A DNA stretch of 64,000 nucleotides, from positions 1 to 64,000 of the forward strand of contig JAUYRZ010000121.1 of the NCBI GenBank assembly GCA_030695565.1. The letters run 5' to 3'. The notes beneath the pieces are model-generated. The model made no database searches. It was given only the letters and a program-made list of their open reading frames with translations, and was not told the origin of the DNA. This DNA is from Archangium sp. (lineage in GTDB: Bacteria; Myxococcota; Myxococcia; Myxococcales; Myxococcaceae). This document shows, in pieces, positions 1 to 64,000 of this stretch; position 1 is the stretch's first letter, and every line of letters begins with the position of its first letter. Both the position numbers and the translations under genes were made by a program.

Positions 1-3734
<3,734 letters not shown>

Positions 3735-3738
<4 letters not shown>

Positions 3739-5006
3739 CCAGTACCGATTCCATCAACATTCTCATCGTCGATGACGAGCCGAAGAACCTCACGGTCATC
3801 GAAGCGGTCCTCACCGACCCGAGCTACCGGGTGATGCGCGCCGAGTCGGCGGAGCAGGCGTTGCTCTCGCTGCTGACGGAAGACTTCGCGTTGATCATTC
3901 TCGACGTGCGCATGCCCGGTATGACCGGCTTCGAGTTGGCGGCGGTGATCAAGGATCGCAAGAAGACGGCGCGGGTGCCGATCATCTTCTTGACCGCCTA
4001 TTACAACGAAGACAGCCACGTGCTCGAAGGCTACGGCAGCGGCGCGGTCGACTATCTGCACAAGCCAGTGAGCCCGTCGGTGTTGCGCTCGAAGGTGGCG
4101 ATCTTCGCCGAGCTGCACCGCCGTGAACGGGAGAGCGCGCGGGCCAACAAGGCGCTGCTCGCCGAGGTGAACGAGCGGCAGAAGGCAGAGAGTGAGCTGC
4201 AGGGTCTCAACGAGGCGCTCCAGCGAAACGTGTTCGAGCGCACCGAGGCGCTGGAGTCGCTCAGGCGCAGTGAGCAGCGGCAGAACGTGCTGCTCGAGCA
4301 GTCACGGCTGATGCAGGAGCGGCTGAGCGATTTGTCGCGGCAGCTGCTGCAGGCGCAGGAGGAGGAGCGGCGGCGCATCAGCGGCGAGTTGAACGAGCTC
4401 ATCGTGCAGAGCCTCGCGGCCATCAGTCAGAACCTCACCTCGCTGCGCAGCAACGCGGCCGCGAGCCCGGAGGAGATCGAAGATCGCATCGTGCAGACGC
4501 AGCGCCTGCTGGGCGAGACGATGGACGAGGTGCGCCGGTTCGCCAGCGACCTGCGGCCGGCGATGTTGGATGACCTGGGCCTGATTCCTTCGCTGCGTCA
4601 GTACCTGCAGGAGTTCACCGATCGCACGGGCATCGGGGTGGAGCTCAAGGCGTCGGACACCGTGGAGGAGCTCGACAGCGGTACGCGCACCACGCTCTAC
4701 CGCGTCGCGCAGGAGGCGCTCACCAACGTGGCGTTGCACGCGAAGGCGGGCCGGGTGGCGGTGCGCATCTCGACGCTGGAGGGTGGATTCAGCATGGAGA
4801 TCCAGGACGACGGCCAGGGCTTCGAGGCGGGTGGTCCGGGGATGGGGCACAACGAGGGCCTGGGTCTGCTGCGCATGAAGGCGCGCGTGGAGATGATCGG
4901 CGGCCGGCTGAACATCGAGTCGGCGCGCGGGAGCCCCACCACGCTGCGGGTCGAGGTGCCAACGCGTGGCAATCGATTGAAGGATCGCAACCACTACGCG
5001 GGGTGA
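3735..5006 (+). CDS. Response regulator fused to a HisKA_3-type kinase core lacking the phospho-acceptor His
   Basis: The 423-residue product has an N-terminal receiver domain (acidic pocket DDE near residue 12, D57 in LDVRMPG, K near 103), a long coiled coil (about 125-210), a HisKA_3-like helix and a C-terminal HATPase domain with QEALTN, DDGQGF and GLGLLRMKAR boxes. HisKA_3 kinases of the NarX/DesK type carry the phosphorylated His in an ELHD-like motif. Here the matching stretch reads EEERRRISGELNEL, so that His is Asn at residue 220. ATP binding looks intact, but classical autophosphorylation at this site should be impossible. ATG 3735 is preferred over TTG 3723 because it overlaps the upstream stop. 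The product is probably an output or modulator partner of the upstream hybrid kinase. Function is inferred. Confidence 0.92.
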
Positions 5007-5149
5007 CAGGGCCACCTCCGTGCCGTGGCGCAGCGGAACGGAGAGTGGGTCGAGATCGACCAACGCTGAGATGCGGGGCGTTTTCATCGCCAGTTTGACG
5101 CAGCGGTCTACAATCACCAGACCGTGTTTCTGGTTGGGAGAAATTGCTG

Positions 5150-6556
5150 ATGGCAACGCCGTTCGCCCTGCGCTGGGAGGTCTCCTCTCTCCGCTCGAAC
5201 CACGGCTCTTTCGTGGAGGCGGCGAAGGTGAAGCCGCTGCTCGATCAGAGCACCAGTGACTGCTGGGTCGAGCGGCCGGTGGTCGACTTGCAGCCGGCGC
5301 ATCTGGCCCGCGTGCAGCGGCGGTGGTGGTTGGCCTCGCAGCTCACCTCGCCAGCCTGGCCCGCACTCATCGACCATGGCGATGAAGGGGGTGCGCCCTG
5401 GGCGGTCATCGAATCACCCGGCGGCCGCCTCGACGGCACGTTTCCTTTTCCGGAGCCGCAGCTCGCGTTGAAGGCCGCACGCGGGCTGGCTTTGGGCGTG
5501 GCGGAGGCAGAGGCGTTGCTCTCGAAGTACTGCACCTCGTCGCATCTGGGCCTGCGTGCCTCGGTGCTGGCGCGCGATGCGTCGGGCCGCTTGCGACTTC
5601 ACCTGGCGGCGCTCGACCCCGAGCCGGATCTCGGTTTTCCCCTCACGCCTTCCACGTGGATGTGGACCGCGGAGGCACTGTTCGGTCAACCCGAGACACC
5701 CCGCTCCAACGTCTTCGCGCTCGGGTGGATGTTGTGCCTGATGTTGACCGGGCGCTCTCCGTACGGGGCGACGGCCGAGGGCCACTCGGAGAAAGCCGCC
5801 AAAGACGCGCTGCGGCCGCTGGTGGCGGGCGGGAAGTTGGTGTTGGGTTTGCCGGATTCGCTCAAGGCGGTCGAGCCGGTGTTGCGCCGCGCCCTCTCGC
5901 CCAGCGCGGCGCAACGGTACGCGAACGCGGCGGCCTTTGCCGAGGCGCTCGCTCCGATGGCGCCCGGCACGGTGCAGCCGCGCACGCTCGATGAGAAGTT
6001 GCCGAAGCTGCGGGTGCCGCCGCTCGATCCCCGCTTCGAGGTCATCTCGCCGGTGCTCGAGGCGCGGCTGCTCAACGCGACGGACGATTCGTCGACCTGG
6101 GGCGAGCTCGCGCGCGAGCTCGACGTGGTGCAGTCACCGCGCGCGAAGCTGATTCGGGGCGAGCTCTCCGGCCAGGCCGCGCTCACCCCTGCGCTTGCAG
6201 GCGAGAAGCTCACCATGACCTGGCGGCATGGGTACGTGCGTGCGCTCTCGGTCGAGCCGGCGGCGAAGTCGTTCGAAACGAGCGAGGCGCGCATTCTCGA
6301 GCTCACCGCCTTGCTGCAGCACCCGAGCCTTCATTTTCTGAACGACCTCACGCTGGCCGGGCCGCTCGCTCACGCGAAGGTGTGGTTGTCGGTGCTGCAG
6401 CGGTTCGCTCCACCAGCGCTGCGGCGGGTGATGACCGAGTCGATCGCCGCGAGCGATCCGTTCGCGGTCGACATCGCGTTCCGGTTTCCCCGGTGGACGT
6501 GGGTGTGGGGTCAGCCGGCGCCGGTGGGGATCTTCGAGAAGTGGTTCGGGCGCTGA
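5150..6556 (+). CDS. Pseudokinase-like protein with a TIGR02996-like C-terminal segment
   Basis: 468 residues. The middle (about 170-260) resembles the C-lobe of bacterial Ser/Thr kinases: SNVFALGWMLCLMLTGRSPYG, then a segment ending LSPSAAQRYANAAAFAEAL, matching the DVFALG...TGRxPF and P-x-xRF/Y regions. I find no VAIK lysine, HRD or DFG motif, so catalysis is unlikely. The C-terminal 180 residues (from ARLLNATDDSSTW) contain a stretch like the TIGR02996 companion domain (acidic start, ELxR, LIRGELS, then a WRHGYV motif). The same WRHGFV element occurs in the protein at 62459-63985. ATG 5150 is chosen because GGGAG lies 9 bases upstream. It is probably a scaffold or sensor. The kinase relation is fairly secure, the TIGR02996 relation less so. 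Confidence 0.85.
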   Translation: MATPFALRWEVSSLRSNHGSFVEAAKVKPLLDQSTSDCWVERPVVDLQPAHLARVQRRWWLASQLTSPAWPALIDHGDEGGAPWAVIESPGGRLDGTFPFPEPQLALKAARGLALGVAEAEALLSKYCTSSHLGLRASVLARDASGRLRLHLAALDPEPDLGFPLTPSTWMWTAEALFGQPETPRSNVFALGWMLCLMLTGRSPYGATAEGHSEKAAKDALRPLVAGGKLVLGLPDSLKAVEPVLRRALSPSAAQRYANAAAFAEALAPMAPGTVQPRTLDEKLPKLRVPPLDPRFEVISPVLEARLLNATDDSSTWGELARELDVVQSPRAKLIRGELSGQAALTPALAGEKLTMTWRHGYVRALSVEPAAKSFETSEARILELTALLQHPSLHFLNDLTLAGPLAHAKVWLSVLQRFAPPALRRVMTESIAASDPFAVDIAFRFPRWTWVWGQPAPVGIFEKWFGR

Positions 6557-6557
6557 C

Positions 6558-6812
6558 CTACTTGCCGATCAGCATCGGCATCGCGCCCGCCACCACCGCA
6601 AATTCTTCACGGGCGAGCCGCAGCTGGAGAAACGGGCCCATCAACAGTGCGACCTTCTCAGTCGCTTGCCCGTCGACGCCGAAACGTTCCAGCACGGAGA
6701 GGAAGTCGCCACGCACACCGGTGGTCTCCGGAGCCGGAGGGATGTCGTCGACGCTCAGCATTCCCGGCGCCAGCGTCGGCGACGACATCTGCCAATCGCG
6801 CAGCTCCGGCAT
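6558..6812 (-). CDS. Small hypothetical protein (84 aa)
   Basis: It converges on the pseudokinase gene, with the two stops one base apart. The product has no signal peptide. It has a Pro-rich middle and a hydrophobic C-terminal third (VALLMGPFLQLRL, FAVVAGAMPMLIG) that could be a buried helix or a weak membrane segment. AGGCGG directly precedes the ATG. I recognise no family. Codon use resembles neighbouring genes, which is the main support. Confidence 0.5.
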   Translation of the reverse strand: MPELRDWQMSSPTLAPGMLSVDDIPPAPETTGVRGDFLSVLERFGVDGQATEKVALLMGPFLQLRLAREEFAVVAGAMPMLIGK

Positions 6813-7147
6813 CCGCCTGACGAATGGAGGATGCCGGAAACCAAAGTCGCGCCTGGAGGGAAAGCAGTCGTGATCGTCTCACCGCGCGCTCGAACCGGGC
6901 GGGCCTCTCGACTGCGGGCGAGGATCCTCAGCTGATCAGGTCGGAGGAGGTGGCCCTCTCGAACTGTGACAACCCTGTTGCTACGCGTGACAACAGGGTT
7001 TCTCTGGCTGGGAAAGTCGGCCCGGCCAGACCTCGTCAGATGAAGACCCGCGTCAGAAGGCGAGAGGCAAGCTCGGGATGCGCAACGCGAAAGCCAACCC
7101 GAACACCACCACGCTTCAAGGCCGCCTTCTCAACTTCGCAGCGGCGC
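6813..7147. other. 335-bp gene-free region upstream of the photolyase operon
   Basis: No frame here has convincing coding character. The region holds the perfect 10-bp inverted repeat at 6971-7000 and the GTGACAAC direct repeats described separately. It probably carries the promoter and operator for the lipoprotein/photolyase pair. A long forward frame running through it into the lipoprotein gene lacks a good start and was not accepted as coding. Confidence 0.6.
6966..7000 (+). promoter_or_regulatory. Candidate operator: direct and inverted repeats upstream of the photolyase operon
   Basis: GTGACAAC occurs at 6966-6973 and again at 6987-6994, 21 bp apart (two helical turns). AACCCTGTTG (6971-6980) and CAACAGGGTT (6991-7000) form a perfect 10-bp inverted repeat with a 10-base spacer. 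The inverted repeat could also fold in RNA, but no clear U-tract follows, so an operator is more likely than a terminator. A similar GTGACA pair at the same spacing lies upstream of the glycosylase gene at 51240. The binding protein is unknown. Confidence 0.45.
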
Positions 7148-7480
7148 GTGTCCTCTGTAAGAAGCCGCGTGCTGTTTCCGCGTCTCTTCACCGCTGCGCT
7201 CTTCTTCGCGGGGGCTGGCTGCTGCATTCAATGCAATCCGAACGATGACTTGCGCGGCGCGCGCGCTCGCACCCCTGACGGTGGAACCACGCTCGCCATC
7301 ATCGAGGCCACTCCGGGCTGCACGCTCACCATCGACGGCAAGCCGTGGAGGCTTCCCCTCGGGGTCGCCGGCCCCGTGAAGCCCGGGCTGCACACCGTCA
7401 GTTGCTCCAACACGGGCGAATCCATCGACGTCGACGCACCCGCCGGTTACGCCTCCACCCTCGACTACTGGGGACCGTGA
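7148..7480 (+). CDS. Small lipoprotein (110 aa)
   Basis: A basic start (SSVRSRVLFPR), a hydrophobic stretch and the lipobox AGAGC mark a type II signal peptide. The mature part opens with Cys-rich CCIQC. It then has a short beta-rich domain (LAIIEATPGCTLTIDGKPWRL, followed by GLHTVSC) resembling PEGA-type surface repeats, in which a TPPGA...DGK...L-x-PG-H-V pattern is typical. The frame extends further upstream, but GTG 7148 (or GTG 7169) gives the sensible signal peptide. Its TGA overlaps the ATG of the photolyase fusion (TGATG), so the two are probably translated together, which is odd for an envelope protein and a repair enzyme. Confidence 0.75.
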   Translation: MSSVRSRVLFPRLFTAALFFAGAGCCIQCNPNDDLRGARARTPDGGTTLAIIEATPGCTLTIDGKPWRLPLGVAGPVKPGLHTVSCSNTGESIDVDAPAGYASTLDYWGP

Positions 7481-9915
7481 TGCTGCCCGCTCATCTGCAA
7501 GAGCGACTCGAACCGAACGCACCTGCGCCTCGCGAAGGCGACTTCGTCATCTACTGGATGCGCATCGCCGCGCGCGTCACGGAGAACCCCGCGCTCGACG
7601 TCGCGCTCACCGCCGCCGCGGCGCTGGGCAAAAAGGTGTTCGTCTACCACGCGCTCTCCGAGCGCTACCGCTACGCCAACGATCGCCTGCACACCTTCAT
7701 CCTCGAAGGCGCCCGCGACGTGCAGCGCGCCTGCGCAGAGCGGGGCCTGGGCTACGCGTTCCATCTCGAGCGTGCTGATCAGCGTGCGCCCGTGCTGCTC
7801 GAGTTGGCGAAGCGGGCAGCGTTGGTGGTGACGGACTTCATGCCGGTGCAACCGCTGCTCCGCTGGGACGCGGAGGTGGCGAAGGTGGTGCCGCTGTGGC
7901 GCGTCGACGCGTCGTGCCTCGCGCCGGTGTGGAGCATCAAGAAGGTGGTCGACCGCGCGTTCGAGTTTCGCGCGTTGGCGCAGCCGCTGTGGAAGGAGCG
8001 CATCGGCGTCGAGTGGAAGGAGGTCGCGACTGGCCCTGCGTGGTTGCCCGCGTTGCCGTTCGAACCACTCGACCTGCAGAGCGCATCCATTCCCGAGTTG
8101 GTTGCTTCGTGTGAGGTCGACCACACCGTCTCTCCGGTTCATCACACCCCGGGAGGCTCGGTGGCCGGCCTCGCGCGGTGGAGAAAGTTCCGCGACGGCA
8201 AGCTCGCCCGCTACGCGAAGGATCGGAATGATCCGGTCAAAGAGGGAAACAGCCGGCTCAGCGCGTACTTTCACTTCGGGCATCTCTCGCCGTTCCTGGT
8301 GGCGCGGGAGGCCGCGTCAGCCCTCTCCCCCGCTGGGGAGGGGGAGGCAGGTCAGAATAAGTTTCTCGATGAGCTGCTCGTGTGGCGTGAGCTCAGCTGG
8401 CACTTCTGCCTGCACCACCCTCAGCACGAGACCCTTCAGGTGCTGCCCGCCTGGGCGCGCGACACGTTGCGGGCGCACGAGCGTGACGGCCGCACGTACC
8501 TGCCGTCAGCCGAACAGCTCGCCCGCGCACAGACCGGCGACCTGCTCTGGGATGCGGCGCAGCGCCAACTGCTCACCCACGGAGAGCTGCACAACAACGT
8601 GCGCATGACCTGGGGCAAGGCGCTGATTGGCTGGACCCGCAACGCGCAAGAAGCGCTGAGCACCCTGCTCGACCTCAATCACCGCTACGCCCTCGATGGC
8701 CGCGACCCGGCTTCTTCCGGCGGCATCTTGTGGTGCCTGGGCGGGCTCGACCGGCCGTTCTCACCCGAGGTGCCGGTGCTGGGCAGCGTGCGCCCGCGGC
8801 CGACCGCCGAGCAGATGCTGCGGTTCGACGTCGGCGAATACGAGCGCCGGGTGCACCGCCCCTCACGTGGTGGTGCGCTCACGGTCGCCGTCGTCGGTGG
8901 CGGCGTGGCGGGTGCCGCTGCGGCGCGCACGCTCAAAGACGCAGGTCACGTGGTGACCGTGTTCGACAAAGGCCGCCGCGCCGGTGGGCGGTTGAGCACG
9001 CGGCAGGAAGGTGAGCTCCGGTTCGATCACGGCGCGCAGTTCTTCACCGTGAAGGATGAGCGTTTTGCCCGCTGGGCACGCGCGTGGTGGCAGGAGCGGG
9101 TGATCAACCAGTGGCGCGGCCTCGTCGAAGGTGAGCCTGCGCGCGAACACGCCAGTGAACTCGTGCGGCTGGTGGGTACGCCGGGCATGGACTCCATCGT
9201 CAAGCGCATGCTGCTCGAGCTCGACGTGCGCATGGGCGTCGAGGTCAGCGGGCTCACCCGCGATGGCACGCGGTGGCGGCTGCTCGATGCCGGCAATCAC
9301 GCGCTGGGTGAGTTCGACGCGGTGGTGGTGGCCACGCCCTCGAATCAGGCGGCCGCGTTGATCGACCCGACCTCGTATGCCCTCGCGTCGCGGCTGCGAG
9401 ATGAGGTGGTGATGGCCCCGTGCTGGGCGGTGATGGTGCAGTTCCCCGAGTCTCCCGGCGTGGAGTGGGACGCGAGCCGTTCGACGGTGGGGCCGCTCTC
9501 GTGGTTGTCGAAGAACTCCAGCAAGCCCGAGCGCCCGGCGGGTGCGGGCGAGTCGTGGGTGCTGCACGCGTCGGCCGCGTGGAGCCGCGCGCACCTGGAG
9601 CTCGAGCCCGAGGCGGTGGTGCCCATGTTGATGGATGCGTTTTTTGCGACGACGGGGGCGCGGAAGGTGGCGCCTTCGTTCACCCGCGCTCATCGATGGC
9701 GGTACGGGCTGACCGAGAAGCCGCTGGGTGAGGCGTGCCTCTGGGACGAGGAGAAGCGGCTCGCGGTGTGTGGTGACTGGTGCCTGGGCGCGGACATCGA
9801 GTCGGCATTTCTCTCGGGCAGCGCGGCGGCCGGGCGAATCAACGCGATCGGCGGCGGGGTGATGGAGGAAGCGGATCCTCCGCACCGGCTCGAGACTCAG
9901 TTGAAGTTGATCTAG
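7480..9915 (+). CDS. Class II CPD photolyase fused to a COG3380-type FAD oxidoreductase
   Basis: 811 residues. Residues 1 to about 455 are a class II cyclobutane pyrimidine dimer photolyase. There is an N-terminal Rossmann-like antenna domain (DFVIYWMRIAARV) and the FAD/DNA-binding part with LSAYFHFGHLSPF, ELLVWRELSWHFC, HNNVRMTWGKALIGW and YALDGRDPASSGG, motifs typical of class II enzymes. From about 467 a second flavoprotein begins, with a dinucleotide site VVGGGVAGAAAARTL and the GGRLSTR...FDHGAQFF signature of COG3380 predicted NAD/FAD oxidoreductases (renalase-related). The linker is short and the frame unbroken. The oxidoreductase might reduce or supply flavin, but that is speculation. 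A copy of the palindromic repeat lies inside the gene (8321-8346), encoding about nine residues between the LVAREA and FLDELL blocks. Confidence 0.93.
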   Translation: MLPAHLQERLEPNAPAPREGDFVIYWMRIAARVTENPALDVALTAAAALGKKVFVYHALSERYRYANDRLHTFILEGARDVQRACAERGLGYAFHLERADQRAPVLLELAKRAALVVTDFMPVQPLLRWDAEVAKVVPLWRVDASCLAPVWSIKKVVDRAFEFRALAQPLWKERIGVEWKEVATGPAWLPALPFEPLDLQSASIPELVASCEVDHTVSPVHHTPGGSVAGLARWRKFRDGKLARYAKDRNDPVKEGNSRLSAYFHFGHLSPFLVAREAASALSPAGEGEAGQNKFLDELLVWRELSWHFCLHHPQHETLQVLPAWARDTLRAHERDGRTYLPSAEQLARAQTGDLLWDAAQRQLLTHGELHNNVRMTWGKALIGWTRNAQEALSTLLDLNHRYALDGRDPASSGGILWCLGGLDRPFSPEVPVLGSVRPRPTAEQMLRFDVGEYERRVHRPSRGGALTVAVVGGGVAGAAAARTLKDAGHVVTVFDKGRRAGGRLSTRQEGELRFDHGAQFFTVKDERFARWARAWWQERVINQWRGLVEGEPAREHASELVRLVGTPGMDSIVKRMLLELDVRMGVEVSGLTRDGTRWRLLDAGNHALGEFDAVVVATPSNQAAALIDPTSYALASRLRDEVVMAPCWAVMVQFPESPGVEWDASRSTVGPLSWLSKNSSKPERPAGAGESWVLHASAAWSRAHLELEPEAVVPMLMDAFFATTGARKVAPSFTRAHRWRYGLTEKPLGEACLWDEEKRLAVCGDWCLGADIESAFLSGSAAAGRINAIGGGVMEEADPPHRLETQLKLI
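8321..8346 (+). repeat. Palindromic repeat copy inside the photolyase gene
   Basis: CCCTCTCCCC, a short loop and GGGGAGGGGGAG match the palindrome core seen between genes elsewhere. It is read in frame as a stretch around ALSPAGEGEAGQ, in a surface-loop position between conserved photolyase blocks. Confidence 0.75.
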
Positions 9916-9924
9916 GCCCCCCGA

Positions 9925-9954
9925 CCCTCTCCCAAAGGGCCCAAAGGGAGAGGG
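9925..9954. repeat. Palindromic repeat between convergent genes
   Basis: CCCTCTCCC (9925-9933) and GGGAGAGGG (9946-9954) form a perfect stem, and AAAGGGCCCAAA between them is itself symmetric. It lies in the 48-bp gap between the photolyase fusion and the convergent Cys-rich lipoprotein gene, where a shared transcript-end hairpin would be useful. Confidence 0.8.
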
Positions 9955-9963
9955 AGCGCAGAA

Positions 9964-12237
9964 TCAGAAGCCGCAGTTACCCGAAGACGAGAACGGCGGA
10001 ATGATGCACGCCGGGAACGGGCCGAACCCGGGATTGCAACAATCGGCGTCCATCCGGCACGGCTCATCGACGCGCCGGCAGTAACAGACCTGGCTGCTCG
10101 ACCCGCCATACGGGGGCGCCGCGCACTGGTACGGCGCACCACGCGTGCACTCACCCGCATTCGCGCATTGATCAAAACACCGCCCGGTCTGATCACCCGT
10201 ACCGTCGCCCGCGCACGCACCGTCGGCCGCGCATGACCCCCCTTTGACGCACAGCCCCGCGCAGTACCCGCCGCGATCCGGCAAGCAGATGCCCGATTCA
10301 CACGTGGTGTTCGGGCTGCTGGTGCTGCACCCCGCGCCGTACTTCGGCAGGCCCTTGTCTTTCGCTTCACAGCGGCGGCTCCACAGGTTGCAGCCGTAGC
10401 TCGCGCCCAGGTCACGCGAACACTGCGCGTCGCTGGTGCACAGCGGGTAGCAGGTGCGCGGCCCATCGACTTCGTAGGCCGTGTTCTCGTGGCAGGCGTA
10501 GCCCGCGCGGCAGGTCGAGGTCGAACACTGCTCGCGGCAGAAGCGGCCGAACACGTCGACGGTGCACGCGCTCCCCGCAGCGCAGCCGTAGGAGACACCG
10601 CCGTCGAGCGTGCAGCCGTTGTTCGGGCCCGCACACGCTCCCGAAGGCCAGCCCGTCGCGCTCTCGGTGCGGCAGGTGCCCGAAGCACACTGGGCGTTGG
10701 CGCTGCAGGCTTTGCCCATGGCCAGGCCGCCGGTGCACAGGGTCGAACAGCTCGAGTCGGCGCAGTCGACCCGGCCGTTGCAGTTGTCGTCGATGCCGTC
10801 GGTGCAGCTCGCTTCAGGCGTGGTGCCCACGCAGTCGGAGTCGTTGCAGTCGCTCAGCGCGTCGCCGTCGTTGTCCAGCCCGTCGCCGCAGGCGGTTTCG
10901 GCTTTCGCTCCGTTGCGGCAGGTACAGCCAGTGCCACACGCCTGCGCCGCGCAGCCGAGATCTTCACAGTCGCGATCTCCATCGTTGTCGTTGTCGAAAC
11001 CATCGCTGCACAACGCACCGGTCTCGGGAGTGCCGTTGCCGCACAGGTTCGCCCCGCCGCTGCAGTCGGCGGTGTCCGCGCAATCACGCAGGCCATCCAT
11101 GTCGTTGTCCTGCCGGTCGGTGCACTGCGTCTCGTGTTTCGCCCCGCCCGTGCAGGTGCAGCCCACACCACAGCTGGTGCCGTCGCAGTCAGGCCCGTCG
11201 AGGCAGTCGATCTTCGAGTCACCGTCGTTGTCGAGGCCGTCGGTGCACAGGCTCTCGGCCTTCGCCATGTTCCGGCACACGCAGCCGTTGCCGCACGCCT
11301 GGGCGGCGCAGTCGGCGTCGCCACAGTCGGGGTTGCCGTCGTTGTCGTTGTCGACGTTGTCGGTGCAGACGAGCTCCGTGCGCGCGAGGTTTCTGCACTC
11401 GCAGCCCGGGCCGCAGCTGCGGGTGCCGCAGTCGGGGTCGAGGCAGTCGATGAGGTTGTCGCGATCGTTGTCGACGCCGTCGTTGCACGCGGTCTCGGTG
11501 GGGCGCGCCTGCAGGCAGGTGCAACCCAGGCCGCACGCCTGGTTGGCGCAGTCGGTGTCGGCACAATCCGAGAGCGTGTCGGCGTCGTTGTCGAAGCCGT
11601 CGTCGCAGGTGCCTTCGCCTCGCAGCCCCCCCCGGCAGGCGCAGCCGGCGCCGCAGGTGACGCCTTCACAGTCGGCGTCGACGCAGTCGGTCTTCGTGTC
11701 GCCGTCGTTGTCTTGCATGTCGCCGCAGTTCGATTCGCCCTTCACGCCCGCGTCGGTGCACTGGCAACCGGTGCCGCACGCCTGGCTGACGCACTCGGAG
11801 TCCTTGCAGTCGGCGCGCCCGTCGTTGTCGTTGTCGAGCTGGTCGTTGCACGCCGCGGGGGCTTCGGCGCCGCCGTCACCACACCGAGCACCCGGGCGGC
11901 ACTCGGGATCCGCGCAGTCGACGAGCCCGTCAGCGTTGTCGTCGACCTCGTTGTCGCAGAGCTCGAGGCGCAGGCAGAGCGGCGAGCTCGAACACGCGGG
12001 GTCCGCGCAGTCGGTCAAGCTGTTGCGGTCGTCGTCGATGGTGTTCGCGCAGTCCTCCACCACCGTCTGACAGCTGGGGTTGCTGAAGCAGGTCGGATCG
12101 AAACAATCCTTCTTGCCGTCACCGTCGTCGTCGAGGCCGTTGGTGCAGATCTCCGGCTTGGGCACGACGACCGGCTTGTCGGGGCACGCGCCGAGAGTGA
12201 GGCTCAACACCAGGACGGGAAGGAGTGGGAGTCTCAT
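9964..12237 (-). CDS. Secreted lipoprotein with 13 Cys/Asp calcium-binding-like repeats
   Basis: 757 residues. The signal peptide MRLPLLPVLVLSLTLGAC ends in a lipobox; a GTG nine codons upstream is an alternative start. The body has 13 repeats of the form C-x3-x-D(N/D)D-x-D-x3-DC-x-D-x2-C, such as CTDGLDNDGDSKIDC, spaced by short linkers with CG-x-GC-x-C. Such Asp/Asn-rich loops resemble thrombospondin type 3 or MopE-type metal-binding motifs common in myxobacterial surface proteins. The last 250 residues are a different Cys-rich region with short CASGTCRTES- and CESGICLP-like units. It is probably an outer-membrane-anchored, disulfide-rich, calcium-binding surface protein. It is divergent from the barrel-like protein at 12334. 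Confidence 0.85.
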   Translation of the reverse strand: MRLPLLPVLVLSLTLGACPDKPVVVPKPEICTNGLDDDGDGKKDCFDPTCFSNPSCQTVVEDCANTIDDDRNSLTDCADPACSSSPLCLRLELCDNEVDDNADGLVDCADPECRPGARCGDGGAEAPAACNDQLDNDNDGRADCKDSECVSQACGTGCQCTDAGVKGESNCGDMQDNDGDTKTDCVDADCEGVTCGAGCACRGGLRGEGTCDDGFDNDADTLSDCADTDCANQACGLGCTCLQARPTETACNDGVDNDRDNLIDCLDPDCGTRSCGPGCECRNLARTELVCTDNVDNDNDGNPDCGDADCAAQACGNGCVCRNMAKAESLCTDGLDNDGDSKIDCLDGPDCDGTSCGVGCTCTGGAKHETQCTDRQDNDMDGLRDCADTADCSGGANLCGNGTPETGALCSDGFDNDNDGDRDCEDLGCAAQACGTGCTCRNGAKAETACGDGLDNDGDALSDCNDSDCVGTTPEASCTDGIDDNCNGRVDCADSSCSTLCTGGLAMGKACSANAQCASGTCRTESATGWPSGACAGPNNGCTLDGGVSYGCAAGSACTVDVFGRFCREQCSTSTCRAGYACHENTAYEVDGPRTCYPLCTSDAQCSRDLGASYGCNLWSRRCEAKDKGLPKYGAGCSTSSPNTTCESGICLPDRGGYCAGLCVKGGSCAADGACAGDGTGDQTGRCFDQCANAGECTRGAPYQCAAPPYGGSSSQVCYCRRVDEPCRMDADCCNPGFGPFPACIIPPFSSSGNCGF

Positions 12238-12333
12238 GGGGGAGCGGAAGGCGATCTTTCGCACAACCCTGAGGTGAATTCACGGGCGCAGGAAAAGAGG
12301 CTCAATCCAGCCACGTGGTAAGACCCCGGCGCC

Positions 12334-13806
12334 GTGAGATGCCTCGTGCTTTGCCTGTGGATGGTGGCCTCTGCGGCACAGGCGCAGGTGCTTTCGTCAC
12401 CGGGGCGGCTGTGGCTCACCGGCGGCGCGGCGTACCGCGAACACCAGCAGTTCCTGCCCGATGGCTCACTCTCCGTGCGCGTGGGCGGAACCGGGCGGGC
12501 CATCGCTCCGACGAACCTGCATTTGTCCGGGGCGTATTTCTTCAACGACTTCCTCGGGGCCAATCTCGAGGCGCGCAGTGAGCTCTTCTTCGCGACCCAG
12601 GCGGGCCGTGCGATTGCGCAGCCGGGTGCGGAGCTCACGCTCGCCGTCGCGGGCCGGTGGTTGGCGGCGCCATGGTTCTCGTTGGAGGGCCAGCTCGGTT
12701 GGGGTCTGCAGCTGCGTTCGGTCATCGCCCCCGGGCCGGTGGCGCAAGACGTGGCCTTCACCAGTCCTTCGTTGGGGGTGGCGGTCAACCTGTCGCCTTC
12801 GAAGCTCTTCGTCTCGCAGCTGTTCTTTCGCGCGCAGCCGGCGAACTTCTCGCTGACCGGCATTGCCGGGTTTCAGGGCTGGTCGGTCGCGGGCGGTGCG
12901 CAGGTGTCGCTCGGTGCGCTGCGCCTTGGCGACGTACAGCTCGGCGGGGCGGTGACGTTCGAGGTGGTCTCTTCGCGGCTCTCGGCGAATCTGGGCGTGG
13001 CGCAGCAGACGGCGGCGCGGCTGGGGTTCGGCGTGTCGATGATGCGCGCTCCGGTGGAGCCGATTCTCGCGCCGGGGCAACGACTGGAGACGCTCAGCGG
13101 CAAGGTGGTCTCGGGTGAAAACGCGCTCGCGGGCGTGGTGGTGACCCTCGACGGGCAGCGGCCGACTCGGACTGATGAGACAGGCGCGTTCTCGTTTGCA
13201 GACGTGGTGGCGGGCCCTCACGCGCTCGCGGCCCGGAAGGACGGCTTCAAGCCCGGAGCACTCGAGGTGAAGGTACCGGGTGATTCCGTCACCGTGACGC
13301 TGGTGGCGGCCACGGGTCCGGGGCGCATTCGCGGCGTGGTTCGTTCGGGCGAGAAGCCGCTCGCGGGTGCCTCCATCGTGACGGGCACGCAGAAGACCTC
13401 GAGTGATGCAGAGGGCCGCTATGTGCTCGAGAAGGTCGGCCCCGGGCCGGTGAAGGTCGGCGTGCGGGCCGCTGGGATGACCGACGGAGAAGAGGTCGCG
13501 CAGGTGCCCGCGGAGGCCGAGGCGGCGCTCGACTTCGCCCTGGTGCCCAAGGAGGTCGAGGTGCGCGCCACCTTGCGCGGGCTCATTCGCGCGAAAGACG
13601 GCGCGGCCGTGAAGGCCACCGTGCGGGTGGTGGAGCTCAAGCTGAAGCTCGCGGTCAAGGCAGATGGGCGCTTCTCAGCGGATGTGCCGAAGGGGAAGTA
13701 CACGCTGATCATCGAGGCGCGCGGGTTCGTGACGCAGACCAAGACCGTCGAGGTGTCGAGTGGTGATCAGGCGATCTTCCACTCCGAGCTCGAGCGCACC
13801 CGCTAG
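12334..13806 (+). CDS. Secreted protein: barrel-like domain plus carboxypeptidase-regulatory-like repeats
   Basis: 490 residues with a Sec signal peptide ending near residue 17 (VASAAQA). Residues 20-245 alternate short hydrophobic strands with turns, consistent with an outer-membrane beta-barrel or beta-sandwich. From about 250 there are three carboxypeptidase-regulatory-like (transthyretin-fold) domains: LSGKVVSGENALAGVVVTLD, IRGVVRSGEKPLAGASIVT and LRGLIRAKDGAAVKATVRV, each followed by a G-x-F/Y/R-F block. Barrel plus surface domains suggests a structural or binding role in the outer membrane. GTG 12334 is chosen because it completes the signal peptide. No enzymatic motif is visible. Confidence 0.82.
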   Translation: MRCLVLCLWMVASAAQAQVLSSPGRLWLTGGAAYREHQQFLPDGSLSVRVGGTGRAIAPTNLHLSGAYFFNDFLGANLEARSELFFATQAGRAIAQPGAELTLAVAGRWLAAPWFSLEGQLGWGLQLRSVIAPGPVAQDVAFTSPSLGVAVNLSPSKLFVSQLFFRAQPANFSLTGIAGFQGWSVAGGAQVSLGALRLGDVQLGGAVTFEVVSSRLSANLGVAQQTAARLGFGVSMMRAPVEPILAPGQRLETLSGKVVSGENALAGVVVTLDGQRPTRTDETGAFSFADVVAGPHALAARKDGFKPGALEVKVPGDSVTVTLVAATGPGRIRGVVRSGEKPLAGASIVTGTQKTSSDAEGRYVLEKVGPGPVKVGVRAAGMTDGEEVAQVPAEAEAALDFALVPKEVEVRATLRGLIRAKDGAAVKATVRVVELKLKLAVKADGRFSADVPKGKYTLIIEARGFVTQTKTVEVSSGDQAIFHSELERTR

Positions 13807-13812
13807 TGACGA

Positions 13813-13934
13813 GGCCCCCTCGCCTGCGAAGCGGGGAAAGCGGAGCCGGTCCAGCGGAACGCTGGGCGTGCGCAGCTGGAGCGAAGCGGAAGATGCGCCG
13901 AGGCGAAGCGACCCAGAAACCGGGGTGAGGGGCC
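13813..13934. repeat. Long hairpin element containing the GGAGCGAAGCGGA motif
   Basis: The ends are complementary (GGCCCCCTCGCC against GGGGTGAGGGGCC). The interior carries GGAGCGAAGCGGA, a 6-8 base gap, then GCCGAGGCGAAG from 13878 to 13912. A second, shorter copy of this interior lies at 20956-20992. Confidence 0.55.
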
Positions 13935-14035
13935 TGCGTGGCGAGCCCGGAAGCGCGTGGTATCGAAGGTCATCGAAGCGTTGCGCGTCGCGAGCAGGCC
14001 TCTCGACTTCTGGCGCAGATGTTCATGTGACCAGG

Positions 14036-14180
14036 TCGCGCTTGTTGCGGATTCAGCAATCGATGCGATTTTCCACGGGAGCCGCACGGTGGAACGGAAG
14101 TTCATGCATCGATTGTAGGTTCCGCAACAGGCGAGCCCGACCCCGTCCAATCGCGCTTGTTACGGCTCTCGCAATCGACG
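14036..14180. repeat. Three copies of a 30-bp element, two direct and one inverted
   Basis: Copy 1 (14036-14067) and copy 3 (14151-14180) read TCGCGCTTGTTRCGG...CAATCGAYG in the same direction. Copy 2 (14105-14134) is the reverse complement, TGCATCGATTGTAGG...CGCAACAGGCGA. Copies 1 and 2 can form an imperfect stem of about 28 bp around a 37-base loop. Confidence 0.65.
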
Positions 14181-14454
14181 TCTCCGATTGCCGTCTGCCG
14201 TACGCTCGGCCTCGAATTCGCCCTGTTCACTCCGTTCTGTGCTCGACCCGGAGACTTGCTACCTCGCATTCAGAGCGCGTGACCCGACCGCGTCATCGGT
14301 TCAGACGGCTCGCTCACCGGCTACGGCGGCGGGCTGCCTCGCAAGCACTGGTTGCTCGCCCACGAAGGGCGGGGGCGGCAACCAGCTCGCTTTGCTTTGA
14401 AACCCGGGGACGGCGATTTGAGACGCCCTCACCCTGACCCGGGGATTTCCTGAA

Positions 14455-16566
14455 TTACGGCTGGCAGGCGGCGGGCACCGTGAAGGACTCCACGATGGTG
14501 ACGCCGGTCGAGGTGTCCGTACCGCTGGCGCCCACACCGATGCCGTACTGCGCGAAGGCCTTCCAGATGAGGCAGTTGTGCTGCCCGCCGCGGTTGCTCG
14601 ATGCCTGCAGCATGCCGTCGCGCATGTGCTCGAAGGCCGGCGTCGCAGGCGTGTAGTTCATGCCGTCGACGAAGAGGGTCAACAGCGTGTCGTTGGGCAC
14701 ATTGTTGGCCACGAAGAGCTCGTGCAGGCGCCACATGGCCGCCGCGTAGATCTCACCGTCGTCGTGCACCTCGGCGCCCGTCACGTCGGAGTAGGTGTTG
14801 GGGTAGCCCGCGTACGGCGCGCGGCGGATGCCGTTCACGTTGCCGTAGGCGTACTCGCCGATGCGGTCATCGCCATCGATGAGGAAGGCCACCACGTCGC
14901 TGGCGCCTTCGCCGATCGCGCCGGCGAGCTTGCCGCTCATGCCTCCGATCATGCGCCACGACAGGCCGTGACCGAACTCGTGAAAGACGATGTCGCTGTC
15001 GAGGTCGCCGTCGATCATCAGCGGCTGCTGCGCCTTCTTGCGAGCCGTCGCGCTGGCCGCGGTGATGATGGCCGCACCGGTGTTCTGGCTGACCAGCACC
15101 GAAGGAATCCTCACCTTGCGATCCGTGCCGCCCATCGCCAGCAGCGCGTCGCCGCCCTGGTCGTTCATCACGATGACCGCGGTGGCGCCGGCGGTCTGCG
15201 CGTTCTTCACCTTCACGATGAAGGCGCAGGTGCCCCGCTGAACGAGCGCGACCTTGCCGGCCAACGAGGTGGGAATCGCCTCGCACGCGTCAGCGCCCAC
15301 GCCCACCCCGTCGTTCACCAGCGCGAGCGGGCCGGTGATGCCGGTGGTGGTGAGCGCCGCGCCGAACTCTGCGCTCGAGGCGTCGTAGGTCACGCCGTTG
15401 GCGACCACTTCGTGCGTGGCCCCGGAGCCGGTCCACAAATACATCTGCATGCGCGGCTTGCTGCCGTCGGCCGGCGTGGCGAAGTTCGCGTTGTCGGTGC
15501 CGCTGCCGTCCTGCGCCTCGGCCAACACCGCATCACCCGCGGCGCCGCCCTTGCCGAAGTTGTCGGTCTGGAAGTTCCCGGCCGCCTCGTTGAACCCGTG
15601 GCGATAGAGAACGTCGTGCACCACGTTGTTCAAATAGAAGAGGTTCTGCACGGCGACCGCGCGGTTGCTCGTGGTGCCGGGCGCCTGGGTGAGGTCAGCG
15701 GCGGTGAGGAACTGGCCGTTGACGATCGAGGTGCCGCCGCGATCCGGGCGGTTGTTGCCGTCGGCGTCGAGGTACGCGTTGACGTTGTTGCCCACCGCGT
15801 TGGTGTTCAGCTGCGCGCCCGCGAGCCAGCCCGAGGGTGACTCCGCGTTGCCCGCGCCGGGGCCCTGCACCACGGTCTGCCCGCCCTTGCTGGGGTCTTC
15901 GATGAACACGTTGTACGCGTCGCTGTTGGTGCGCAGCTCGACCGAGACCACCTGGCCTGCTCCGTCGAGCAGCGTGTGGTGAAGCATGTTCTTCACCAGG
16001 CTCCAGGTCTCGACCTCGAAGCCGCTCTGCACGCGGCCCGCGGCGTCGACGAAGGCCACCCGCTCGACCGTGGGCGCCGAGAACAGCTCGGCGGTCGGCT
16101 CGAAGGTGGTCACGTTGCCGGTGAGAGCGCGCTGAACCAGCGTGCTGGCCGCGTAGCCGTGGTGCGCCAGCGCGAGGCGCAGCGCATCAGAGGCGGGCAG
16201 CGTCGAGGGGGCGACCACCTGATCAGGTACCAGGGTGTCGATCACGTGAACCAGCTCGCCCGAGGGCAGCTGGGCCGCACGCGCGGTGGCGCCCACCACC
16301 CGAACACCGCCGAGCTCCTGCACCACGCGAACGTGTTTCACGCCGTCGGCCGAGACGCTCGACTGCTCGAGGCGCAGGCCGGTGGTGGTGCGGCCGAGGT
16401 AGTCAGCCAACACCTGCAGCGAGCTGCCGCGGCTCGCCGCCGAGAGGGTCTGCCCGGGCTGCGTCGCGGAGATGCGCAGGTTCGAAGGCGCCTCCACCGC
16501 GTTGCCGCAACCGAGCAGACCACTGAAGATCACGGCGCCGATGCACACGTTCCGAACGTTGATCAT
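14455..16566 (-). CDS. Secreted M36 (fungalysin-type) metalloprotease with PA insert
   Basis: 703 residues. ATG 16566 has GGGAG six bases upstream and starts a lipoprotein signal peptide (MINVRNVCIGAVIFSGLLGC). Residues 25-190 look like the fungalysin/thermolysin propeptide (LADYLGRTTTGLRLEQS, VVQELGGVRVVGA). A protease-associated (PA) domain lies about 420-510 (GKVALVQRGTCAFIVKVKNA). The zinc site is HEFGH at 529-533, followed by GEGASD, the third-ligand region of M36 enzymes. It is predicted to be exported as a zymogen, lipid-anchored and activated by propeptide removal. It fits the predatory or degradative secretome of myxobacteria. The MYXO-CTERM gene upstream is on the same strand, 78 bp away. 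Confidence 0.93.
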   Translation of the reverse strand: MINVRNVCIGAVIFSGLLGCGNAVEAPSNLRISATQPGQTLSAASRGSSLQVLADYLGRTTTGLRLEQSSVSADGVKHVRVVQELGGVRVVGATARAAQLPSGELVHVIDTLVPDQVVAPSTLPASDALRLALAHHGYAASTLVQRALTGNVTTFEPTAELFSAPTVERVAFVDAAGRVQSGFEVETWSLVKNMLHHTLLDGAGQVVSVELRTNSDAYNVFIEDPSKGGQTVVQGPGAGNAESPSGWLAGAQLNTNAVGNNVNAYLDADGNNRPDRGGTSIVNGQFLTAADLTQAPGTTSNRAVAVQNLFYLNNVVHDVLYRHGFNEAAGNFQTDNFGKGGAAGDAVLAEAQDGSGTDNANFATPADGSKPRMQMYLWTGSGATHEVVANGVTYDASSAEFGAALTTTGITGPLALVNDGVGVGADACEAIPTSLAGKVALVQRGTCAFIVKVKNAQTAGATAVIVMNDQGGDALLAMGGTDRKVRIPSVLVSQNTGAAIITAASATARKKAQQPLMIDGDLDSDIVFHEFGHGLSWRMIGGMSGKLAGAIGEGASDVVAFLIDGDDRIGEYAYGNVNGIRRAPYAGYPNTYSDVTGAEVHDDGEIYAAAMWRLHELFVANNVPNDTLLTLFVDGMNYTPATPAFEHMRDGMLQASSNRGGQHNCLIWKAFAQYGIGVGASGTDTSTGVTIVESFTVPAACQP

Positions 16567-16644
16567 GAAGTCTCCCAGGGAAGGCACGCGGTGTAATCGC
16601 CGCCGCAGCGCCCTCACAAGAGAGGTGAGGTTCTTTCCTCTTTC

Positions 16645-19557
16645 TCAGAAAGCAGGAGTGACCCGAAGCTGACGGCGCCGCCGCAACGCCAGCAACCCGA
16701 GGAGCACCAGCGGAGCAGAAGAGACCGACTGACACGTGCAGCCGATGGTCTCGAAGATCATCGGGCCGCCGTCAGCCGTGGTGCCTGCGTCGTCACTACC
16801 CGCATCCGGGGAGCCCGCATCCGGGGAGCCCCCATCAGAGGTGCCAGCATCCGAAGTGCCTGCGTCGACGCCGCCTGCATCGGGTGTCCCCGCATCCTGC
16901 GCGAAGGAGAACCTCGTGCCGAACGCCCGCACCGCCTGCAGGCCGTCGGTGGCCACGTAGCGTTGGTAGACCACCACGCCGCTGGCATCGGGCTGCACTC
17001 CGGTGGTGGCCAGAGCGGGCGAGAAGCCCTGCGCCACCTGCTGCGCAGGGCCCTGAAAGTCGACGCGGTGGAGATACACGTTGGTCTCTTCACCGTCGGT
17101 GGTCTCGGCCCACGAGACCACCGGTGGCTGAGCAGAGGCCAGGCTGAAGGCGCTCAAGTTGCCGTTGCCCGCCAGCGGCCAGCCGGGGAGATCCCTCGCG
17201 ACGCCGATGACGGGGTCGAGCCGAGCGACCTGAAGGCTGTTGTCCGAGAGCCAGCCCACGATGAAGTTCTGGCCATCGTGCGCCACGGCGGGTTGGGTGG
17301 CGCCTGTCCGGACGAAGGTCATGGGCCCCAGGAAGTCGATCAACACCGCCTCGACGGTTTGATTGGGCCGCTCGTACGCCAGCAAGCACGCGCCCCGCAG
17401 GCAGGTGAGCGCCAACGCCTTCGTCTGTCCGCGGAGCAACATGCGTTCAGCCGACAGCTGCCCCCCCACCGTGAGGGTGCGGGACACCACCTCGAAGACG
17501 CCCATCTCTTCCCGGCTCCAGACGACCCTGAAGCTCGCGGTCGCCTCGTCCCACGCGACTGCGGGCCCTGCGGTGGCGCCGAGCGCACTGAAGACCGAGG
17601 CCGAGCCGACCACACCGGAGACGGTCGCCCGCTGGCCAACCAGAGAACCAGCCAACGTGCGCCAGGTGATCAGAAACGTCTCGTCTGTTCCTGACGCGGA
17701 GACCTCGAGCTGCTCGATGGGCGCGAACGGATCAGCCACGAGGTAGCTGCTGCCGACCGACACGCCGGCGGCGTCGATGCGCACCTTGGCGCCTCGAATG
17801 CGGCTGCCTTCGACCCAGACCGCGAGCCCTTCGTCGAGGCCCTCGCGCATCGCCACCCGGGCGCTGCGTTGTGCCGCGGCGGCCGTCGACACCGGGACCG
17901 GTTGGGTATTGGCTGGCGAGAGCCCGATGAGCGCGCCCTTCACGTCGCCGCTGGCGAAAGGAGACTCGGTCCACGCGCCGAAGAGCCGGGGGCCTCGCGC
18001 CAGCACCAGCTCGGTGACTCGCAGCCCGGCGGCGAATTCGCCCACGCCGCCGTCCTTGAGATCGATGAGCTTGACCTTGTTGCCGGAGATGAGGCCCAGC
18101 AGGGGCCCCTCGCCCGAGCCCACGGGGCCGCTCGACACCGCCGCGGGGCTGCTGGCGCTGGCGAAGAACAGGAGGGAACCGCTGTTCCCGTCGACCACCC
18201 GGCCTTGAACGTTGGCGCCCTGCTCCCAGAACACGTGCGCTTCGCCGCCGTTCGAACCGGCACTCAGGGCCGCGGTCGGCCTCCGCGCAGGCAGCATCGT
18301 GACGTTGCTGTAGACGACGAAGTCCTGAAGAGGCTCGGTATCGAAGACGCCCTTGATGGAGGTGATGAGGCTGCCGGTGAAGGAGCTCTCCCACGCAGCG
18401 AACCAGCTCGACTCACGGGAGGTGATGACCGGGCGTGCGCAGATTTCTCCTACGCTGGAGATCCGCGGCAAGGCCTGGCTCACCACGTCTCCCCTGATGG
18501 GCAGGATCTGCATGGCGGCGTTGTGATCGACCATCGCCAGGAGCACGCCAGCGTCACCCATGTTCGTCACCGAAGGCTGGGAGCCCGGGCCGACGACGAA
18601 CTCCATGCCGGGCACCCCGGCGGCGCTCACCGGCCGCGCGCTCACCTGCGAGCCACCGTCAGGGAGCCCCTCGTCCCACGCCACGAAGAACGATTCTCCC
18701 GTCGCGCAGATGGTGGGCCGCTGCTGCTCGCCCGGGCCGGTGACGATGGCAATGCCGACTGGATCGACGAGCGCCCCGGTGCTGCTCAAGCGCGCCCCGA
18801 AGATGTCGCGGCTCAGCGCGCGGCGGCCGTCGACCCACACCACCATCGCCACGCCCGCTCCGTTCACCGCGATGGCGGGCTGCTCTTCGGAGGTGGCCAG
18901 AGGGCTGAACATGATGATCGGATTGAGCGGCACCTCAGCGGAGAGCAGCGGATCGATGAGCATCGGGAAGGCGTTCTTCGCGTCGACCATCGCCTGGGGA
19001 ATGCGCAGCTCGAGCCCACCTTCCACGTGCACCACGGAGATGGGCAGGCGCTGGCCTTCACGAACGACGAAGGCATTGCCGTACCGAAGCAGAGCGGCAG
19101 CGCCCGGGCCCTTGAACACGTGACCCTGATCATCCTGGTGATGCCAGGGGCCTTCGACTGACAGCCGCAGGGTCAGCCCACCCGTACCAGGTGGGGCGCG
19201 CTCGACCACGAAGGCCTGGGCGAGCCCGTCGCGTTCGTTGGTCCAGCGCTCTTCGACGCCGCACGCGCGCCGGGAGGTGATGGTGTTGGTTTCTGCGGCC
19301 GAGCTGATCAGCCTGGTGCGGCACGCAGCCCCGCGTTCACGCCGCACGGACTGAAGGGCGATGCGCAGCGGCTGTTCACCTTGCAGCTCGAGCGAGCCGT
19401 CTTCGTGGGCGATCACCCGATGCGTGGCGGTGGCCGCGACCCGAGCTGCACCGTCTTCGAGAAAAGTCTGACGCACGGTCTGAAGGGCGCTTCCCACGTC
19501 GGGGCCGGGCAGGGGTCCGGCGCCGAGGAGCGTGGAAAGAAGGAGCGTGCTGAGCAT
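16645..19557 (-). CDS. MYXO-CTERM-tagged secreted beta-repeat protein
   Basis: 970 residues. From ATG 19557 the product has a signal peptide (MLSTLLLSTLLGAGPLPG), a mixed N-terminal domain, then repeated beta-strand blocks with W-x-(E/D)-x and AWDE/VAWDEG motifs (FFVAWDEG, AVAWDEATASFRVVWSR) suggesting a propeller. Near the C-terminus is a linker of about ten (S/T)(P/S)DAG units, then GCTCQS, a hydrophobic helix and ALRRRRQL. That order (Cys, transmembrane helix, Arg cluster after a low-complexity linker) is the MYXO-CTERM sorting tag, expected to be cleaved and lipid-anchored on the cell surface. Function is unknown; ligand binding is plausible. It may be co-transcribed with the M36 protease. 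Confidence 0.85.
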   Translation of the reverse strand: MLSTLLLSTLLGAGPLPGPDVGSALQTVRQTFLEDGAARVAATATHRVIAHEDGSLELQGEQPLRIALQSVRRERGAACRTRLISSAAETNTITSRRACGVEERWTNERDGLAQAFVVERAPPGTGGLTLRLSVEGPWHHQDDQGHVFKGPGAAALLRYGNAFVVREGQRLPISVVHVEGGLELRIPQAMVDAKNAFPMLIDPLLSAEVPLNPIIMFSPLATSEEQPAIAVNGAGVAMVVWVDGRRALSRDIFGARLSSTGALVDPVGIAIVTGPGEQQRPTICATGESFFVAWDEGLPDGGSQVSARPVSAAGVPGMEFVVGPGSQPSVTNMGDAGVLLAMVDHNAAMQILPIRGDVVSQALPRISSVGEICARPVITSRESSWFAAWESSFTGSLITSIKGVFDTEPLQDFVVYSNVTMLPARRPTAALSAGSNGGEAHVFWEQGANVQGRVVDGNSGSLLFFASASSPAAVSSGPVGSGEGPLLGLISGNKVKLIDLKDGGVGEFAAGLRVTELVLARGPRLFGAWTESPFASGDVKGALIGLSPANTQPVPVSTAAAAQRSARVAMREGLDEGLAVWVEGSRIRGAKVRIDAAGVSVGSSYLVADPFAPIEQLEVSASGTDETFLITWRTLAGSLVGQRATVSGVVGSASVFSALGATAGPAVAWDEATASFRVVWSREEMGVFEVVSRTLTVGGQLSAERMLLRGQTKALALTCLRGACLLAYERPNQTVEAVLIDFLGPMTFVRTGATQPAVAHDGQNFIVGWLSDNSLQVARLDPVIGVARDLPGWPLAGNGNLSAFSLASAQPPVVSWAETTDGEETNVYLHRVDFQGPAQQVAQGFSPALATTGVQPDASGVVVYQRYVATDGLQAVRAFGTRFSFAQDAGTPDAGGVDAGTSDAGTSDGGSPDAGSPDAGSDDAGTTADGGPMIFETIGCTCQSVSSAPLVLLGLLALRRRRQLRVTPAF

Positions 19558-19636
19558 GTGGAGGGGAATCCTCCATCCTCCCGGGGTGGGGAGCAACTCA
19601 GGTGTGTGCCACCTGCACCTGAGGCATGGTGTGCGG

Positions 19637-20173
19637 ATGCTGGCCGTCATCGCGCTTCAGAGCATGTTCGAGGGCCTCTACATGCAGGCCCTCGAACCTC
19701 AGGGCGCGTTCAAAGACCGGCTGCGCGAGAAGGGCTTCGACCTCGATCACCAGCGCACCAGCTATCCCGTCGGCGTGTGGGTCGCGTGTCTCGACGTCAC
19801 CTCGGCCGAGCTGTACCCCGGGCAACCCCGCGCCGCAGCCTGGCAGCAGATCGGGTACCGCTTCGTGGAGGGCTACTTCCGCACGCTCGTCGGGCGGATG
19901 ATCGCCTCGATGTTGCCGTTCATGAGCCCCAAACGCTTCATGGGCCGCGTGCCAGGGTTCATCACCACCGGGTTGCAGGGCGCGTCGATGACGATCGATT
20001 GGCAGGGCGCGAATCAGGTGCTGATCAGGATCGATGGCGTGCACGGCAGCACGTCGGTGTTCCTGGCCGGGGTGCTGGAGGCGTGTTTCGCCCGCATGAA
20101 GTTGAAGGGTGTGCACCTGGAGCCTCGGGAGACCGGGGCGATCGACTCGGAGCTGCTGGTCACCTTGCCTTGA
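19637..20173 (+). CDS. DUF2378 (TIGR02265) family protein
   Basis: 178 residues, no signal peptide. The pattern VIALQSMFEGLYMQAL, FKDRLREKGFDL, YPVGVWVACLDV, ELYPG, AAWQQIGYRFVEGYFRTLVGRM and MSPKRFMGRVPGFITTG matches the Myxococcus paralogous family TIGR02265/DUF2378, which is expanded in myxobacteria and has no established function. It diverges from the MYXO-CTERM gene. The start is not fixed: ATG 19637 is used, with GTG 19631 possible. It is good evidence for the taxonomic assignment. Confidence 0.85.
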   Translation: MLAVIALQSMFEGLYMQALEPQGAFKDRLREKGFDLDHQRTSYPVGVWVACLDVTSAELYPGQPRAAAWQQIGYRFVEGYFRTLVGRMIASMLPFMSPKRFMGRVPGFITTGLQGASMTIDWQGANQVLIRIDGVHGSTSVFLAGVLEACFARMKLKGVHLEPRETGAIDSELLVTLP

Positions 20174-20174
20174 G

Positions 20175-20193
20175 GGCGGCGTTCATTGCCGCC
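20175..20193 (+). terminator. Weak hairpin after the DUF2378 gene
   Basis: GGCGGC and GCCGCC form a 6-bp stem with a 7-base loop just after the stop, but no U-tract follows. It is listed as a possible RNA end structure only. Confidence 0.25.
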
Positions 20194-20267
20194 GGCTTCA
20201 GTGACTGGCCTTTTCCAGCCGAGCCGGGGAACTCAACGTCGCAGCGCAGAGAAGGTAGAAGGCCCGC

Positions 20268-20732
20268 ATGCGTTTGCCGAAAGCCGTCTGGGGTCTGGTG
20301 AAAGAAACCGCGCGGCATCTGCTGCGCCGGCCGGTGGTCGGGCTGGTGGCGATCGCGCGGGATCCCGACGGGAAGATCGTGCTCATTCGCCGCGGGGACA
20401 CCGGGGCGTGGTGTCTGCCGGGCGGGACGCTGGAGTGGGGAGAGACGCTGCGCTCGACCTTGCCTCGCGAGCTGATGGAGGAGGCCGGAGTAGACCTGCT
20501 CGAGGCGGGTGAGCTGCTCGGCGCGTATTCAGGGTTCGAGCGCGACCCGCGGTTTCATGCGGTGACGATGGTGGTGGCCGCGAAGGTGTCGAAGCCGGTG
20601 CGGGCGCCGATGAATCCGCTGGAGATTCTCGAGGTGAGGGCGTTCGCTGTGGGTGAGGTGCCGAAGGTGCTGTCTCACGGCATGAGCGATGTGCTCGCGC
20701 GGGCTTTGGCGGGTGAGAAGTACTGGGAGTGA
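20268..20732 (+). CDS. Nudix hydrolase
   Basis: 154 residues, about the usual single-domain length. The full Nudix box is present (G-x5-E-x7-R-E-L-x-E-E-x-G-V, starting GGTLEWGETL and ending RELMEEAGV), so Mg2+-dependent hydrolysis of a nucleoside-diphosphate-linked substrate is expected. The substrate cannot be told. The preceding strand (VGLVAIARDPDGKIVLIRRG) is typical. AGAAGG lies upstream of the ATG. Its stop overlaps a GTG in another frame, followed by a short downstream gene or remnant at 20753. Confidence 0.93.
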   Translation: MRLPKAVWGLVKETARHLLRRPVVGLVAIARDPDGKIVLIRRGDTGAWCLPGGTLEWGETLRSTLPRELMEEAGVDLLEAGELLGAYSGFERDPRFHAVTMVVAAKVSKPVRAPMNPLEILEVRAFAVGEVPKVLSHGMSDVLARALAGEKYWE

Positions 20733-20752
20733 GGCGGGCGCGCCTTTGCAAA

Positions 20753-20929
20753 ATGGCCCCGAAATTCGACCCGAAGTGGGGCGCGGTGCTGGTGTTCGCC
20801 CCGTACAACTCGCCGCGCAATCCCCACGGCCACATCTACGTCACGCTGCCGGGTGGCCGCGAAGCGAGCGATCACATTCAGAACCGCTCGACCCGCGGCA
20901 CGCAGCGCGTGTTCGTGCCGATCGGCTGA
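20753..20929 (+). CDS. Small protein resembling the C-terminal half of a CHAP-like domain
   Basis: 58 residues from ATG 20753 (a GTG at 20729 in frame is an alternative). The motifs GAVLVFAPYNSPRNPHGHIYV and ASDHIQNRS recall the second half of CHAP/NlpC-type amidase domains (a strand, HGHI with the catalytic His, then a SDF/SDH strand). The Cys-bearing first half is absent, so it is either a degraded remnant or an unrelated small protein. The resemblance is from memory only. Confidence 0.45.
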   Translation: MAPKFDPKWGAVLVFAPYNSPRNPHGHIYVTLPGGREASDHIQNRSTRGTQRVFVPIG

Positions 20930-20955
20930 TCATTGAACGGAGCCGCCAGCAGGCG

Positions 20956-20992
20956 GGAGCGAAGCGGACGGCTGGCCGAGGCGAAGTGACCC
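20956..20992. repeat. Second copy of the GGAGCGAAGCGGA element
   Basis: GGAGCGAAGCGGA, six bases, GCCGAGGCGAAGTGACCC. The same two blocks in the same order occur at 13878-13914. Both copies lie in spacers just after the 3' end of a plus-strand gene. Confidence 0.6.
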
Positions 20993-20995
20993 GGA

Positions 20996-21349
20996 TCAGG
21001 GGCTGACGAAGGTGGTGCCGTCGTCCATGCACTCCTTGCGCACCTCGGCTTCCGTCTTCGGCGGGTAGAACCAGTTCGTCTGCTTGCCCACGCCGCTGTC
21101 AGTCTGGCAACCGCCCACCGAGTCGGTCGCGGGGCACTTCGCGTTCGCCGTCCACTTACCGCCCGCGCCCGCGGAGTTGAGCGTCGCGCACACGGCCTCC
21201 TGCGTGACGGCCGGCCCGACCAGGCCTCGCCAATCGGTGCACTGCGCATCTGCTGGACGCAGATCGCAGGAGTAGTCGCCGCCGAGCAGCGCGCCACACC
21301 CTGAGAAGACGGACAACACAGCCACGGCCGCGAACTGACTGATTTTCAT
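20996..21349 (-). CDS. Small Cys-containing lipoprotein (117 aa)
   Basis: From ATG 21349: MKISQFAAVAVLSVFSGC, a type II signal peptide. The mature part has six further Cys (CDLR, CTDW, VCATL, KCPAT, GGCQT, KECMD), suggesting disulfides. No family is recognised. It is divergent from the thioredoxin-like lipoprotein at 21409, with a 59-bp shared upstream region. Confidence 0.75.
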   Translation of the reverse strand: MKISQFAAVAVLSVFSGCGALLGGDYSCDLRPADAQCTDWRGLVGPAVTQEAVCATLNSAGAGGKWTANAKCPATDSVGGCQTDSGVGKQTNWFYPPKTEAEVRKECMDDGTTFVSP

Positions 21350-21408
21350 CGGTGCCAAAGTATTTGCGGTTCGATTGCGGCGCACAACTTCTCCGTCGAA
21401 GATGCCCC

Positions 21409-21867
21409 ATGATTCGGACCCTGGTCGTCTGCCTCCTGGTGATGGGCTGCGCAAAGAAGGACGCTCCGGCAGAGGTCGCCCCTGCCTCGGTTCGCCTCGC
21501 ACCTTCGCAGGGCAAGCTCACCACCCTGCTCGAAGCCGAAGTCGCCAAAGCGCGTGCACGCAACCTGAAGCCGTTTCTCGAGCTCCGGGCCGAGTGGTGC
21601 GGGCCCTGCAAAGAGCTCGAAGCGAGCCTGGGCGACCCGCGCATGCGTGACGCGTTCGCGGGCACGTACCTGATCAGCATCGACATCGATGAGTGGTCGC
21701 AGCAGCTCGCCGGCACGGCCTTCGATGCGAGCAGCATCCCCGTGTTCTACGAGCTCGACGAGAAGGCGAAACCCACCGGCCGGAAGATCGACGGTGGCGC
21801 GTGGGCAGAGAACATCCCCGCGAACATGGCGCCTCCGCTGAAGGCCTTCTTCGCGGACCTTCAATGA
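21409..21867 (+). CDS. Thioredoxin-like lipoprotein
   Basis: 152 residues. MIRTLVVCLLVMGC gives a lipobox. The fold signature is LKPFLELRAEWCGPCKELEASL, with the CGPC active site and a cis-Pro candidate in SSIPVFYEL. It is expected to act as a thiol-disulfide oxidoreductase tethered in the periplasm. It may serve the many Cys-rich exported proteins encoded nearby, which is inference. An RDD membrane protein follows 25 bp downstream on the same strand. Confidence 0.88.
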   Translation: MIRTLVVCLLVMGCAKKDAPAEVAPASVRLAPSQGKLTTLLEAEVAKARARNLKPFLELRAEWCGPCKELEASLGDPRMRDAFAGTYLISIDIDEWSQQLAGTAFDASSIPVFYELDEKAKPTGRKIDGGAWAENIPANMAPPLKAFFADLQ

Positions 21868-21892
21868 CACTCTCCACGAAGGGAGCCTTTCC

Positions 21893-22600
21893 TTGAGCGC
21901 AGCGGTCGGAGCCTGTCTCGAGCACCCGGAGCGCAATGGAACCCCCTGCACCCGCTGCGGCACGTTCCGCTGCGGCGAATGTCTGGCGGAAGGACTCTGT
22001 CCACCGTGCCGGGGGAGCGCGGGCACCCGGCCCCCGCAGCCGGAAGAGACGGTGGGCTTCGGCCGGCGCGCGTGGGGGCGGATCATCGACTTCTTCTTCG
22101 GGCAGGCCTCGGGCATCGGCGGCGGCGTGCTGGCCGGCGTCGTGCTGGTCATTCTCGAAGCGAGCGGAGTGGTGCGCACCGGTTGGGCGGCGCGGCTCGA
22201 CCACGGCTTTCTCTTCAACTTCTTCAGCGGCTCCGTCTCGGCCGTGTTCGGCATGGCCCTGAGCACCGCGATCTGCGGCGCTTCGGCGGGCAAGGTGTTC
22301 CTGGGCATGCGGGTGATCCGCATGGACGGTGGACGCGCACGTTTTCTCGACGGCACGGTGCGTGAGCTCGGCTACTACATCGACTCGCTCTTCTTCGGGC
22401 TGGTGGCCAAGGGCCAGATGGAAGGCTCGCCCCACCAGCAGCGGTTGGGCGACAAGTGGGCGAACACCACGGTGGTCAAAGCGGACACCTTGCCGGCGGG
22501 CACAGCCGCGCCGATGGGGCGCCTGGTGCTGGGGGTGGGCCTCGGCCTGACCATTCAGGCGCTGGTGCTGACCGTCTTCTTCGTGGTCGCGGCGCTCTGA
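21893..22600 (+). CDS. RDD-family membrane protein with N-terminal zinc-binding motif
   Basis: 235 residues. Residues 8-39 hold C8...H11, C19-x2-C22, C27-x2-C30 and C36-x2-C39, a small zinc-binding knuckle like the B-box-type N-termini of many predicted membrane proteins. The rest is an RDD-like domain: R-x2-D (RIIDFFFG), several membrane helices, and the block GKVFLGMRVIRMDG...RELGYYIDSLFFG...QRLGDKWANTTVV. RDD proteins are poorly characterised; ion transport has been shown for some. TTG 21893 is preceded by AAGGGAG. Confidence 0.85.
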   Translation: MSAAVGACLEHPERNGTPCTRCGTFRCGECLAEGLCPPCRGSAGTRPPQPEETVGFGRRAWGRIIDFFFGQASGIGGGVLAGVVLVILEASGVVRTGWAARLDHGFLFNFFSGSVSAVFGMALSTAICGASAGKVFLGMRVIRMDGGRARFLDGTVRELGYYIDSLFFGLVAKGQMEGSPHQQRLGDKWANTTVVKADTLPAGTAAPMGRLVLGVGLGLTIQALVLTVFFVVAAL

Positions 22601-22619
22601 GCGCCCTACCCTGTCGAAC

Positions 22620-24533
22620 GTGTCGCGCAAGAAGCTCCGGTTGGTCCAGTTGCCCGTGCCTCCGCCTGCGGCCCTCGCGGCGACAGGCAACGTTCCCCTC
22701 GCAGCCGGTTGTCTGGGGGTCGCCGCACGCGTGCATGGGTTCGGAGATCGCGTCGACGTCGAGGTGGTGGCGCCATCCATCACCGATGGCTTCGGTGACA
22801 CCCGCCTGGCCGAGCTGATCGCCGCCGACGAGCCCGACTATCTGGGCCTCTCGCTGTATCTGTGGAACGTCGATCGCAGCCTGCACCTCGCGCGAGAAGT
22901 GAAGCGGCGCTCACCGCGCACCAAGGTGCTCATCGGGGGTCCCGAGGTCGCGCGCGACAACGGCTGGCTGATGCAGGAGGCCGGCTTCGACATCGCGGTG
23001 GCCGGTGAAGGCGAAGAGGCGCTCGCCGACATCCTCGATCGTGAGCTGAGCGGGCGTGACCTCGCGGGGCTGCCCGGCGTGGCGGTGCGTACGGCAGCCG
23101 GCATGACTGGCTTCGGCCCGTCGCGTTCGGCACAGTTTCCGCTCTCCGATTACCAGTCGCCGTACCTCGCCGACCTGGTGCCGGTGGAGTCGGAGCGTTC
23201 GGCGTACGTGGAAGGTGCGCGCGGGTGCCGCTCGAAGTGCACCTTCTGTTTCTACCCGAAGGCGGCGAGCGGGCTGCGCGTGCTCAACCCCGGCCAGGTG
23301 GAGGCGTTGGTGGCGGGCCTGGGTGCGCGTGGAGCGAAGGAGCTCTCGTTTCTCGACCCGACCTTCAATCACCGCCCCGACTTCGAGCCGGTGTTGGAGG
23401 CGCTCATCCGCGCGAACCCCGACCGGAAGATGTCGTTCTTCGCCGAGGTGCGGCCGGAAGGGCTGAGCCACACCCACGCGGCGATGCTCAAGCGTGCGGG
23501 CTTCGACAAGTTGGAGATCGGCCTGCAGTCGGTGAGCGCGAAGACGCTCAAGCGGGTCAAACGCGGCGGCAACCCCGCGATGGTGGCGGCGGCGGCGAAG
23601 ATGATGCGGGCCGAGGGCATCGACCTGCTGGTGGATTTGATCGTCGGGCTGCCCGGTGACACCGCGGAGGACATCGAGCGGGGCGTCGACTACCTCGAGA
23701 AGCACGACCTCGGCGATTTCGCGCAGGTGTTTGCGCTGTACGTGCTCCCGGGCACGGCGATGCGCGACACGGCGATCGAAGATGGGCTCGTCTTCGAGCC
23801 TGAGCCGCCGTATCGGATCATCCGCACCGCGACGATGGATGAGCAGGCGATTCACGACTCCCTGCGCGCGGCGGAGGAGCGGCTGGGCCGGCGGCTCGAT
23901 GAAAAACCGCGCCCGCACCTGGTGGAGCGGGGGCCGAAGAGCATCGATGTGTTTCAGCTCGATCTCGATCACGTGACCGCGGCGGATCGCGATGCGGCGG
24001 CACAGCCCGGTGCTCAGCATTGTGCGCTGTGGTTCCGCGGAGAGGATCTCTTCGGGCGGCGGGCGGAGCTGCTGCGGGCGATCGAAGCGCGCCAGGCGGT
24101 GGATCCCTACGCGACCCTCGACGTGGTGCTGATGCCCAGCCAGCCGTTTCCACTCGATCTGCTCGGGTTGGTGCAGGGCCGGCTCGATGCGGCGCGCCCC
24201 AGTTACGCCACGCGCAACTTGAAGCATCGTGGTGAGGAGCACTCGCAGCGGGTGAGCGTGGTGCTCGGACAGGAGGTCGACGTGCCGCTCGACTGGGTGC
24301 AGGCGGTGATGTCGCAAGCGCAGGTGTTCAGGGAGCAGTCGATGCAGCAGGCCTCGCGGGATGCGGGGCGGCTGGGTGATGAGCTGCCCGGTGCGCGCAT
24401 CGTGGGCAACTCGATCGAAGGCTTCGCGCAGCTGCAGGCTGCGGCCGACCCCGAGTGTGTGGCGTTCGCGGATCGTGCGCTCGAGGCGCAGTGGCAACGT
24501 CAGGTGCTGGGCTACGGCGACGCAGGTAACTGA
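22620..24533 (+). CDS. Radical SAM protein with N-terminal cobalamin-binding-like domain
   Basis: 637 residues. Residues 1-180 form a Rossmann-like B12-binding-type domain (LAELIAADEPDYLGLSLYLW, KVLIGGPEV, VAGEGEEAL) that lacks a clear DxHxxG motif, so cobalamin may bind base-off or not at all. The radical SAM core has C203-x3-C207-x2-C210, then FLDPTFNHRPDF, LEIGLQSVSAKTL and DLIVGLPGDT. About 230 C-terminal residues show no known domain. It belongs to the B12-dependent radical SAM superfamily (methyltransferases, cyclases and others); the reaction cannot be inferred. GTG 22620 starts 19 bp after the RDD gene, so both may share a transcript. Confidence 0.9.
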   Translation: MSRKKLRLVQLPVPPPAALAATGNVPLAAGCLGVAARVHGFGDRVDVEVVAPSITDGFGDTRLAELIAADEPDYLGLSLYLWNVDRSLHLAREVKRRSPRTKVLIGGPEVARDNGWLMQEAGFDIAVAGEGEEALADILDRELSGRDLAGLPGVAVRTAAGMTGFGPSRSAQFPLSDYQSPYLADLVPVESERSAYVEGARGCRSKCTFCFYPKAASGLRVLNPGQVEALVAGLGARGAKELSFLDPTFNHRPDFEPVLEALIRANPDRKMSFFAEVRPEGLSHTHAAMLKRAGFDKLEIGLQSVSAKTLKRVKRGGNPAMVAAAAKMMRAEGIDLLVDLIVGLPGDTAEDIERGVDYLEKHDLGDFAQVFALYVLPGTAMRDTAIEDGLVFEPEPPYRIIRTATMDEQAIHDSLRAAEERLGRRLDEKPRPHLVERGPKSIDVFQLDLDHVTAADRDAAAQPGAQHCALWFRGEDLFGRRAELLRAIEARQAVDPYATLDVVLMPSQPFPLDLLGLVQGRLDAARPSYATRNLKHRGEEHSQRVSVVLGQEVDVPLDWVQAVMSQAQVFREQSMQQASRDAGRLGDELPGARIVGNSIEGFAQLQAAADPECVAFADRALEAQWQRQVLGYGDAGN

Positions 24534-24549
24534 ACGGCAACGACTGCCT

Positions 24550-24592
24550 CCCTCTCCCCGAGGTCCCTGAAGGGGGAGGGTTGGGGAGAGGG
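24550..24592. repeat. Palindromic repeat
   Basis: CCCTCTCCCC, a loop, GGGGGAGGG, then TTGGGGAGAGGG. It lies in the gap between the convergent radical SAM gene and the secreted protein at 24647. Confidence 0.7.
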
Positions 24593-24617
24593 CTGTCGCA
24601 ACCGTGATTGAAGTGAG

Positions 24618-24649
24618 CCCCTCACCCTGGCCACCCTGACCCTCTCCTA
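24618..24649. repeat. Partial palindromic repeat flank
   Basis: CCCCTCACCCTGG, ACCCTGACC and CTCTCC match the outer arm of the palindrome family in inverted orientation. It runs into the stop of the gene at 24647. Confidence 0.5.
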
Positions 24650-25606
24650 CTTCTTGGCGACGGTCTCTTTGAAGCGCTCCGGGTGCACCAGCCACGCGGC
24701 CGCGTTCTTCACGTACCGCGCCGTGCCCGCGTCATCCCAGCTGACCGCGAGGCGGGTGAAACCACCGTCCATCATCAGCCGCTTGCCGTCCTTCTCGTAG
24801 GCCACCGTGACCAGGTTGCCCGCCGAGCCGTACAGCAACGAGGTGAACCCTTCGGGCAACTTCGGTGCACGCGCGGCGCTGCGCTCGCCCCCGTCGAAGA
24901 GAGCCGGGTTGCGGCCGTCGGGCCTGGTGAACTGCACCGTCGCGATGCTGGTGCCTTCGTAGAGATGCTCGAGCCCGGTGGTGATCAGGTGACCCGCGCG
25001 CAGCCCCACCTTCGCGCTGCCGTCGGCGATGCCCACCACCTGGTTGCCCGCGAGGTTTCCTTCCATGCGCAGCCCCGGCACCAACGCGGACGCCAGGATG
25101 TTCGCGTCGGCGTAGAGCGGCTCGTTGTCGCCCCAGATGTACACGCCGTGACCTGCGTCGAAGAACGCCTTGATCAACGCGATGTGCTCGGCGTTCAGCA
25201 GCGGTGAGCCCGTCGAGATGAGCCAAAGCTGGCACGACTTCGCGAGCGCCTTCTTCAGCTCGGCCGGGGAAGGCGTCGCACCGCTCGGGTAGATGACCGT
25301 GTTGAGCCCCTTCTCGCGGAGCGCGGTTCTCGTGTTCGCCAGCGTGTTGCCCACTTGATCGAGGATCAACACCGTCTGGCCATCGAAGGCGCCGTCGACC
25401 GCGAGGTCGTATTGATTGCCGCTCGCGTTGCCGTGGCCGTCCTTCACCACCTTCGCCGTTTCGTCCTTCCGCAGGGTGACTTCGCCGGTCTTCTGGTCGC
25501 GCACCTCTTGGTAGGCGGCGGCCGGCGTGTTGCGCCCGGCCGACGGGGTGTACTGGGCGAATGCGACGGTGGCGCAGAGGGTCAGGGCGGCGAGCAGTCG
25601 GTGCAT
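24647..25606 (-). CDS. Secreted protein with glutaminase-like Rossmann fold, function unknown
   Basis: 319 residues from ATG 25606 with a Sec signal peptide ending at VAFA. The middle holds TVLILDQVGNTLANTRTALR, VIYPSGATPS, LWLISTGSPLLN and GHGVYIWGDNEP, an alternating beta/alpha pattern like class I glutamine-amidotransferase-like or DUF4350-type periplasmic domains. I see no convincing Cys nucleophile. The frame stays open about 230 codons upstream but reads as non-coding there. It shares a 100-bp region, holding a palindromic repeat, with the divergent lipoprotein at 25710. Confidence 0.75.
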   Translation of the reverse strand: MHRLLAALTLCATVAFAQYTPSAGRNTPAAAYQEVRDQKTGEVTLRKDETAKVVKDGHGNASGNQYDLAVDGAFDGQTVLILDQVGNTLANTRTALREKGLNTVIYPSGATPSPAELKKALAKSCQLWLISTGSPLLNAEHIALIKAFFDAGHGVYIWGDNEPLYADANILASALVPGLRMEGNLAGNQVVGIADGSAKVGLRAGHLITTGLEHLYEGTSIATVQFTRPDGRNPALFDGGERSAARAPKLPEGFTSLLYGSAGNLVTVAYEKDGKRLMMDGGFTRLAVSWDDAGTARYVKNAAAWLVHPERFKETVAKK

Positions 25607-25646
25607 CGCCGCTTCAACGGGTGGGTTCGAAAAGAGATCTACTGCT

Positions 25647-25675
25647 CCCTCACCCTGACCCCAGAGGGAGAGGGG
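25647..25675. repeat. Palindromic repeat between divergent genes
   Basis: CCCTCACCCTGACCCC then AGAGGGAGAGGGG. Unlike most copies, it sits between two divergent 5' ends rather than after a gene. Confidence 0.65.
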
Positions 25676-25709
25676 ACCTCGTTTCGGTTTGCTGTAGCGT
25701 GCCGCGGTG

Positions 25710-27992
25710 ATGCGTCTCTTCTTGCTGACGGTGTGCTGTCTTCTGGGTTGCAGCGGGATCACCACCAAGCTGTGTGGTGCTCCCGGCCAACCCTGTTGCG
25801 CCGAGTCGACGTGTGACGCCAACGCGAGCTGCGGCGTCAACGACCTGTGTGAAGCCTGCGGAGCGGAGTCACAGAAGTGCTGCGCGCAAGACACCTGCTC
25901 CGGCACGTTTTCTTGCGTGAGCGGCGCCTGCGTCACCGCGCTCTCCTGCACCGTCACCTGCACCCTGGGCACCGCGCGCTGCCTCAACAACGGCATCGAG
26001 ACCTGCACTGCCGTCGGCGTCTGCCCCGCATGGAGAACCACCATCGCCGCCTGCCCCTCAGGCGCGTTGTGCACCGTCACCGGCAGCGCCGCCGACTGCG
26101 TCGAGACGTGCCCGGGCGCCTGCATGCCCGACGCGTTGTTGTGCACCACCGACGGCCTGCGCCGCTGCGTGGCCAGCGGGGCCTGCCCCACGCTCGCGTC
26201 CGAAACCGACAACACCGACGTGCCCGCCTGCATCTCGGGCGGCGCCATCACCGCCGAGCTCTCCTGGGAGAGCCCCACGCCGCTGGGTGCAGACCTGGTG
26301 GACATCGCAGGCGAGCTGAGCGCCAGCTACTGGGTGCTCGACGAGCTGGGCAACATCGTGCGCTACGCGCTGGGCCCCTGGGAGTTCGAGGTGCGCCCCA
26401 CCGTGGGCAAGAAGATGAAACACCTCGCCTCGTGTGGGCAGGGCTCGATTGTCTTCGCGGCCGGTGAAGCGGGCACGGTGTTGCGGCGCTCCGGCGGCGT
26501 GTGGACCGAAGAGAACGTGGGCAGCAACGTGGTGCTCACCGACATCACCTGCGACTCCACCCGCGCGTATGCGTCGAGCGCAGACGGCCGCCTCTTCGTG
26601 CGCAACGGCTCGACGTGGGCGGGTTACCCCACCGGCACGAGCCAACCCTTCAACACCCTCACCACGCTCTTCTCGGCGCAGAAGATCTACCTCGGCGGAC
26701 AGAGCGGATTGATCATCGCCTGCGACGTCAACGCGCTGCCGCCCACCTGCACCACCGAAGCCAGCGGCACCCTCTCCGACATCAACTCGCTCTGGGGCGA
26801 CCCCTTCACCAACACCGTCTACGCCGGCGGCGACGAAGGAACCCTGCTCGCGCGCGGGGCGACCTGGCTGCCGCTGGCCGTCACCGGGCTGACCCGCACC
26901 GACCGCATCGTGAGCGTCACCGGGCTGTACGACAGCTCGCTGAACCAGACGACCCTGGTGGCCGTCACCGAAGGCGGGAAGTCGATCATCCGCCGCAGCG
27001 CCGCGGTGCAGGACGTGGTGCAGCTGCCCGAGGGCGGCTTCACCTGCGCGTGGGCGCCCAACGAAGACACCCTGCTCTACGCCTCGCGGCATGGCGGCTT
27101 GTGGTTCCGCCCCGGCCTCTTGAGCAACATCCCCTTCAGCGCGCGCGGGGGCCGCAAGCCCATCAGCGCCGATCTCTACGCGGTGGTCAGCGTGGGCCAG
27201 GGCCGGCTCTTCGCGGTCGGTGAAGGGGGCGCGCGGTACCGGCGGCAGAACAACACCTGGAGCATCGACGCGCTCGGCGTCGCCACCACCGCCACCCTGC
27301 GCGCGCTGGCCGCTCGTTCAGCCGGCGAAATCTACGCGGTGGGCACCGAAGGCACCGTGCTGGTGCGCCGCTTCGGAACCTGGGTGGCCGAAGCCGAAGG
27401 CCTCACCACCGAAGCGCTGGTCGCGGTGGTGCTCGACTCTGAACGGGTCTGGGCGCTGGGCGCGACGCGGCTGCTCGAGAAGAACCTCACCAGCGGCGTG
27501 TGGCGTGCGATTCCGCTGCCGCCCGCCACGCCGTACCCGACCTCGCTGGCCCTGCGCAAAGACGTCAACGGCAAAGCGACCGAGCTGGTGGTGGCCGGCG
27601 AAGACTGCACGGTGCTCTCGTTCTCGTTGACCGACGACTCGTTCACGCCCGGCCCCGCCTGCGGCACGCGCTTCGCCTTCAACGCTGCGGCGTTCGCCAG
27701 CTCGGGCGATCTGATCCTCGGCGCGGAGACCGGCACCATTCACCGCCGCACCGGCGCGACCTACACCCTCGAAGCGCTCCCCGGCATGAGCCTCGACGCG
27801 TTCTACGCGCTGGTGCCCGATGGTTCGTCGATGTTCGCGATGGGCCAGGGCGGCCGACTGCTGCGGCGGGTGGGCACCAGCTGGATGGATGTGGCGCCCA
27901 GCGTGACGAAGAGTGAGCTCGCCGCTGGCGTGGCCGATGAAGAAGGGCTCTTCGTGGTGGGTACGAGGGGCCTGGTGCTGCGCCGCCAGTGA
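25710..27992 (+). CDS. Lipoprotein with Cys-rich N-terminus and beta-propeller
   Basis: 760 residues. ATG 25710 (GTG 25707 also possible) gives MRLFLLTVCCLLGC, a lipobox. Residues 15-165 contain about 24 Cys in short units such as CGAPGQPCCAEST and CGVNDLCEAC, common in myxobacterial surface lipoproteins. From about 190 to the end, repeated blades of the type AAGEAGTVLRRSGGVW, AGGDEGTLLARGATWLPL, AVGEGGARYRRQNNTW and AMGQGGRLLRRVGTSWMDV suggest a BNR/YCF48-like beta-propeller of seven or more blades. It is likely surface-exposed and binding; no catalytic residues are seen. Confidence 0.85.
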   Translation: MRLFLLTVCCLLGCSGITTKLCGAPGQPCCAESTCDANASCGVNDLCEACGAESQKCCAQDTCSGTFSCVSGACVTALSCTVTCTLGTARCLNNGIETCTAVGVCPAWRTTIAACPSGALCTVTGSAADCVETCPGACMPDALLCTTDGLRRCVASGACPTLASETDNTDVPACISGGAITAELSWESPTPLGADLVDIAGELSASYWVLDELGNIVRYALGPWEFEVRPTVGKKMKHLASCGQGSIVFAAGEAGTVLRRSGGVWTEENVGSNVVLTDITCDSTRAYASSADGRLFVRNGSTWAGYPTGTSQPFNTLTTLFSAQKIYLGGQSGLIIACDVNALPPTCTTEASGTLSDINSLWGDPFTNTVYAGGDEGTLLARGATWLPLAVTGLTRTDRIVSVTGLYDSSLNQTTLVAVTEGGKSIIRRSAAVQDVVQLPEGGFTCAWAPNEDTLLYASRHGGLWFRPGLLSNIPFSARGGRKPISADLYAVVSVGQGRLFAVGEGGARYRRQNNTWSIDALGVATTATLRALAARSAGEIYAVGTEGTVLVRRFGTWVAEAEGLTTEALVAVVLDSERVWALGATRLLEKNLTSGVWRAIPLPPATPYPTSLALRKDVNGKATELVVAGEDCTVLSFSLTDDSFTPGPACGTRFAFNAAAFASSGDLILGAETGTIHRRTGATYTLEALPGMSLDAFYALVPDGSSMFAMGQGGRLLRRVGTSWMDVAPSVTKSELAAGVADEEGLFVVGTRGLVLRRQ

Positions 27993-28030
27993 ACATCCTG
28001 AGGGAGCAAGCGGTACCGGGTCTGCGAACT

Positions 28031-28663
28031 TCAGAGCTCGGTGATGGTGGAGATCTGCCCTGCGAGCGAGGCGTTCTTCCACGAAGGGTAGTTCATCCGC
28101 AGGGCCGGAGGCTCGAGGCTGAGGCGCGCCTCCATCACCACCTGCTTCGGGGCCGTGGTCTCCACGAAGCCACCGCCGCTCCAGGCGCGGGTGTAGTACT
28201 TCGGCTCCTGCTTGGGCTTGGTCACCTGGTAGACGATCGCGTTGCTCGACGACATCGAGCCGAGCACCGTGATGGCCGCGGGCTGTTGGCCGTCGAGGAA
28301 CTGGCGGTTGGGCGTGCCCTTGGTGAACACGTTGTTGAGCGCCACCTGCATGTCACGCACGCGCGCGTCGACGGTGGTGGAGACCAGGGTCTTGTTCTGC
28401 GGCGCGATGGTGCCCTTGAAGCGGCCATTGATTTGTTTCGCCGCCGCCGCCGGGGTCAGCCCGTCGAAGGTGCGCGTGATGATCAAATCCGCCGTGGTGG
28501 GCGGCCGGCCCAGCCTCGGGGGCAGCGTGATGTTCGCCTTGAGCGGCAGCAGCTTGATCTTCGGTGCCGCAGCCGGAAGCGTCGCAGGCGGAAGCGTCGC
28601 GGGTACCAGCGTGGAGGGCCGCTGCGGGAGGATGTCGCCGATTCGGGAGACCATGGGGCCCAC
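28031..28663 (-). CDS. Hypothetical protein downstream of the caspase-like gene
   Basis: 210 residues, starting at GTG 28663 (ATG 28654 in frame) six bases after the caspase-like gene's stop, so co-transcription is very likely. No signal peptide is seen. The Pro/Ala-rich N-terminus (to about 45) is followed by a mixed alpha/beta domain (ADLIITRTFDGLTPAAAAKQ, ITVLGSMSSSNAIVYQV, YTRAWSGGGFVE). No family is recognised. The tight coupling suggests it is a partner, cargo or substrate of the caspase-like protein. Confidence 0.7.
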   Translation of the reverse strand: MGPMVSRIGDILPQRPSTLVPATLPPATLPAAAPKIKLLPLKANITLPPRLGRPPTTADLIITRTFDGLTPAAAAKQINGRFKGTIAPQNKTLVSTTVDARVRDMQVALNNVFTKGTPNRQFLDGQQPAAITVLGSMSSSNAIVYQVTKPKQEPKYYTRAWSGGGFVETTAPKQVVMEARLSLEPPALRMNYPSWKNASLAGQISTITEL

Positions 28664-28669
28664 ACCATC

Positions 28670-30193
28670 TCAGAAACGGAAGCCGACGCCCACCGTGCCG
28701 CTGGGCCGGAACGCCGCGGCCACCTTGCCATCGAGGCTCAGCAGGGCCACCGCCGCTTCACCGTCCAGGGTGAGCACGAACGGCCCACCCACCAGCAGTC
28801 GCACGCTGGCCCGGGGCGCGGCGATGCCCGCGAAGGAGAACAACACGCCTGCGCCCGTCTGCTGCCAGATGAGGGACGGACCGACCTCCGCGCCCAGGCC
28901 CAACCACACAAGCCCGAACCGCCACGCGTATCGCCAGCCGACCCTCGCTTCGGCCGCGCTCTCCGAGACGGTTCCCCGCGAGGTGTGAGAGCCGACGAGC
29001 GCGAAGCTCAAGCCCGCGCTCAACCGGGGGTCGAAGGAGAGCCGCGCCGCGCCTTGCAACCCCAGGGGCGCGACCGCGGGCACGATGCCGCCCGACAAGC
29101 CGACCATGCGCTCCTCGGGCCAGCGATCGCTCTCGGTGATGGTCTGCGCCACGAAGGCGCCCTTCTGCGCGACCTGCACGGAGTTGCTCAGCTGCCGCAG
29201 CTCTTCCCACTTCACTTCGCGGCGCGTTCCTTCGTTCAAGGCGATGCGCCCGCCGAAGCTCTGGCCTGACTTGAAGACGCGCACGCCGTATTCGCCGGCG
29301 GGCAAGGCGAGCTCGCGGGTGGAGGCGTTGGCGATCTCCGCGATGACCTGATCCCGCAGCACGTCGGTCACCACGCCGCGTTCGGTGCCCGGCGGGAGGA
29401 TCAACTGGGCGTTGGCGCGTTGCAGGGTGGAGAGCACCAGCTCACCCTGGCCCGAGAGTTTGTAGTCGTAGGTCGGGTGCTGCACGCCGGCGGGCAGCAA
29501 CACGGTGCGCGAGACCGTCTGGTCGTAGGCGTAGCGGTACGCTTCACCGAGGGTGACCAGGCGATCTCCGGAGAGGTCAGCCACGCCGCGCAAGCCGGAG
29601 ACGAAGTGGTGGGTGAAGATGCTGCCCAACACCTCATTCGACTCGAGCGCCGCTTCACTCTCCGCGCTGGAGGCGATGTACGCGTCGCCGGTCGATTGCA
29701 GGTTGTCGGTGAGCTTGATGGCGAAGGCCTCGGTGGGTTTGCCGCCCTTCTCGCGATAGCCCGCGCCCGAGCGGCAGGCGTCGACCACCACCACGCGCAC
29801 GTCGCCGGTGCCCGCGAGGATGCCCTTGAGCCGCGAGTACGGGAGCACTTCGTTGCCGAGCTCGAGCCCTTCTCCATCGGAGTGGCCAGAGAAGTAGAAC
29901 AGCAGCACGGCGCGGTTTTCAGGGGTGCGCTTGACCGCGTCGATCTGCTCACGCACCCGGAGCAACGCCTGCTCGAGATCCTTCACCTGCCGGCCCTGGA
30001 GCAGCTGCATGCGCTCGGCGCTCACGTCACCCAGCTCGAGCAACACGCGGGCGAACTTGCCGGCATCACCCTCGGCGTACCGCAATGGCGGCAGCGCACC
30101 CCGGCCCGCGTTGTTGCCCACCACCACGGCGAAACGGATGGTCTCCGCGCGCACCGAAGCAGCAGCAATGATCAACAGGAGCAGGAGGCGCAT
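28670..30193 (-). CDS. Exported caspase-like (C14) protease with beta-barrel-like C-terminus
   Basis: 507 residues with a Sec signal peptide (MRLLLLLIIAAASVRA). Residues 18-245 form a caspase fold: FAVVVGNN, a dyad of H104 in YFSGHSDGEG and C140 in VVVVDACRSG, and an acidic S1-pocket candidate. Residues 245-330 resemble a PEGA-like domain (ALPAGEYGVRVFKSG). From about 365, amphipathic strands end in a terminal Phe (VGVGFRF), the usual signature of an outer-membrane barrel. Bacterial caspase homologues are mostly cytoplasmic; export joined to a barrel-like domain places this one at the outer membrane. Cleavage specificity (Arg/Lys as in metacaspases, or Asp) cannot be read. Confidence 0.87.
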   Translation of the reverse strand: MRLLLLLIIAAASVRAETIRFAVVVGNNAGRGALPPLRYAEGDAGKFARVLLELGDVSAERMQLLQGRQVKDLEQALLRVREQIDAVKRTPENRAVLLFYFSGHSDGEGLELGNEVLPYSRLKGILAGTGDVRVVVVDACRSGAGYREKGGKPTEAFAIKLTDNLQSTGDAYIASSAESEAALESNEVLGSIFTHHFVSGLRGVADLSGDRLVTLGEAYRYAYDQTVSRTVLLPAGVQHPTYDYKLSGQGELVLSTLQRANAQLILPPGTERGVVTDVLRDQVIAEIANASTRELALPAGEYGVRVFKSGQSFGGRIALNEGTRREVKWEELRQLSNSVQVAQKGAFVAQTITESDRWPEERMVGLSGGIVPAVAPLGLQGAARLSFDPRLSAGLSFALVGSHTSRGTVSESAAEARVGWRYAWRFGLVWLGLGAEVGPSLIWQQTGAGVLFSFAGIAAPRASVRLLVGGPFVLTLDGEAAVALLSLDGKVAAAFRPSGTVGVGFRF

Positions 30194-30220
30194 CGCGCGG
30201 CACCCTACACGAATCCTGTT

Positions 30221-30257
30221 CCCCTCTCCCTTTGGGAGAGGCTCAGGGTGAGGGCCT
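30221..30257. repeat. Palindromic repeat between PilZ and caspase-like genes
   Basis: CCCCTCTCCC, TTT, GGGAGAGGCTCAGGGTGAGGG. It lies between two same-strand genes and could separate them into two transcripts. Confidence 0.75.
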
Positions 30258-30259
30258 CA

Positions 30260-30589
30260 TCAATCCTCCTCAGCCCGCCGAGTCTCCTGCCGGAAGATCC
30301 ACCCGCAAACACGATCCTCATGGGCGCGAGACAACCCCTCGAACAACACCCCGAACCCGTCGGCCGAAACCCTCACCACCCGGGCCGCGGTGCGAATCTC
30401 CATCGACTCGAGATTGAACGCGCACTCACCCACCACGCCCAACGTAGGCAGCACCGCCTCATCGCCCCTGATCACGAACGCCCCACTGGCGCTCAGATCC
30501 ACCGTGCGGAACAGCTCGAACCCACCTTCCCACGCGAAGGTGAAACGAAGACTCGCCCTCACCCTGAAGAAGCGGCGCCGGTTGATCAG
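30260..30589 (-). CDS. PilZ-domain protein, probable c-di-GMP binder
   Basis: About 109 residues. The PilZ signature is present: INRRRFFRVRAS (R-x3-R region) and, further on, DLSASGAFV (D-x-S-x2-G). It would bind c-di-GMP and act in motility or envelope control. The start is unusual: the only ATG/GTG/TTG that keeps the RRxxR motif is GTG 30733, which would overlap the Maf-type gene by about 150 bp. A CTG at 30589 overlaps that gene's TGA (CTGA) and has GGGAG about 10 bases upstream, so I prefer it. The frame is open from 30733. Confidence 0.8.
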   Translation of the reverse strand: MINRRRFFRVRASLRFTFAWEGGFELFRTVDLSASGAFVIRGDEAVLPTLGVVGECAFNLESMEIRTAARVVRVSADGFGVLFEGLSRAHEDRVCGWIFRQETRRAEED

Positions 30590-31170
30590 AAGAACTTCAC
30601 TCCCGCTTCCCGGAGCAGCCGGGTCAAGCGTTGCATCGGCAAGCCCTGAATCGCCGTGCGATCCCCATCGATGCGCTCGAAGAGGGCCTGCCCCCGCGCT
30701 TCGACCCGATAGCCACCCGCGCAGCCCTGCCACTCCCCGGTGGCCACGTAGCCGTCGAGTTCTTCATCACTGAGGGGCAACACGCTGAGCCGCGCGGTAT
30801 CGACCTCGGTCTGCACGAAGCCCGCGCCCATCACGCACACGCCGGTGAGGATTTCATGTGTCTTCCCGCGCAACGAACCGAGCTGCTTGCGCGCGGCGGC
30901 TTCGTTCTCAGGTTTGCCCAGCGTCTCGCCCTGCAAGGAGACCAGCTGATCAGACCCGATCACCAACGCGCGGGGAAACCGGTCGAACACTGCGCGGGCC
31001 TTGCGCTCGGCCAGCATCGCCACCGCGTGCTGCGGCGCGGTACCGGGCGGCACGTCTTCATCGACCCCGGGCGCGACGGCCCGAAAGGGAAGGCCCAGGC
31101 CCTCCATCAACGCGCGCCGGCCACTGGACGTGGACGCGAGCAGCAGCTCCTCGAACACCCCGGCACTCAC
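30586..31170 (-). CDS. Maf/YceF-type nucleotide pyrophosphatase
   Basis: 194 residues, normal length for Maf proteins. Motifs: LASTSSGRRALMEGLGLPF at the N-terminus, VIGSDQLVSLQGETLGKP, GKTHEILTGV and ATGEWQGCAGGYRVEARG. The SDQ and WQGCAGGY variants fit the YceF branch (7-methyl-GTP pyrophosphatase) better than the Maf branch (dTTP/UTP). It is thought to clean up modified nucleotides. The GTG start overlaps the preceding lipoprotein stop (GTGA), and its own stop overlaps the PilZ gene: a three-gene overlapping string. Confidence 0.92.
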   Translation of the reverse strand: MSAGVFEELLLASTSSGRRALMEGLGLPFRAVAPGVDEDVPPGTAPQHAVAMLAERKARAVFDRFPRALVIGSDQLVSLQGETLGKPENEAAARKQLGSLRGKTHEILTGVCVMGAGFVQTEVDTARLSVLPLSDEELDGYVATGEWQGCAGGYRVEARGQALFERIDGDRTAIQGLPMQRLTRLLREAGVKFF

Positions 31171-31706
31171 TTGGGAGTCGCGCGCAGCTCGAAGTGGCCC
31201 GCGGTCATCAGCGGGGTGCGCTCATCGAAGGTGAAGTCGACGTACTTCGCGCCCGACTCGCCTTCGTTGGTGTCGATCTTCGAGCGGCCGACTTCACGAT
31301 CCTGCACGTCGTACGCGCGCATCTCGAGGGTGCCGTTGAAGCCCTTCTCGAAGGTGACGTAGGCGGTGATGGTGTGCTGCGCGGTGCCCTGTTCACCTCG
31401 CGCCGCGCGGGAGACGCCGAGGCCGTTCTTCGCCACGCTCTCGTGAGGGGTGAACTTCACCTCCATCAGGCCCTTCTCGATGCCGGTGCCCAGGCCCCTC
31501 ACCAGCTCACCGCCACCCTCCGCGAGGGTCTCGGCGGCTTCTTTGCCTTCCTTCTTCAAGCCCTCGCCTGCGCCCTTGAGCAGCCTGGCCTTGGCGGCGA
31601 TGAGGAAGTTGCCCTCGTCTTCTGCGGCCGCGAGCTTCTCCTCCCGACTCTGACAGCAGCAGGCGGATAAGGAGAGGGCAGCGGCGGCGATGATGATGAG
31701 ACGCAT
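31167..31706 (-). CDS. Lipoprotein (179 aa)
   Basis: MRLIIIAAAALSLSAC forms a lipobox followed by CC. Residues 25-85 are helical and charged; 85-179 look like a beta-sandwich (TAQHTITAYVTFEKGFNGTL, MRAYDVQDREVGRSKI, HFELRATPK). No family is recognised. It is the first gene of the lipoprotein-Maf-PilZ string. Confidence 0.75.
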   Translation of the reverse strand: MRLIIIAAAALSLSACCCQSREEKLAAAEDEGNFLIAAKARLLKGAGEGLKKEGKEAAETLAEGGGELVRGLGTGIEKGLMEVKFTPHESVAKNGLGVSRAARGEQGTAQHTITAYVTFEKGFNGTLEMRAYDVQDREVGRSKIDTNEGESGAKYVDFTFDERTPLMTAGHFELRATPK

Positions 31707-31791
31707 AGGCGCGGCACCCTACCAATACCGGTCTCCCCGCATCGAGCCGTCGCCCACTGGGGGGGCGGTACGTGATGGAAGCAGGTGACCT

Positions 31792-32064
31792 TCACTGCGG
31801 AGGGCGCGTCGTCACGGGGCTCAGCGAGGGCAGCCCGGTCGAGGTGGCCTTGCGCTTGAACCAGTACGCGCGGAGCTTCTGCAGCAGCCCAAACCCGACC
31901 AGCGCCGGCGTGGCCACCACGCACACCGGGCACACCGCGCCGAGCGCCGCGCCCGCCACCCCCAGGGCGCCCACCGAGAGGCCCATGGTGAGCAGATCGG
32001 TACCCGCTCCGTTGGCGCGTTGGGCGTTTCTGACCAGCTGAGCGGGCGTGAGTCGTTCGTTCAT
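31792..32064 (-). CDS. Small membrane protein with a CPVC motif
   Basis: 90 residues: a polar N-terminus (MNERLTPAQLVRNAQRANGA), two adjoining hydrophobic stretches (LSVGALGVAGAALGAV and CVVATPALVGFGLL) with CPVC between them, and a basic tail. The 32085 region upstream is shared with the divergent thioredoxin gene. CPVC resembles a redox-active CxxC. Family unknown. Confidence 0.6.
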   Translation of the reverse strand: MNERLTPAQLVRNAQRANGAGTDLLTMGLSVGALGVAGAALGAVCPVCVVATPALVGFGLLQKLRAYWFKRKATSTGLPSLSPVTTRPPQ

Positions 32065-32128
32065 GACGGTGGGAGCCCCTGGGCTGCCCAGGAGATTCTT
32101 TTCCGTGGGACACTGGCTCTCTGTACCC

Positions 32129-32509
32129 ATGGGATGGTTCAAGAAGCTGATCGGACTGGAAGCAGAAGCACACGCGGTGGTGGCGCTCACCGAAGACAAC
32201 TTCGCCCGGGAGGTTTTGCAGAGCCCGGTGCCGGTGCTGGTCGATGCGTGGAGCCAGGGCTGCGGCCCCTGCAAGCTGCTCGAGCCGGTGGTGATGCAGC
32301 TCTCGCGGGAATACCAGGGCCGCCTCAAGGTGGCGGAGTTCGACGTGGCCCTCGCTCCGAAGATCGCCGCGCGGCTGCGGGTCACCGGGACGCCGACGGT
32401 GGTCTACTTCTCTGGGGGCCGCGAGGTGGAGCGGGTGGTGGGCTACCGGGCCAGTCACTATCACCGCGCGCTGATCGACCAGGAGCTCCTCAACCCGCTG
32501 CGATCCTGA
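32129..32509 (+). CDS. Thioredoxin-family protein
   Basis: 126 residues with a full thioredoxin fold: VPVLVDAWSQGCGPCKLLEPVV (active site CGPC, with SQG in place of the usual W-C context), AEFDVALAPKIAARLRVTGTPTVVYF (cis-Pro TPT). No signal peptide, so cytoplasmic. The substitution of the Trp before the first active-site Cys by Gly is uncommon and may shift the redox potential. It is convergent with the FG-GAP lipoprotein: the two stops abut in TGATCA. Confidence 0.9.
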   Translation: MGWFKKLIGLEAEAHAVVALTEDNFAREVLQSPVPVLVDAWSQGCGPCKLLEPVVMQLSREYQGRLKVAEFDVALAPKIAARLRVTGTPTVVYFSGGREVERVVGYRASHYHRALIDQELLNPLRS

Positions 32510-34765
32510 TCAATTGATGCAGCCCACCGTGGGCGGGTCTGACGTGTCGTTGTCCGTCCGGCACTGCCGCAACCCGGTGGTGATGATGCGCGCGATGACC
32601 GGCCGGTTGGCCACGTTCTCGCTCGTGGTGAACACGAACCGCTGCGCTTGCGTGGGCCCCAGCGTTCTCGAGGTGGAGAACGTGGTGAGCACGGTGTTGG
32701 CCCCCGAAGGATCGACCGCCAGCTCCACCCGCACGCCCGCAGGCATCGAGGCCTCGCCGACGTTGCTGACCACCACCTGGAACGTGACGCCGCTCGAATC
32801 ACACGAGCCGGTCACCGACACCACCGCATCGGCCGCGGCGAACTCGAGCCCCGGCTGCTTGTTCTGCCGGAAGTTGTTGAGGCCCGGCGTGACCCAGTTG
32901 CGCGTGGGGTTGCGGGGGATGCGGCCGTCTTCTTCGATGTTGGTGACCGAATACGCGTGCTGGTTCCACACCCGCCGCGTCACCACCCAGTCGTTGTCCA
33001 TGCTGGAGAACACCCGCACGCCAGAGTGCCGCGTGGTGGGATCTCCCACGCAGGCAAACGCATACGCGTTGGAGACCACGATGAGGTCGGCTTGCCCGTC
33101 GTTGTCCACGTCGGCGACGAGCGGGTACTCGATGAGCGTGCCCGAGGTGTTGCAGGTGGTGAACCGCTCCGCGCCGGTGGCGGAGTCGTAGACGTGCAGG
33201 TTCACCTCGTCTGCGTAGACCGCCTCGACGCGGCCATCTCCGTCGAAGTCGAACAGGGTGCTGCCGGTGGCGGCCGAGCTGCAGTCTTGCGTCTGGCGGA
33301 TCCACAACAGCGTCTGATCAGCCGGCGTGCCGTCCATCAACTTCTTGCCGTCGAACACCGCGTAGCCCACGCCCCCTGCCAACGCGACGTCGGGGAACCC
33401 ATCGAGGTTGAAGTCGCCGATGGTGGGAGGCCCCCCACCGCCCACGTTGCCCGCGCTGCCCGGGGGGCACAGGGACTGCGACAACGTCTGGTTGATGTCG
33501 AGGCCGCTGCGAATGAGCGGGCTGTTCATCGGCATCGCGGGGTCGTAGCTCCACAACGAGAGCGTGTGCGTGGAGGAGTTGACCGAGATGATCTCCGGCC
33601 TGCCGTCGACGTTCAGATCTCCGATGGCCACCCAGCCCGAAGGCCCGCTCACCTGCGCGAGCACCGTGCCGTCAGCGCGTGAAACACCGGCGGCCCACAC
33701 CACGTCTTGCGTGCCGTCTCCGTCGACGTCGGCCACGGTGTTGTCGCCGGTGAAAGGCAACGTGCGAATCACCGCGCCGGTGCGCCCATCGAGCACCTGG
33801 CTGCCGGTCACCACCTCGACGTGCCCATCGCCTTCGAGATCCGCCAGGGAGATGGAGCGGCAGATGTTGGCGGTGGCTACCCACAACGTGGTGCCGTCAG
33901 CACCGTTGAGCGCGTACGGGCCGGTCGCGCCGCAGCCCACCACTTCATTGCCCGGCCGCTCGTCGATGTTGCCCGAAGCGAGCTGGCTGGAGGCGTTGAT
34001 GATGCCGGCGCGCGCCCACTTCTCCTGCAGCTGACCGTCTTTCACCGCGAGCGCGCGGGTGGTGCCGAGGTCGTTGTACGCGCCCGCTTCGAAGGTGACG
34101 ACCACGATGTCGGGCCGGTCTTGCGCGGTGATGCGGCCGTCGCAGTCATCGTCGTCGAGCTGCGAGACGATGGGCGCCATCATCACGTCAGAGGTGTACG
34201 GCGCCGCGGGGTTGCCCCACGCGTACTTCACCACCGGGCGGAACTGACCTGAGCTGCGGGTGAAGCGGCACGACTCCACGCAGCTGCGGCCCGCGGCGGC
34301 GCCTGCATCGGGAGGACACACCGGCGGCTCGGAGACGCACTGCCCGGCGGTGGGCGCGACGAGGCACACGCCCGCGTCGAGCTGACCTGGAATGGCGCGG
34401 GAGAGATCGCAGAAATCAGTGCCGGTGCAGTCGCTGGTGTCGCGGCAGCTGGCGCCGGGCATCACGCAGCGCTGGAAGCTGCAGACCTCGCTCGAACCAC
34501 AACACGCCGAGCCGCAGGCCGAGTCGCCCGCGCAACAACTGCCACCCGCGCAGACGCCGCCATCGCCACAAGGCTCGCCGTCGACGCAGGCCGAGCCGCC
34601 ACCACCGCCCATCGCACCACCACCGGCGCCTCCACCCAGCGCGCCACCGCCGCCGCCTCCGGTGGAGCCGGCATCGACGCCACCGTCACGATTTCGCACC
34701 GTGATGGAGTTGGTGCAGTCACACGCGGAGAAACAGGTCAGCAGTCCGAGCACGAGGAGACGCAT
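32510..34765 (-). CDS. Surface lipoprotein with FG-GAP/VCBS-type repeats
   Basis: 751 residues. MRLLVLGLLTCFSAC is a lipobox. A Gly-rich linker (about 25-55) and a Cys-rich stretch (60-175) follow. Residues 190-600 have repeats of the form D-x-(D/N)-x-DG-x2-D(I/L/V) (ADVDGDGTQDVVW, FNLDGFPDVAL, FDFDGDGRVEAVY, ADVDNDGQADLIVV), the calcium-binding loops of FG-GAP/VCBS propellers. The C-terminal 110 residues resemble a CARDB-like adhesion domain (VSVTGSCDSSGVTFQVVVSN). It is likely a calcium-dependent surface adhesin or receptor. Confidence 0.87.
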   Translation of the reverse strand: MRLLVLGLLTCFSACDCTNSITVRNRDGGVDAGSTGGGGGGALGGGAGGGAMGGGGGSACVDGEPCGDGGVCAGGSCCAGDSACGSACCGSSEVCSFQRCVMPGASCRDTSDCTGTDFCDLSRAIPGQLDAGVCLVAPTAGQCVSEPPVCPPDAGAAAGRSCVESCRFTRSSGQFRPVVKYAWGNPAAPYTSDVMMAPIVSQLDDDDCDGRITAQDRPDIVVVTFEAGAYNDLGTTRALAVKDGQLQEKWARAGIINASSQLASGNIDERPGNEVVGCGATGPYALNGADGTTLWVATANICRSISLADLEGDGHVEVVTGSQVLDGRTGAVIRTLPFTGDNTVADVDGDGTQDVVWAAGVSRADGTVLAQVSGPSGWVAIGDLNVDGRPEIISVNSSTHTLSLWSYDPAMPMNSPLIRSGLDINQTLSQSLCPPGSAGNVGGGGPPTIGDFNLDGFPDVALAGGVGYAVFDGKKLMDGTPADQTLLWIRQTQDCSSAATGSTLFDFDGDGRVEAVYADEVNLHVYDSATGAERFTTCNTSGTLIEYPLVADVDNDGQADLIVVSNAYAFACVGDPTTRHSGVRVFSSMDNDWVVTRRVWNQHAYSVTNIEEDGRIPRNPTRNWVTPGLNNFRQNKQPGLEFAAADAVVSVTGSCDSSGVTFQVVVSNVGEASMPAGVRVELAVDPSGANTVLTTFSTSRTLGPTQAQRFVFTTSENVANRPVIARIITTGLRQCRTDNDTSDPPTVGCIN

Positions 34766-34817
34766 GAGGAGCAGACCATGGGAGCGAGCTGTGCTCCCCG
34801 TCAACCGCGGAGCGCCT

Positions 34818-35495
34818 TCAGGCCCCGCGCAGGCGCTGCACGTCGGCTTTGTTGAACACCCCGTCGCTCTCGTAGAAGTCGACCACGCCGGTGTCCAGGT
34901 TGTGGATCGCCCCGATCACACCGATCTTCTGATCCTCCACCATCTGCTCGAGGATGAAGCTGCGCTCGACGACTGCCTTGACCGAACGAAGCACGTTGAT
35001 GCGCGCGACGTTCTCGACGAACTCCCGATTCTTCGAGGTGCGCTGCGCGGCGTCCAGGATGGTGCGCTCCTGGTAGATGGCGGGCTGGAGCTTGGCGAGC
35101 AGCTCGGTGAGGTTGCCCATCTCGACGTGGTCGCAGGCGCCCTTGATGGCACCACAGCTGGTGTGGCCGAGCACCACCAGCAGCTTGCTGCCCGCCAGGT
35201 TGCAGGCGAACTCCATGCTGCCGAGGATGTCGGTGTTGACGATGTTGCCGGCGATGCGAATCGAGAAGATGTCGCCCAGGCCTTGATCGAAGATCAGCTC
35301 GGCCGACGTGCGGCTGTCGATACAAGAGAGCACGGTGGCGAAGGGCCACTGACCGTCTCGCGTCTGGTTCGCCTGCATCAGCAGGTCGCGGTTGGTCTTC
35401 AGGTTGTTGACGAAACGAATGTTGCCCTCGCGCAGGTACGCGAGCGCGAGCTGAGGGGTGGTGCTGGTCTGCGTCTCGATGGTCTGAACGATCAT
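34818..35495 (-). CDS. Beta-class carbonic anhydrase
   Basis: 225 residues, typical length. Zinc ligands are C58 (in SCIDSR), H111 and C114 (in GHTSCGA), with the Asp-Arg dyad D60/R62. It interconverts CO2 and bicarbonate in the cytoplasm. Other family marks: IRIAGNIVN and NLTELLAKLQPAI. It faces the bestrophin gene at 35581 across 85 bp, so both may be controlled from one region. Confidence 0.95.
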   Translation of the reverse strand: MIVQTIETQTSTTPQLALAYLREGNIRFVNNLKTNRDLLMQANQTRDGQWPFATVLSCIDSRTSAELIFDQGLGDIFSIRIAGNIVNTDILGSMEFACNLAGSKLLVVLGHTSCGAIKGACDHVEMGNLTELLAKLQPAIYQERTILDAAQRTSKNREFVENVARINVLRSVKAVVERSFILEQMVEDQKIGVIGAIHNLDTGVVDFYESDGVFNKADVQRLRGA

Positions 35496-35580
35496 GGGTA
35501 CCCCAAGCAGGTGAATGATGGCGTGGAGCGTAGCTCAGCTCGCCTTGACCCCTTGATACTCCCGTGCGACTGCCTCAGGG

Positions 35581-36474
35581 ATGCTGGTCTCCAACCGCGT
35601 TCCGCTCTCGTACGTCTTCGACAGGGTCAAGGTCGATGTGCTGCGCGTCGTGTTCTTCTCGCTGCTCTTTCAGGTGATCAAGTACTTCATCAATGGCTGG
35701 CTGCCAGAAGTACCCATGCAGTTCCCCGCCCTGCTGGGTACGTCGATCGCCTTGCTGCTCGCCTTCAACATCAACCAGTCGTACGAGCGGTGGTGGGAAG
35801 CGCGGAAGATCTGGGGGGCGATCGTCAACGACTCACGCACCCTCATCCTGCAGCTGGCCTGCTTCGTCAGCCACGCAGACCCGAGCCTGCGGCGCTTCGC
35901 TCACCGGCAAATTGGCTGGTGTTACGCGCTGGGCGCTTCGTTGAGGGGCCACGCACCGCTGGACGAGGCGCAGAAGGAGCTGCTGAGCGCTGACGACCTG
36001 GCCTTCGCATCGAGCCAGACGAACGTTCCGTTGGGGCTCTTGATGCGGCACCAGCTCGAGCTCGCGGCGCTGCACCAGGCCGGGCAGCTCAACGACTTCC
36101 AGCAGATCCAACTCGACAGCACGCTGGTGCGCCTCTGCGAATCGATGGGCCGCGCCGAGCGCATCAAGAACACCGTGTTCCCCGTCACGTACCGGCTCTT
36201 CCTTCACCTCTTCATCTATCTCTTCCTGCTCGTGCTCTCGTTGGCGTTGGTCGGGGCGCTGGGGCTCTATGAAGTTCCCGTGCTGGTGCTGGTCGCGTCG
36301 ACCTTCTTTCTGGTCGAGAGGACCGCGCTCTACATGCAGGACCCCTTCGAGGGCCGGCCGACCGACACCGCGATGACCGCGATCGCCCGCGCCATCGAGA
36401 TCAACCTGCGCCAGCTCACCGGTGAAACCGAAGTGCCGCCGCCCCTCGAGCCGCAGGGCTTCTTCTTGATGTGA
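35581..36474 (+). CDS. Bestrophin-family anion channel
   Basis: 297 residues, usual for bacterial bestrophins. The family pattern is clear: N-terminal helix, then PALLGTSIALLLAFNINQSYERWWEARKIWG, long helices, a second pair of membrane helices (LFLHLFIYLFLLVLSLALVGALG) and the C-terminal DPFEGRPTDTAMTAIARAIEINLRQLTG. Bacterial homologues form pentameric channels (cations or anions); some algal bestrophins carry bicarbonate. Facing a carbonic anhydrase gene suggests bicarbonate or chloride handling, as inference. Confidence 0.92.
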   Translation: MLVSNRVPLSYVFDRVKVDVLRVVFFSLLFQVIKYFINGWLPEVPMQFPALLGTSIALLLAFNINQSYERWWEARKIWGAIVNDSRTLILQLACFVSHADPSLRRFAHRQIGWCYALGASLRGHAPLDEAQKELLSADDLAFASSQTNVPLGLLMRHQLELAALHQAGQLNDFQQIQLDSTLVRLCESMGRAERIKNTVFPVTYRLFLHLFIYLFLLVLSLALVGALGLYEVPVLVLVASTFFLVERTALYMQDPFEGRPTDTAMTAIARAIEINLRQLTGETEVPPPLEPQGFFLM

Positions 36475-36597
36475 AGTTGGCAGAATCGCTCGTCAGCGAG
36501 GGCACGTGAAGTCGCCCTCCTTCTCGAGCAGGAGGCCACGGCGCCGCGGGAGTCTTCGGGAGGTTCGACGCCGAGAGAATCGTGGCCATGGCGCGCC

Positions 36598-37206
36598 TCA
36601 GCCCTGCGGCACGCTCAGCACTTTGCCGGTGGCGTTCACGTCTCCGTAGAAGAGGTGCGACTTCACCTTGTCGTTCTTCGTCAGCACGTCGAACTGCACC
36701 TCGACGCTGAACGAGCCATCACCGGTGGGCTTGACCGACTTGATGTTGGCGGCTTCCCAGTTCAGCGCGCGCGCCAGTTCGCTCTTCGTGGCGATGGTGT
36801 CGATGATCTTCGAGGCCTGCTTCGCGCCGGCGGGGCTGTTGAGGTGCGCGGCCAACGCCTTCGCGGCGGCGGCGGGTGAGGGGCGCGTGCTGCTGGGACC
36901 CCACGCCTGTGCAGGGCCCTGCTGCTGCGCGGTCGGCGCCTTGCCCGGCTGCGTCGCGAGCTCGGCCTTCACCTGTTTGATCTGACCCTGCAGCGTGGCC
37001 ACGTTCTTCTCGAGCGTCTTGAGGGTGGCGGTGGCCTGCTTGAGCCCCTCGGCGGTGTAACGCGAGCGCGCCATCACCTCGCGGTGATCCTTCAGCGCCT
37101 TCGTGGCGACGGGCAACTGCTTCTCGAGCGTGGCGAGGCGGGCCTTCAGGGTCTCGACTCGGGGCTGTTTGACGGGGGCGGGCGCGGCGGCGGCAATGCG
37201 GCTCAT
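36598..37206 (-). CDS. Coiled-coil protein, function unknown
   Basis: 202 residues. ATG 37206 has GGAG four bases upstream. Residues 15-90 are a strong helical coiled coil (LKARLATLEKQLPVATKALK, TATLKTLEKNVATLQGQIKQV), then an Ala/Pro/Gln linker and a C-terminal alpha/beta domain of about 90 residues (NSPAGAKQASKIIDTIATKS, SVEVQFDVLTKNDKVKSHLF). No signal peptide. No family is recognised. Confidence 0.75.
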   Translation of the reverse strand: MSRIAAAAPAPVKQPRVETLKARLATLEKQLPVATKALKDHREVMARSRYTAEGLKQATATLKTLEKNVATLQGQIKQVKAELATQPGKAPTAQQQGPAQAWGPSSTRPSPAAAAKALAAHLNSPAGAKQASKIIDTIATKSELARALNWEAANIKSVKPTGDGSFSVEVQFDVLTKNDKVKSHLFYGDVNATGKVLSVPQG

Positions 37207-37301
37207 GTGACTCCGGGAGAAGAGTTGAGGAAGGACTGTCGCACACCGCTCCCTCACTCGAAGCGGGAAATCCAAAACGACGCTGCCTATGCTGCCGCGC
37301 C

Positions 37302-38069
37302 ATGACCACCCTTCCCCAGACTCTCCTCATCGTCGCGATGTGCACCTCGGTGCTCGGCTGCAAGAAGGAGGCGGCGCCCGTACCCACCGCCATCCCCGAG
37401 AAGAAGGCCAAGGTGAAGGCCGCGGTCGCAGAGGAACCCGAGGCCGAGCCCGAAGCGGAGGCGCCCAGGAAGGTCACCACCACCCCTGACGAGCACAAGT
37501 GCAAGGCAGGCAACGCCGCGAGCTGTGCCCTGGCGGGGCGCGCACGCATCGACTCCGAAGAGTACGCGCTGGCCAGGCCGCTGCTGGAGAAGGGCTGCAA
37601 GCACGGCAGCGCCGAAGCGTGCGACGACCTCGGGTGGATCTACGACGACGGCCTGGGCATCGACGTCGACAAGGTGAAGGCCGAGGAAGCCTACGGCAAG
37701 GCGTGCACCGGCAACTTCGCGCGCGGCTGCACCAACCAGGGCGTGATGTACTTGAGCGGCGAAGGCGTCGAGAAAAACTCGCAGAAGGCCGTCACTCTCT
37801 TCACCAAGGCGTGCGACGCGGAGAACTGGACCGGGTGCAAGAACCTCGGCCTGCGCTACCTCGCCGGTGATGGCGTCGCGAAGGACATGACGAAGGCCCG
37901 GAAGTTGTTCGAAGACGGCTGCACCGCGAAGCACGCCGGCAGCTGCTACGACCTCGCCGTGATGTACCAAAACGGCGAAGGCATGGCGGCCAACAAGAAG
38001 AAGGCGAACACGTTCTTCAGCAAGTCGTGCGACCTCGGCAACCAGAAGGCCTGCGAGTTCGTGAAGTAG
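37302..38069 (+). CDS. Sel1-repeat lipoprotein with paired Cys
   Basis: 255 residues. MTTLPQTLLIVAMCTSVLGC is a lipobox; a Glu/Ala/Pro linker runs to about 60. Then about five Sel1-like units of 36 residues follow, each with a Cys at each end (CKHGSAEACDDLGWIYDDGLG, CTGNFARGCTNQGVMYLSGEG). The paired-Cys form is that of Helicobacter Hcp-type proteins, with each repeat closed by a disulfide. It is likely a periplasmic protein-interaction scaffold. Confidence 0.88.
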   Translation: MTTLPQTLLIVAMCTSVLGCKKEAAPVPTAIPEKKAKVKAAVAEEPEAEPEAEAPRKVTTTPDEHKCKAGNAASCALAGRARIDSEEYALARPLLEKGCKHGSAEACDDLGWIYDDGLGIDVDKVKAEEAYGKACTGNFARGCTNQGVMYLSGEGVEKNSQKAVTLFTKACDAENWTGCKNLGLRYLAGDGVAKDMTKARKLFEDGCTAKHAGSCYDLAVMYQNGEGMAANKKKANTFFSKSCDLGNQKACEFVK

Positions 38070-38079
38070 GCAGTTCGCT

Positions 38080-38121
38080 GTGTGGACGGTGAGTTCACCC
38101 CGGGCGGCGTGTGGATTTGCA
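38080..38121 (+). repeat. 42-bp dispersed repeat, copy 1
   Basis: GTGTGGACGGTGAGTTCACC then GGGCGGCGTGTGGATTTGCA. It matches 39225-39268 at most positions, in the same direction. It lies 10 bp after the Sel1-repeat gene. Confidence 0.65.
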
Positions 38122-38328
38122 CAAGCCCGGGCTCCTTGGGTTTGTCCTCAGCTGGAGCCATCGTTTTGCACCTGGACCTCGACTTTGGGGGTCACCGTGG
38201 CATGCGTGGTGATTGGTTCTCATGACGTCGCTCGGGGCCGCTTGCGCGCATGAAGCGGGGCGCGTGGTTGCACCGCCCCCATTGCGGGCGTTCGCTGCCA
38301 AGAGTGTCTCTCGAAACCGCGAGGCGCA

Positions 38329-39150
38329 GTGAGCAACGAAGCCCACCCCACCCCGCGCTGGGGGACCCACTTCCTGATTCTCGGGCTGGTGGCCCTCGCG
38401 GAGATCGGCTTCCTCGCGCTGCGCAAGCCCAGCTCTTCAGCGGCGAGCGGCCTTGGCCCAGGGGTCGACATCGCCGTCGGGCTCAGCGCCGGCCTGCAGG
38501 AGCTCGGGCTCATCCTTCTGACGCTCACCGTCGCCTTGAGCTACGCGGTGGCCTCGACCCTCATGCTCTTCGCGCTTCGCCGACGCCGGGGGGCGATCGG
38601 GTGGGCGCACGGCACGAGCGCTCTCTTCGTCGTCGCGTTCCTGGCCCTGTTCTCTGGCGACAACGCGCGCAAGAAGGCGGAAGAGGACCTGCGTCACCAG
38701 AGGATGCTCGAGGCGCAGGCCCTCGCGGAGCGCCAGGAGCGAGAGGCGGCGGCGCGTGCTCAACGTGACTGTCTGCACGCCAAGGTGCGCTTTGAACGGC
38801 TGGCCCCAATCGGGCGTACGAGTCGAGCCAGCACGTATCCAATCGAGCTCGAGCTCGACCTGCGCTGCGAGCGGAACTACGTCGTCAGCGTGGCACGGCT
38901 CGAGGCCATCCGCCTGAGGGCTGAGGGCGCGGGGTGGAAGCTCGAGCCCTTCGAGCAACGCTATGAGCCCGCATTACAGGTGGCGTGGGAAGACATCGCC
39001 GTCGGCGGCTTCGTGTCGGGCGCCACCGACGAGGTCTTCGAGCAGGGTCGATTCACGCTCGAGGTGCAGTTTGCACGCGACGGAGGCTCGGAGGAATGGA
39101 CTCCGCAGCCAATCGAAGGTGTACATGTCACCACGCGGTGGATGCCGTGA
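38329..39150 (+). CDS. Membrane protein with coiled coil, function unknown
   Basis: 273 residues from GTG 38329. Three hydrophobic segments lie at about 15-33, 58-85 and 97-110, then a charged coiled coil (KKAEEDLRHQRMLEAQALAERQ), then a C-terminal beta-rich domain (YPIELELDLRCERNYVVSV, VEVQFARDGG). No family is recognised. The 259-bp gap upstream holds only the dispersed repeat at 38080. Confidence 0.7.
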   Translation: MSNEAHPTPRWGTHFLILGLVALAEIGFLALRKPSSSAASGLGPGVDIAVGLSAGLQELGLILLTLTVALSYAVASTLMLFALRRRRGAIGWAHGTSALFVVAFLALFSGDNARKKAEEDLRHQRMLEAQALAERQEREAAARAQRDCLHAKVRFERLAPIGRTSRASTYPIELELDLRCERNYVVSVARLEAIRLRAEGAGWKLEPFEQRYEPALQVAWEDIAVGGFVSGATDEVFEQGRFTLEVQFARDGGSEEWTPQPIEGVHVTTRWMP

Positions 39151-39186
39151 CTGCTTCTCCCATCAGGTGAAGGGTCGACCCCACAG

Positions 39187-39217
39187 CCCTCACCCCGACC
39201 CTCCCAAAGGGAGAGGG
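39187..39217. repeat. Palindromic repeat
   Basis: CCCTCACCCCGACCCTCCC, AAA, GGGAGAGGG. It directly precedes the second copy of the 42-bp dispersed repeat. Confidence 0.75.
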
Positions 39218-39224
39218 AGACAAG

Positions 39225-39268
39225 GTGTGGACGCTGAGTTCACTCCGGGGGCGGCTTGTGGACTTGCA
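39225..39268 (+). repeat. 42-bp dispersed repeat, copy 2
   Basis: GTGTGGACGCTGAGTTCACT then CCGGGGGCGGCTTGTGGACT and TGCA. It differs from copy 1 by a few substitutions and a 2-base insertion. Confidence 0.65.
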
Positions 39269-39332
39269 GTCACGGGCAACCTCACGCTTTCGCAGGAAGG
39301 ACCACGGCACGGCAGTTGAAGCAGCCCGCCCC

Positions 39333-40247
39333 ATGGTTCCCCCCCGAAGCAGCCCGAGCCGCCCCCCCGTCTCCACCGTCATCGGCCGCGCTGCCCGCAT
39401 CGACTCGTACGCACGCACCCTCGCCGGCCAGGGCCCCACGGCCGCCATGCAGCTCGCCCGCTCCCTCTGGGAGCAGCACGGCGACCGCGTGCACGACCTC
39501 AACGATCGCGCCGACGTCGGCCGGCTGATCACCCGCTCTCCGCTTTCCGATGACACCCGCTGCGCTGGAGCCGCGCTCTTCAACGCGCTCCTGCTCGACG
39601 GCAACTCGGTGGCGAACGCGCGCGCGATGGAGTGCACCGCCACCAAGCGCGACGTGCCGCTGAGCGACAGCGAACGATGGGCCCTCGCCTCGATGCGCGC
39701 CCATCACCTGACGCCGTACGAAGTTGCCACGCTGCAAGACACGCTGTTCCGAATCGCTGACACCTTCGGAGCAGAGCTCGCCGCCACCCTCGCCGCCTTG
39801 CGCGCGCTGGGCGGTTTCCCCAACACCCGCTCCGCCAACTTCCGCATGGAGCGCACGGGCCTGACGTCCTTCCACTGGACCGTCAGCAGCACCGGCACCC
39901 ACGGCACGGCGCACGCCGATTCCTGGCCGCAGCTCACCGGGCTGGCCACCGTGGGCGGAGGACCCGGCGCCACCGAGTTCCACCAGGCAGGCCGCTTCAT
40001 GCACGCGTTCATCGCCGACGTGACGATGAGCGAGACCGTTGCGGGAACCACGCTGCGCGCGCGCTCGATTCACGGCAAGCCGGGCGACGTGCTCCCTTCG
40101 GCGATCCGCTCCCGCACGCTGTTCCTCGCGAACGGGAAGGTCCGCAAAGGCCCCGTCGAACACTTCAATCCCGCGACCGGCGCGTTGATCAGAAGCGCAT
40201 CCCCAACGAGAGCCCCAGCGATGCGAGCACCTCCTTCACCTCCTTGA
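39333..40247 (+). CDS. Hypothetical protein (304 aa)
   Basis: No signal peptide. The N-terminal 120 residues are helical (LARSLWEQHGDRVHDLNDRA, LFNALLLDGNSVANARAM, YEVATLQDTLFRIADTFGA). The rest is mixed, with FHWTVSSTGTHGTAHADSW and FHQAGRFMHAFIADVTM. No family is recognised. The last 19 codons overlap the stop end of the antisense alpha-CTD-like gene, and the TGATCA at 40186 is not in frame here, so the tail after GALI may not be original. No clear ribosome site precedes ATG 39333. Confidence 0.6.
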   Translation: MVPPRSSPSRPPVSTVIGRAARIDSYARTLAGQGPTAAMQLARSLWEQHGDRVHDLNDRADVGRLITRSPLSDDTRCAGAALFNALLLDGNSVANARAMECTATKRDVPLSDSERWALASMRAHHLTPYEVATLQDTLFRIADTFGAELAATLAALRALGGFPNTRSANFRMERTGLTSFHWTVSSTGTHGTAHADSWPQLTGLATVGGGPGATEFHQAGRFMHAFIADVTMSETVAGTTLRARSIHGKPGDVLPSAIRSRTLFLANGKVRKGPVEHFNPATGALIRSASPTRAPAMRAPPSPP

Positions 40248-40392
40248 GGTGCGTGCGCCCGAAACCTTTCATCTTGAGCAGCTCGGCTTCGGTGCGCTCA
40301 CACAGGTGCTGCACGGTCTCCAGCCCGGCTTTGGAGCGCTGGTTCGCCACCGCCACCGAGAGCTCCAGCTCCTCGAGCTTGCGCAGCACCAT
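40189..40392 (-). CDS. Free-standing RNA polymerase alpha C-terminal-domain-like protein
   Basis: 67 residues, one domain. ELELSVAVANQRSKAGLETV, CERTEAELLKMKGFG and LKEVKEVLASLGLSLGMRF align along the whole alpha-CTD helix-hairpin-helix fold, up to the GLSLGMR end. Residues of E. coli alpha that touch UP-element DNA are mostly changed: R265 is Ala14, C269 is Gln18, K298 is Thr47 and S299 is His48. N268 (Asn17) and G296 (Gly45) are kept. It may therefore act through protein contacts rather than DNA binding. It lies just downstream of the giant gene's 3' end on the same strand (36 bp). Confidence 0.8.
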   Translation of the reverse strand: MVLRKLEELELSVAVANQRSKAGLETVQHLCERTEAELLKMKGFGRTHLKEVKEVLASLGLSLGMRF

Positions 40393-40424
40393 CGGGGGTC
40401 GCTTCGATTGCGGTCTCCGTCTGG

Positions 40425-40460
40425 CCCCTCACCCCAGCCCTCTCCCCGAGGGGGAGAGGG
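40425..40460. repeat. Palindromic repeat encoding the tail of the giant repeat protein
   Basis: CCCCTCACCCCAGCCCTCTC then CCCGAGGGGGAGAGGG. Read on the minus strand it encodes TLSPSGRGLG and the TGA stop of the giant gene. Confidence 0.8.
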
Positions 40461-43400
40461 TGTTCCTTCGGCGTGAACGGAGCATCAGCACCAGACCGAA
40501 CGCCAGCAACGACGCGCTCTCGGCACCGACCCCGCAGCCACACCCCATCGGCTTCGGCTCGGCCACCGTGAACGTCTGCACCAGGCCAAACGCCACCCCG
40601 CCCGCGGTCTCCGCCACGGCGCAGTAGTAGAAGGTGCCCGCCGCGCCCGGAATCACGTGCGTGAACGGCACCTCCGACTCGGAGTCCGTCAGCGCAATGC
40701 CCTCGAGCGGCAGCCTGTCGCCGAAGGTCGCCGTGCAGACGATCGGCCGCTCACGCCCGACCTGGAACCACGCCTTGCCCGTCATGCCGTAGCTGTTCGC
40801 CGAGCCATTGAGCGTGGCCGTGCCATCGGCCGTCACCGTCGCCAGGTCCGTGCGCGCCGTCGGCGTGGTGCTGGCGGTCTTGAAGCTGACCACCGCACCG
40901 AACGCCGCACCGCCCACGTTCGAGGCGAGCGCGCACACGTAATACGTCAGGCCTGGCTTGAGCCCAGTGAGCGCCACTTCGTAGGGAACGTCGTTCGTGC
41001 CGGTGCCCAGGTCGATGCCGCCCATCGCCGGCACACGCGTGCCGAAGGTGTCGTCACAGCTGGCGGGCAGGGTGGTCGAGTAGCGGAACCACCCCGAGCC
41101 CACCGTGCCGCGCGGGTTGGCGATGGCGTTGAGCGTCGCTTCACGCGTGGTCAGGTCGCTCGCCATTTCGGTGGTCACCGTGGGCAAAGGCGCCTCCACC
41201 GTGAACGAGAGCAGCTGGCCGAACGCCGTGCCCACCAGGTTCGAGCTGATCGCGCAGAAGAAGTACGTCACGCCCGGAGCCAGCCCGCTGATCGGCTGCG
41301 AGAAGCTCTGCGTGCTCATGCCCGCGCCCAACGCGGTGCCGCCGCTGAACGGAGTCCGCGTACCGAACGAGTCGTTGCACGCGCCGGGATCGAACGGGCT
41401 GTAGCGGAACCAACCCGTCGTCGTCGCACCGTTGGGGTTCGCCCCGCCGTTGAGCGTGGCCAGCCCGCCCACCACGTTGGTGGCAGATGAGGTCATCACC
41501 GTCGGCGCCGCCGGCGTGTGGAAGGTCATCACCGCGCCCACCGAGAGGCCGACCCCGTTCGAGGCCAGGGCGCAGAAGAAGTAGTCCGTGCCCGGGGTGA
41601 GCCCGGTGACGTTCTGCGAGAAGTTGATCACCGTGAAACCGCCGCCCAGCGCCGAGCCCAGGGTCGTGGGAGCGCGCGTGCCGAAGGTGTCGTTGCAGGT
41701 GACCGGGTCGACCGTCGCGTAGCGGAACCAGCCGGTGGTCACCGCGCCGTTCGCATTGCCTGAACCCGGCAAGGTCACCGTGGTGCCGGTGATGGCCGTG
41801 GCCGCCAGCGTGGTGACCGTGGGCGCACCCGGCGTGATGAAGGTCTGCACTGTGCCGAACGAGGTAGAGGCGGAGTTCTGAGCGATGGCGCAGAAGTAAT
41901 ACGTGGTGCCCTGCATCAAGCCCGTGACGGCCTGGCTGAAGTTCACCGCCGCGTTGCCGCTGCCCAGGCTCGAGCCCGCGCTGGTCGGCGCACGCGTACC
42001 GAAGGTGTCATTGCAGGTGCCGGGGCTGGTGGTGGCGTAGCGGAACCAGCCGGTGGTGGCCGCGCCTCCGGGGTTGGCTGAGCCGTTGAGCGTCGCGCTC
42101 ATGCCAGTCACCAGCGTCGCCGCGGTGGTGGTCACCTGCGGTCCCGCTGCGGGCACGGTGAACGACTGCGGCGTCCCGAACGCGGTGCCGATGGCGTTCG
42201 AGCCGATGGCGCAGAAAAAGTACGTCGCGCCCGGAGTCAGCCCGGAGAGCGTCTGCGAATACGGCGCCGCCGTGGTGCCGCTGCCCAACGCCACGCCACC
42301 CGCCGCCGGCGAACGGGTGCCGAAGGTATCGTTACAGGTGGTGGGGTTGGTCTGCGCGTAGCGGAACCAACCGGTCGCTGCGATCGCATTGGGGTTGACC
42401 GTGCCATTCAGGGTGGCGCTGGTGCCGCTCACTCCGCTGGCCGCGACCGTGGTGACCACCGGCGGTGCAGGCGTGGCGAAGCTGAGCACGCTGCCGAACC
42501 GCGTCCCGAAGGAGTTCGAGGCGATGGCGCAGTAGAAGTACGTGGTGCCCGCGGTCAGCCCGCTGATGTTCTGCAGGTACGTGATGGGCGTGATGGCCGT
42601 GCCCAACGCGGTGCCGCCCGTGGCAGGTGAACGCGTGCCGAAGGCGTCGTCACACGTGCCGGGGTTGGTGGTCGAGTAGCGGAACCAGCCCGTGGTGGCC
42701 GCGGTGTTCGCGGTGACCGAGCCGTTGAGCGTCGCGCCCGAAGACGTCACGCCCGACGCCGCGGTGGTGGTGACCGACGGCGGCCCCGGCGTGGTGAACA
42801 CTTCCACCGAGCCGTTCGAGGTGCCCGCCGCGTTCGAAGCGAGCGCACAGAAGTAATAGGTGGTGCCCGGCGTGAGGCCGGTGACGTTCTCGGTGAAGCC
42901 CACCGGAGAGGTGCCTGCGCCCAACGCGGTGCCCCCGGTCGCCGGGATGCGCGTGCCGAAGGTGTCGTTGCAGCCGCCCGGGTTGCTCGAGGCGTAGCGG
43001 TACCAGCCCGTCGACGCCAGGCCTCGCGGGCTCGCCGAGCCGTTGAGCGTCGCAGTGGTGCCGGTGATGGCCGACGCCGGAGAAGTGGCCACGGCCGGGC
43101 CGGCGGCGGTGGTGAAGGAGAGCACCGCTCCGAAGCGGGTGCCCACGCCGTTGCTCGCGATGGCGCAGAAGTAATACGTGGTGGCCGACGCGAGCCCGGT
43201 GATGACCTGGCTGTAGGGGGTGACCACGAAGCCGGCTCCGAGCGAGGTGCCGCCCGAGACAGGCGCCCGCACGCCGAAGGTGTCGTTGCAGGTGACCGGG
43301 TTGGTGGTGCTGTAGCGGAGGTACCCCGTGGTGGCGCTGCCCGCAGGGTTCGCTTCACCGTTCAAGGTGGCGCCCGAGCTGGTCACCGCGGTGGCGGCCA

Positions 43401-46400
43401 ACGAGGAGACCACCGGCGTGCCCGGCGTGGTGAAGGACATCACCGCGCCGAAAGAGACCCCCGCCGAGTTCGAGGCGATGGCGCAGTAGAAGTACGTGTT
43501 GCCGCTCACCAGGGTGCTCAACACCTGGCTGTAGGCCACCGCCGTGCTGCCGGCGCCCAGGGCGGTGCCGCCGCTCGCAGGGGAGCGCGTGCCGAAGGTG
43601 TCGTTGCAGCTGCCCGGGTCGACCGTGGCGTAACGGAAGTAGCCGGTGGCCGTCAGCCCGCTGGGGTTGGCCGAGCCGTTGAGCGTCGCGCTGGTCGAGC
43701 CGACCCCGCTCGCCGCCGCCGTGGTGACCACCGGCGCGGAAGGCGTGGTGAACGAGACCACCGAGCCCAACGTGGTGCCCACCGAGTTCGAGGTGATGGC
43801 GCAGAAGTAATAGGTGGTGAGCGAGGTGAGGCCGGTCAACACCGCCGTGTACGGCACCGCGGTGCTGCCGCTGCCCAGGCTGGTGCCCCCGGTGAGCGGA
43901 GTGCGCGTGCCGAAGGTGTCGTTGCAGCTGCCGGGGTTGCTGGTGCTGTAGCGGAACCAACCGGTGGCCGCATCACCGCGGGGATTGCCGCTCGCGTTGA
44001 GGGTGGCGCCGGTGGCCGACAGCGCGGTGGCCGCGTTGGTGTTGGCGGTGGGGACGTTGGTGGTGGTGAAGCTGAGCACCGTGCCCACCGAGGTGCCCTG
44101 GCTGTTCGAGGCCAGCGCGCAGAAATAGTACGTGGTGCCGGGGCTCAGGCCGGTGAGGGCCTCTTCGTACGGCGTGCTGGTGCTGCCCGCGCCCAACGAG
44201 GTGCCGCCGGTGGTGGGTGCCCGCGTGCCGAAGGTATCGTTGCAGGTGCCCGGGCTGGTGGTGGCGTAGCGGAACCAGCCGGTGCTCGCGTCACTGCGCG
44301 GGTTGGCAGCGCCGTTGAGCGTCGCGCCCGTGCTGGAGAGCAGCGTGGCCGCCGTGGTGGTGACCACCGGCGCCGACGAGGTGCTGAAGGAGACCGGCGT
44401 GCCCAGGCGCGTGCCCGAGGCGTTGTTGGCGATCGCACACACCCAGTACGTGGTGCCCTGGGCGAGTCCCGTGAGGGCCTGGGTGAAGGCGACCTGCGTG
44501 TTGCCGGTGCCCAGCGCCGTGCCGCCGCTCGTCGGCGCGCGCGTGCCGAGCGAGTCGTTGCAGGTGCCCGGGTTGGTCGTGAAGTAGCGGAAGTAGCCGG
44601 TGGTGGCCTGGCCGTTGGGGCTCGCTGAGCCTTCCAGCGTCGCCGTGGTGGTGGTGATGGCGCTGGCCGCGTTGGTCACCACCGTAGGAGGCCCAGGCGT
44701 GGTGAAGGTCAGCACGTTGCCGAAGCCGGAGCCGGCCGCGTTCGTGCCCTGCGCGCAGAAGTAATAGGTGGTGCCCGCCACCAGGCCACTGATGGCCTGC
44801 ACGTGGCTGATCGCCGAAGTGCCTGCGCCGAGCGCGGTGCCGCCGCTCGCCGGGGCCCGCGTACCGAAGCTGGCGGTGCAGCTGCCCGGGTCGACGTTGG
44901 AGTAGCGGAAGAAGCCGGTGGCCGACGAGCCGTTGGGGTTGGTGGAGCCGTTGAGCGTCGCGGTGGTGCTGGTCACGCCGGTGGCCGCGAGGGTGACCGG
45001 GGTGGGCGCGTTGGTGGTGGTGAAGCTGAGCACCGAGCCGAACGAGGTGGCCACCGCGTTCGAGGCGATGGCGCAGAAGAAGTACGTGGTGCCCTGGCTC
45101 AGGCCGCTGATGGCCTGCGAGAAGGACACGCCGGTGGCGCCCGCACCGAGCGCGGCACCGCCAGTCGAAGGCGCGCGCGTGCCGAAGCTGTCGTCACAGG
45201 TGCCGGGGTTCACCGTGGAATAGCGGAACCAGCCGGTGGCCGCGTCGCGGTTGGGGTTGGCCGAGCCGCTGAGCGTGGCGCCGGTGGAGGCGATGGCGCT
45301 CGCCGCCGAGGTGATGACGGTGGGCGCGGCCGTGGTGGTGAACGACAAGACGCCGCCGAACGAGGTGGCCTCCGAGTTCACCGCCAGCGGGCAGAAATAA
45401 TACGTGGTGCCCGGCAACAGGCCGGTGACGGTCTGCGCGTAGGCCACCGCGCTGATGCCCGAGCCCAACGAGCTGCCGCCGGTCGCAGGGCTGCGCTCGC
45501 CGAAGGTGTCGTTGCAGGTGCCCGGGCTCGCGGTGGCGTAGCGGAAGTAGCCGGTGGTGGCTGCTCCGTTGGGGTTCGCGCTGGCGTTGAGCTGCACGGT
45601 GGTGCTGCCCACCAGGGTCGCCGCCGAGGCCGCCACCGAAGGCGGCGAGGCGGGCGTGGTGAAGGAGAGCAACGCTCCGAACGACGTGCCCACCGAGTTC
45701 TGGCCGATGGCGCAGAAGAAATACTGCGTGCCGGGCGAGAGCGAGTTGAGCGCGGTGGCCCACGAGAAGGCGCTCGCTCCCGAACCGAGGTTGGTGCCGC
45801 CGCTGATCGGCGTGCGCGTGCCGAAGGTGTCGTTGCAGCTGCCCGGGTCGACCGTGCTGTAGCGGAACCAGCCCGTGGCGGCCGTGCCGTTGGGTGTACC
45901 GGTGCCGTTGAGGGTGGCGGTGTTGGCGGTCACCGGAGAGGCCGCGTTGGTCACCACCGTGGGCGCGGCGGGCGTGGCGAAGGGCAGCACCAGGCCGAAC
46001 ACGGTGCCCAGCGAGTTCTGCGCGATGGCGCAGAAGTAATACGTCGAGCCGGGGATGAGCCCGGTGAGCGACTGGCTGAAGGGCATCGCCGTGACGCCCG
46101 CACCCAGGTCGGTGCCCGAGGCCGCGGGTGAACGCGTACCGAAGGTGTCGTTGCAGGTGCCCGGGTTGACGGTCGAGTAGCGGAACCAGCCGGTGGTGGT
46201 GGCGCCGTTGGGGGTGGAGGAGCCGTTCACCGTGGCCGTGGTGCCTCCGATGGCGGTGGCCGCGAGCGTGTTGATCGACGGCTGCGTGGGCGTGGTCTGG
46301 AAGGTGAGCACCGCGCCGGTGCTGGTGCCGAACGCGTTGCTGGCGATGGCGCAGAAATAATAGGTGGCGCCGGTGGTGAGGGTGGCCGGCGTGACGGAGA

Positions 46401-49400
46401 ACGGCACGGGGCTCGTGCCGCTGCCCAGCGCCGTGCCGCCGCTCGCGGGCGCGCGGGTGCCGAAGCTGTCGTTGCAGGTGCCCGGGTTGGTGGTCGAGTA
46501 GCGGAACCAGCCGGTGGCGCTCGAGCCGTTGGGCGTGGCCGACGCGTTCATCGAGGCCGAGACGGTGGTGATGCCGGTGGCCGAGAGCGTGGTGACCGCG
46601 GGCGGGGCGGCCAGCGTGGTGAAGGGCACCACGCCTCCGAAGGTCGTGCCCACCGAGTTCTGCGCGATGGCGCACACGTAATAGGTGGTGACGATCGACA
46701 GCCCGGTGAGCGCTTCGGAGAACGCGACGGCCGTATTGCCGGTGCCCACGTCGGTGCCTCCGGAGAAGGGCACCCGGAAGCCGAAGCTGTCGTTGCAGGT
46801 GCCGGGGTTCACCGTGTCGTAGCGGAACCACGCGGTGGTGGCCGCGCCGCCCGGGTTGACGTTGCCGCGGATGGTGGCCGTGCTGCCGGCGATGGGCGAG
46901 GCGCTGTTGGTGTTGACCACCGGCGCGGTCGGCGGCGTGGTGAAGGAGCTCACCGCACCGAAGCCGGTGCCCACCGGGTTCGAGGCGATGGCGCACACGA
47001 AGTAGGTGGTGCCCGGCAAGAGCCCGGTGAGCGCGCGCGGAAAGGGCAAAGGCGTGGAGCCCGAGCCCAGCGAAGTGCCGCCGCTCACGGCCGGGTGGCG
47101 GGTGCCGAAGCTGTCACTGCAGGTGCCCGGGTTCACCGTGGCGTAGCGGAAGTAGCCGGTGGTCGTTTCCCGGTTGGGGTTCGCCGTGCCGTTGAGCTGC
47201 GCGGTGGTCGAGGTGATCAACGTCGTCGCGTCGGTGGTGACCGTGGGCGCGGCGGGCGTGATGAAGGTGAGCACGGCTCCGAAGCCGGTGCCCACCAGGT
47301 TCGAAGCCAGCGCGCAGTAATAGTAGGTCGCGCCCGGGGTGAGCCCGCTGACGCTCTGACCCCAGCCGCCCGCGGTGGTGCCGGCGCCCAGGTTGGTGCC
47401 GCCGCTCAGGGGCGCGCGGGTGCCGAAGCTGTCGTTGCACGAGCCGGGGTCCGTCAAGGCGTAGCGGAACCAGCCGGTGCTCGAGCCGCCGTTGGGGTTG
47501 GCCACGCCGTTGAGCTGCGCGCTGGTGCCGGCGAGGAAGCTGACCGGGCTGGTGGTGACGGTGGGCGTGTTGGGAACGAGGAAGGTGTTCACGCCGCCGA
47601 CCGAGGTGCCGATGACGTTGCTGGCCAGCGCGCAGAAATAATAGACGGTGCCGGGCACCAGGCCGGTGAGGTCTTCATCGAAGCCGATGCTGGTGTTGCC
47701 AGCACCCAGCGCAGTGCCACCGGTTGCAGGCGCTCGCGTGCCGAAGGTGTCGTTGCAGCTGCCGGGGTCGGTGCTGCTGAAGCGGAACCAACCGGTCGCC
47801 GCGTCACCGCGCGGGTTGGCCGAACCGTTAAGCCGCGCGGTGCTGCCGGTGATCAACGTGGTCGAGCTGGTGGTGACGAGGGGCGCGGTGGGCGGGGTGG
47901 TGAAGCTCGACAACGAGCCCAGCGTGGTGCCCACCGAGTTCGAGCCGATGGCGCAGAAGTAATAGGTGGTGCCGGGCGTCAGGCCGCCGATGGCCAGCGA
48001 GTAGTTCACCGGCGCTGCGCCCGCGAAGAGGTTGGTGCCGCCGCTGACGGGAACGCGCGTACCGAAGAAGTCGGTGCACATGCCGGGGTTCACGTTGCTG
48101 TAGCGGAACCATGCGGTGGTGGTGGCGCTGTTGGGGTTGCCGCTGCCGTTGAGCGTGGCGCTCGTCGCGGCCACCGGCGCCGCGGTGAGCGTGGTCATCG
48201 CGGGCGCCGCGGGGGTGAAGAACGAGAGCACCGCACCGAAGCCGGTGCCCACCGAGTTGCTGGCGATGGCGCAGAAGAAATAGGTCGCGCCGGGGGTCAG
48301 GCCGCTGAGGTTCTCCGCGAAGCCCACCTGGGTGGTGCCGGAGCCCAGGAACGTGCCGCTGCTGGTGGGTGCGCGCGTGCCGAAGGTGTCGTTGCAGGTG
48401 CCGGGGTCGACGGTGCTGTAGCGGAAGTAGCCCGTGGTGGGCCCGAGGTTCGGGTCTGCCGAGCCGTTGAGCGTGGCGAAGGTGCCGCCGATGCCGCTGG
48501 CCGCCTGGGTGATGGCCACCGGCACGTCGTGCGTGGTGAAGGTGAGCACCGCGCCCACGGTGGTGCCCACCGAGTTCGAGGCGATCGCGCAGTAGTAATA
48601 AAGGGTGCCCGGGGTGAGCCCGGTGAGCGGCGTGGTGAAGCCGATGTCCGTATTGCCGGCGCCCAGCGCCACGCCACCGCTCGCCGGAGCACGCGTACCG
48701 AAGGTGTCGTCGCAGGTGGTGGGGTTCACCGTGGAGTAGCGGAACCAGCCGGTGCTGGCGTCACCACGCGGGCGGCCCGTGCCGTTGAGCGTCGCTGCGT
48801 TGCCGGAGATGGAGGAGACGCCGTTGGTGGTGACGAACGGCGCGGTCGGCGGCGTGGTGAAGCTCTGCAACGAACCGAAGCCGGTGCCGACCGAGTTCGA
48901 GGCGATGGCGCAGTAGAAATACGTGGTGCCCGGGCTCAGCGCCGAGCTGGCCCAGGAGAAGTTCACGCTGGTGCTGCCTGCGCCGAGGTTGGTGCCGCCG
49001 CTCGACGGAAGCCGCACGCCGAAGGTGTCGTTGCAGGTGCCCGGGTTGCTGGTGGCGAAACGAACCCAGCTGGTGGTCGCGGCGCCGTTGGGAATGGCCG
49101 AGCCGTTCATCGTGGCCGACTGCGGCTGCAGCAGCGTCACCCCGCCGGTGGTCACCGCAGGCAGGTCGGGGGTGGTGAAGGTGAGCACGCCGCCCAGGGT
49201 GGTGCCCTGCGAGTTCTGAGCGATGGCGCAGTAGTAATAGGTGGTGCCCGGCGACAGGCCCGTCGCGCTCAACGAGTACGAGCTCACGAAGCTGGCAGAG
49301 CCGAGCGCCGTGCCGCTGGCCGCGGGGATGCGGGTGCCGAACACGTCGCTGCACGAGCCGGGGTTCGAGGCGCTGATGCGGAACCAGCCCAGGGTCGAGG

Positions 49401-50181
49401 CGCCGTTGGGGTTCACGTTGCCGTTGAGTTGGGCAGTGGTGCCGGTGACGGAGGTGGCCGCGGTGGTGGTGACGTCGGGCACGGCGACCAGCGTGGTGAA
49501 CGAGAGCAGGTTGCCGGCGGTGGTGCCCACCCCGTTGGTGGACAGCGCGCAGTAGTAATAGGTGGTGCCCGCGAGCAGGCCGGTGACGAACTCGGTGTAC
49601 ACGACCGAACCATTGCCGCCGCCGAGCGCCGTGCCGCCCGTCGTGGGGAGGCGCGTACCGAAGGTGTTGTTGCAGGTGCCCGGGCTGCTGGTGCTGTAGC
49701 GGAAGAAGCCGGTGGCCGGCGAGCCGTTGGGCGTGGCCGAGCCGTTGAATGTCGCCGCGCTGCTGGTGACGCTGGTGGCCGCGGCGGTGGCCACGCTGGG
49801 CACCTGGGCCGGGGTGGTGAACGAGTTGATGGTGCCCAGGCCCGTGCCGCTGGCGTTCTGGGTGACGGCGCAGAAGAAGTAGGTGTTGCCCGGCAGCAGG
49901 CCGGTGGTGCTCACGGAGTACGGCGCGTTGGCGGCGCCCGCGCCCAACGAGGTGCCGCCGGTGCTGGGCACCCGGGTGCCGAAGACGTCGTCGCAGGTGC
50001 CGGGGTTGGTGGTGCTCAGGCGGAACCAGCCCGTGGTCGCTTCACTACCGGGGTTGCCCGAGCCGTTGAGCAGCGCGGAGTTCGCGGTGACGCCCGTCGC
50101 GGCGGAGGTGGTGGCGGTGGGGGCGATGGCGAAGGCGGCGGTGCTGGCGAAGGCAGCAATGAGACGAAGAGCGCGGATCAT
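40429..50181 (-). CDS. Giant secreted protein: about 30 FN3-like repeats with paired Cys and a MYXO-CTERM-like tag
   Basis: 3250 residues from ATG 50181 with a Sec signal peptide (MIRALRLIAAFASTAAFA). Thirty repeats of about 105 residues follow. Each has TATLNGSANP, TTGWFRYSTTNPGTC(N/D)D, FGTR-P-x-SGG, LTGL-PGTTYYFCAIASN and FTTP-AP-V, the strand order of a fibronectin type III-like sandwich. Each has one Cys before FGTR and one in YYFCA, probably an intradomain disulfide, about 60 Cys in all. The end has GCGCGVGAESA, a hydrophobic helix and RSRRR, a MYXO-CTERM-type tag, then a tail encoded by the palindrome. It is probably a very long surface-anchored adhesin or fibre. No enzymatic domain is seen. 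Export would need a dedicated disulfide and sorting supply. Confidence 0.9.
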   Translation of the reverse strand: MIRALRLIAAFASTAAFAIAPTATTSAATGVTANSALLNGSGNPGSEATTGWFRLSTTNPGTCDDVFGTRVPSTGGTSLGAGAANAPYSVSTTGLLPGNTYFFCAVTQNASGTGLGTINSFTTPAQVPSVATAAATSVTSSAATFNGSATPNGSPATGFFRYSTSSPGTCNNTFGTRLPTTGGTALGGGNGSVVYTEFVTGLLAGTTYYYCALSTNGVGTTAGNLLSFTTLVAVPDVTTTAATSVTGTTAQLNGNVNPNGASTLGWFRISASNPGSCSDVFGTRIPAASGTALGSASFVSSYSLSATGLSPGTTYYYCAIAQNSQGTTLGGVLTFTTPDLPAVTTGGVTLLQPQSATMNGSAIPNGAATTSWVRFATSNPGTCNDTFGVRLPSSGGTNLGAGSTSVNFSWASSALSPGTTYFYCAIASNSVGTGFGSLQSFTTPPTAPFVTTNGVSSISGNAATLNGTGRPRGDASTGWFRYSTVNPTTCDDTFGTRAPASGGVALGAGNTDIGFTTPLTGLTPGTLYYYCAIASNSVGTTVGAVLTFTTHDVPVAITQAASGIGGTFATLNGSADPNLGPTTGYFRYSTVDPGTCNDTFGTRAPTSSGTFLGSGTTQVGFAENLSGLTPGATYFFCAIASNSVGTGFGAVLSFFTPAAPAMTTLTAAPVAATSATLNGSGNPNSATTTAWFRYSNVNPGMCTDFFGTRVPVSGGTNLFAGAAPVNYSLAIGGLTPGTTYYFCAIGSNSVGTTLGSLSSFTTPPTAPLVTTSSTTLITGSTARLNGSANPRGDAATGWFRFSSTDPGSCNDTFGTRAPATGGTALGAGNTSIGFDEDLTGLVPGTVYYFCALASNVIGTSVGGVNTFLVPNTPTVTTSPVSFLAGTSAQLNGVANPNGGSSTGWFRYALTDPGSCNDSFGTRAPLSGGTNLGAGTTAGGWGQSVSGLTPGATYYYCALASNLVGTGFGAVLTFITPAAPTVTTDATTLITSTTAQLNGTANPNRETTTGYFRYATVNPGTCSDSFGTRHPAVSGGTSLGSGSTPLPFPRALTGLLPGTTYFVCAIASNPVGTGFGAVSSFTTPPTAPVVNTNSASPIAGSTATIRGNVNPGGAATTAWFRYDTVNPGTCNDSFGFRVPFSGGTDVGTGNTAVAFSEALTGLSIVTTYYVCAIAQNSVGTTFGGVVPFTTLAAPPAVTTLSATGITTVSASMNASATPNGSSATGWFRYSTTNPGTCNDSFGTRAPASGGTALGSGTSPVPFSVTPATLTTGATYYFCAIASNAFGTSTGAVLTFQTTPTQPSINTLAATAIGGTTATVNGSSTPNGATTTGWFRYSTVNPGTCNDTFGTRSPAASGTDLGAGVTAMPFSQSLTGLIPGSTYYFCAIAQNSLGTVFGLVLPFATPAAPTVVTNAASPVTANTATLNGTGTPNGTAATGWFRYSTVDPGSCNDTFGTRTPISGGTNLGSGASAFSWATALNSLSPGTQYFFCAIGQNSVGTSFGALLSFTTPASPPSVAASAATLVGSTTVQLNASANPNGAATTGYFRYATASPGTCNDTFGERSPATGGSSLGSGISAVAYAQTVTGLLPGTTYYFCPLAVNSEATSFGGVLSFTTTAAPTVITSAASAIASTGATLSGSANPNRDAATGWFRYSTVNPGTCDDSFGTRAPSTGGAALGAGATGVSFSQAISGLSQGTTYFFCAIASNAVATSFGSVLSFTTTNAPTPVTLAATGVTSTTATLNGSTNPNGSSATGFFRYSNVDPGSCTASFGTRAPASGGTALGAGTSAISHVQAISGLVAGTTYYFCAQGTNAAGSGFGNVLTFTTPGPPTVVTNAASAITTTTATLEGSASPNGQATTGYFRYFTTNPGTCNDSLGTRAPTSGGTALGTGNTQVAFTQALTGLAQGTTYWVCAIANNASGTRLGTPVSFSTSSAPVVTTTAATLLSSTGATLNGAANPRSDASTGWFRYATTSPGTCNDTFGTRAPTTGGTSLGAGSTSTPYEEALTGLSPGTTYYFCALASNSQGTSVGTVLSFTTTNVPTANTNAATALSATGATLNASGNPRGDAATGWFRYSTSNPGSCNDTFGTRTPLTGGTSLGSGSTAVPYTAVLTGLTSLTTYYFCAITSNSVGTTLGSVVSFTTPSAPVVTTAAASGVGSTSATLNGSANPSGLTATGYFRYATVDPGSCNDTFGTRSPASGGTALGAGSTAVAYSQVLSTLVSGNTYFYCAIASNSAGVSFGAVMSFTTPGTPVVSSLAATAVTSSGATLNGEANPAGSATTGYLRYSTTNPVTCNDTFGVRAPVSGGTSLGAGFVVTPYSQVITGLASATTYYFCAIASNGVGTRFGAVLSFTTAAGPAVATSPASAITGTTATLNGSASPRGLASTGWYRYASSNPGGCNDTFGTRIPATGGTALGAGTSPVGFTENVTGLTPGTTYYFCALASNAAGTSNGSVEVFTTPGPPSVTTTAASGVTSSGATLNGSVTANTAATTGWFRYSTTNPGTCDDAFGTRSPATGGTALGTAITPITYLQNISGLTAGTTYFYCAIASNSFGTRFGSVLSFATPAPPVVTTVAASGVSGTSATLNGTVNPNAIAATGWFRYAQTNPTTCNDTFGTRSPAAGGVALGSGTTAAPYSQTLSGLTPGATYFFCAIGSNAIGTAFGTPQSFTVPAAGPQVTTTAATLVTGMSATLNGSANPGGAATTGWFRYATTSPGTCNDTFGTRAPTSAGSSLGSGNAAVNFSQAVTGLMQGTTYYFCAIAQNSASTSFGTVQTFITPGAPTVTTLAATAITGTTVTLPGSGNANGAVTTGWFRYATVDPVTCNDTFGTRAPTTLGSALGGGFTVINFSQNVTGLTPGTDYFFCALASNGVGLSVGAVMTFHTPAAPTVMTSSATNVVGGLATLNGGANPNGATTTGWFRYSPFDPGACNDSFGTRTPFSGGTALGAGMSTQSFSQPISGLAPGVTYFFCAISSNLVGTAFGQLLSFTVEAPLPTVTTEMASDLTTREATLNAIANPRGTVGSGWFRYSTTLPASCDDTFGTRVPAMGGIDLGTGTNDVPYEVALTGLKPGLTYYVCALASNVGGAAFGAVVSFKTASTTPTARTDLATVTADGTATLNGSANSYGMTGKAWFQVGRERPIVCTATFGDRLPLEGIALTDSESEVPFTHVIPGAAGTFYYCAVAETAGGVAFGLVQTFTVAEPKPMGCGCGVGAESASLLAFGLVLMLRSRRRNTLSPSGRGLG
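40640..50160 (-). repeat. About 30 tandem coding repeats of roughly 315 bp
   Basis: Blocks such as GTGCCGAAGGTGTCGTTGCA (plus-strand reading) recur about every 315 bp across the gene. Neighbouring copies share long DNA identities while others differ at many synonymous sites, suggesting both age and partial homogenisation. Assembly collapse or expansion is possible here. Confidence 0.85.
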
Positions 50182-50231
50182 GGGCGCGCGTCTAACCCCT
50201 GAGGCAGGGTGCTGTGTGCAAAACGAAGCTT

Positions 50232-50273
50232 CCCTCTCCCTCGGGGCCCTCGGGGAGCGGGTCAGGGGGGTCA
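50232..50273. repeat. Palindromic repeat upstream of the giant gene
   Basis: CCCTCTCCCTCGGGGCCCTC then GGGGAGCGGGTCAGGGGGGT. A diverged copy between two divergent genes (giant repeat protein and DUF1697). Confidence 0.65.
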
Positions 50274-50335
50274 CCTCGGCGCCCTCACCGCTGGCGCGTC
50301 TGGATCCGTCGAGTCGTCCGAGATAGCTCGAGCCC

Positions 50336-50899
50336 ATGCGCACCGTCGCTCTTCTCCGAAGCCTCAACCTGGGCGCTCACAATCGCATCGGCATGAAAGA
50401 CCTCGCGGCGGTCTTCGAAGGCGCGGGCTGCACGAAGGTGGAGACCTTCATTCAATCGGGCAACGTGGTGTTCGACGCGAGCGCGGCGGTGCTCCGCAAG
50501 GTGCCGGCGCTGGTGGCCACCGCCCTGAGGAACGACTTCGACGTCACCTCACCGGTGGTGCTGCGCGACGCGAAGGAGCTGGCGGCGGTGGTGAAGAACA
50601 ACCCGTTTCTGAAACGGGGCGAGGCGCTCACCACCTTGCACGTGGGTTTCCTGCTCGAGAAGCCCGACGCGGGGTTGGTGAAGGCCCTCGATCCCCTGCG
50701 CTCTGCGCCCGATGAATTTCAGGTGCTGGGCCGCGAGGTGTACCTGCACCTGCCGAATGGAGTCGGCCGCTCCAAGCTGACCAACGCCTGGTTCGACGCG
50801 AAGCTCAAAGGCGTGGTGACGGTTCGCAATTGGAACACGGTGGTGGAGCTCTCTCACCTCGCCCTGCGACGAAGCGGTGGACTAACCACCGTGGTCTGA
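50336..50899 (+). CDS. DUF1697 family protein
   Basis: 187 residues, the usual length. The pattern VALLRSLNLGAHNRIGMKDL, CTKVETFIQSGNVVF, HVGFLLEKP, YLHLPNGVGRSKLTN and TVRNWNTVVEL is diagnostic for DUF1697. Function is not established. It is convergent with the His-tailed membrane protein, with an 18-bp overlap of 3' ends. Confidence 0.9.
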   Translation: MRTVALLRSLNLGAHNRIGMKDLAAVFEGAGCTKVETFIQSGNVVFDASAAVLRKVPALVATALRNDFDVTSPVVLRDAKELAAVVKNNPFLKRGEALTTLHVGFLLEKPDAGLVKALDPLRSAPDEFQVLGREVYLHLPNGVGRSKLTNAWFDAKLKGVVTVRNWNTVVELSHLALRRSGGLTTVV

Positions 50900-51172
50900 G
50901 TGACCAGCGGTGTGCACGTGGTGATCGTCGTGATGCAGGTGGTGATCGCCGTCACTCGACGACGTCGCATGTCCCGATGACGGCTCCTCCACCCAGTTCT
51001 CCAGCGCATCTGTGAACCAGCCCCGCAGGTCCTCCACGATGAGCGAGGCGATCGCCTCGCCCCGGTGCGCACGCACGAACCGAAGGATCCTCACCGCCAG
51101 GCGAACCGAGCCGACCAGCACCAGAGGCATCGCCGCGACCAGCAGGAGGAGCTTGAACATGGTCAGAAGCAT
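50882..51172 (-). CDS. Small membrane protein with a His-rich C-terminal tail
   Basis: 96 residues from ATG 51172 (TTG 51193 and ATG 51160 are alternatives). One N-terminal membrane helix (MFKLLLLVAAMPLVLVGSV) is followed by a basic helix and a tail with ten His among the last 24 residues (DGDHHLHHDDHHVHTAGHSD). That tail is likely to bind Zn, Ni, Co or Cu, suggesting metal buffering or sensing. No family is recognised. It diverges from the glycosylase gene, with a 67-bp gap. Confidence 0.65.
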   Translation of the reverse strand: MLLTMFKLLLLVAAMPLVLVGSVRLAVRILRFVRAHRGEAIASLIVEDLRGWFTDALENWVEEPSSGHATSSSDGDHHLHHDDHHVHTAGHSDHGG

Positions 51173-51211
51173 GAGCCCCGGCCGCGGGGACAATCAACCC
51201 TGACATCCCGT

Positions 51212-51238
51212 TGTCACAGCCCCGGTGCCAGATGTCAC
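51212..51238 (+). promoter_or_regulatory. Candidate operator: paired TGTCAC sites upstream of the glycosylase
   Basis: TGTCAC at 51212-51217 and 51233-51238, 21 bp apart. Read on the minus strand, the first is CTGTGACAAC, identical over 10 bases to the first site at 6964-6973 upstream of the photolyase operon, where the same 21-bp pairing occurs. The site overlaps the region just before ATG 51240, where a repressor would block initiation. Confidence 0.4.
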
Positions 51239-51239
51239 C

Positions 51240-52226
51240 ATGACCACGCACTTCGAGCTCGAGGCGCCGTTCGGCTACTCCCTTTCGGCAGCGGCCGACT
51301 TCTACGCAGGCTTTGCGCCCATGGGTGGTGCCGCCCTGCAGCGCGAGCGCAACCTTCAGCTCGCCTTCAGACTGGACCACTCGTTCGAAGCGGTCTCCGC
51401 CACGCTGAGCCAGCACGACACCCGGCTGAGCGTGGAAGTGGAAGGCACGGCGAATCACCCCGCGGTCACTGCCCAGCTCACCCGCATGCTCGGGCTCGAT
51501 GTCGACGGCAAGGCGTGGGCGGCGATTGGCGAAGTCGATCCGGTGATGGGTGCGGTGAAGCGGCACTTCCCCGGGTTCTTCACAGCGGGGTTTCCCTCAC
51601 CCTATGAGGCGGGCGTCGGCGGGGTGTTGTCTCAGCGCAGCTCGGTGAAGCAGGCCGCGTCACTGCGCCGTCAGCTCTCGCAGGCGCATGGTGATCAGGT
51701 GGGCGGACTGCAGGTGGTGCCTGCGCCTGATCAACTGCTGCGGGTGAAGTCGTTCCCCGGCATCGCGCCGCAGAAGCTCGAGGTGCTGCACGGGCTGGCT
51801 CGCGCCGGGCTGAACGGCACCATCGATGCGCAGCGACTTCGCGCGATGCCCCAGGAACAGGCGTTGGAGGTGCTGCAAGAACTCCACGGCGTGGGCCCGT
51901 GGACGGCGTCGCACATGTTGCTGCGAGGCGCCTCGGTACAAGACGCTCTGCCGCTGGCCGAACCGCGCGTCTTGCGCGCCTTCACCCTCGCGTACGAGCG
52001 CCCCGAAGCCGACTTCGCGCTCTGCGCCGAAGCGTGGCGGCCGTTCCGCATGTGGGCGTCGATCGCGCTGGTGCGCAACCTCATGTCCCCCTCTCCCCGC
52101 GGGCGGGGAGAGGGTCGGGGTGAGGGGCCGCACCAGCACCAAGCTCCCGACGGGACTCGAACCCGCACCACACGACGTAAAGAAGGCTTTTTGGAAAACG
52201 CGCTTCCCCAGCGGAACCATCTCTGA
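51240..52226 (+). CDS. AlkA-type DNA-3-methyladenine glycosylase (HhH-GPD), catalytic Asp replaced by Glu
   Basis: 328 residues. An N-terminal AlkA-like domain (FELEAPFGYSLSAAADFYAG) precedes an HhH-GPD domain with EAGVGGVLSQRSSVKQAASL, FPGIAPQKL, LHGVGPWTASHMLLRGASVQ and DALPLAEPRVLRAF. Relatives read DAFPAGDLGLRKAL there, with the last Asp catalytic; here it is Glu241. Base excision may be weak, altered or lost. From residue 283 the frame runs through a palindromic repeat and a tRNA T-arm-like sequence (tail with PSPRGRGEGRGEG and DGTRTRTT), about 45 extra residues that are unlikely to be original. The likely original C-terminus is near LVRNL. Confidence 0.85.
   Translation: MTTHFELEAPFGYSLSAAADFYAGFAPMGGAALQRERNLQLAFRLDHSFEAVSATLSQHDTRLSVEVEGTANHPAVTAQLTRMLGLDVDGKAWAAIGEVDPVMGAVKRHFPGFFTAGFPSPYEAGVGGVLSQRSSVKQAASLRRQLSQAHGDQVGGLQVVPAPDQLLRVKSFPGIAPQKLEVLHGLARAGLNGTIDAQRLRAMPQEQALEVLQELHGVGPWTASHMLLRGASVQDALPLAEPRVLRAFTLAYERPEADFALCAEAWRPFRMWASIALVRNLMSPSPRGRGEGRGEGPHQHQAPDGTRTRTTRRKEGFLENALPQRNHL
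52087..52128. repeat. Palindromic repeat inside the glycosylase 3' end
   Basis: CCCCCTCTCCCCGC, GGGCGGGGAGAGGG, then TCGGGGTGAGGGGCC. It is translated in the glycosylase frame as SPSPRGRGEGRGEG without meeting a stop, so the protein continues into flanking sequence. Confidence 0.8.
52143..52166 (-). other. tRNA 3'-end-like fragment (T-arm and acceptor strand)
   Basis: On the minus strand this reads GCGGGTTCGAGTCCCGT followed by CGGGAGC: a complete 5-bp T stem with a TTCGAGT loop and an acceptor-like 3' strand. I could not fold a matching 5' half, D arm or anticodon arm upstream, so it is a fragment or pseudo-tRNA rather than a tRNA gene. Such 3' tRNA pieces are commonly left by integrative elements or carried in repeats. 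Confidence 0.5.
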
Positions 52227-52418
52227 CCCCGCCAGGTGCATCCGCAACCCTGTGCCTTCACGCTTCACCCGCTCATCACCGACGCGGTAGCTGCTCGTCA
52301 TGCGCCCTGCTCGGGGCCGGTATTCACGTTTTCCGGTGCGCTGCCGACTTGCGCCACGGGAGCCCGAACCCCGACGCGGCGCGCCCCCGACGCTGACCAG
52401 GCCATGCGTTGACCATGC

Positions 52419-52457
52419 AAAGAAAGAGGGCCGTGACGTCGAACGCCACGGCCCTCG
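52419..52457 (-). terminator. Rho-independent terminator of the M43-type protease gene
   Basis: On the minus strand: GAGGGCCGTG, an 11-base loop, CACGGCCCTC, then TTTCTTTGC. A perfect 10-bp stem with a U-rich tail, 22 bp after the protease stop. Confidence 0.85.
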
Positions 52458-52478
52458 AATTTCAAACTCGCGGCTCGA

Positions 52479-53393
52479 TTACTTGCCGGCGCGGTAGGTC
52501 GTGAACTGCGCGTCCATGCGCGTGTCCTGGCCAGCCGAGAACGTGTCCATGCAGGAGTCGTCGGTGTAATCCATGAAGTTGGTGATGGGGTCGACGCCGG
52601 GGAACTTGGTGCCCGTGCACGTGTCGCGGTTCACGGGGCAACCGAAGGCAGCCGACTTCTCCGCCGGGGTGTCATCGACCACATCGCCGCCCGAGGCCTG
52701 GCGAGCGCAGCCGCCCTGGAACGTGTGGTACAGGCCCATCCAGTGGCCGACCTCGTGCGTGCCCGTGTCACCCAGGTTGTAGGGCGCCGCGGTGCCGCCG
52801 GGCAGCGACGAGTAGAGGAGCACCACGCCGTCGAGGCTCGGCGAACGCGTGTAGTTCGAGGGGAACGTGGCGTAGCCGAGGATCCCGCCCGAAGGGTTGC
52901 AGGTGTAGATGTTGAGGTCGTCGGCCGTGCCCTGGTGCAGCGCCGCCTTCATCGCGCCCTCGGCGCTGCCGTAGCAGTTCGAGTACCAGTTCGCGTTGGT
53001 GGTGCGGTCGGTCGAGACGAGGTTGAAGCTCCAACCAGTCGAGGCGAAGGCCGCGTTGAGCACGGAGATCTGCGAGCTGATCATCTGCGCGCTGATGTCA
53101 CCGTTGCTGATGCCCGTGCCGCTGTTGACCACGTGGAAGTAGACGTTGATCACCCCGCCGGTCAGCCCCTGGCGCGTCACGCCCAGCGCGGGGTCCCTCA
53201 GGTGGTTCGCGATCTCGCTCTCGATGCGGGTCTTCTCGACGTCGCTGGGCTCGATGGTGGAGCAGCGCTCGAAGCCGGGCGCGAGCTGCACGGGCGAGAG
53301 CTGGTAGCCGGGCTGCTCGATTTCAATCGGGTTCACCATCGAGCTGCAGCCGGCGGTCGACAGCGCGAGTGCGGCGATCAGGATCTTGTTCAT
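52479..53393 (-). CDS. Secreted M43-type (pappalysin/ulilysin-like) metalloprotease, lipoprotein
   Basis: 304 residues. ATG 53393 has GGGAG upstream; MNKILIAALALSTAGC is a lipobox. The zinc site is HEVGHWMGLYH (H213, E214, H217, H223) and the Met-turn is NFMDYTDD (M274), as in metzincins of family M43. The short propeptide includes VINVYFHVVN, the first strand of the catalytic domain in this family. CARQASGGDVVDDTP and CPVNRDTC carry the paired Cys seen in relatives. Likely a lipid-anchored or released protease of the secretome. It has its own strong terminator downstream. Confidence 0.93.
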   Translation of the reverse strand: MNKILIAALALSTAGCSSMVNPIEIEQPGYQLSPVQLAPGFERCSTIEPSDVEKTRIESEIANHLRDPALGVTRQGLTGGVINVYFHVVNSGTGISNGDISAQMISSQISVLNAAFASTGWSFNLVSTDRTTNANWYSNCYGSAEGAMKAALHQGTADDLNIYTCNPSGGILGYATFPSNYTRSPSLDGVVLLYSSLPGGTAAPYNLGDTGTHEVGHWMGLYHTFQGGCARQASGGDVVDDTPAEKSAAFGCPVNRDTCTGTKFPGVDPITNFMDYTDDSCMDTFSAGQDTRMDAQFTTYRAGK

Positions 53394-53527
53394 GTGTGCT
53401 CCCTCCCAGGAGTGCCTTGCGCAGAGTGTGCGGAAAGCGCGCGAACCATACTGGGGCCACCTACGAGCACGTCGAGTGCACACCCGCACTTTTCTGAAAA
53501 TGAGTAGGACATTGTAGGCCTTTGTCT

Positions 53528-53567
53528 CCCTCTCCCGCTGCTGGGAGAGGGTCGGGGTGAGGGGCCT
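53528..53567. repeat. Palindromic repeat
   Basis: CCCTCTCCC, GCTGCT, GGGAGAGGG, TCGGGGTGAGGGGCC. It lies between the protease promoter region and the 3' end of the desulfurase gene, both on the minus strand. Confidence 0.8.
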
Positions 53568-53580
53568 CACTTCACTTGAT

Positions 53581-54711
53581 TCAACTCAACGCGTTGATCA
53601 GCTGAGCCGCCGCCGACTCGACATCCTCAGGCATCGTCTGACGCCCCATGGTCAACCGCACCGCCCCCAGCGCGAGGGCCGCGGGCACCTTCATCTCCAG
53701 CAGCACCTGCGGCGGAGACTCGTGACCGTCATGGCACGCCGAACCCGTCGAGGCCGCGAGGCCCGGCGCCTTCGCCAACAACGCCGCACCGGTGATGCCG
53801 GGGAACAACGCGTACACCGTGTTGGGCAACCGCAAACTCTTCTCGCCCGCGATGCTCAACCCGGGCACGCCCACCTTGAGTGCGTGGATCAACTGCTCCC
53901 GCAGACTGATCAACCGCGCCGCCGACTCCGCGAGATCCCGCTTCGCTGCCACACACGCCGCGCCGAACCCCACGATGGAGGCGACGTTCTCGGTGCCCGC
54001 CCGCAACCCGCGCTCCTGCCCCGCCCCGGTCTGCACCGTGCTGAGCCTCACGCCCCGCCGCACCACCAACGCGCCCACGCCCTTGGGGCCGTAGAGTTTG
54101 TGCGCCGCCAGGGTGAGCAGATCGAACCCATCTTCTGCCATCGACAGCGGCACCTTGCCCGCCGACTGCGACGCATCGACGTGCAACAACACCTGGTGCC
54201 GCTTCGTCACCGCGCTCAACGCCGGCAACCCCTGCAACACGCCCGTCTCGTTGTGCGCGTGAATGACGGAGAACCAGCGGGTGCTCTTGTTGAGCGCCGT
54301 GGTCAGCGCGTCGACGCTCACCTGGCCGGCTTCATCGACGCCCAGCCGGGTCACCTTCACGCCTTCTTCGGCGATGGCATCGGCGGTGCGCGCCGTGGCC
54401 GGGTGCTCCACCGTCGTGGTGATGACATGCGCCGCGTCGATGGGGTGGCCCAGGGTGCCGCGCAACGCGAGCGACGTCGCCTCGGTGCCGCCCGAGGTGA
54501 AGATCACCTCGCTGGCCTCCGCGCCCACCAGCTCGGCCACCTGCACGCGCGCGCGATCGACCGCGGCTTTCGCTTCCCGCCCATAGGCGTGGCCCGAGGA
54601 GGGATTGCCGAAGTGCGTGGTGAGGTACGGCATCATCGCGTCGACCACCTCGCTCAGCAGCGGGGTGGTGGCGTTGTGATCGAAGTAGAGCGGCCGCTCC
54701 CCGGGTTTCAC
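53581..54711 (-). CDS. Cysteine desulfurase (NifS/IscS-like)
   Basis: 376 residues, typical. PLP-binding Lys is K205 in AAHKLYGPKG, catalytic His H103 in TVEHPA, and the persulfide Cys C326 in STGSACHDG. Other marks: YFDHNATTPL and FTSGGTEATSLAL. It removes sulfur from cysteine for Fe-S clusters or thio-modification. GTG 54711 overlaps the HPr stop (GTGA), placing it last in a PTS operon, an unusual partner set. The active-site loop is the short group I/NifS-like type. Confidence 0.93.
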   Translation of the reverse strand: MKPGERPLYFDHNATTPLLSEVVDAMMPYLTTHFGNPSSGHAYGREAKAAVDRARVQVAELVGAEASEVIFTSGGTEATSLALRGTLGHPIDAAHVITTTVEHPATARTADAIAEEGVKVTRLGVDEAGQVSVDALTTALNKSTRWFSVIHAHNETGVLQGLPALSAVTKRHQVLLHVDASQSAGKVPLSMAEDGFDLLTLAAHKLYGPKGVGALVVRRGVRLSTVQTGAGQERGLRAGTENVASIVGFGAACVAAKRDLAESAARLISLREQLIHALKVGVPGLSIAGEKSLRLPNTVYALFPGITGAALLAKAPGLAASTGSACHDGHESPPQVLLEMKVPAALALGAVRLTMGRQTMPEDVESAAAQLINALS

Positions 54712-54983
54712 CGCGGTTCGCCGAACTTGTTGGCGATGAGCGCGCCCACCTCATCCAGGCAGGCGCGGGCCCCGTCGCCGCTGCACTTCACCCGCACCTT
54801 CATGCCCTGCGCTGCCGCGAGCATCAGCACGCCCATGATGGACTTGCCGTTGACCGGCTGGCCCTCACACTCGAGCTCGACCTCACACGCGTACTTGTTT
54901 GCCGCCTTCACCAGCTGCGCCGCCGCGCGGGCATGCAGCCCGAGCGCGTTGATGATGGTGAACTCCGCCTCGACCGTCTCCAC
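54708..54983 (-). CDS. ptsH: HPr phosphocarrier protein
   Basis: 91 residues from GTG 54983 with AGGGGATC upstream. The phospho-acceptor is H17 in LGLHARAAAQLV, and the regulatory Ser site is S48 in NGKSIMGVLML, consistent with control by HprK-type kinases in delta-proteobacterial lineages. It carries phosphate from EI to EIIA/EIIB. It lies 23 bp after EIID and overlaps the desulfurase. Confidence 0.93.
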   Translation of the reverse strand: METVEAEFTIINALGLHARAAAQLVKAANKYACEVELECEGQPVNGKSIMGVLMLAAAQGMKVRVKCSGDGARACLDEVGALIANKFGEPR

Positions 54984-55006
54984 GATGGTTGATCCCCTCG
55001 AAAAGC

Positions 55007-55831
55007 CTACCAGAGCACTCCAGCCAACGTCGCCAGTGCTGCCGCGCCGTACAACACTGCCAACGGAGGCACTTTCTTCTCCACCAACAACACCGCGCCC
55101 CCTCCCAGTGCGAGGCACGCCGCCCCCAACCAGGGAGTGGTGCCGCCCAACGCCCCGAAGCGCAAGGAAAGCCATACCCCCATTCCGCCCGCAGCCGCCG
55201 CCGCCAACGAGCGCAGCCGGTTGCTCCACAGGGGCACCTTGAGCTCGGCCAGGCGCGCCACCACGGCGCTGCCGTGACGCAGGCCCGCCACGAAGAGCCA
55301 GCCGCGGGTGGCGAGGTGCACCAGGTTGTAGGTGATCAGAAACACCAACGGCGCCCACACCCCCAGCAACGGCACCAACGCCACGCCCATCGCCCCGGTG
55401 GCCGGCCGCAATGACAACCAGAAAAAACCATCCCCCAGCGCGGCCAGCGGGCCCATCAGGGTGGTCTTGAAACGCGCCACCTCCTCCGCGGTGCCCTGGC
55501 CGTTCGCCAGCCGCAGCTCGTAGAAGAGGATGCCGCCCACGATGGCTGCCGCCGCATACGGGTGCGTATTGAAGGGCGTGAGGTGCCGGCGCATGGCCTC
55601 GGCCCGCGCCTCCCCGTGTGGATAGAGATGCGGCCAGGCCGGCTCGAGCGCGTAGAGCAGCCCCAACGTCTGCATCGCCTCGGGGGAAAACCCGGCCTGG
55701 ATGAACAGCGTGCGCAGCGCGATGCGCAGCAGGGTGGAGAAGGGCAACACCACCCCGGCCGGCGCGGAGACGACTTCCGGCTCGAGCCCCAAGCCGCCCC
55801 TCGCCTGCTCTCGGGGCGAACGGTCCGTCAT
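55007..55831 (-). CDS. PTS mannose-family EIID component
   Basis: 274 residues. Family marks: an N-terminal cytoplasmic helix with the QAGFSPEAMQTLGLLYALEP block, PHLYPHGEARAEAMRRHLTPFNTHPYAAAAIVGG, KTTLMGPLAALGDGFFWLSLRP, and a C-terminal membrane part. It forms the sugar channel with EIIC. ATG 55831 overlaps the EIIC stop (ATGA). Confidence 0.93.
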   Translation of the reverse strand: MTDRSPREQARGGLGLEPEVVSAPAGVVLPFSTLLRIALRTLFIQAGFSPEAMQTLGLLYALEPAWPHLYPHGEARAEAMRRHLTPFNTHPYAAAAIVGGILFYELRLANGQGTAEEVARFKTTLMGPLAALGDGFFWLSLRPATGAMGVALVPLLGVWAPLVFLITYNLVHLATRGWLFVAGLRHGSAVVARLAELKVPLWSNRLRSLAAAAAGGMGVWLSLRFGALGGTTPWLGAACLALGGGAVLLVEKKVPPLAVLYGAAALATLAGVLW

Positions 55832-56532
55832 GCGAGCACCTGCACGCCGTACATCACGCCCGCGGTGCAGGCGCCCGCCACCAACGCGATGCGCAGCCGT
55901 TTGGGCGCGTGGCTGCCCTGCACCGCCACCGCCGCGGCCGCCACGCCCATCGCCGGGTACGCCCAGGCCAGCCCGCGCACCACGGGCAACGGCAGCTGCG
56001 ACTCCAGCGCTTCCACCTGGGGGCCCGCCGCCGCCGCCAGCCCACAGATGAGCCCGTAGAAGACGAACTGCGGCCACATCGCGCGCAGATTTTGACTGGC
56101 CACCGCGTGCATGTTGCCGGCCACCGCGGCATCGAGCGCGCGACCGAAATATTTCCGCGCGCGCAGGTCGAGGTGGTTCTCCAGCAGCCGGCCCGCGCGG
56201 CCGAACGGCGCGCAGAGAAGAATGGAGATGGCCCAGATGGCCGGCGTCGCATCGCTGCCCGACGCGTGACCGATGCTGGCGGCCAGGCCCGCGGCGGCGA
56301 CGGCCGGCAAGGTGTCGTGATCGACGTGCGCGCCACCCAACGACGCGCCGCCCAGATGCAGCAGCTCGAACACCAGCCCGGTGAACAACCCCGCGAGCAC
56401 GTCTTCACACAACAAGCCGGTCACCGTGGCAGCCACCAGCGGCCGCGAGACCATCGCCTGCAGAAAGGCCCGGCGCTCCAGCGCCATCAACCCTCCCCAC
56501 ACGCTGGTCAGCAGCAGCTGCGTGAAACTCAC
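55828..56532 (-). CDS. PTS mannose/sorbose-family EIIC component
   Basis: 234 residues, strongly hydrophobic with about six or seven membrane segments. LMALERRAFLQAMVSRPLVAATVTGLLCED and ELLHLGGASLGGAHVDHDTLPAVAA are characteristic of EIIC-Man/Sor. GTG 56532 starts the operon EIIC-EIID-HPr-desulfurase. The EIIA and EIIB partners are not upstream: the next gene is divergent. Either they lie elsewhere or the system is regulatory, as proposed for incomplete PTS sets in related bacteria. Confidence 0.92.
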   Translation of the reverse strand: MSFTQLLLTSVWGGLMALERRAFLQAMVSRPLVAATVTGLLCEDVLAGLFTGLVFELLHLGGASLGGAHVDHDTLPAVAAAGLAASIGHASGSDATPAIWAISILLCAPFGRAGRLLENHLDLRARKYFGRALDAAVAGNMHAVASQNLRAMWPQFVFYGLICGLAAAAGPQVEALESQLPLPVVRGLAWAYPAMGVAAAAVAVQGSHAPKRLRIALVAGACTAGVMYGVQVLA

Positions 56533-56698
56533 CCCGCGATTGTCGCCAGCTCTTCCGTTTCTGCGCGGTTTTTTCCGAGAAGACCCAGGTCGGCCACCCT
56601 CGGGGTCGCAGGTATTCCCTCACCCCACTTCAGGTGCTACAGGCCCCACATCAACCCGTGGGCAGCAGGGGAGTTGCCCACACCAGCCCGGTACAGAA

Positions 56699-58810
56699 AT
56701 GAAAAACAGCAACCTGATGAGCCGAGGAATTTTCCTCGTGGCGGCGCTTGCCTTGACGGCATGCCCCACGGGAAACAAGTGCACCACCAACGCTGACTGC
56801 ACGGGCGGACTGGTCTGCAGCGTGATGTCTGGCACCTGTGTCGCCAGCACCGGCACGGGCGGCGGCATCGGCGCGGGTGGTGGCGGCGGCGCGGGTGGAG
56901 GCAGCGGCGGTGGCAACACCGGCGGCGGCAACACGGGCGGCGGCAACACCGGCGGCGGCGGTGGCGGCTCGACCGGCGGCGGCAACGGCACCGACGGCGG
57001 CACCAGCAACGAGACCTGCGAGATGGCCGAAGTCGTGACCGCAGCGACCTTCACTGGCAGCTCCATCGGCGCCGTCAGCGACTACGACATCGCGCGCGAC
57101 TCCTCGGGCACGGGCTGCAACAACTACGGCTCTCACCCCGGCGCGGACGTCGTCTACAAGATCACCGTTCCGGCGCGCAGCCGCGTCGAGCTGACGCTCC
57201 AGGGCATGGGCGGCGACGGCATGTCGATGGCCAACCCGGCCTTCGACCCGGCCACCTACCTGGTCGCGGTGCCGGCCTCCAACTGCACCACCCCGGGTAC
57301 CGGCCCGGACGGCGGCGTCATCAGCGAGGCGCGCTGCATCGCCTCCTCGGAGGACCCGCTCAACGACCCGACCACCGACCTCGTGCTTCCTGAAGTGGTC
57401 GGCTACACCAACTTCACCACCACCCCGGTCGAGCTGCTCTACGTGGTCGAGTCGGGCTGGGATGGCTTGACCGAAGTGGACATGGGCATCTGGGCCACCG
57501 ACCAGGGCAACTTCACGGTCACGGTCACCACCACCGCGCTGCCCCCGGCACCGGCCAACGACACCTGCGCCACCGCCACCGTGCTGCCCACCACCGGCAC
57601 CGCGCTGGCGACCGAGACGACCGCAGGCGCGACGCCCGACATCGACTTCGCCACCCCCAACACCTGCGTCAACACCACGGGCCTGGGCGACGTCTTCTAC
57701 AGCGTGCGGGTGCCCGCAGGGCAGCGCCTCACGGTCAGCGCCACCACTCCGGTCGCGATGAACGTCATCGGCATCAACATCTTCGAGGGTGCGTGCTCGG
57801 GCGTGGCCACCTGCAAGGGCGGCAGGTCGCAGACCAGCGGCATGCCGGCCACCGCGCGCTTCGACAACCGCGGCGCCGCTGACGTCACCGTGTTGGTGGA
57901 AGTCGCCACCGCGAACCAGGCCTCCACCGGCGCCGCCTTCTCGATCAGCGCGACGCTGGCGGCGATCCCGCCTCCCCCGGCCAACGACACCTGCACCGGC
58001 GCCATCGCGCTGGTGAACGCCACGGCCACCATGGGCACCACGGTGGGCGCGCTGTCCGACCTCACCTTCGCGACCCCGGCCGCGGGCTGCATCAGGACCA
58101 CGGGTGATGGCGACGTCTACTACTCCGCGATGGTGCAGCCGGGGCAGCGCCTCACGGTGACCGCCACCACGCCGACCGACGACCTGGCCGTCAACATCTT
58201 CGAGGGCATGTGCTCGATGGTGGCCACCTGCAAGTCGGGTGCGTCTGGCGCGCCCGGCACGCCGGCGACCGCGAAGTACGACAACACGGGCGCCGCGCCC
58301 ATCGCCGTGCTGGTGCAGATCTCGACCAACGATGCGGCCCAGGTGGGCGCGGCCTTCACCGTCACGGCCACCAGCGGCGCCATCCCGCCTCCTCCGGCGA
58401 ACGACGCCTGCGCAGCCCCGCAGGTGCTGACCGCCAACACCGTCACCAACGGCACCACCACCTCGTCGGTGTCGAGCATGCTGTTCGGCATGGGCGCCTC
58501 GACGACCTGCGCCGGCACGGGCACCCTGAAGCGCGACGTCTTCTATTCGCTCGAGATCCCCGCGATGAAGACGGCCACCATCACCGTCACCCCCGGCATG
58601 ACGTTGGACACCCTGATCAACGTCATCGAGCCCGTCACGATGTGCTCGGGTGTCACCGCCTGCATCGCCCGGAATGACATGGGCAACGACGGTGAGCCCG
58701 ACATCGCCACCTACGCGAACGCCGGCGCCACCCCGAAGACCGTGCTGATTCAGATCGCGGCCTGGGGCAACGTCGAAGGCGACTTCACCATCAACGCCGC
58801 CATCCCGTAA
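56699..58810 (+). CDS. Lipoprotein with Gly/Asn-rich linker and PPC-like repeats
   Basis: 703 residues from ATG 56699. The lipobox is ALALTAC. A Cys-rich bit (CTTNADCTGGLVC) and a (T)GGGN tandem linker (about 50-105) follow. Then about four beta-sandwich repeats of 130-150 residues occur, each opening P-PPANDTC-x-A and containing DVFYS(V/L)x(V/I)PA and LTVTATTP, the pattern of bacterial pre-peptidase C-terminal (PPC) domains. It is likely a surface-exposed binding protein. It is divergent from the PTS operon, with a good terminator after it. Confidence 0.85.
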   Translation: MKNSNLMSRGIFLVAALALTACPTGNKCTTNADCTGGLVCSVMSGTCVASTGTGGGIGAGGGGGAGGGSGGGNTGGGNTGGGNTGGGGGGSTGGGNGTDGGTSNETCEMAEVVTAATFTGSSIGAVSDYDIARDSSGTGCNNYGSHPGADVVYKITVPARSRVELTLQGMGGDGMSMANPAFDPATYLVAVPASNCTTPGTGPDGGVISEARCIASSEDPLNDPTTDLVLPEVVGYTNFTTTPVELLYVVESGWDGLTEVDMGIWATDQGNFTVTVTTTALPPAPANDTCATATVLPTTGTALATETTAGATPDIDFATPNTCVNTTGLGDVFYSVRVPAGQRLTVSATTPVAMNVIGINIFEGACSGVATCKGGRSQTSGMPATARFDNRGAADVTVLVEVATANQASTGAAFSISATLAAIPPPPANDTCTGAIALVNATATMGTTVGALSDLTFATPAAGCIRTTGDGDVYYSAMVQPGQRLTVTATTPTDDLAVNIFEGMCSMVATCKSGASGAPGTPATAKYDNTGAAPIAVLVQISTNDAAQVGAAFTVTATSGAIPPPPANDACAAPQVLTANTVTNGTTTSSVSSMLFGMGASTTCAGTGTLKRDVFYSLEIPAMKTATITVTPGMTLDTLINVIEPVTMCSGVTACIARNDMGNDGEPDIATYANAGATPKTVLIQIAAWGNVEGDFTINAAIP
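56905..56960 (+). repeat. 15-bp tandem repeat encoding GGGNT
   Basis: Copies of GGCGGCGGCAACACS in tandem, encoding the flexible Gly-Asn-Thr linker of the lipoprotein. It is prone to length variation by slippage. Confidence 0.7.
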
Positions 58811-58830
58811 CGACGGCCCCGAAGTGATTC

Positions 58831-58866
58831 GAGAGCCGCGGGGGCCCAGCCCTCGCGGCTCTTTTC
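58831..58866 (+). terminator. Rho-independent terminator of the PPC-repeat lipoprotein gene
   Basis: AGAGCCGCG (58832-58840), a 13-base loop, CGCGGCTCT (58854-58862), then TTTTC. A perfect 9-bp stem with a U-run, 21 bp after the stop. Confidence 0.85.
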
Positions 58867-58900
58867 ATGTCTGCCGTGTAGAAATGATGAAGCCGCAAAG

Positions 58901-60691
58901 GTGCGCGCCTGGGCCAAAGTGTCGCCCGTGCTGCACCACCTGATCACCTTCGGGCCCCGCGCGGGCTTCGCGCTGCTGTTGGCGGTGCTGGTGGGCTTCG
59001 AGCTGCTCTTCATCGCCGAGGCGAAAGAAGGCGCGACCGCGTTGGAGGCGGAGCGCAGCCTGCGGGAAGCGCGGGCCAGGGAGGCCCTCGACGAAGAGCT
59101 GCGCGGCGCGCTCGACGTGGCCGAAGCGCGGCTCGAAGCGATGGAGACGTTGCCGCTGGTGGAGGACGACGGCCTGCTGCGGGTGCGTGACGGGGTGCAG
59201 TACTTGCCCCGGTTGCCGGGCGCTGCGGGCGCGGCGGTGACGAGCAGCGCAGATGCCGCGGCGGCCTTCCGCGCGCTCGACTCGATCGACGCGGAGCGCA
59301 GTGGGTTGCGCTCGGTGTTGCAAGGCGAGCCGGTGGTGGCGCGCCACGCAGCGTGGAACCCGGTGCTCGCCGAGGTGCTCGGTCAGCGGGCGATTCACCC
59401 GGTGGTGCGGCTGGGGCTGCTGCGTTCGGTGCTGGCCCTGGCGCCTGATGAATTCGCGGGGGACTTCGCGCAGAGCCTGGTGCTGCGGGCGTGGCCGTGG
59501 CTCGAGGAGGCGACCGCGGCGCGGGCGTGTGTCGAGGTCGTGCGGCGAGGTGACGGGCGGGGCCTCAAGACAGAACGGTTCTCGGCCGCCTGCCATCGGG
59601 GGCTGGAGAGCACGCCGGTCTCGGTGGTGGTGACTGCGAAGCCGCGGCTGGTGGGCGCGTGGGTGATGGTGGAGCGCGAGGGTGAAATTCGCGGGGTGCA
59701 GATCGAGCTCGCCGAGCGGCTGGCCGATGTGCAGAAGACGCTGCTCAAGCGGGGCATGTTGGAGCATGGCGAGCAGCTGAGCCCGCTGCCTTCGCCACCC
59801 GGTGAGAGCCTGGTGGGGTTGCGCCTCGACAGCCCCCGGCTCGAGGCGGCACACGCGGCGCTGCGCACGGCGATGTGGTGGAAGACGGTGCTGCTGGGGT
59901 TGACCGGGTTGCTGGGCTTTTGCGTGGTGTTGCTCGCCCGCCTGGCGGAACGGCGCAAGGAAGAGACGCTGGGCCTGCAGCGCGAGTTCATCACCACGGT
60001 GAGCCATGAGCTGCGTACGCCGCTGGCGGGAATCAGGCTGATGGCCGAGACGCTCGAGCGCAAGCTGGGCGCGGAGACGGCCGCGAAGGACTACCCGAGG
60101 CGCCTGGTGGTGGCCGCTGACGGGCTGGGGTTTCTGGTGGAGAACATTCTTTCGTTCAACCGCCTGGAGTCGGGTCGCTGGGTGCCGCGCCGGGAGCCGT
60201 TCTCATTCAGCACCCTGCAAGCGCTGCTGGAAGACGACGCGACGCTGGCGATCGATGCGGTGGTGCAGGTGTCGTGTGAGGGGCTGGAGCGCCTGGCACC
60301 GCGGCAGCTCGATGCGCAGTTGATCAGGGTGCTGGTGCAGAACCTGCTGCGCAATGCGTGGAAGTACGGGCGGCGGCAGCCGGTCGTCTTTCGCGTGACG
60401 GGCCGAGATGAGGGGGGCGTGGCGGTGCTGCGGTTCTCGGACAATGGGCCGGGCATTCCAGAGGCGGCGTGGGAGCGGGTGTTTCAGGCGTTCCACCGGT
60501 TGCCCGCGGCGGAAGGGCGCGCGGTGGGTTGTTCGGGGCTGGGCCTGGCACTCGCGCGGCGCATCGCTGAACTGCACGGAGGGACGTTGCGGATCACCCA
60601 GTCGTCATCCGAAGGCACCACGTTCGAACTCAAACTCCCTCTCCCTTCGGGCCCTTCGGGAGAGGGTCGGGGTGAGGGCCTCACGCCCTGA
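58901..60691 (+). CDS. Membrane histidine kinase
   Basis: 596 residues from GTG 58901. A first membrane helix at about 18-38 (AGFALLLAVLVGFELLFIA), a long extracytoplasmic domain, a second helix at about 325-345, then HisKA with H369 in VSHELRTPLAGIRL and HATPase with NLLRNAWKYG, DNGPGIP and GLGLALARRI. No response regulator lies alongside, so it is an orphan kinase. The sensor domain is not recognised. The last 16 residues (after LKLPLPSG) are encoded by the palindromic repeat and include the stop. Confidence 0.9.
   Translation: MRAWAKVSPVLHHLITFGPRAGFALLLAVLVGFELLFIAEAKEGATALEAERSLREARAREALDEELRGALDVAEARLEAMETLPLVEDDGLLRVRDGVQYLPRLPGAAGAAVTSSADAAAAFRALDSIDAERSGLRSVLQGEPVVARHAAWNPVLAEVLGQRAIHPVVRLGLLRSVLALAPDEFAGDFAQSLVLRAWPWLEEATAARACVEVVRRGDGRGLKTERFSAACHRGLESTPVSVVVTAKPRLVGAWVMVEREGEIRGVQIELAERLADVQKTLLKRGMLEHGEQLSPLPSPPGESLVGLRLDSPRLEAAHAALRTAMWWKTVLLGLTGLLGFCVVLLARLAERRKEETLGLQREFITTVSHELRTPLAGIRLMAETLERKLGAETAAKDYPRRLVVAADGLGFLVENILSFNRLESGRWVPRREPFSFSTLQALLEDDATLAIDAVVQVSCEGLERLAPRQLDAQLIRVLVQNLLRNAWKYGRRQPVVFRVTGRDEGGVAVLRFSDNGPGIPEAAWERVFQAFHRLPAAEGRAVGCSGLGLALARRIAELHGGTLRITQSSSEGTTFELKLPLPSGPSGEGRGEGLTP
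60637..60684. repeat. Palindromic repeat encoding the kinase tail
   Basis: CCCTCTCCCTTCGGGCCCTT then CGGGAGAGGGTCGGGGTGAG. It is translated as LPSGPSGEGRGEG in the kinase frame. Confidence 0.8.
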
Positions 60692-61999
60692 TCACTTGAT
60701 CTTCTTCTTCACCGCGGGGCCCAGGGCCAGCTGCCGTCCATCCACGGTCCACCGGGTGAGCAACAAGCCGGCCTGGTTGCCGGCGCCCATGTCGCCCATG
60801 CCCTGCAGCTCGGTCATGCCCAACGTGACGGCGCCCAGGAACAACCGCAAGAACGTCTCGCCGAGATCCCCGCTCACCACGCTGCAGTCCGTCACCCGGT
60901 CCTCCACGCAGGAGCACCACGACGGCTCCACCAGCGCCAACTGGCAGTGCCCCTGATCAGACCAGGCCACGCGCGAGCCGTTCAGAAAGAAGAGCTGCCC
61001 TTCACGACGCACCACCTCGCGCGTGCTGAGCACCTCGCCCTGGCGCGTCTCGGTCACCTCGAAGAAATGAAACCCATCGCGTTCACCCTCGCCCGTCACC
61101 TCGAGGGTCAAGGACGGCTCGGGCAACGACTTCTTCCCCCGCGCGATCCCGTCACGCAGTTTGTCGAGCACCCCACCGCGGCCACGCACGGCGACGAACT
61201 CCCAGCGGTTGCCCTTCGCGAGCGGAAACCACGCCGGCCCCTCATCCCGCACGCCCACCACCGACAGCTCGGTGTCGACGGCCACCAGGTCTTGCTCGAG
61301 ATGGAGCGGCACCGCGCTGACACCCTCTTGCGCCGCGGTCAGCTCGACCGTGTCGACGTGCCACCGCTTGCGGTCCTCATCACGCATCAACACGCGGTTG
61401 GTGAAGATGAAGCCGGTGAGCCGGCCGGCCTCCTGAACGTCGGGCTTCCAGCTCACGGTGCGGCCGACGTGCGCTTCGGGCGGCTTGGCCATGGGCATCA
61501 CGTTGGGCGTGGGCATCACCGCCCTCACCCGCCGCTCGAACTCACGTTGCAGGGAGCGTTTGTGCGTGCCCACCCCGCCCGCGATGAGCAGCGCCGCGCC
61601 GAGCACGACCGCCGGCCACAACACCTGCACCTCACGTTTCCACGCGCGCAGGGTGAGGGTGATGCCCAGCTGAATGGAGGCGAAGCTGGCGATGCCGGCG
61701 CTGACCGAGATGAACTTGAGGCCGGTCTTGGCGGGCCCGCTGACGCAGGTGAAGTGCAGCTCGGTGCGCAGCTCGAAGAAGAACGAGACGAAGAGCGCCA
61801 CCATCGGCGCGAGCAAGGTGAAGAACGACCACCCGCCGTGGCCTCTCGGAGCCGCGCGGACCGCGAGCACCAGCCCCACGATCGAGAGCACCAGGGCGAG
61901 CGCGAGCAGGGGCGACTGGAAGGCGGAGCGCTCGAGCAGCGACGTGTCGACGGTGACGCGCGCTTCGTCGAGCAGACCGGTGCAGGGGACAGCGTTCAT
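60692..61999 (-). CDS. Multi-pass membrane protein, function unknown
   Basis: 435 residues. Four hydrophobic segments are seen at about 30-50, 58-72, 95-115 and 125-145, followed by a large soluble part with beta strands (FPLAKGNRWEFVAVRG, SLTLEVTGEGERDGFHFFEV) and four clustered Cys (CQLALVEPSWCSCVEDRVTDC). No family is recognised. It is convergent with the kinase: the two stops abut as TGATCA. Confidence 0.7.
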   Translation of the reverse strand: MNAVPCTGLLDEARVTVDTSLLERSAFQSPLLALALVLSIVGLVLAVRAAPRGHGGWSFFTLLAPMVALFVSFFFELRTELHFTCVSGPAKTGLKFISVSAGIASFASIQLGITLTLRAWKREVQVLWPAVVLGAALLIAGGVGTHKRSLQREFERRVRAVMPTPNVMPMAKPPEAHVGRTVSWKPDVQEAGRLTGFIFTNRVLMRDEDRKRWHVDTVELTAAQEGVSAVPLHLEQDLVAVDTELSVVGVRDEGPAWFPLAKGNRWEFVAVRGRGGVLDKLRDGIARGKKSLPEPSLTLEVTGEGERDGFHFFEVTETRQGEVLSTREVVRREGQLFFLNGSRVAWSDQGHCQLALVEPSWCSCVEDRVTDCSVVSGDLGETFLRLFLGAVTLGMTELQGMGDMGAGNQAGLLLTRWTVDGRQLALGPAVKKKIK

Positions 62000-62047
62000 G
62001 GTTTGGCGAAAATCCAGTCGGCCCCCCGAAGCGTACCCCCTCGCCCG

Positions 62048-62446
62048 ATGAAGACCCCCATCAACCTGCAGGTGCTCCGCGTCTTCGCGCCGATCCTCAT
62101 CGTCGTGGGCATCCTCGGGTTCGTGCTGCCGCCTGCGGCTTCAGTCACGAGTGGGGCGGCGCCTTACAACGTCTTCCATCTGGTCTTCGGGGTCATCGGC
62201 CTGGGCTGTGTGTTCAGCGGCAAACTCAATGCGGTGCGCGCGTTCAACCTGGGCTTCGGGTTGATCGACCTCTACCAGGCGGTGGCGAGCCTGACCGACC
62301 TGTGGCCGCGATCGCTCTTCATGTGGACGAGGGTCGATGACGCCTTGCACGTGGTCGTGGGAGCGCTGCTGGTGGCGTTCGCGCTCGGTGCGGATCGCGA
62401 ACGAGTCCCCTCTCCCATCGGGCCCATCGGGAGAGGGTCAGGGTGA
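62048..62446 (+). CDS. Small DUF4383-like membrane protein
   Basis: 132 residues with four hydrophobic helices: FAPILIVVGILGFVL, VFHLVFGVIGLGCVFSG, a middle helix, and ALHVVVGALLVAFAL. Spacing and the H-x2-FG and DD-ALHxVVG motifs recall DUF4383. The last 13 residues (PSPIGPIGRGSG) and the stop are encoded by the palindromic repeat. Function is unknown. Confidence 0.7.
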   Translation: MKTPINLQVLRVFAPILIVVGILGFVLPPAASVTSGAAPYNVFHLVFGVIGLGCVFSGKLNAVRAFNLGFGLIDLYQAVASLTDLWPRSLFMWTRVDDALHVVVGALLVAFALGADRERVPSPIGPIGRGSG

Positions 62447-62450
62447 GGGC
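62407..62450. repeat. Palindromic repeat encoding a membrane protein tail
   Basis: CCCCTCTCCCATCGGGCCCA then TCGGGAGAGGGTCAGGGTGA. The TGA of the flank is the stop codon of the gene at 62048. Confidence 0.8.
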
Positions 62451-62458
62451 CGCACTGT

Positions 62459-63985
62459 TCAATCACCGTGCTCATCGGGAATATCGAGATCCGCATTCGG
62501 AGCAGGCGGGGCCTCTTCCTCTTCCGGAGCCTCGAACTCCTCGTCGACCGGACTCTCAGGCAACTCCTGTACGACGCCGGTCACGATGAAATCACCCAGC
62601 CGTGAGAGCGCCTCGGCTTCGTGTGGATCGACCGCGCCGGTGAAGTCGAGCCGTTCGAGCTGCTTGAAGTCAGCAAGGTGCTCGATGAGCCACGCCAGCA
62701 TCGGCCCCTGCAACACGCTCTGGTGCAGATCCAACACCCGCAGCCCCTTCAGCATCGGAGAGCCCCGCAGACGCTCGAGCAGCGCCTCCAGCTGATCCGT
62801 GAACGGCAGCCCAAAGTGCGTGAGCGGCACGGTGCTCAACACGTGCAGCAACGGCTCGAGCTCGACGACGCCGCCTTGATCCCACAACACGAAACGCTCC
62901 AGCTTCGGCCACCGCGCGGCGAGCACTTCGCTGAACACCTCAGGCTCGAGGCCTTCCACCTCCAGCGTCACCGAACGCAGCTCCGGCAGCTCGAGCGCGC
63001 CCAGAATGCCCGCGCTCCCCTTCACCTCGAGGGTGCGCAGCTGCGGCACGTGCGGCCAGAGCGCCGAGAGATCCCCCCACGCGTGGAGCGGCTCGGTCTC
63101 ACCGTATTCTTCGTCGATGGCCGGCTCCTGCACGCCGAACGCGAGGTGATGAATGCGCGCGAGGCGCGGCTGCTTGATGAGCGCCTCCACCACCGGTGCG
63201 TAGGTGTTGGTCCTCTCGCCGTACTGGGTGACGCCGTGATTGAGCCCGAACGACAGCCTGCGAATGAAGCGGCACATCGGTAAGGGCAACAGCCGCTCCA
63301 CCAGCGCGGCGAGATCCACTTCACGTTCCTGGTTGAGCGACGAGAGCGTGGCGCCCACCACGAAGCCGTGACGCCACTCCAACGCGAGCTCGGGGATCTG
63401 CCCTCCACCGCGGAGCTCGTCGGCGCAGCCGGGGAAGAGCTGCTCGAGGTGTTCGTCGAGGAATGACTGAAAGCCGGCGCCACCGTGCTGGCGGGTGATC
63501 AGCTCGCCGCGGAGGTCGCCTTCACCTTGCAGCCAGTCGGCGTAGACCAGCCACTGCTTCTCGTCGTCAGGGTGCGCGTCGAGGGCCTGCTCCAGCGCGT
63601 CGTTGACCGCGAAGTGACCGGGCGTGAAGCGCACCGTCTCTTCGAGCGCGGGGGCGGTGAGGGGCGCCTCACCCAGGCCGGTGACGTCGTCGAGCTCGAG
63701 GGTGTCGAGGCCGGTGGCGCCGGTGAAGTCGCACTCGATGAACTCCACCTGTTCGAGCGTGGCACCTTCGAGCTGGGCCTTGCGGAAGTCGCAGCGTTCG
63801 TAGCGGCCGCCGTGAATGAAGGCTCCGCGGAGATCGGTCTCGCGGAAGTCGGTGTCGCTCACCGTGCAGTCTTCGAGCTCGGCGTTCGAGAGATCGAGCT
63901 TCGAGAGATCAGCGCGGGCGAAGAAGAGTCCGCTGAGGGTCGTCGCGGATTGATCATTCGAGATGCCGCCCTGCATGCGCTTCAC
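62459..63985 (-). CDS. Pentapeptide-repeat, TIGR02996 and LRR protein (5' end possibly beyond window)
   Basis: 508 residues from GTG 63985; the frame stays open to the window edge, so it may start upstream (ATG 63976 is another option). Order: pentapeptide-type repeats (LFFARADLSKLDLSNAEL, FRETDLRGAFIHGG, FRKAQLEGATLEQVEF) at about 15-95; a TIGR02996 companion domain (DEKQWLVYADWLQGEGDLRGE, then WRHGFV) at about 130-215; a leucine-rich-repeat-like region (LRTLEVKGSAGIL, LRSVTLEVEGLE, LRVLDLHQSVLQG) to about 455; and an acidic C-terminus. It is likely a cytoplasmic scaffold. It shares the WRHG(F/Y)V element with the pseudokinase at 5150. Confidence 0.85.
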   Translation of the reverse strand: MKRMQGGISNDQSATTLSGLFFARADLSKLDLSNAELEDCTVSDTDFRETDLRGAFIHGGRYERCDFRKAQLEGATLEQVEFIECDFTGATGLDTLELDDVTGLGEAPLTAPALEETVRFTPGHFAVNDALEQALDAHPDDEKQWLVYADWLQGEGDLRGELITRQHGGAGFQSFLDEHLEQLFPGCADELRGGGQIPELALEWRHGFVVGATLSSLNQEREVDLAALVERLLPLPMCRFIRRLSFGLNHGVTQYGERTNTYAPVVEALIKQPRLARIHHLAFGVQEPAIDEEYGETEPLHAWGDLSALWPHVPQLRTLEVKGSAGILGALELPELRSVTLEVEGLEPEVFSEVLAARWPKLERFVLWDQGGVVELEPLLHVLSTVPLTHFGLPFTDQLEALLERLRGSPMLKGLRVLDLHQSVLQGPMLAWLIEHLADFKQLERLDFTGAVDPHEAEALSRLGDFIVTGVVQELPESPVDEEFEAPEEEEAPPAPNADLDIPDEHGD

Positions 63986-64000
63986 GTTGAACGCGGCGGT

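Follow-up and report, generated by a model that had tools for sequence, protein, structure and literature searches.

A putative outer-membrane-anchored metacaspase of Archangium sp., related to sigma-linked caspases and encoded beside a repeat lipoprotein gene

The caspase gene within a 64,000-nucleotide stretch of Archangium sp. DNA (contig JAUYRZ010000121.1, positions 1 to 64,000; the window) is best read as encoding a metacaspase/orthocaspase-type cysteine protease that faces the periplasm and is tethered to the outer membrane. With moderate confidence we propose that this Sec-exported protein acts in envelope signalling or processing, and that its gene is a duplicate from a sigma-linked lineage that has resettled with a partner gene and a repeat lipoprotein gene. 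To our knowledge the functions of bacterial caspases are mostly not established, and a caspase anchored to the outer membrane whose lineage is linked to ECF sigma and anti-sigma genes offers a concrete and testable role in regulated proteolysis within the cell envelope.

The locus

The features of the locus, in window coordinates, are as follows.

25707..27992, plus strand: convergent repeat lipoprotein gene, 761 aa, with a lipobox (LLGC) and a Cys-rich N-terminus
28031..28654 (or 28663, GTG), minus strand: partner gene, 207 aa (or 210 aa), next downstream of the caspase gene
28670..30193, minus strand: caspase gene, Peptidase C14, 507 aa (signal peptide, caspase domain, beta domain and C-terminal 8-stranded barrel)
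30146..30193, minus strand: signal peptide of the caspase, residues 1-16, identified by hydropathy, cleavage expected after A16 (between SVRA and ET)
29420..30136, minus strand: caspase fold, residues 20-258 (Pfam C14 over residues 20-205; structure matches with Z 19.9)
29882..29884, minus strand: catalytic His104, invariant in 31 sequences
29774..29776, minus strand: catalytic Cys140, with Asp138, the metacaspase-type S1 acid, two residues before it; invariant in 31 sequences
29747..29749, minus strand: Lys149, candidate self-cleavage site, invariant and in the disordered p20/p10 linker
29543..29578, minus strand: EF-hand-like loop D206-x-S-G-D210-x-x-V-T-L-x-E217, putative calcium site; D206, D210 and E217 invariant
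29189..29419, minus strand: all-beta middle domain, residues 259-335, from an AlphaFold2 model
28676..29107, minus strand: outer-membrane-type 8-stranded beta-barrel, residues 363-506, followed by the terminal Phe507 (AlphaFold2 and fold matches)
30222..30254, no strand assigned: dispersed hairpin repeat TCCCNNTGGGAGAGGNNNNGGGTGAGGG, just upstream of the caspase gene, with 17 exact copies in the genome

The coordinates and strand given for the caspase and partner genes in an earlier note on this DNA are correct, and the third-position GC of 0.89 for the caspase and 0.92 for the partner is that of real genes in this genome, consistent with both being coding. The dN/dS values, 0.16-0.28 for the caspase and 0.41 for each of the partner and the lipoprotein, point to purifying selection on the caspase and to the maintenance of all three genes. 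Upstream of the caspase, the 17 exact copies of the hairpin compare with 0 for a reversed control, identifying it as a dispersed REP-like element, while a scan for sigma-70 promoters gave nothing exceeding chance.

Elsewhere in the window, genes for a beta carbonic anhydrase and a bestrophin-type channel adjoin divergently at 34818-36474, possibly a bicarbonate-handling pair. At 40429-50367 a 3312-aa protein is encoded that contains fibronectin type III repeats and repeats resembling the N-terminal domain of purple acid phosphatases; it is probably a large protein of the cell surface.

Caspase domain and active site

Peptidase_C14 alone among the Pfam models matches the caspase (E=1e-11, residues 20-205, above the cut-off). 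An AlphaFold2 model built on the 31-sequence alignment has a mean pLDDT of 84.8, and its caspase part matches both procaspase-3 and Arabidopsis metacaspase-4 over about 200 residues with a Z of 19.9. The caspase fold and the assignment to family C14 are thus well supported, and when the family profile is compared with PDB sequences the nearest are metacaspases rather than caspases. The catalytic pair His104 and Cys140, placed exactly in the earlier note, shows no variation across the 31 relatives, and neither do Asp138 and Asp43. In the model and alignment Asp43 sits on helix 1 and Asp138 two residues before Cys140, and the two acids are equivalent, by position only, to Asp95 and Asp211 of TbMCA2, which accommodate basic P1 side chains (PMC4357240, PMC6426788). 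Based on this equivalence the enzyme is predicted to cleave after Arg or Lys rather than after Asp.

The linker between the p20- and p10-equivalent parts, residues 145-165, is of low pLDDT in the model, and the conservation of Lys149 in this disordered segment suggests that the protein perhaps cleaves itself here. Likewise, the conserved residues of the EF-hand-like loop suggest that calcium possibly controls the enzyme; EF-hand Pfam models give a weak match to one family member. The all-beta middle domain had been described as PEGA-like. Since the Pfam PEGA model is absent from all 31 members at E<=0.5, this identity has been dropped.

Export and the outer-membrane barrel

The proposed signal peptide is borne out by a strongly hydrophobic N-terminus, with a mean hydropathy of 3.1 over the best 12 residues, and by an A-x-A type cleavage site at which Ala16 is nearly invariant in the 31-sequence alignment. 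At the other end of the protein, where a barrel-like region ending in Phe had been suspected, structure prediction gives eight strands across residues 363-506 with pLDDT of about 90-97. The best PDB matches of this part in Foldseek, all at probability 1.0, are the solved eight-stranded barrels of NspA, OmpA, Ail, OmpW and OmpX. Hydrophobic and polar residues alternate in most of the strands. The barrel region of the window caspase has no sequence family match, and the OMP_b-brl and Opacity Pfam models each match one relative. A C-terminal outer-membrane signature is present in 19 of the 31 caspases and in 27 of 272 background genes. The caspase therefore carries a signal peptide, an even number of strands, amphipathic alternation and a C-terminal aromatic residue, as expected of outer membrane beta-barrels. 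Together the model and the family-wide C-terminal signatures provide good support for the earlier placement of the protein at the outer membrane, into which the modelled barrel is predicted to insert. In eight-stranded outer-membrane barrels both termini lie on the periplasmic side and, with a signal peptide in front, the protease domain should therefore face the periplasm.

Origin among sigma-linked caspases

The Archangium genome contains six C14 genes. An ECF sigma factor is encoded no more than about 1.4 kb from five of these, the exception being the one in the window. Searches of the 64-kb window around the caspase for the family's sigma and anti-sigma factors found no match at E<=1e-4. 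The nearest paralogue, on another contig (C108), lies beside purF in an arrangement of ECF sigma, anti-sigma and caspase that is found in many relatives; the zf-HC2 and DUF4384 models match the anti-sigma of this purF-linked locus weakly. Maximum-likelihood analysis groups the window caspase with five relatives in a clade of 6 (support 100/100) that is nested among the sigma-linked caspases, which indicates that the window gene is a duplicate no longer tied to a sigma operon. A 2012 survey documents the linkage of myxobacterial metacaspases to sigma-70 factors, which holds for four of the five in Myxococcus xanthus (Asplund-Samuelsson et al. 2012, PMC3501461).

The outer-membrane-anchored caspase of the ancestral operons might act as the periplasmic protease that cuts the membrane anti-sigma and so frees the ECF sigma factor, with the window lineage since rewired to the partner and lipoprotein. 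We regard this specific route as doubtful, though if it is true the outer-membrane-anchored caspases of myxobacteria are the proteases of a trans-envelope signalling route. A signalling role is implied by the sigma-linked ancestor, but the window copy may not keep it.

The partner and the repeat lipoprotein

From the ATG at 28654 the partner begins MVSRIGD, and its nearest homologue (in genome G002) begins MGSRIDV. This match makes the ATG the probable start in preference to the GTG at 28663, so that the gap to the caspase is probably 15 bases; the six bases given earlier hold for the GTG start. The AlphaFold2 model of the partner (pLDDT 80, from an alignment of only 7 sequences) has a Pro-rich disordered N-terminus and a compact alpha/beta domain. 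Neither Pfam nor NCBIfam gives a family match, and comparison of the fold by Foldseek and VIA-align yields no PDB match at E<=0.001 (best Z 2.4), although with a model from 7 sequences the absence of a known fold is weak evidence. No hydrophobic export signal is seen in the partner or in any homologue tested, which weighs against contact with a periplasmic protease. In genome G022 a 733-aa frame spanning partner and caspase is merely open, the two genes being separate, and the apparent fusion was discarded.

The convergent lipoprotein carries a repeat of about 42 aa in about 12 copies, which from their sequence may be propeller-like. Homologues encoded beside the partner are roughly 740-830 aa, cysteine-rich and with a lipoprotein-like start, the gene in G006 being cut short by the end of its contig. 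In one genome (G073; L065 4498-8393) the lipoprotein gene is preceded on its own strand by three genes: one for an ECF sigma factor, one for a putative anti-sigma factor that zf-HC2 matches only weakly, and a small one whose product starts like a signal peptide; here too a sigma pair adjoins the repeat lipoprotein.

Linkage of the three genes

The genomes bearing the locus are nearly all drafts, metagenome-assembled where the origin is stated, and the linkage counts that follow are small and not independent. Within the family 7 of 96 genomes have the partner, and a single genome belonging to a different family has it too. The earlier note had presented it as coupled to the caspase. It does lie directly downstream of a caspase in five of the eight partner genomes, yet in the three others (G023, G073 and G161) no caspase stands beside the partner and lipoprotein, and G003, which carries the closest relative of the window caspase (84% identical), has kept the lipoprotein and lost the partner. 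The most faithful companion of the partner is instead the repeat lipoprotein gene, missing from that note: the two occur together in all eight partner genomes, adjacent in seven and two genes apart in G002. Of 92 family genomes, 8 have the lipoprotein gene itself: G003 and the seven that carry the partner. The caspase accompanies the lipoprotein in 6 of the 92, and all six members of the caspase clade have it nearby. The caspase-linked rows cluster in the trees of both the partner (support 91/90) and the lipoprotein (100/100). These observations fit a caspase duplicate having joined an older partner-lipoprotein pair, the alternative being loss of the caspase in G023, G073 and G161.

It is also conceivable, though we think it rather improbable, that caspase and partner are functionally unrelated and that the duplicate merely landed beside the older pair. 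The stronger linkage of the partner to the lipoprotein (8/8) than to the caspase (5/8) is what this would predict, as is the missing export signal. However, caspase and partner have stayed adjacent, at gaps of roughly 9-132 bp, even where the caspases share just 52% identity, and the retention of the lipoprotein near every caspase of the clade also argues against chance neighbours.

Proposed mechanism and remaining alternatives

We favour an envelope-located protease for processing or sensing, as its sigma-linked ancestry and new setting beside partner and lipoprotein make probable. The protein would be exported by Sec, its C-terminal barrel inserting into the outer membrane and the caspase domain hanging in the periplasm. 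Its ancestor was encoded with an ECF sigma and a membrane anti-sigma, and the duplicate lost this pair and settled beside the partner gene and the gene for the convergent repeat lipoprotein. The trigger may be a signal from the envelope, possibly Ca2+ bound by the EF-hand-like loop, and activation may involve cleavage of the protein's own p20/p10 linker at Lys149. Once active, the protease would cleave envelope proteins on the C-terminal side of Arg or Lys; the partner and the repeat lipoprotein are candidates for its substrate, sensor or regulator. The data bear out the intact catalytic residues, the caspase fold, the barrel, purifying selection, the duplication history and the gene linkage, whereas the steps of activation, the specificity, the substrate and any contact with the partner are inferred.

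An outer-membrane caspase could also be an executioner, degrading envelope proteins in programmed lysis or autolysis during development. Myxobacteria undergo developmental lysis and have several caspases, metacaspases are raised as candidate autolytic enzymes in the 2012 survey (PMC3501461), and the catalytic residues here are intact. Nevertheless, the many paralogues in sigma/anti-sigma operons are a better fit to regulation, and the restriction of caspase with lipoprotein to 6 of 92 family genomes shows that this is not a general developmental requirement; we consider such a role unlikely. A role of the partner as dedicated inhibitor or toxin, the pair forming a toxin-antitoxin-like or defence module, is highly improbable: the short-gap, co-directional pairing in five of eight genomes would suit it, but in G003 the partner is cleanly gone, with 16 bp separating the convergent stops of an intact caspase and the lipoprotein (L052 8914-8935), which argues against an essential inhibitor, three genomes have the partner and lipoprotein with no adjacent caspase, and the partner appears not to be exported.

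Of the roles suggested in the earlier note, envelope processing is plausible, but a defence or predation system gains no support from the searches made. A PADLOC search at E<=0.01 matches none of the trio of caspase, partner and lipoprotein, and no copies of the partner were found on plasmid or phage records, on which ground a mobile origin was rejected. A defence island was likewise rejected, the one PADLOC match in the tested set being a generic neighbour: a B12-binding radical SAM gene at 22620-24533, which matches the candidate model PDC-M51A (E=3e-34) and may represent a generic family match.

Comparison with known systems

The closest known system is that of the myxobacterial sigma-70-linked metacaspases, which belong to the same protein family and whose ancestral setting is ECF sigma, anti-sigma and caspase, often beside purF. 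The window copy differs in lacking sigma and anti-sigma genes; it is followed instead by a gene of no known family and the convergent gene for the repeat lipoprotein. No barrel anchor was found described for these metacaspases in the accessible part of the survey (PMC3501461). A literature search with subscription papers mostly outside its coverage found no paper describing a barrel-anchored caspase. The barrel anchor and the three-gene locus thus appear undescribed in the literature searched, while the sigma link of myxobacterial caspases is already published. With members that have or lack the sigma pair, and have or lack the partner, this single caspase clade constitutes a natural experiment.

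With TbMCA2, Arabidopsis MCA4 and the cyanobacterial orthocaspases the window protein shares the caspase fold, the His/Cys dyad and the acidic S1 residues. In contrast to these, it is predicted to be exported, is fused to an outer-membrane-type barrel and has an EF-hand-like loop in its p10-equivalent part. The barrel resembles NspA, the transmembrane domain of OmpA, OmpW, OmpX and Ail in its eight strands, its length of about 145 residues, its terminal Phe and its alternation of polar and apolar residues, but whereas those stand alone this one would anchor a protease by its C-terminus. The omptins OmpT and Pla are also proteases of the outer membrane with cleavage at basic residues, but in them the 10-stranded barrel is itself the protease and faces outward. 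In the window protein, by contrast, the protease would be a separate caspase domain, facing the periplasm from an 8-stranded barrel.
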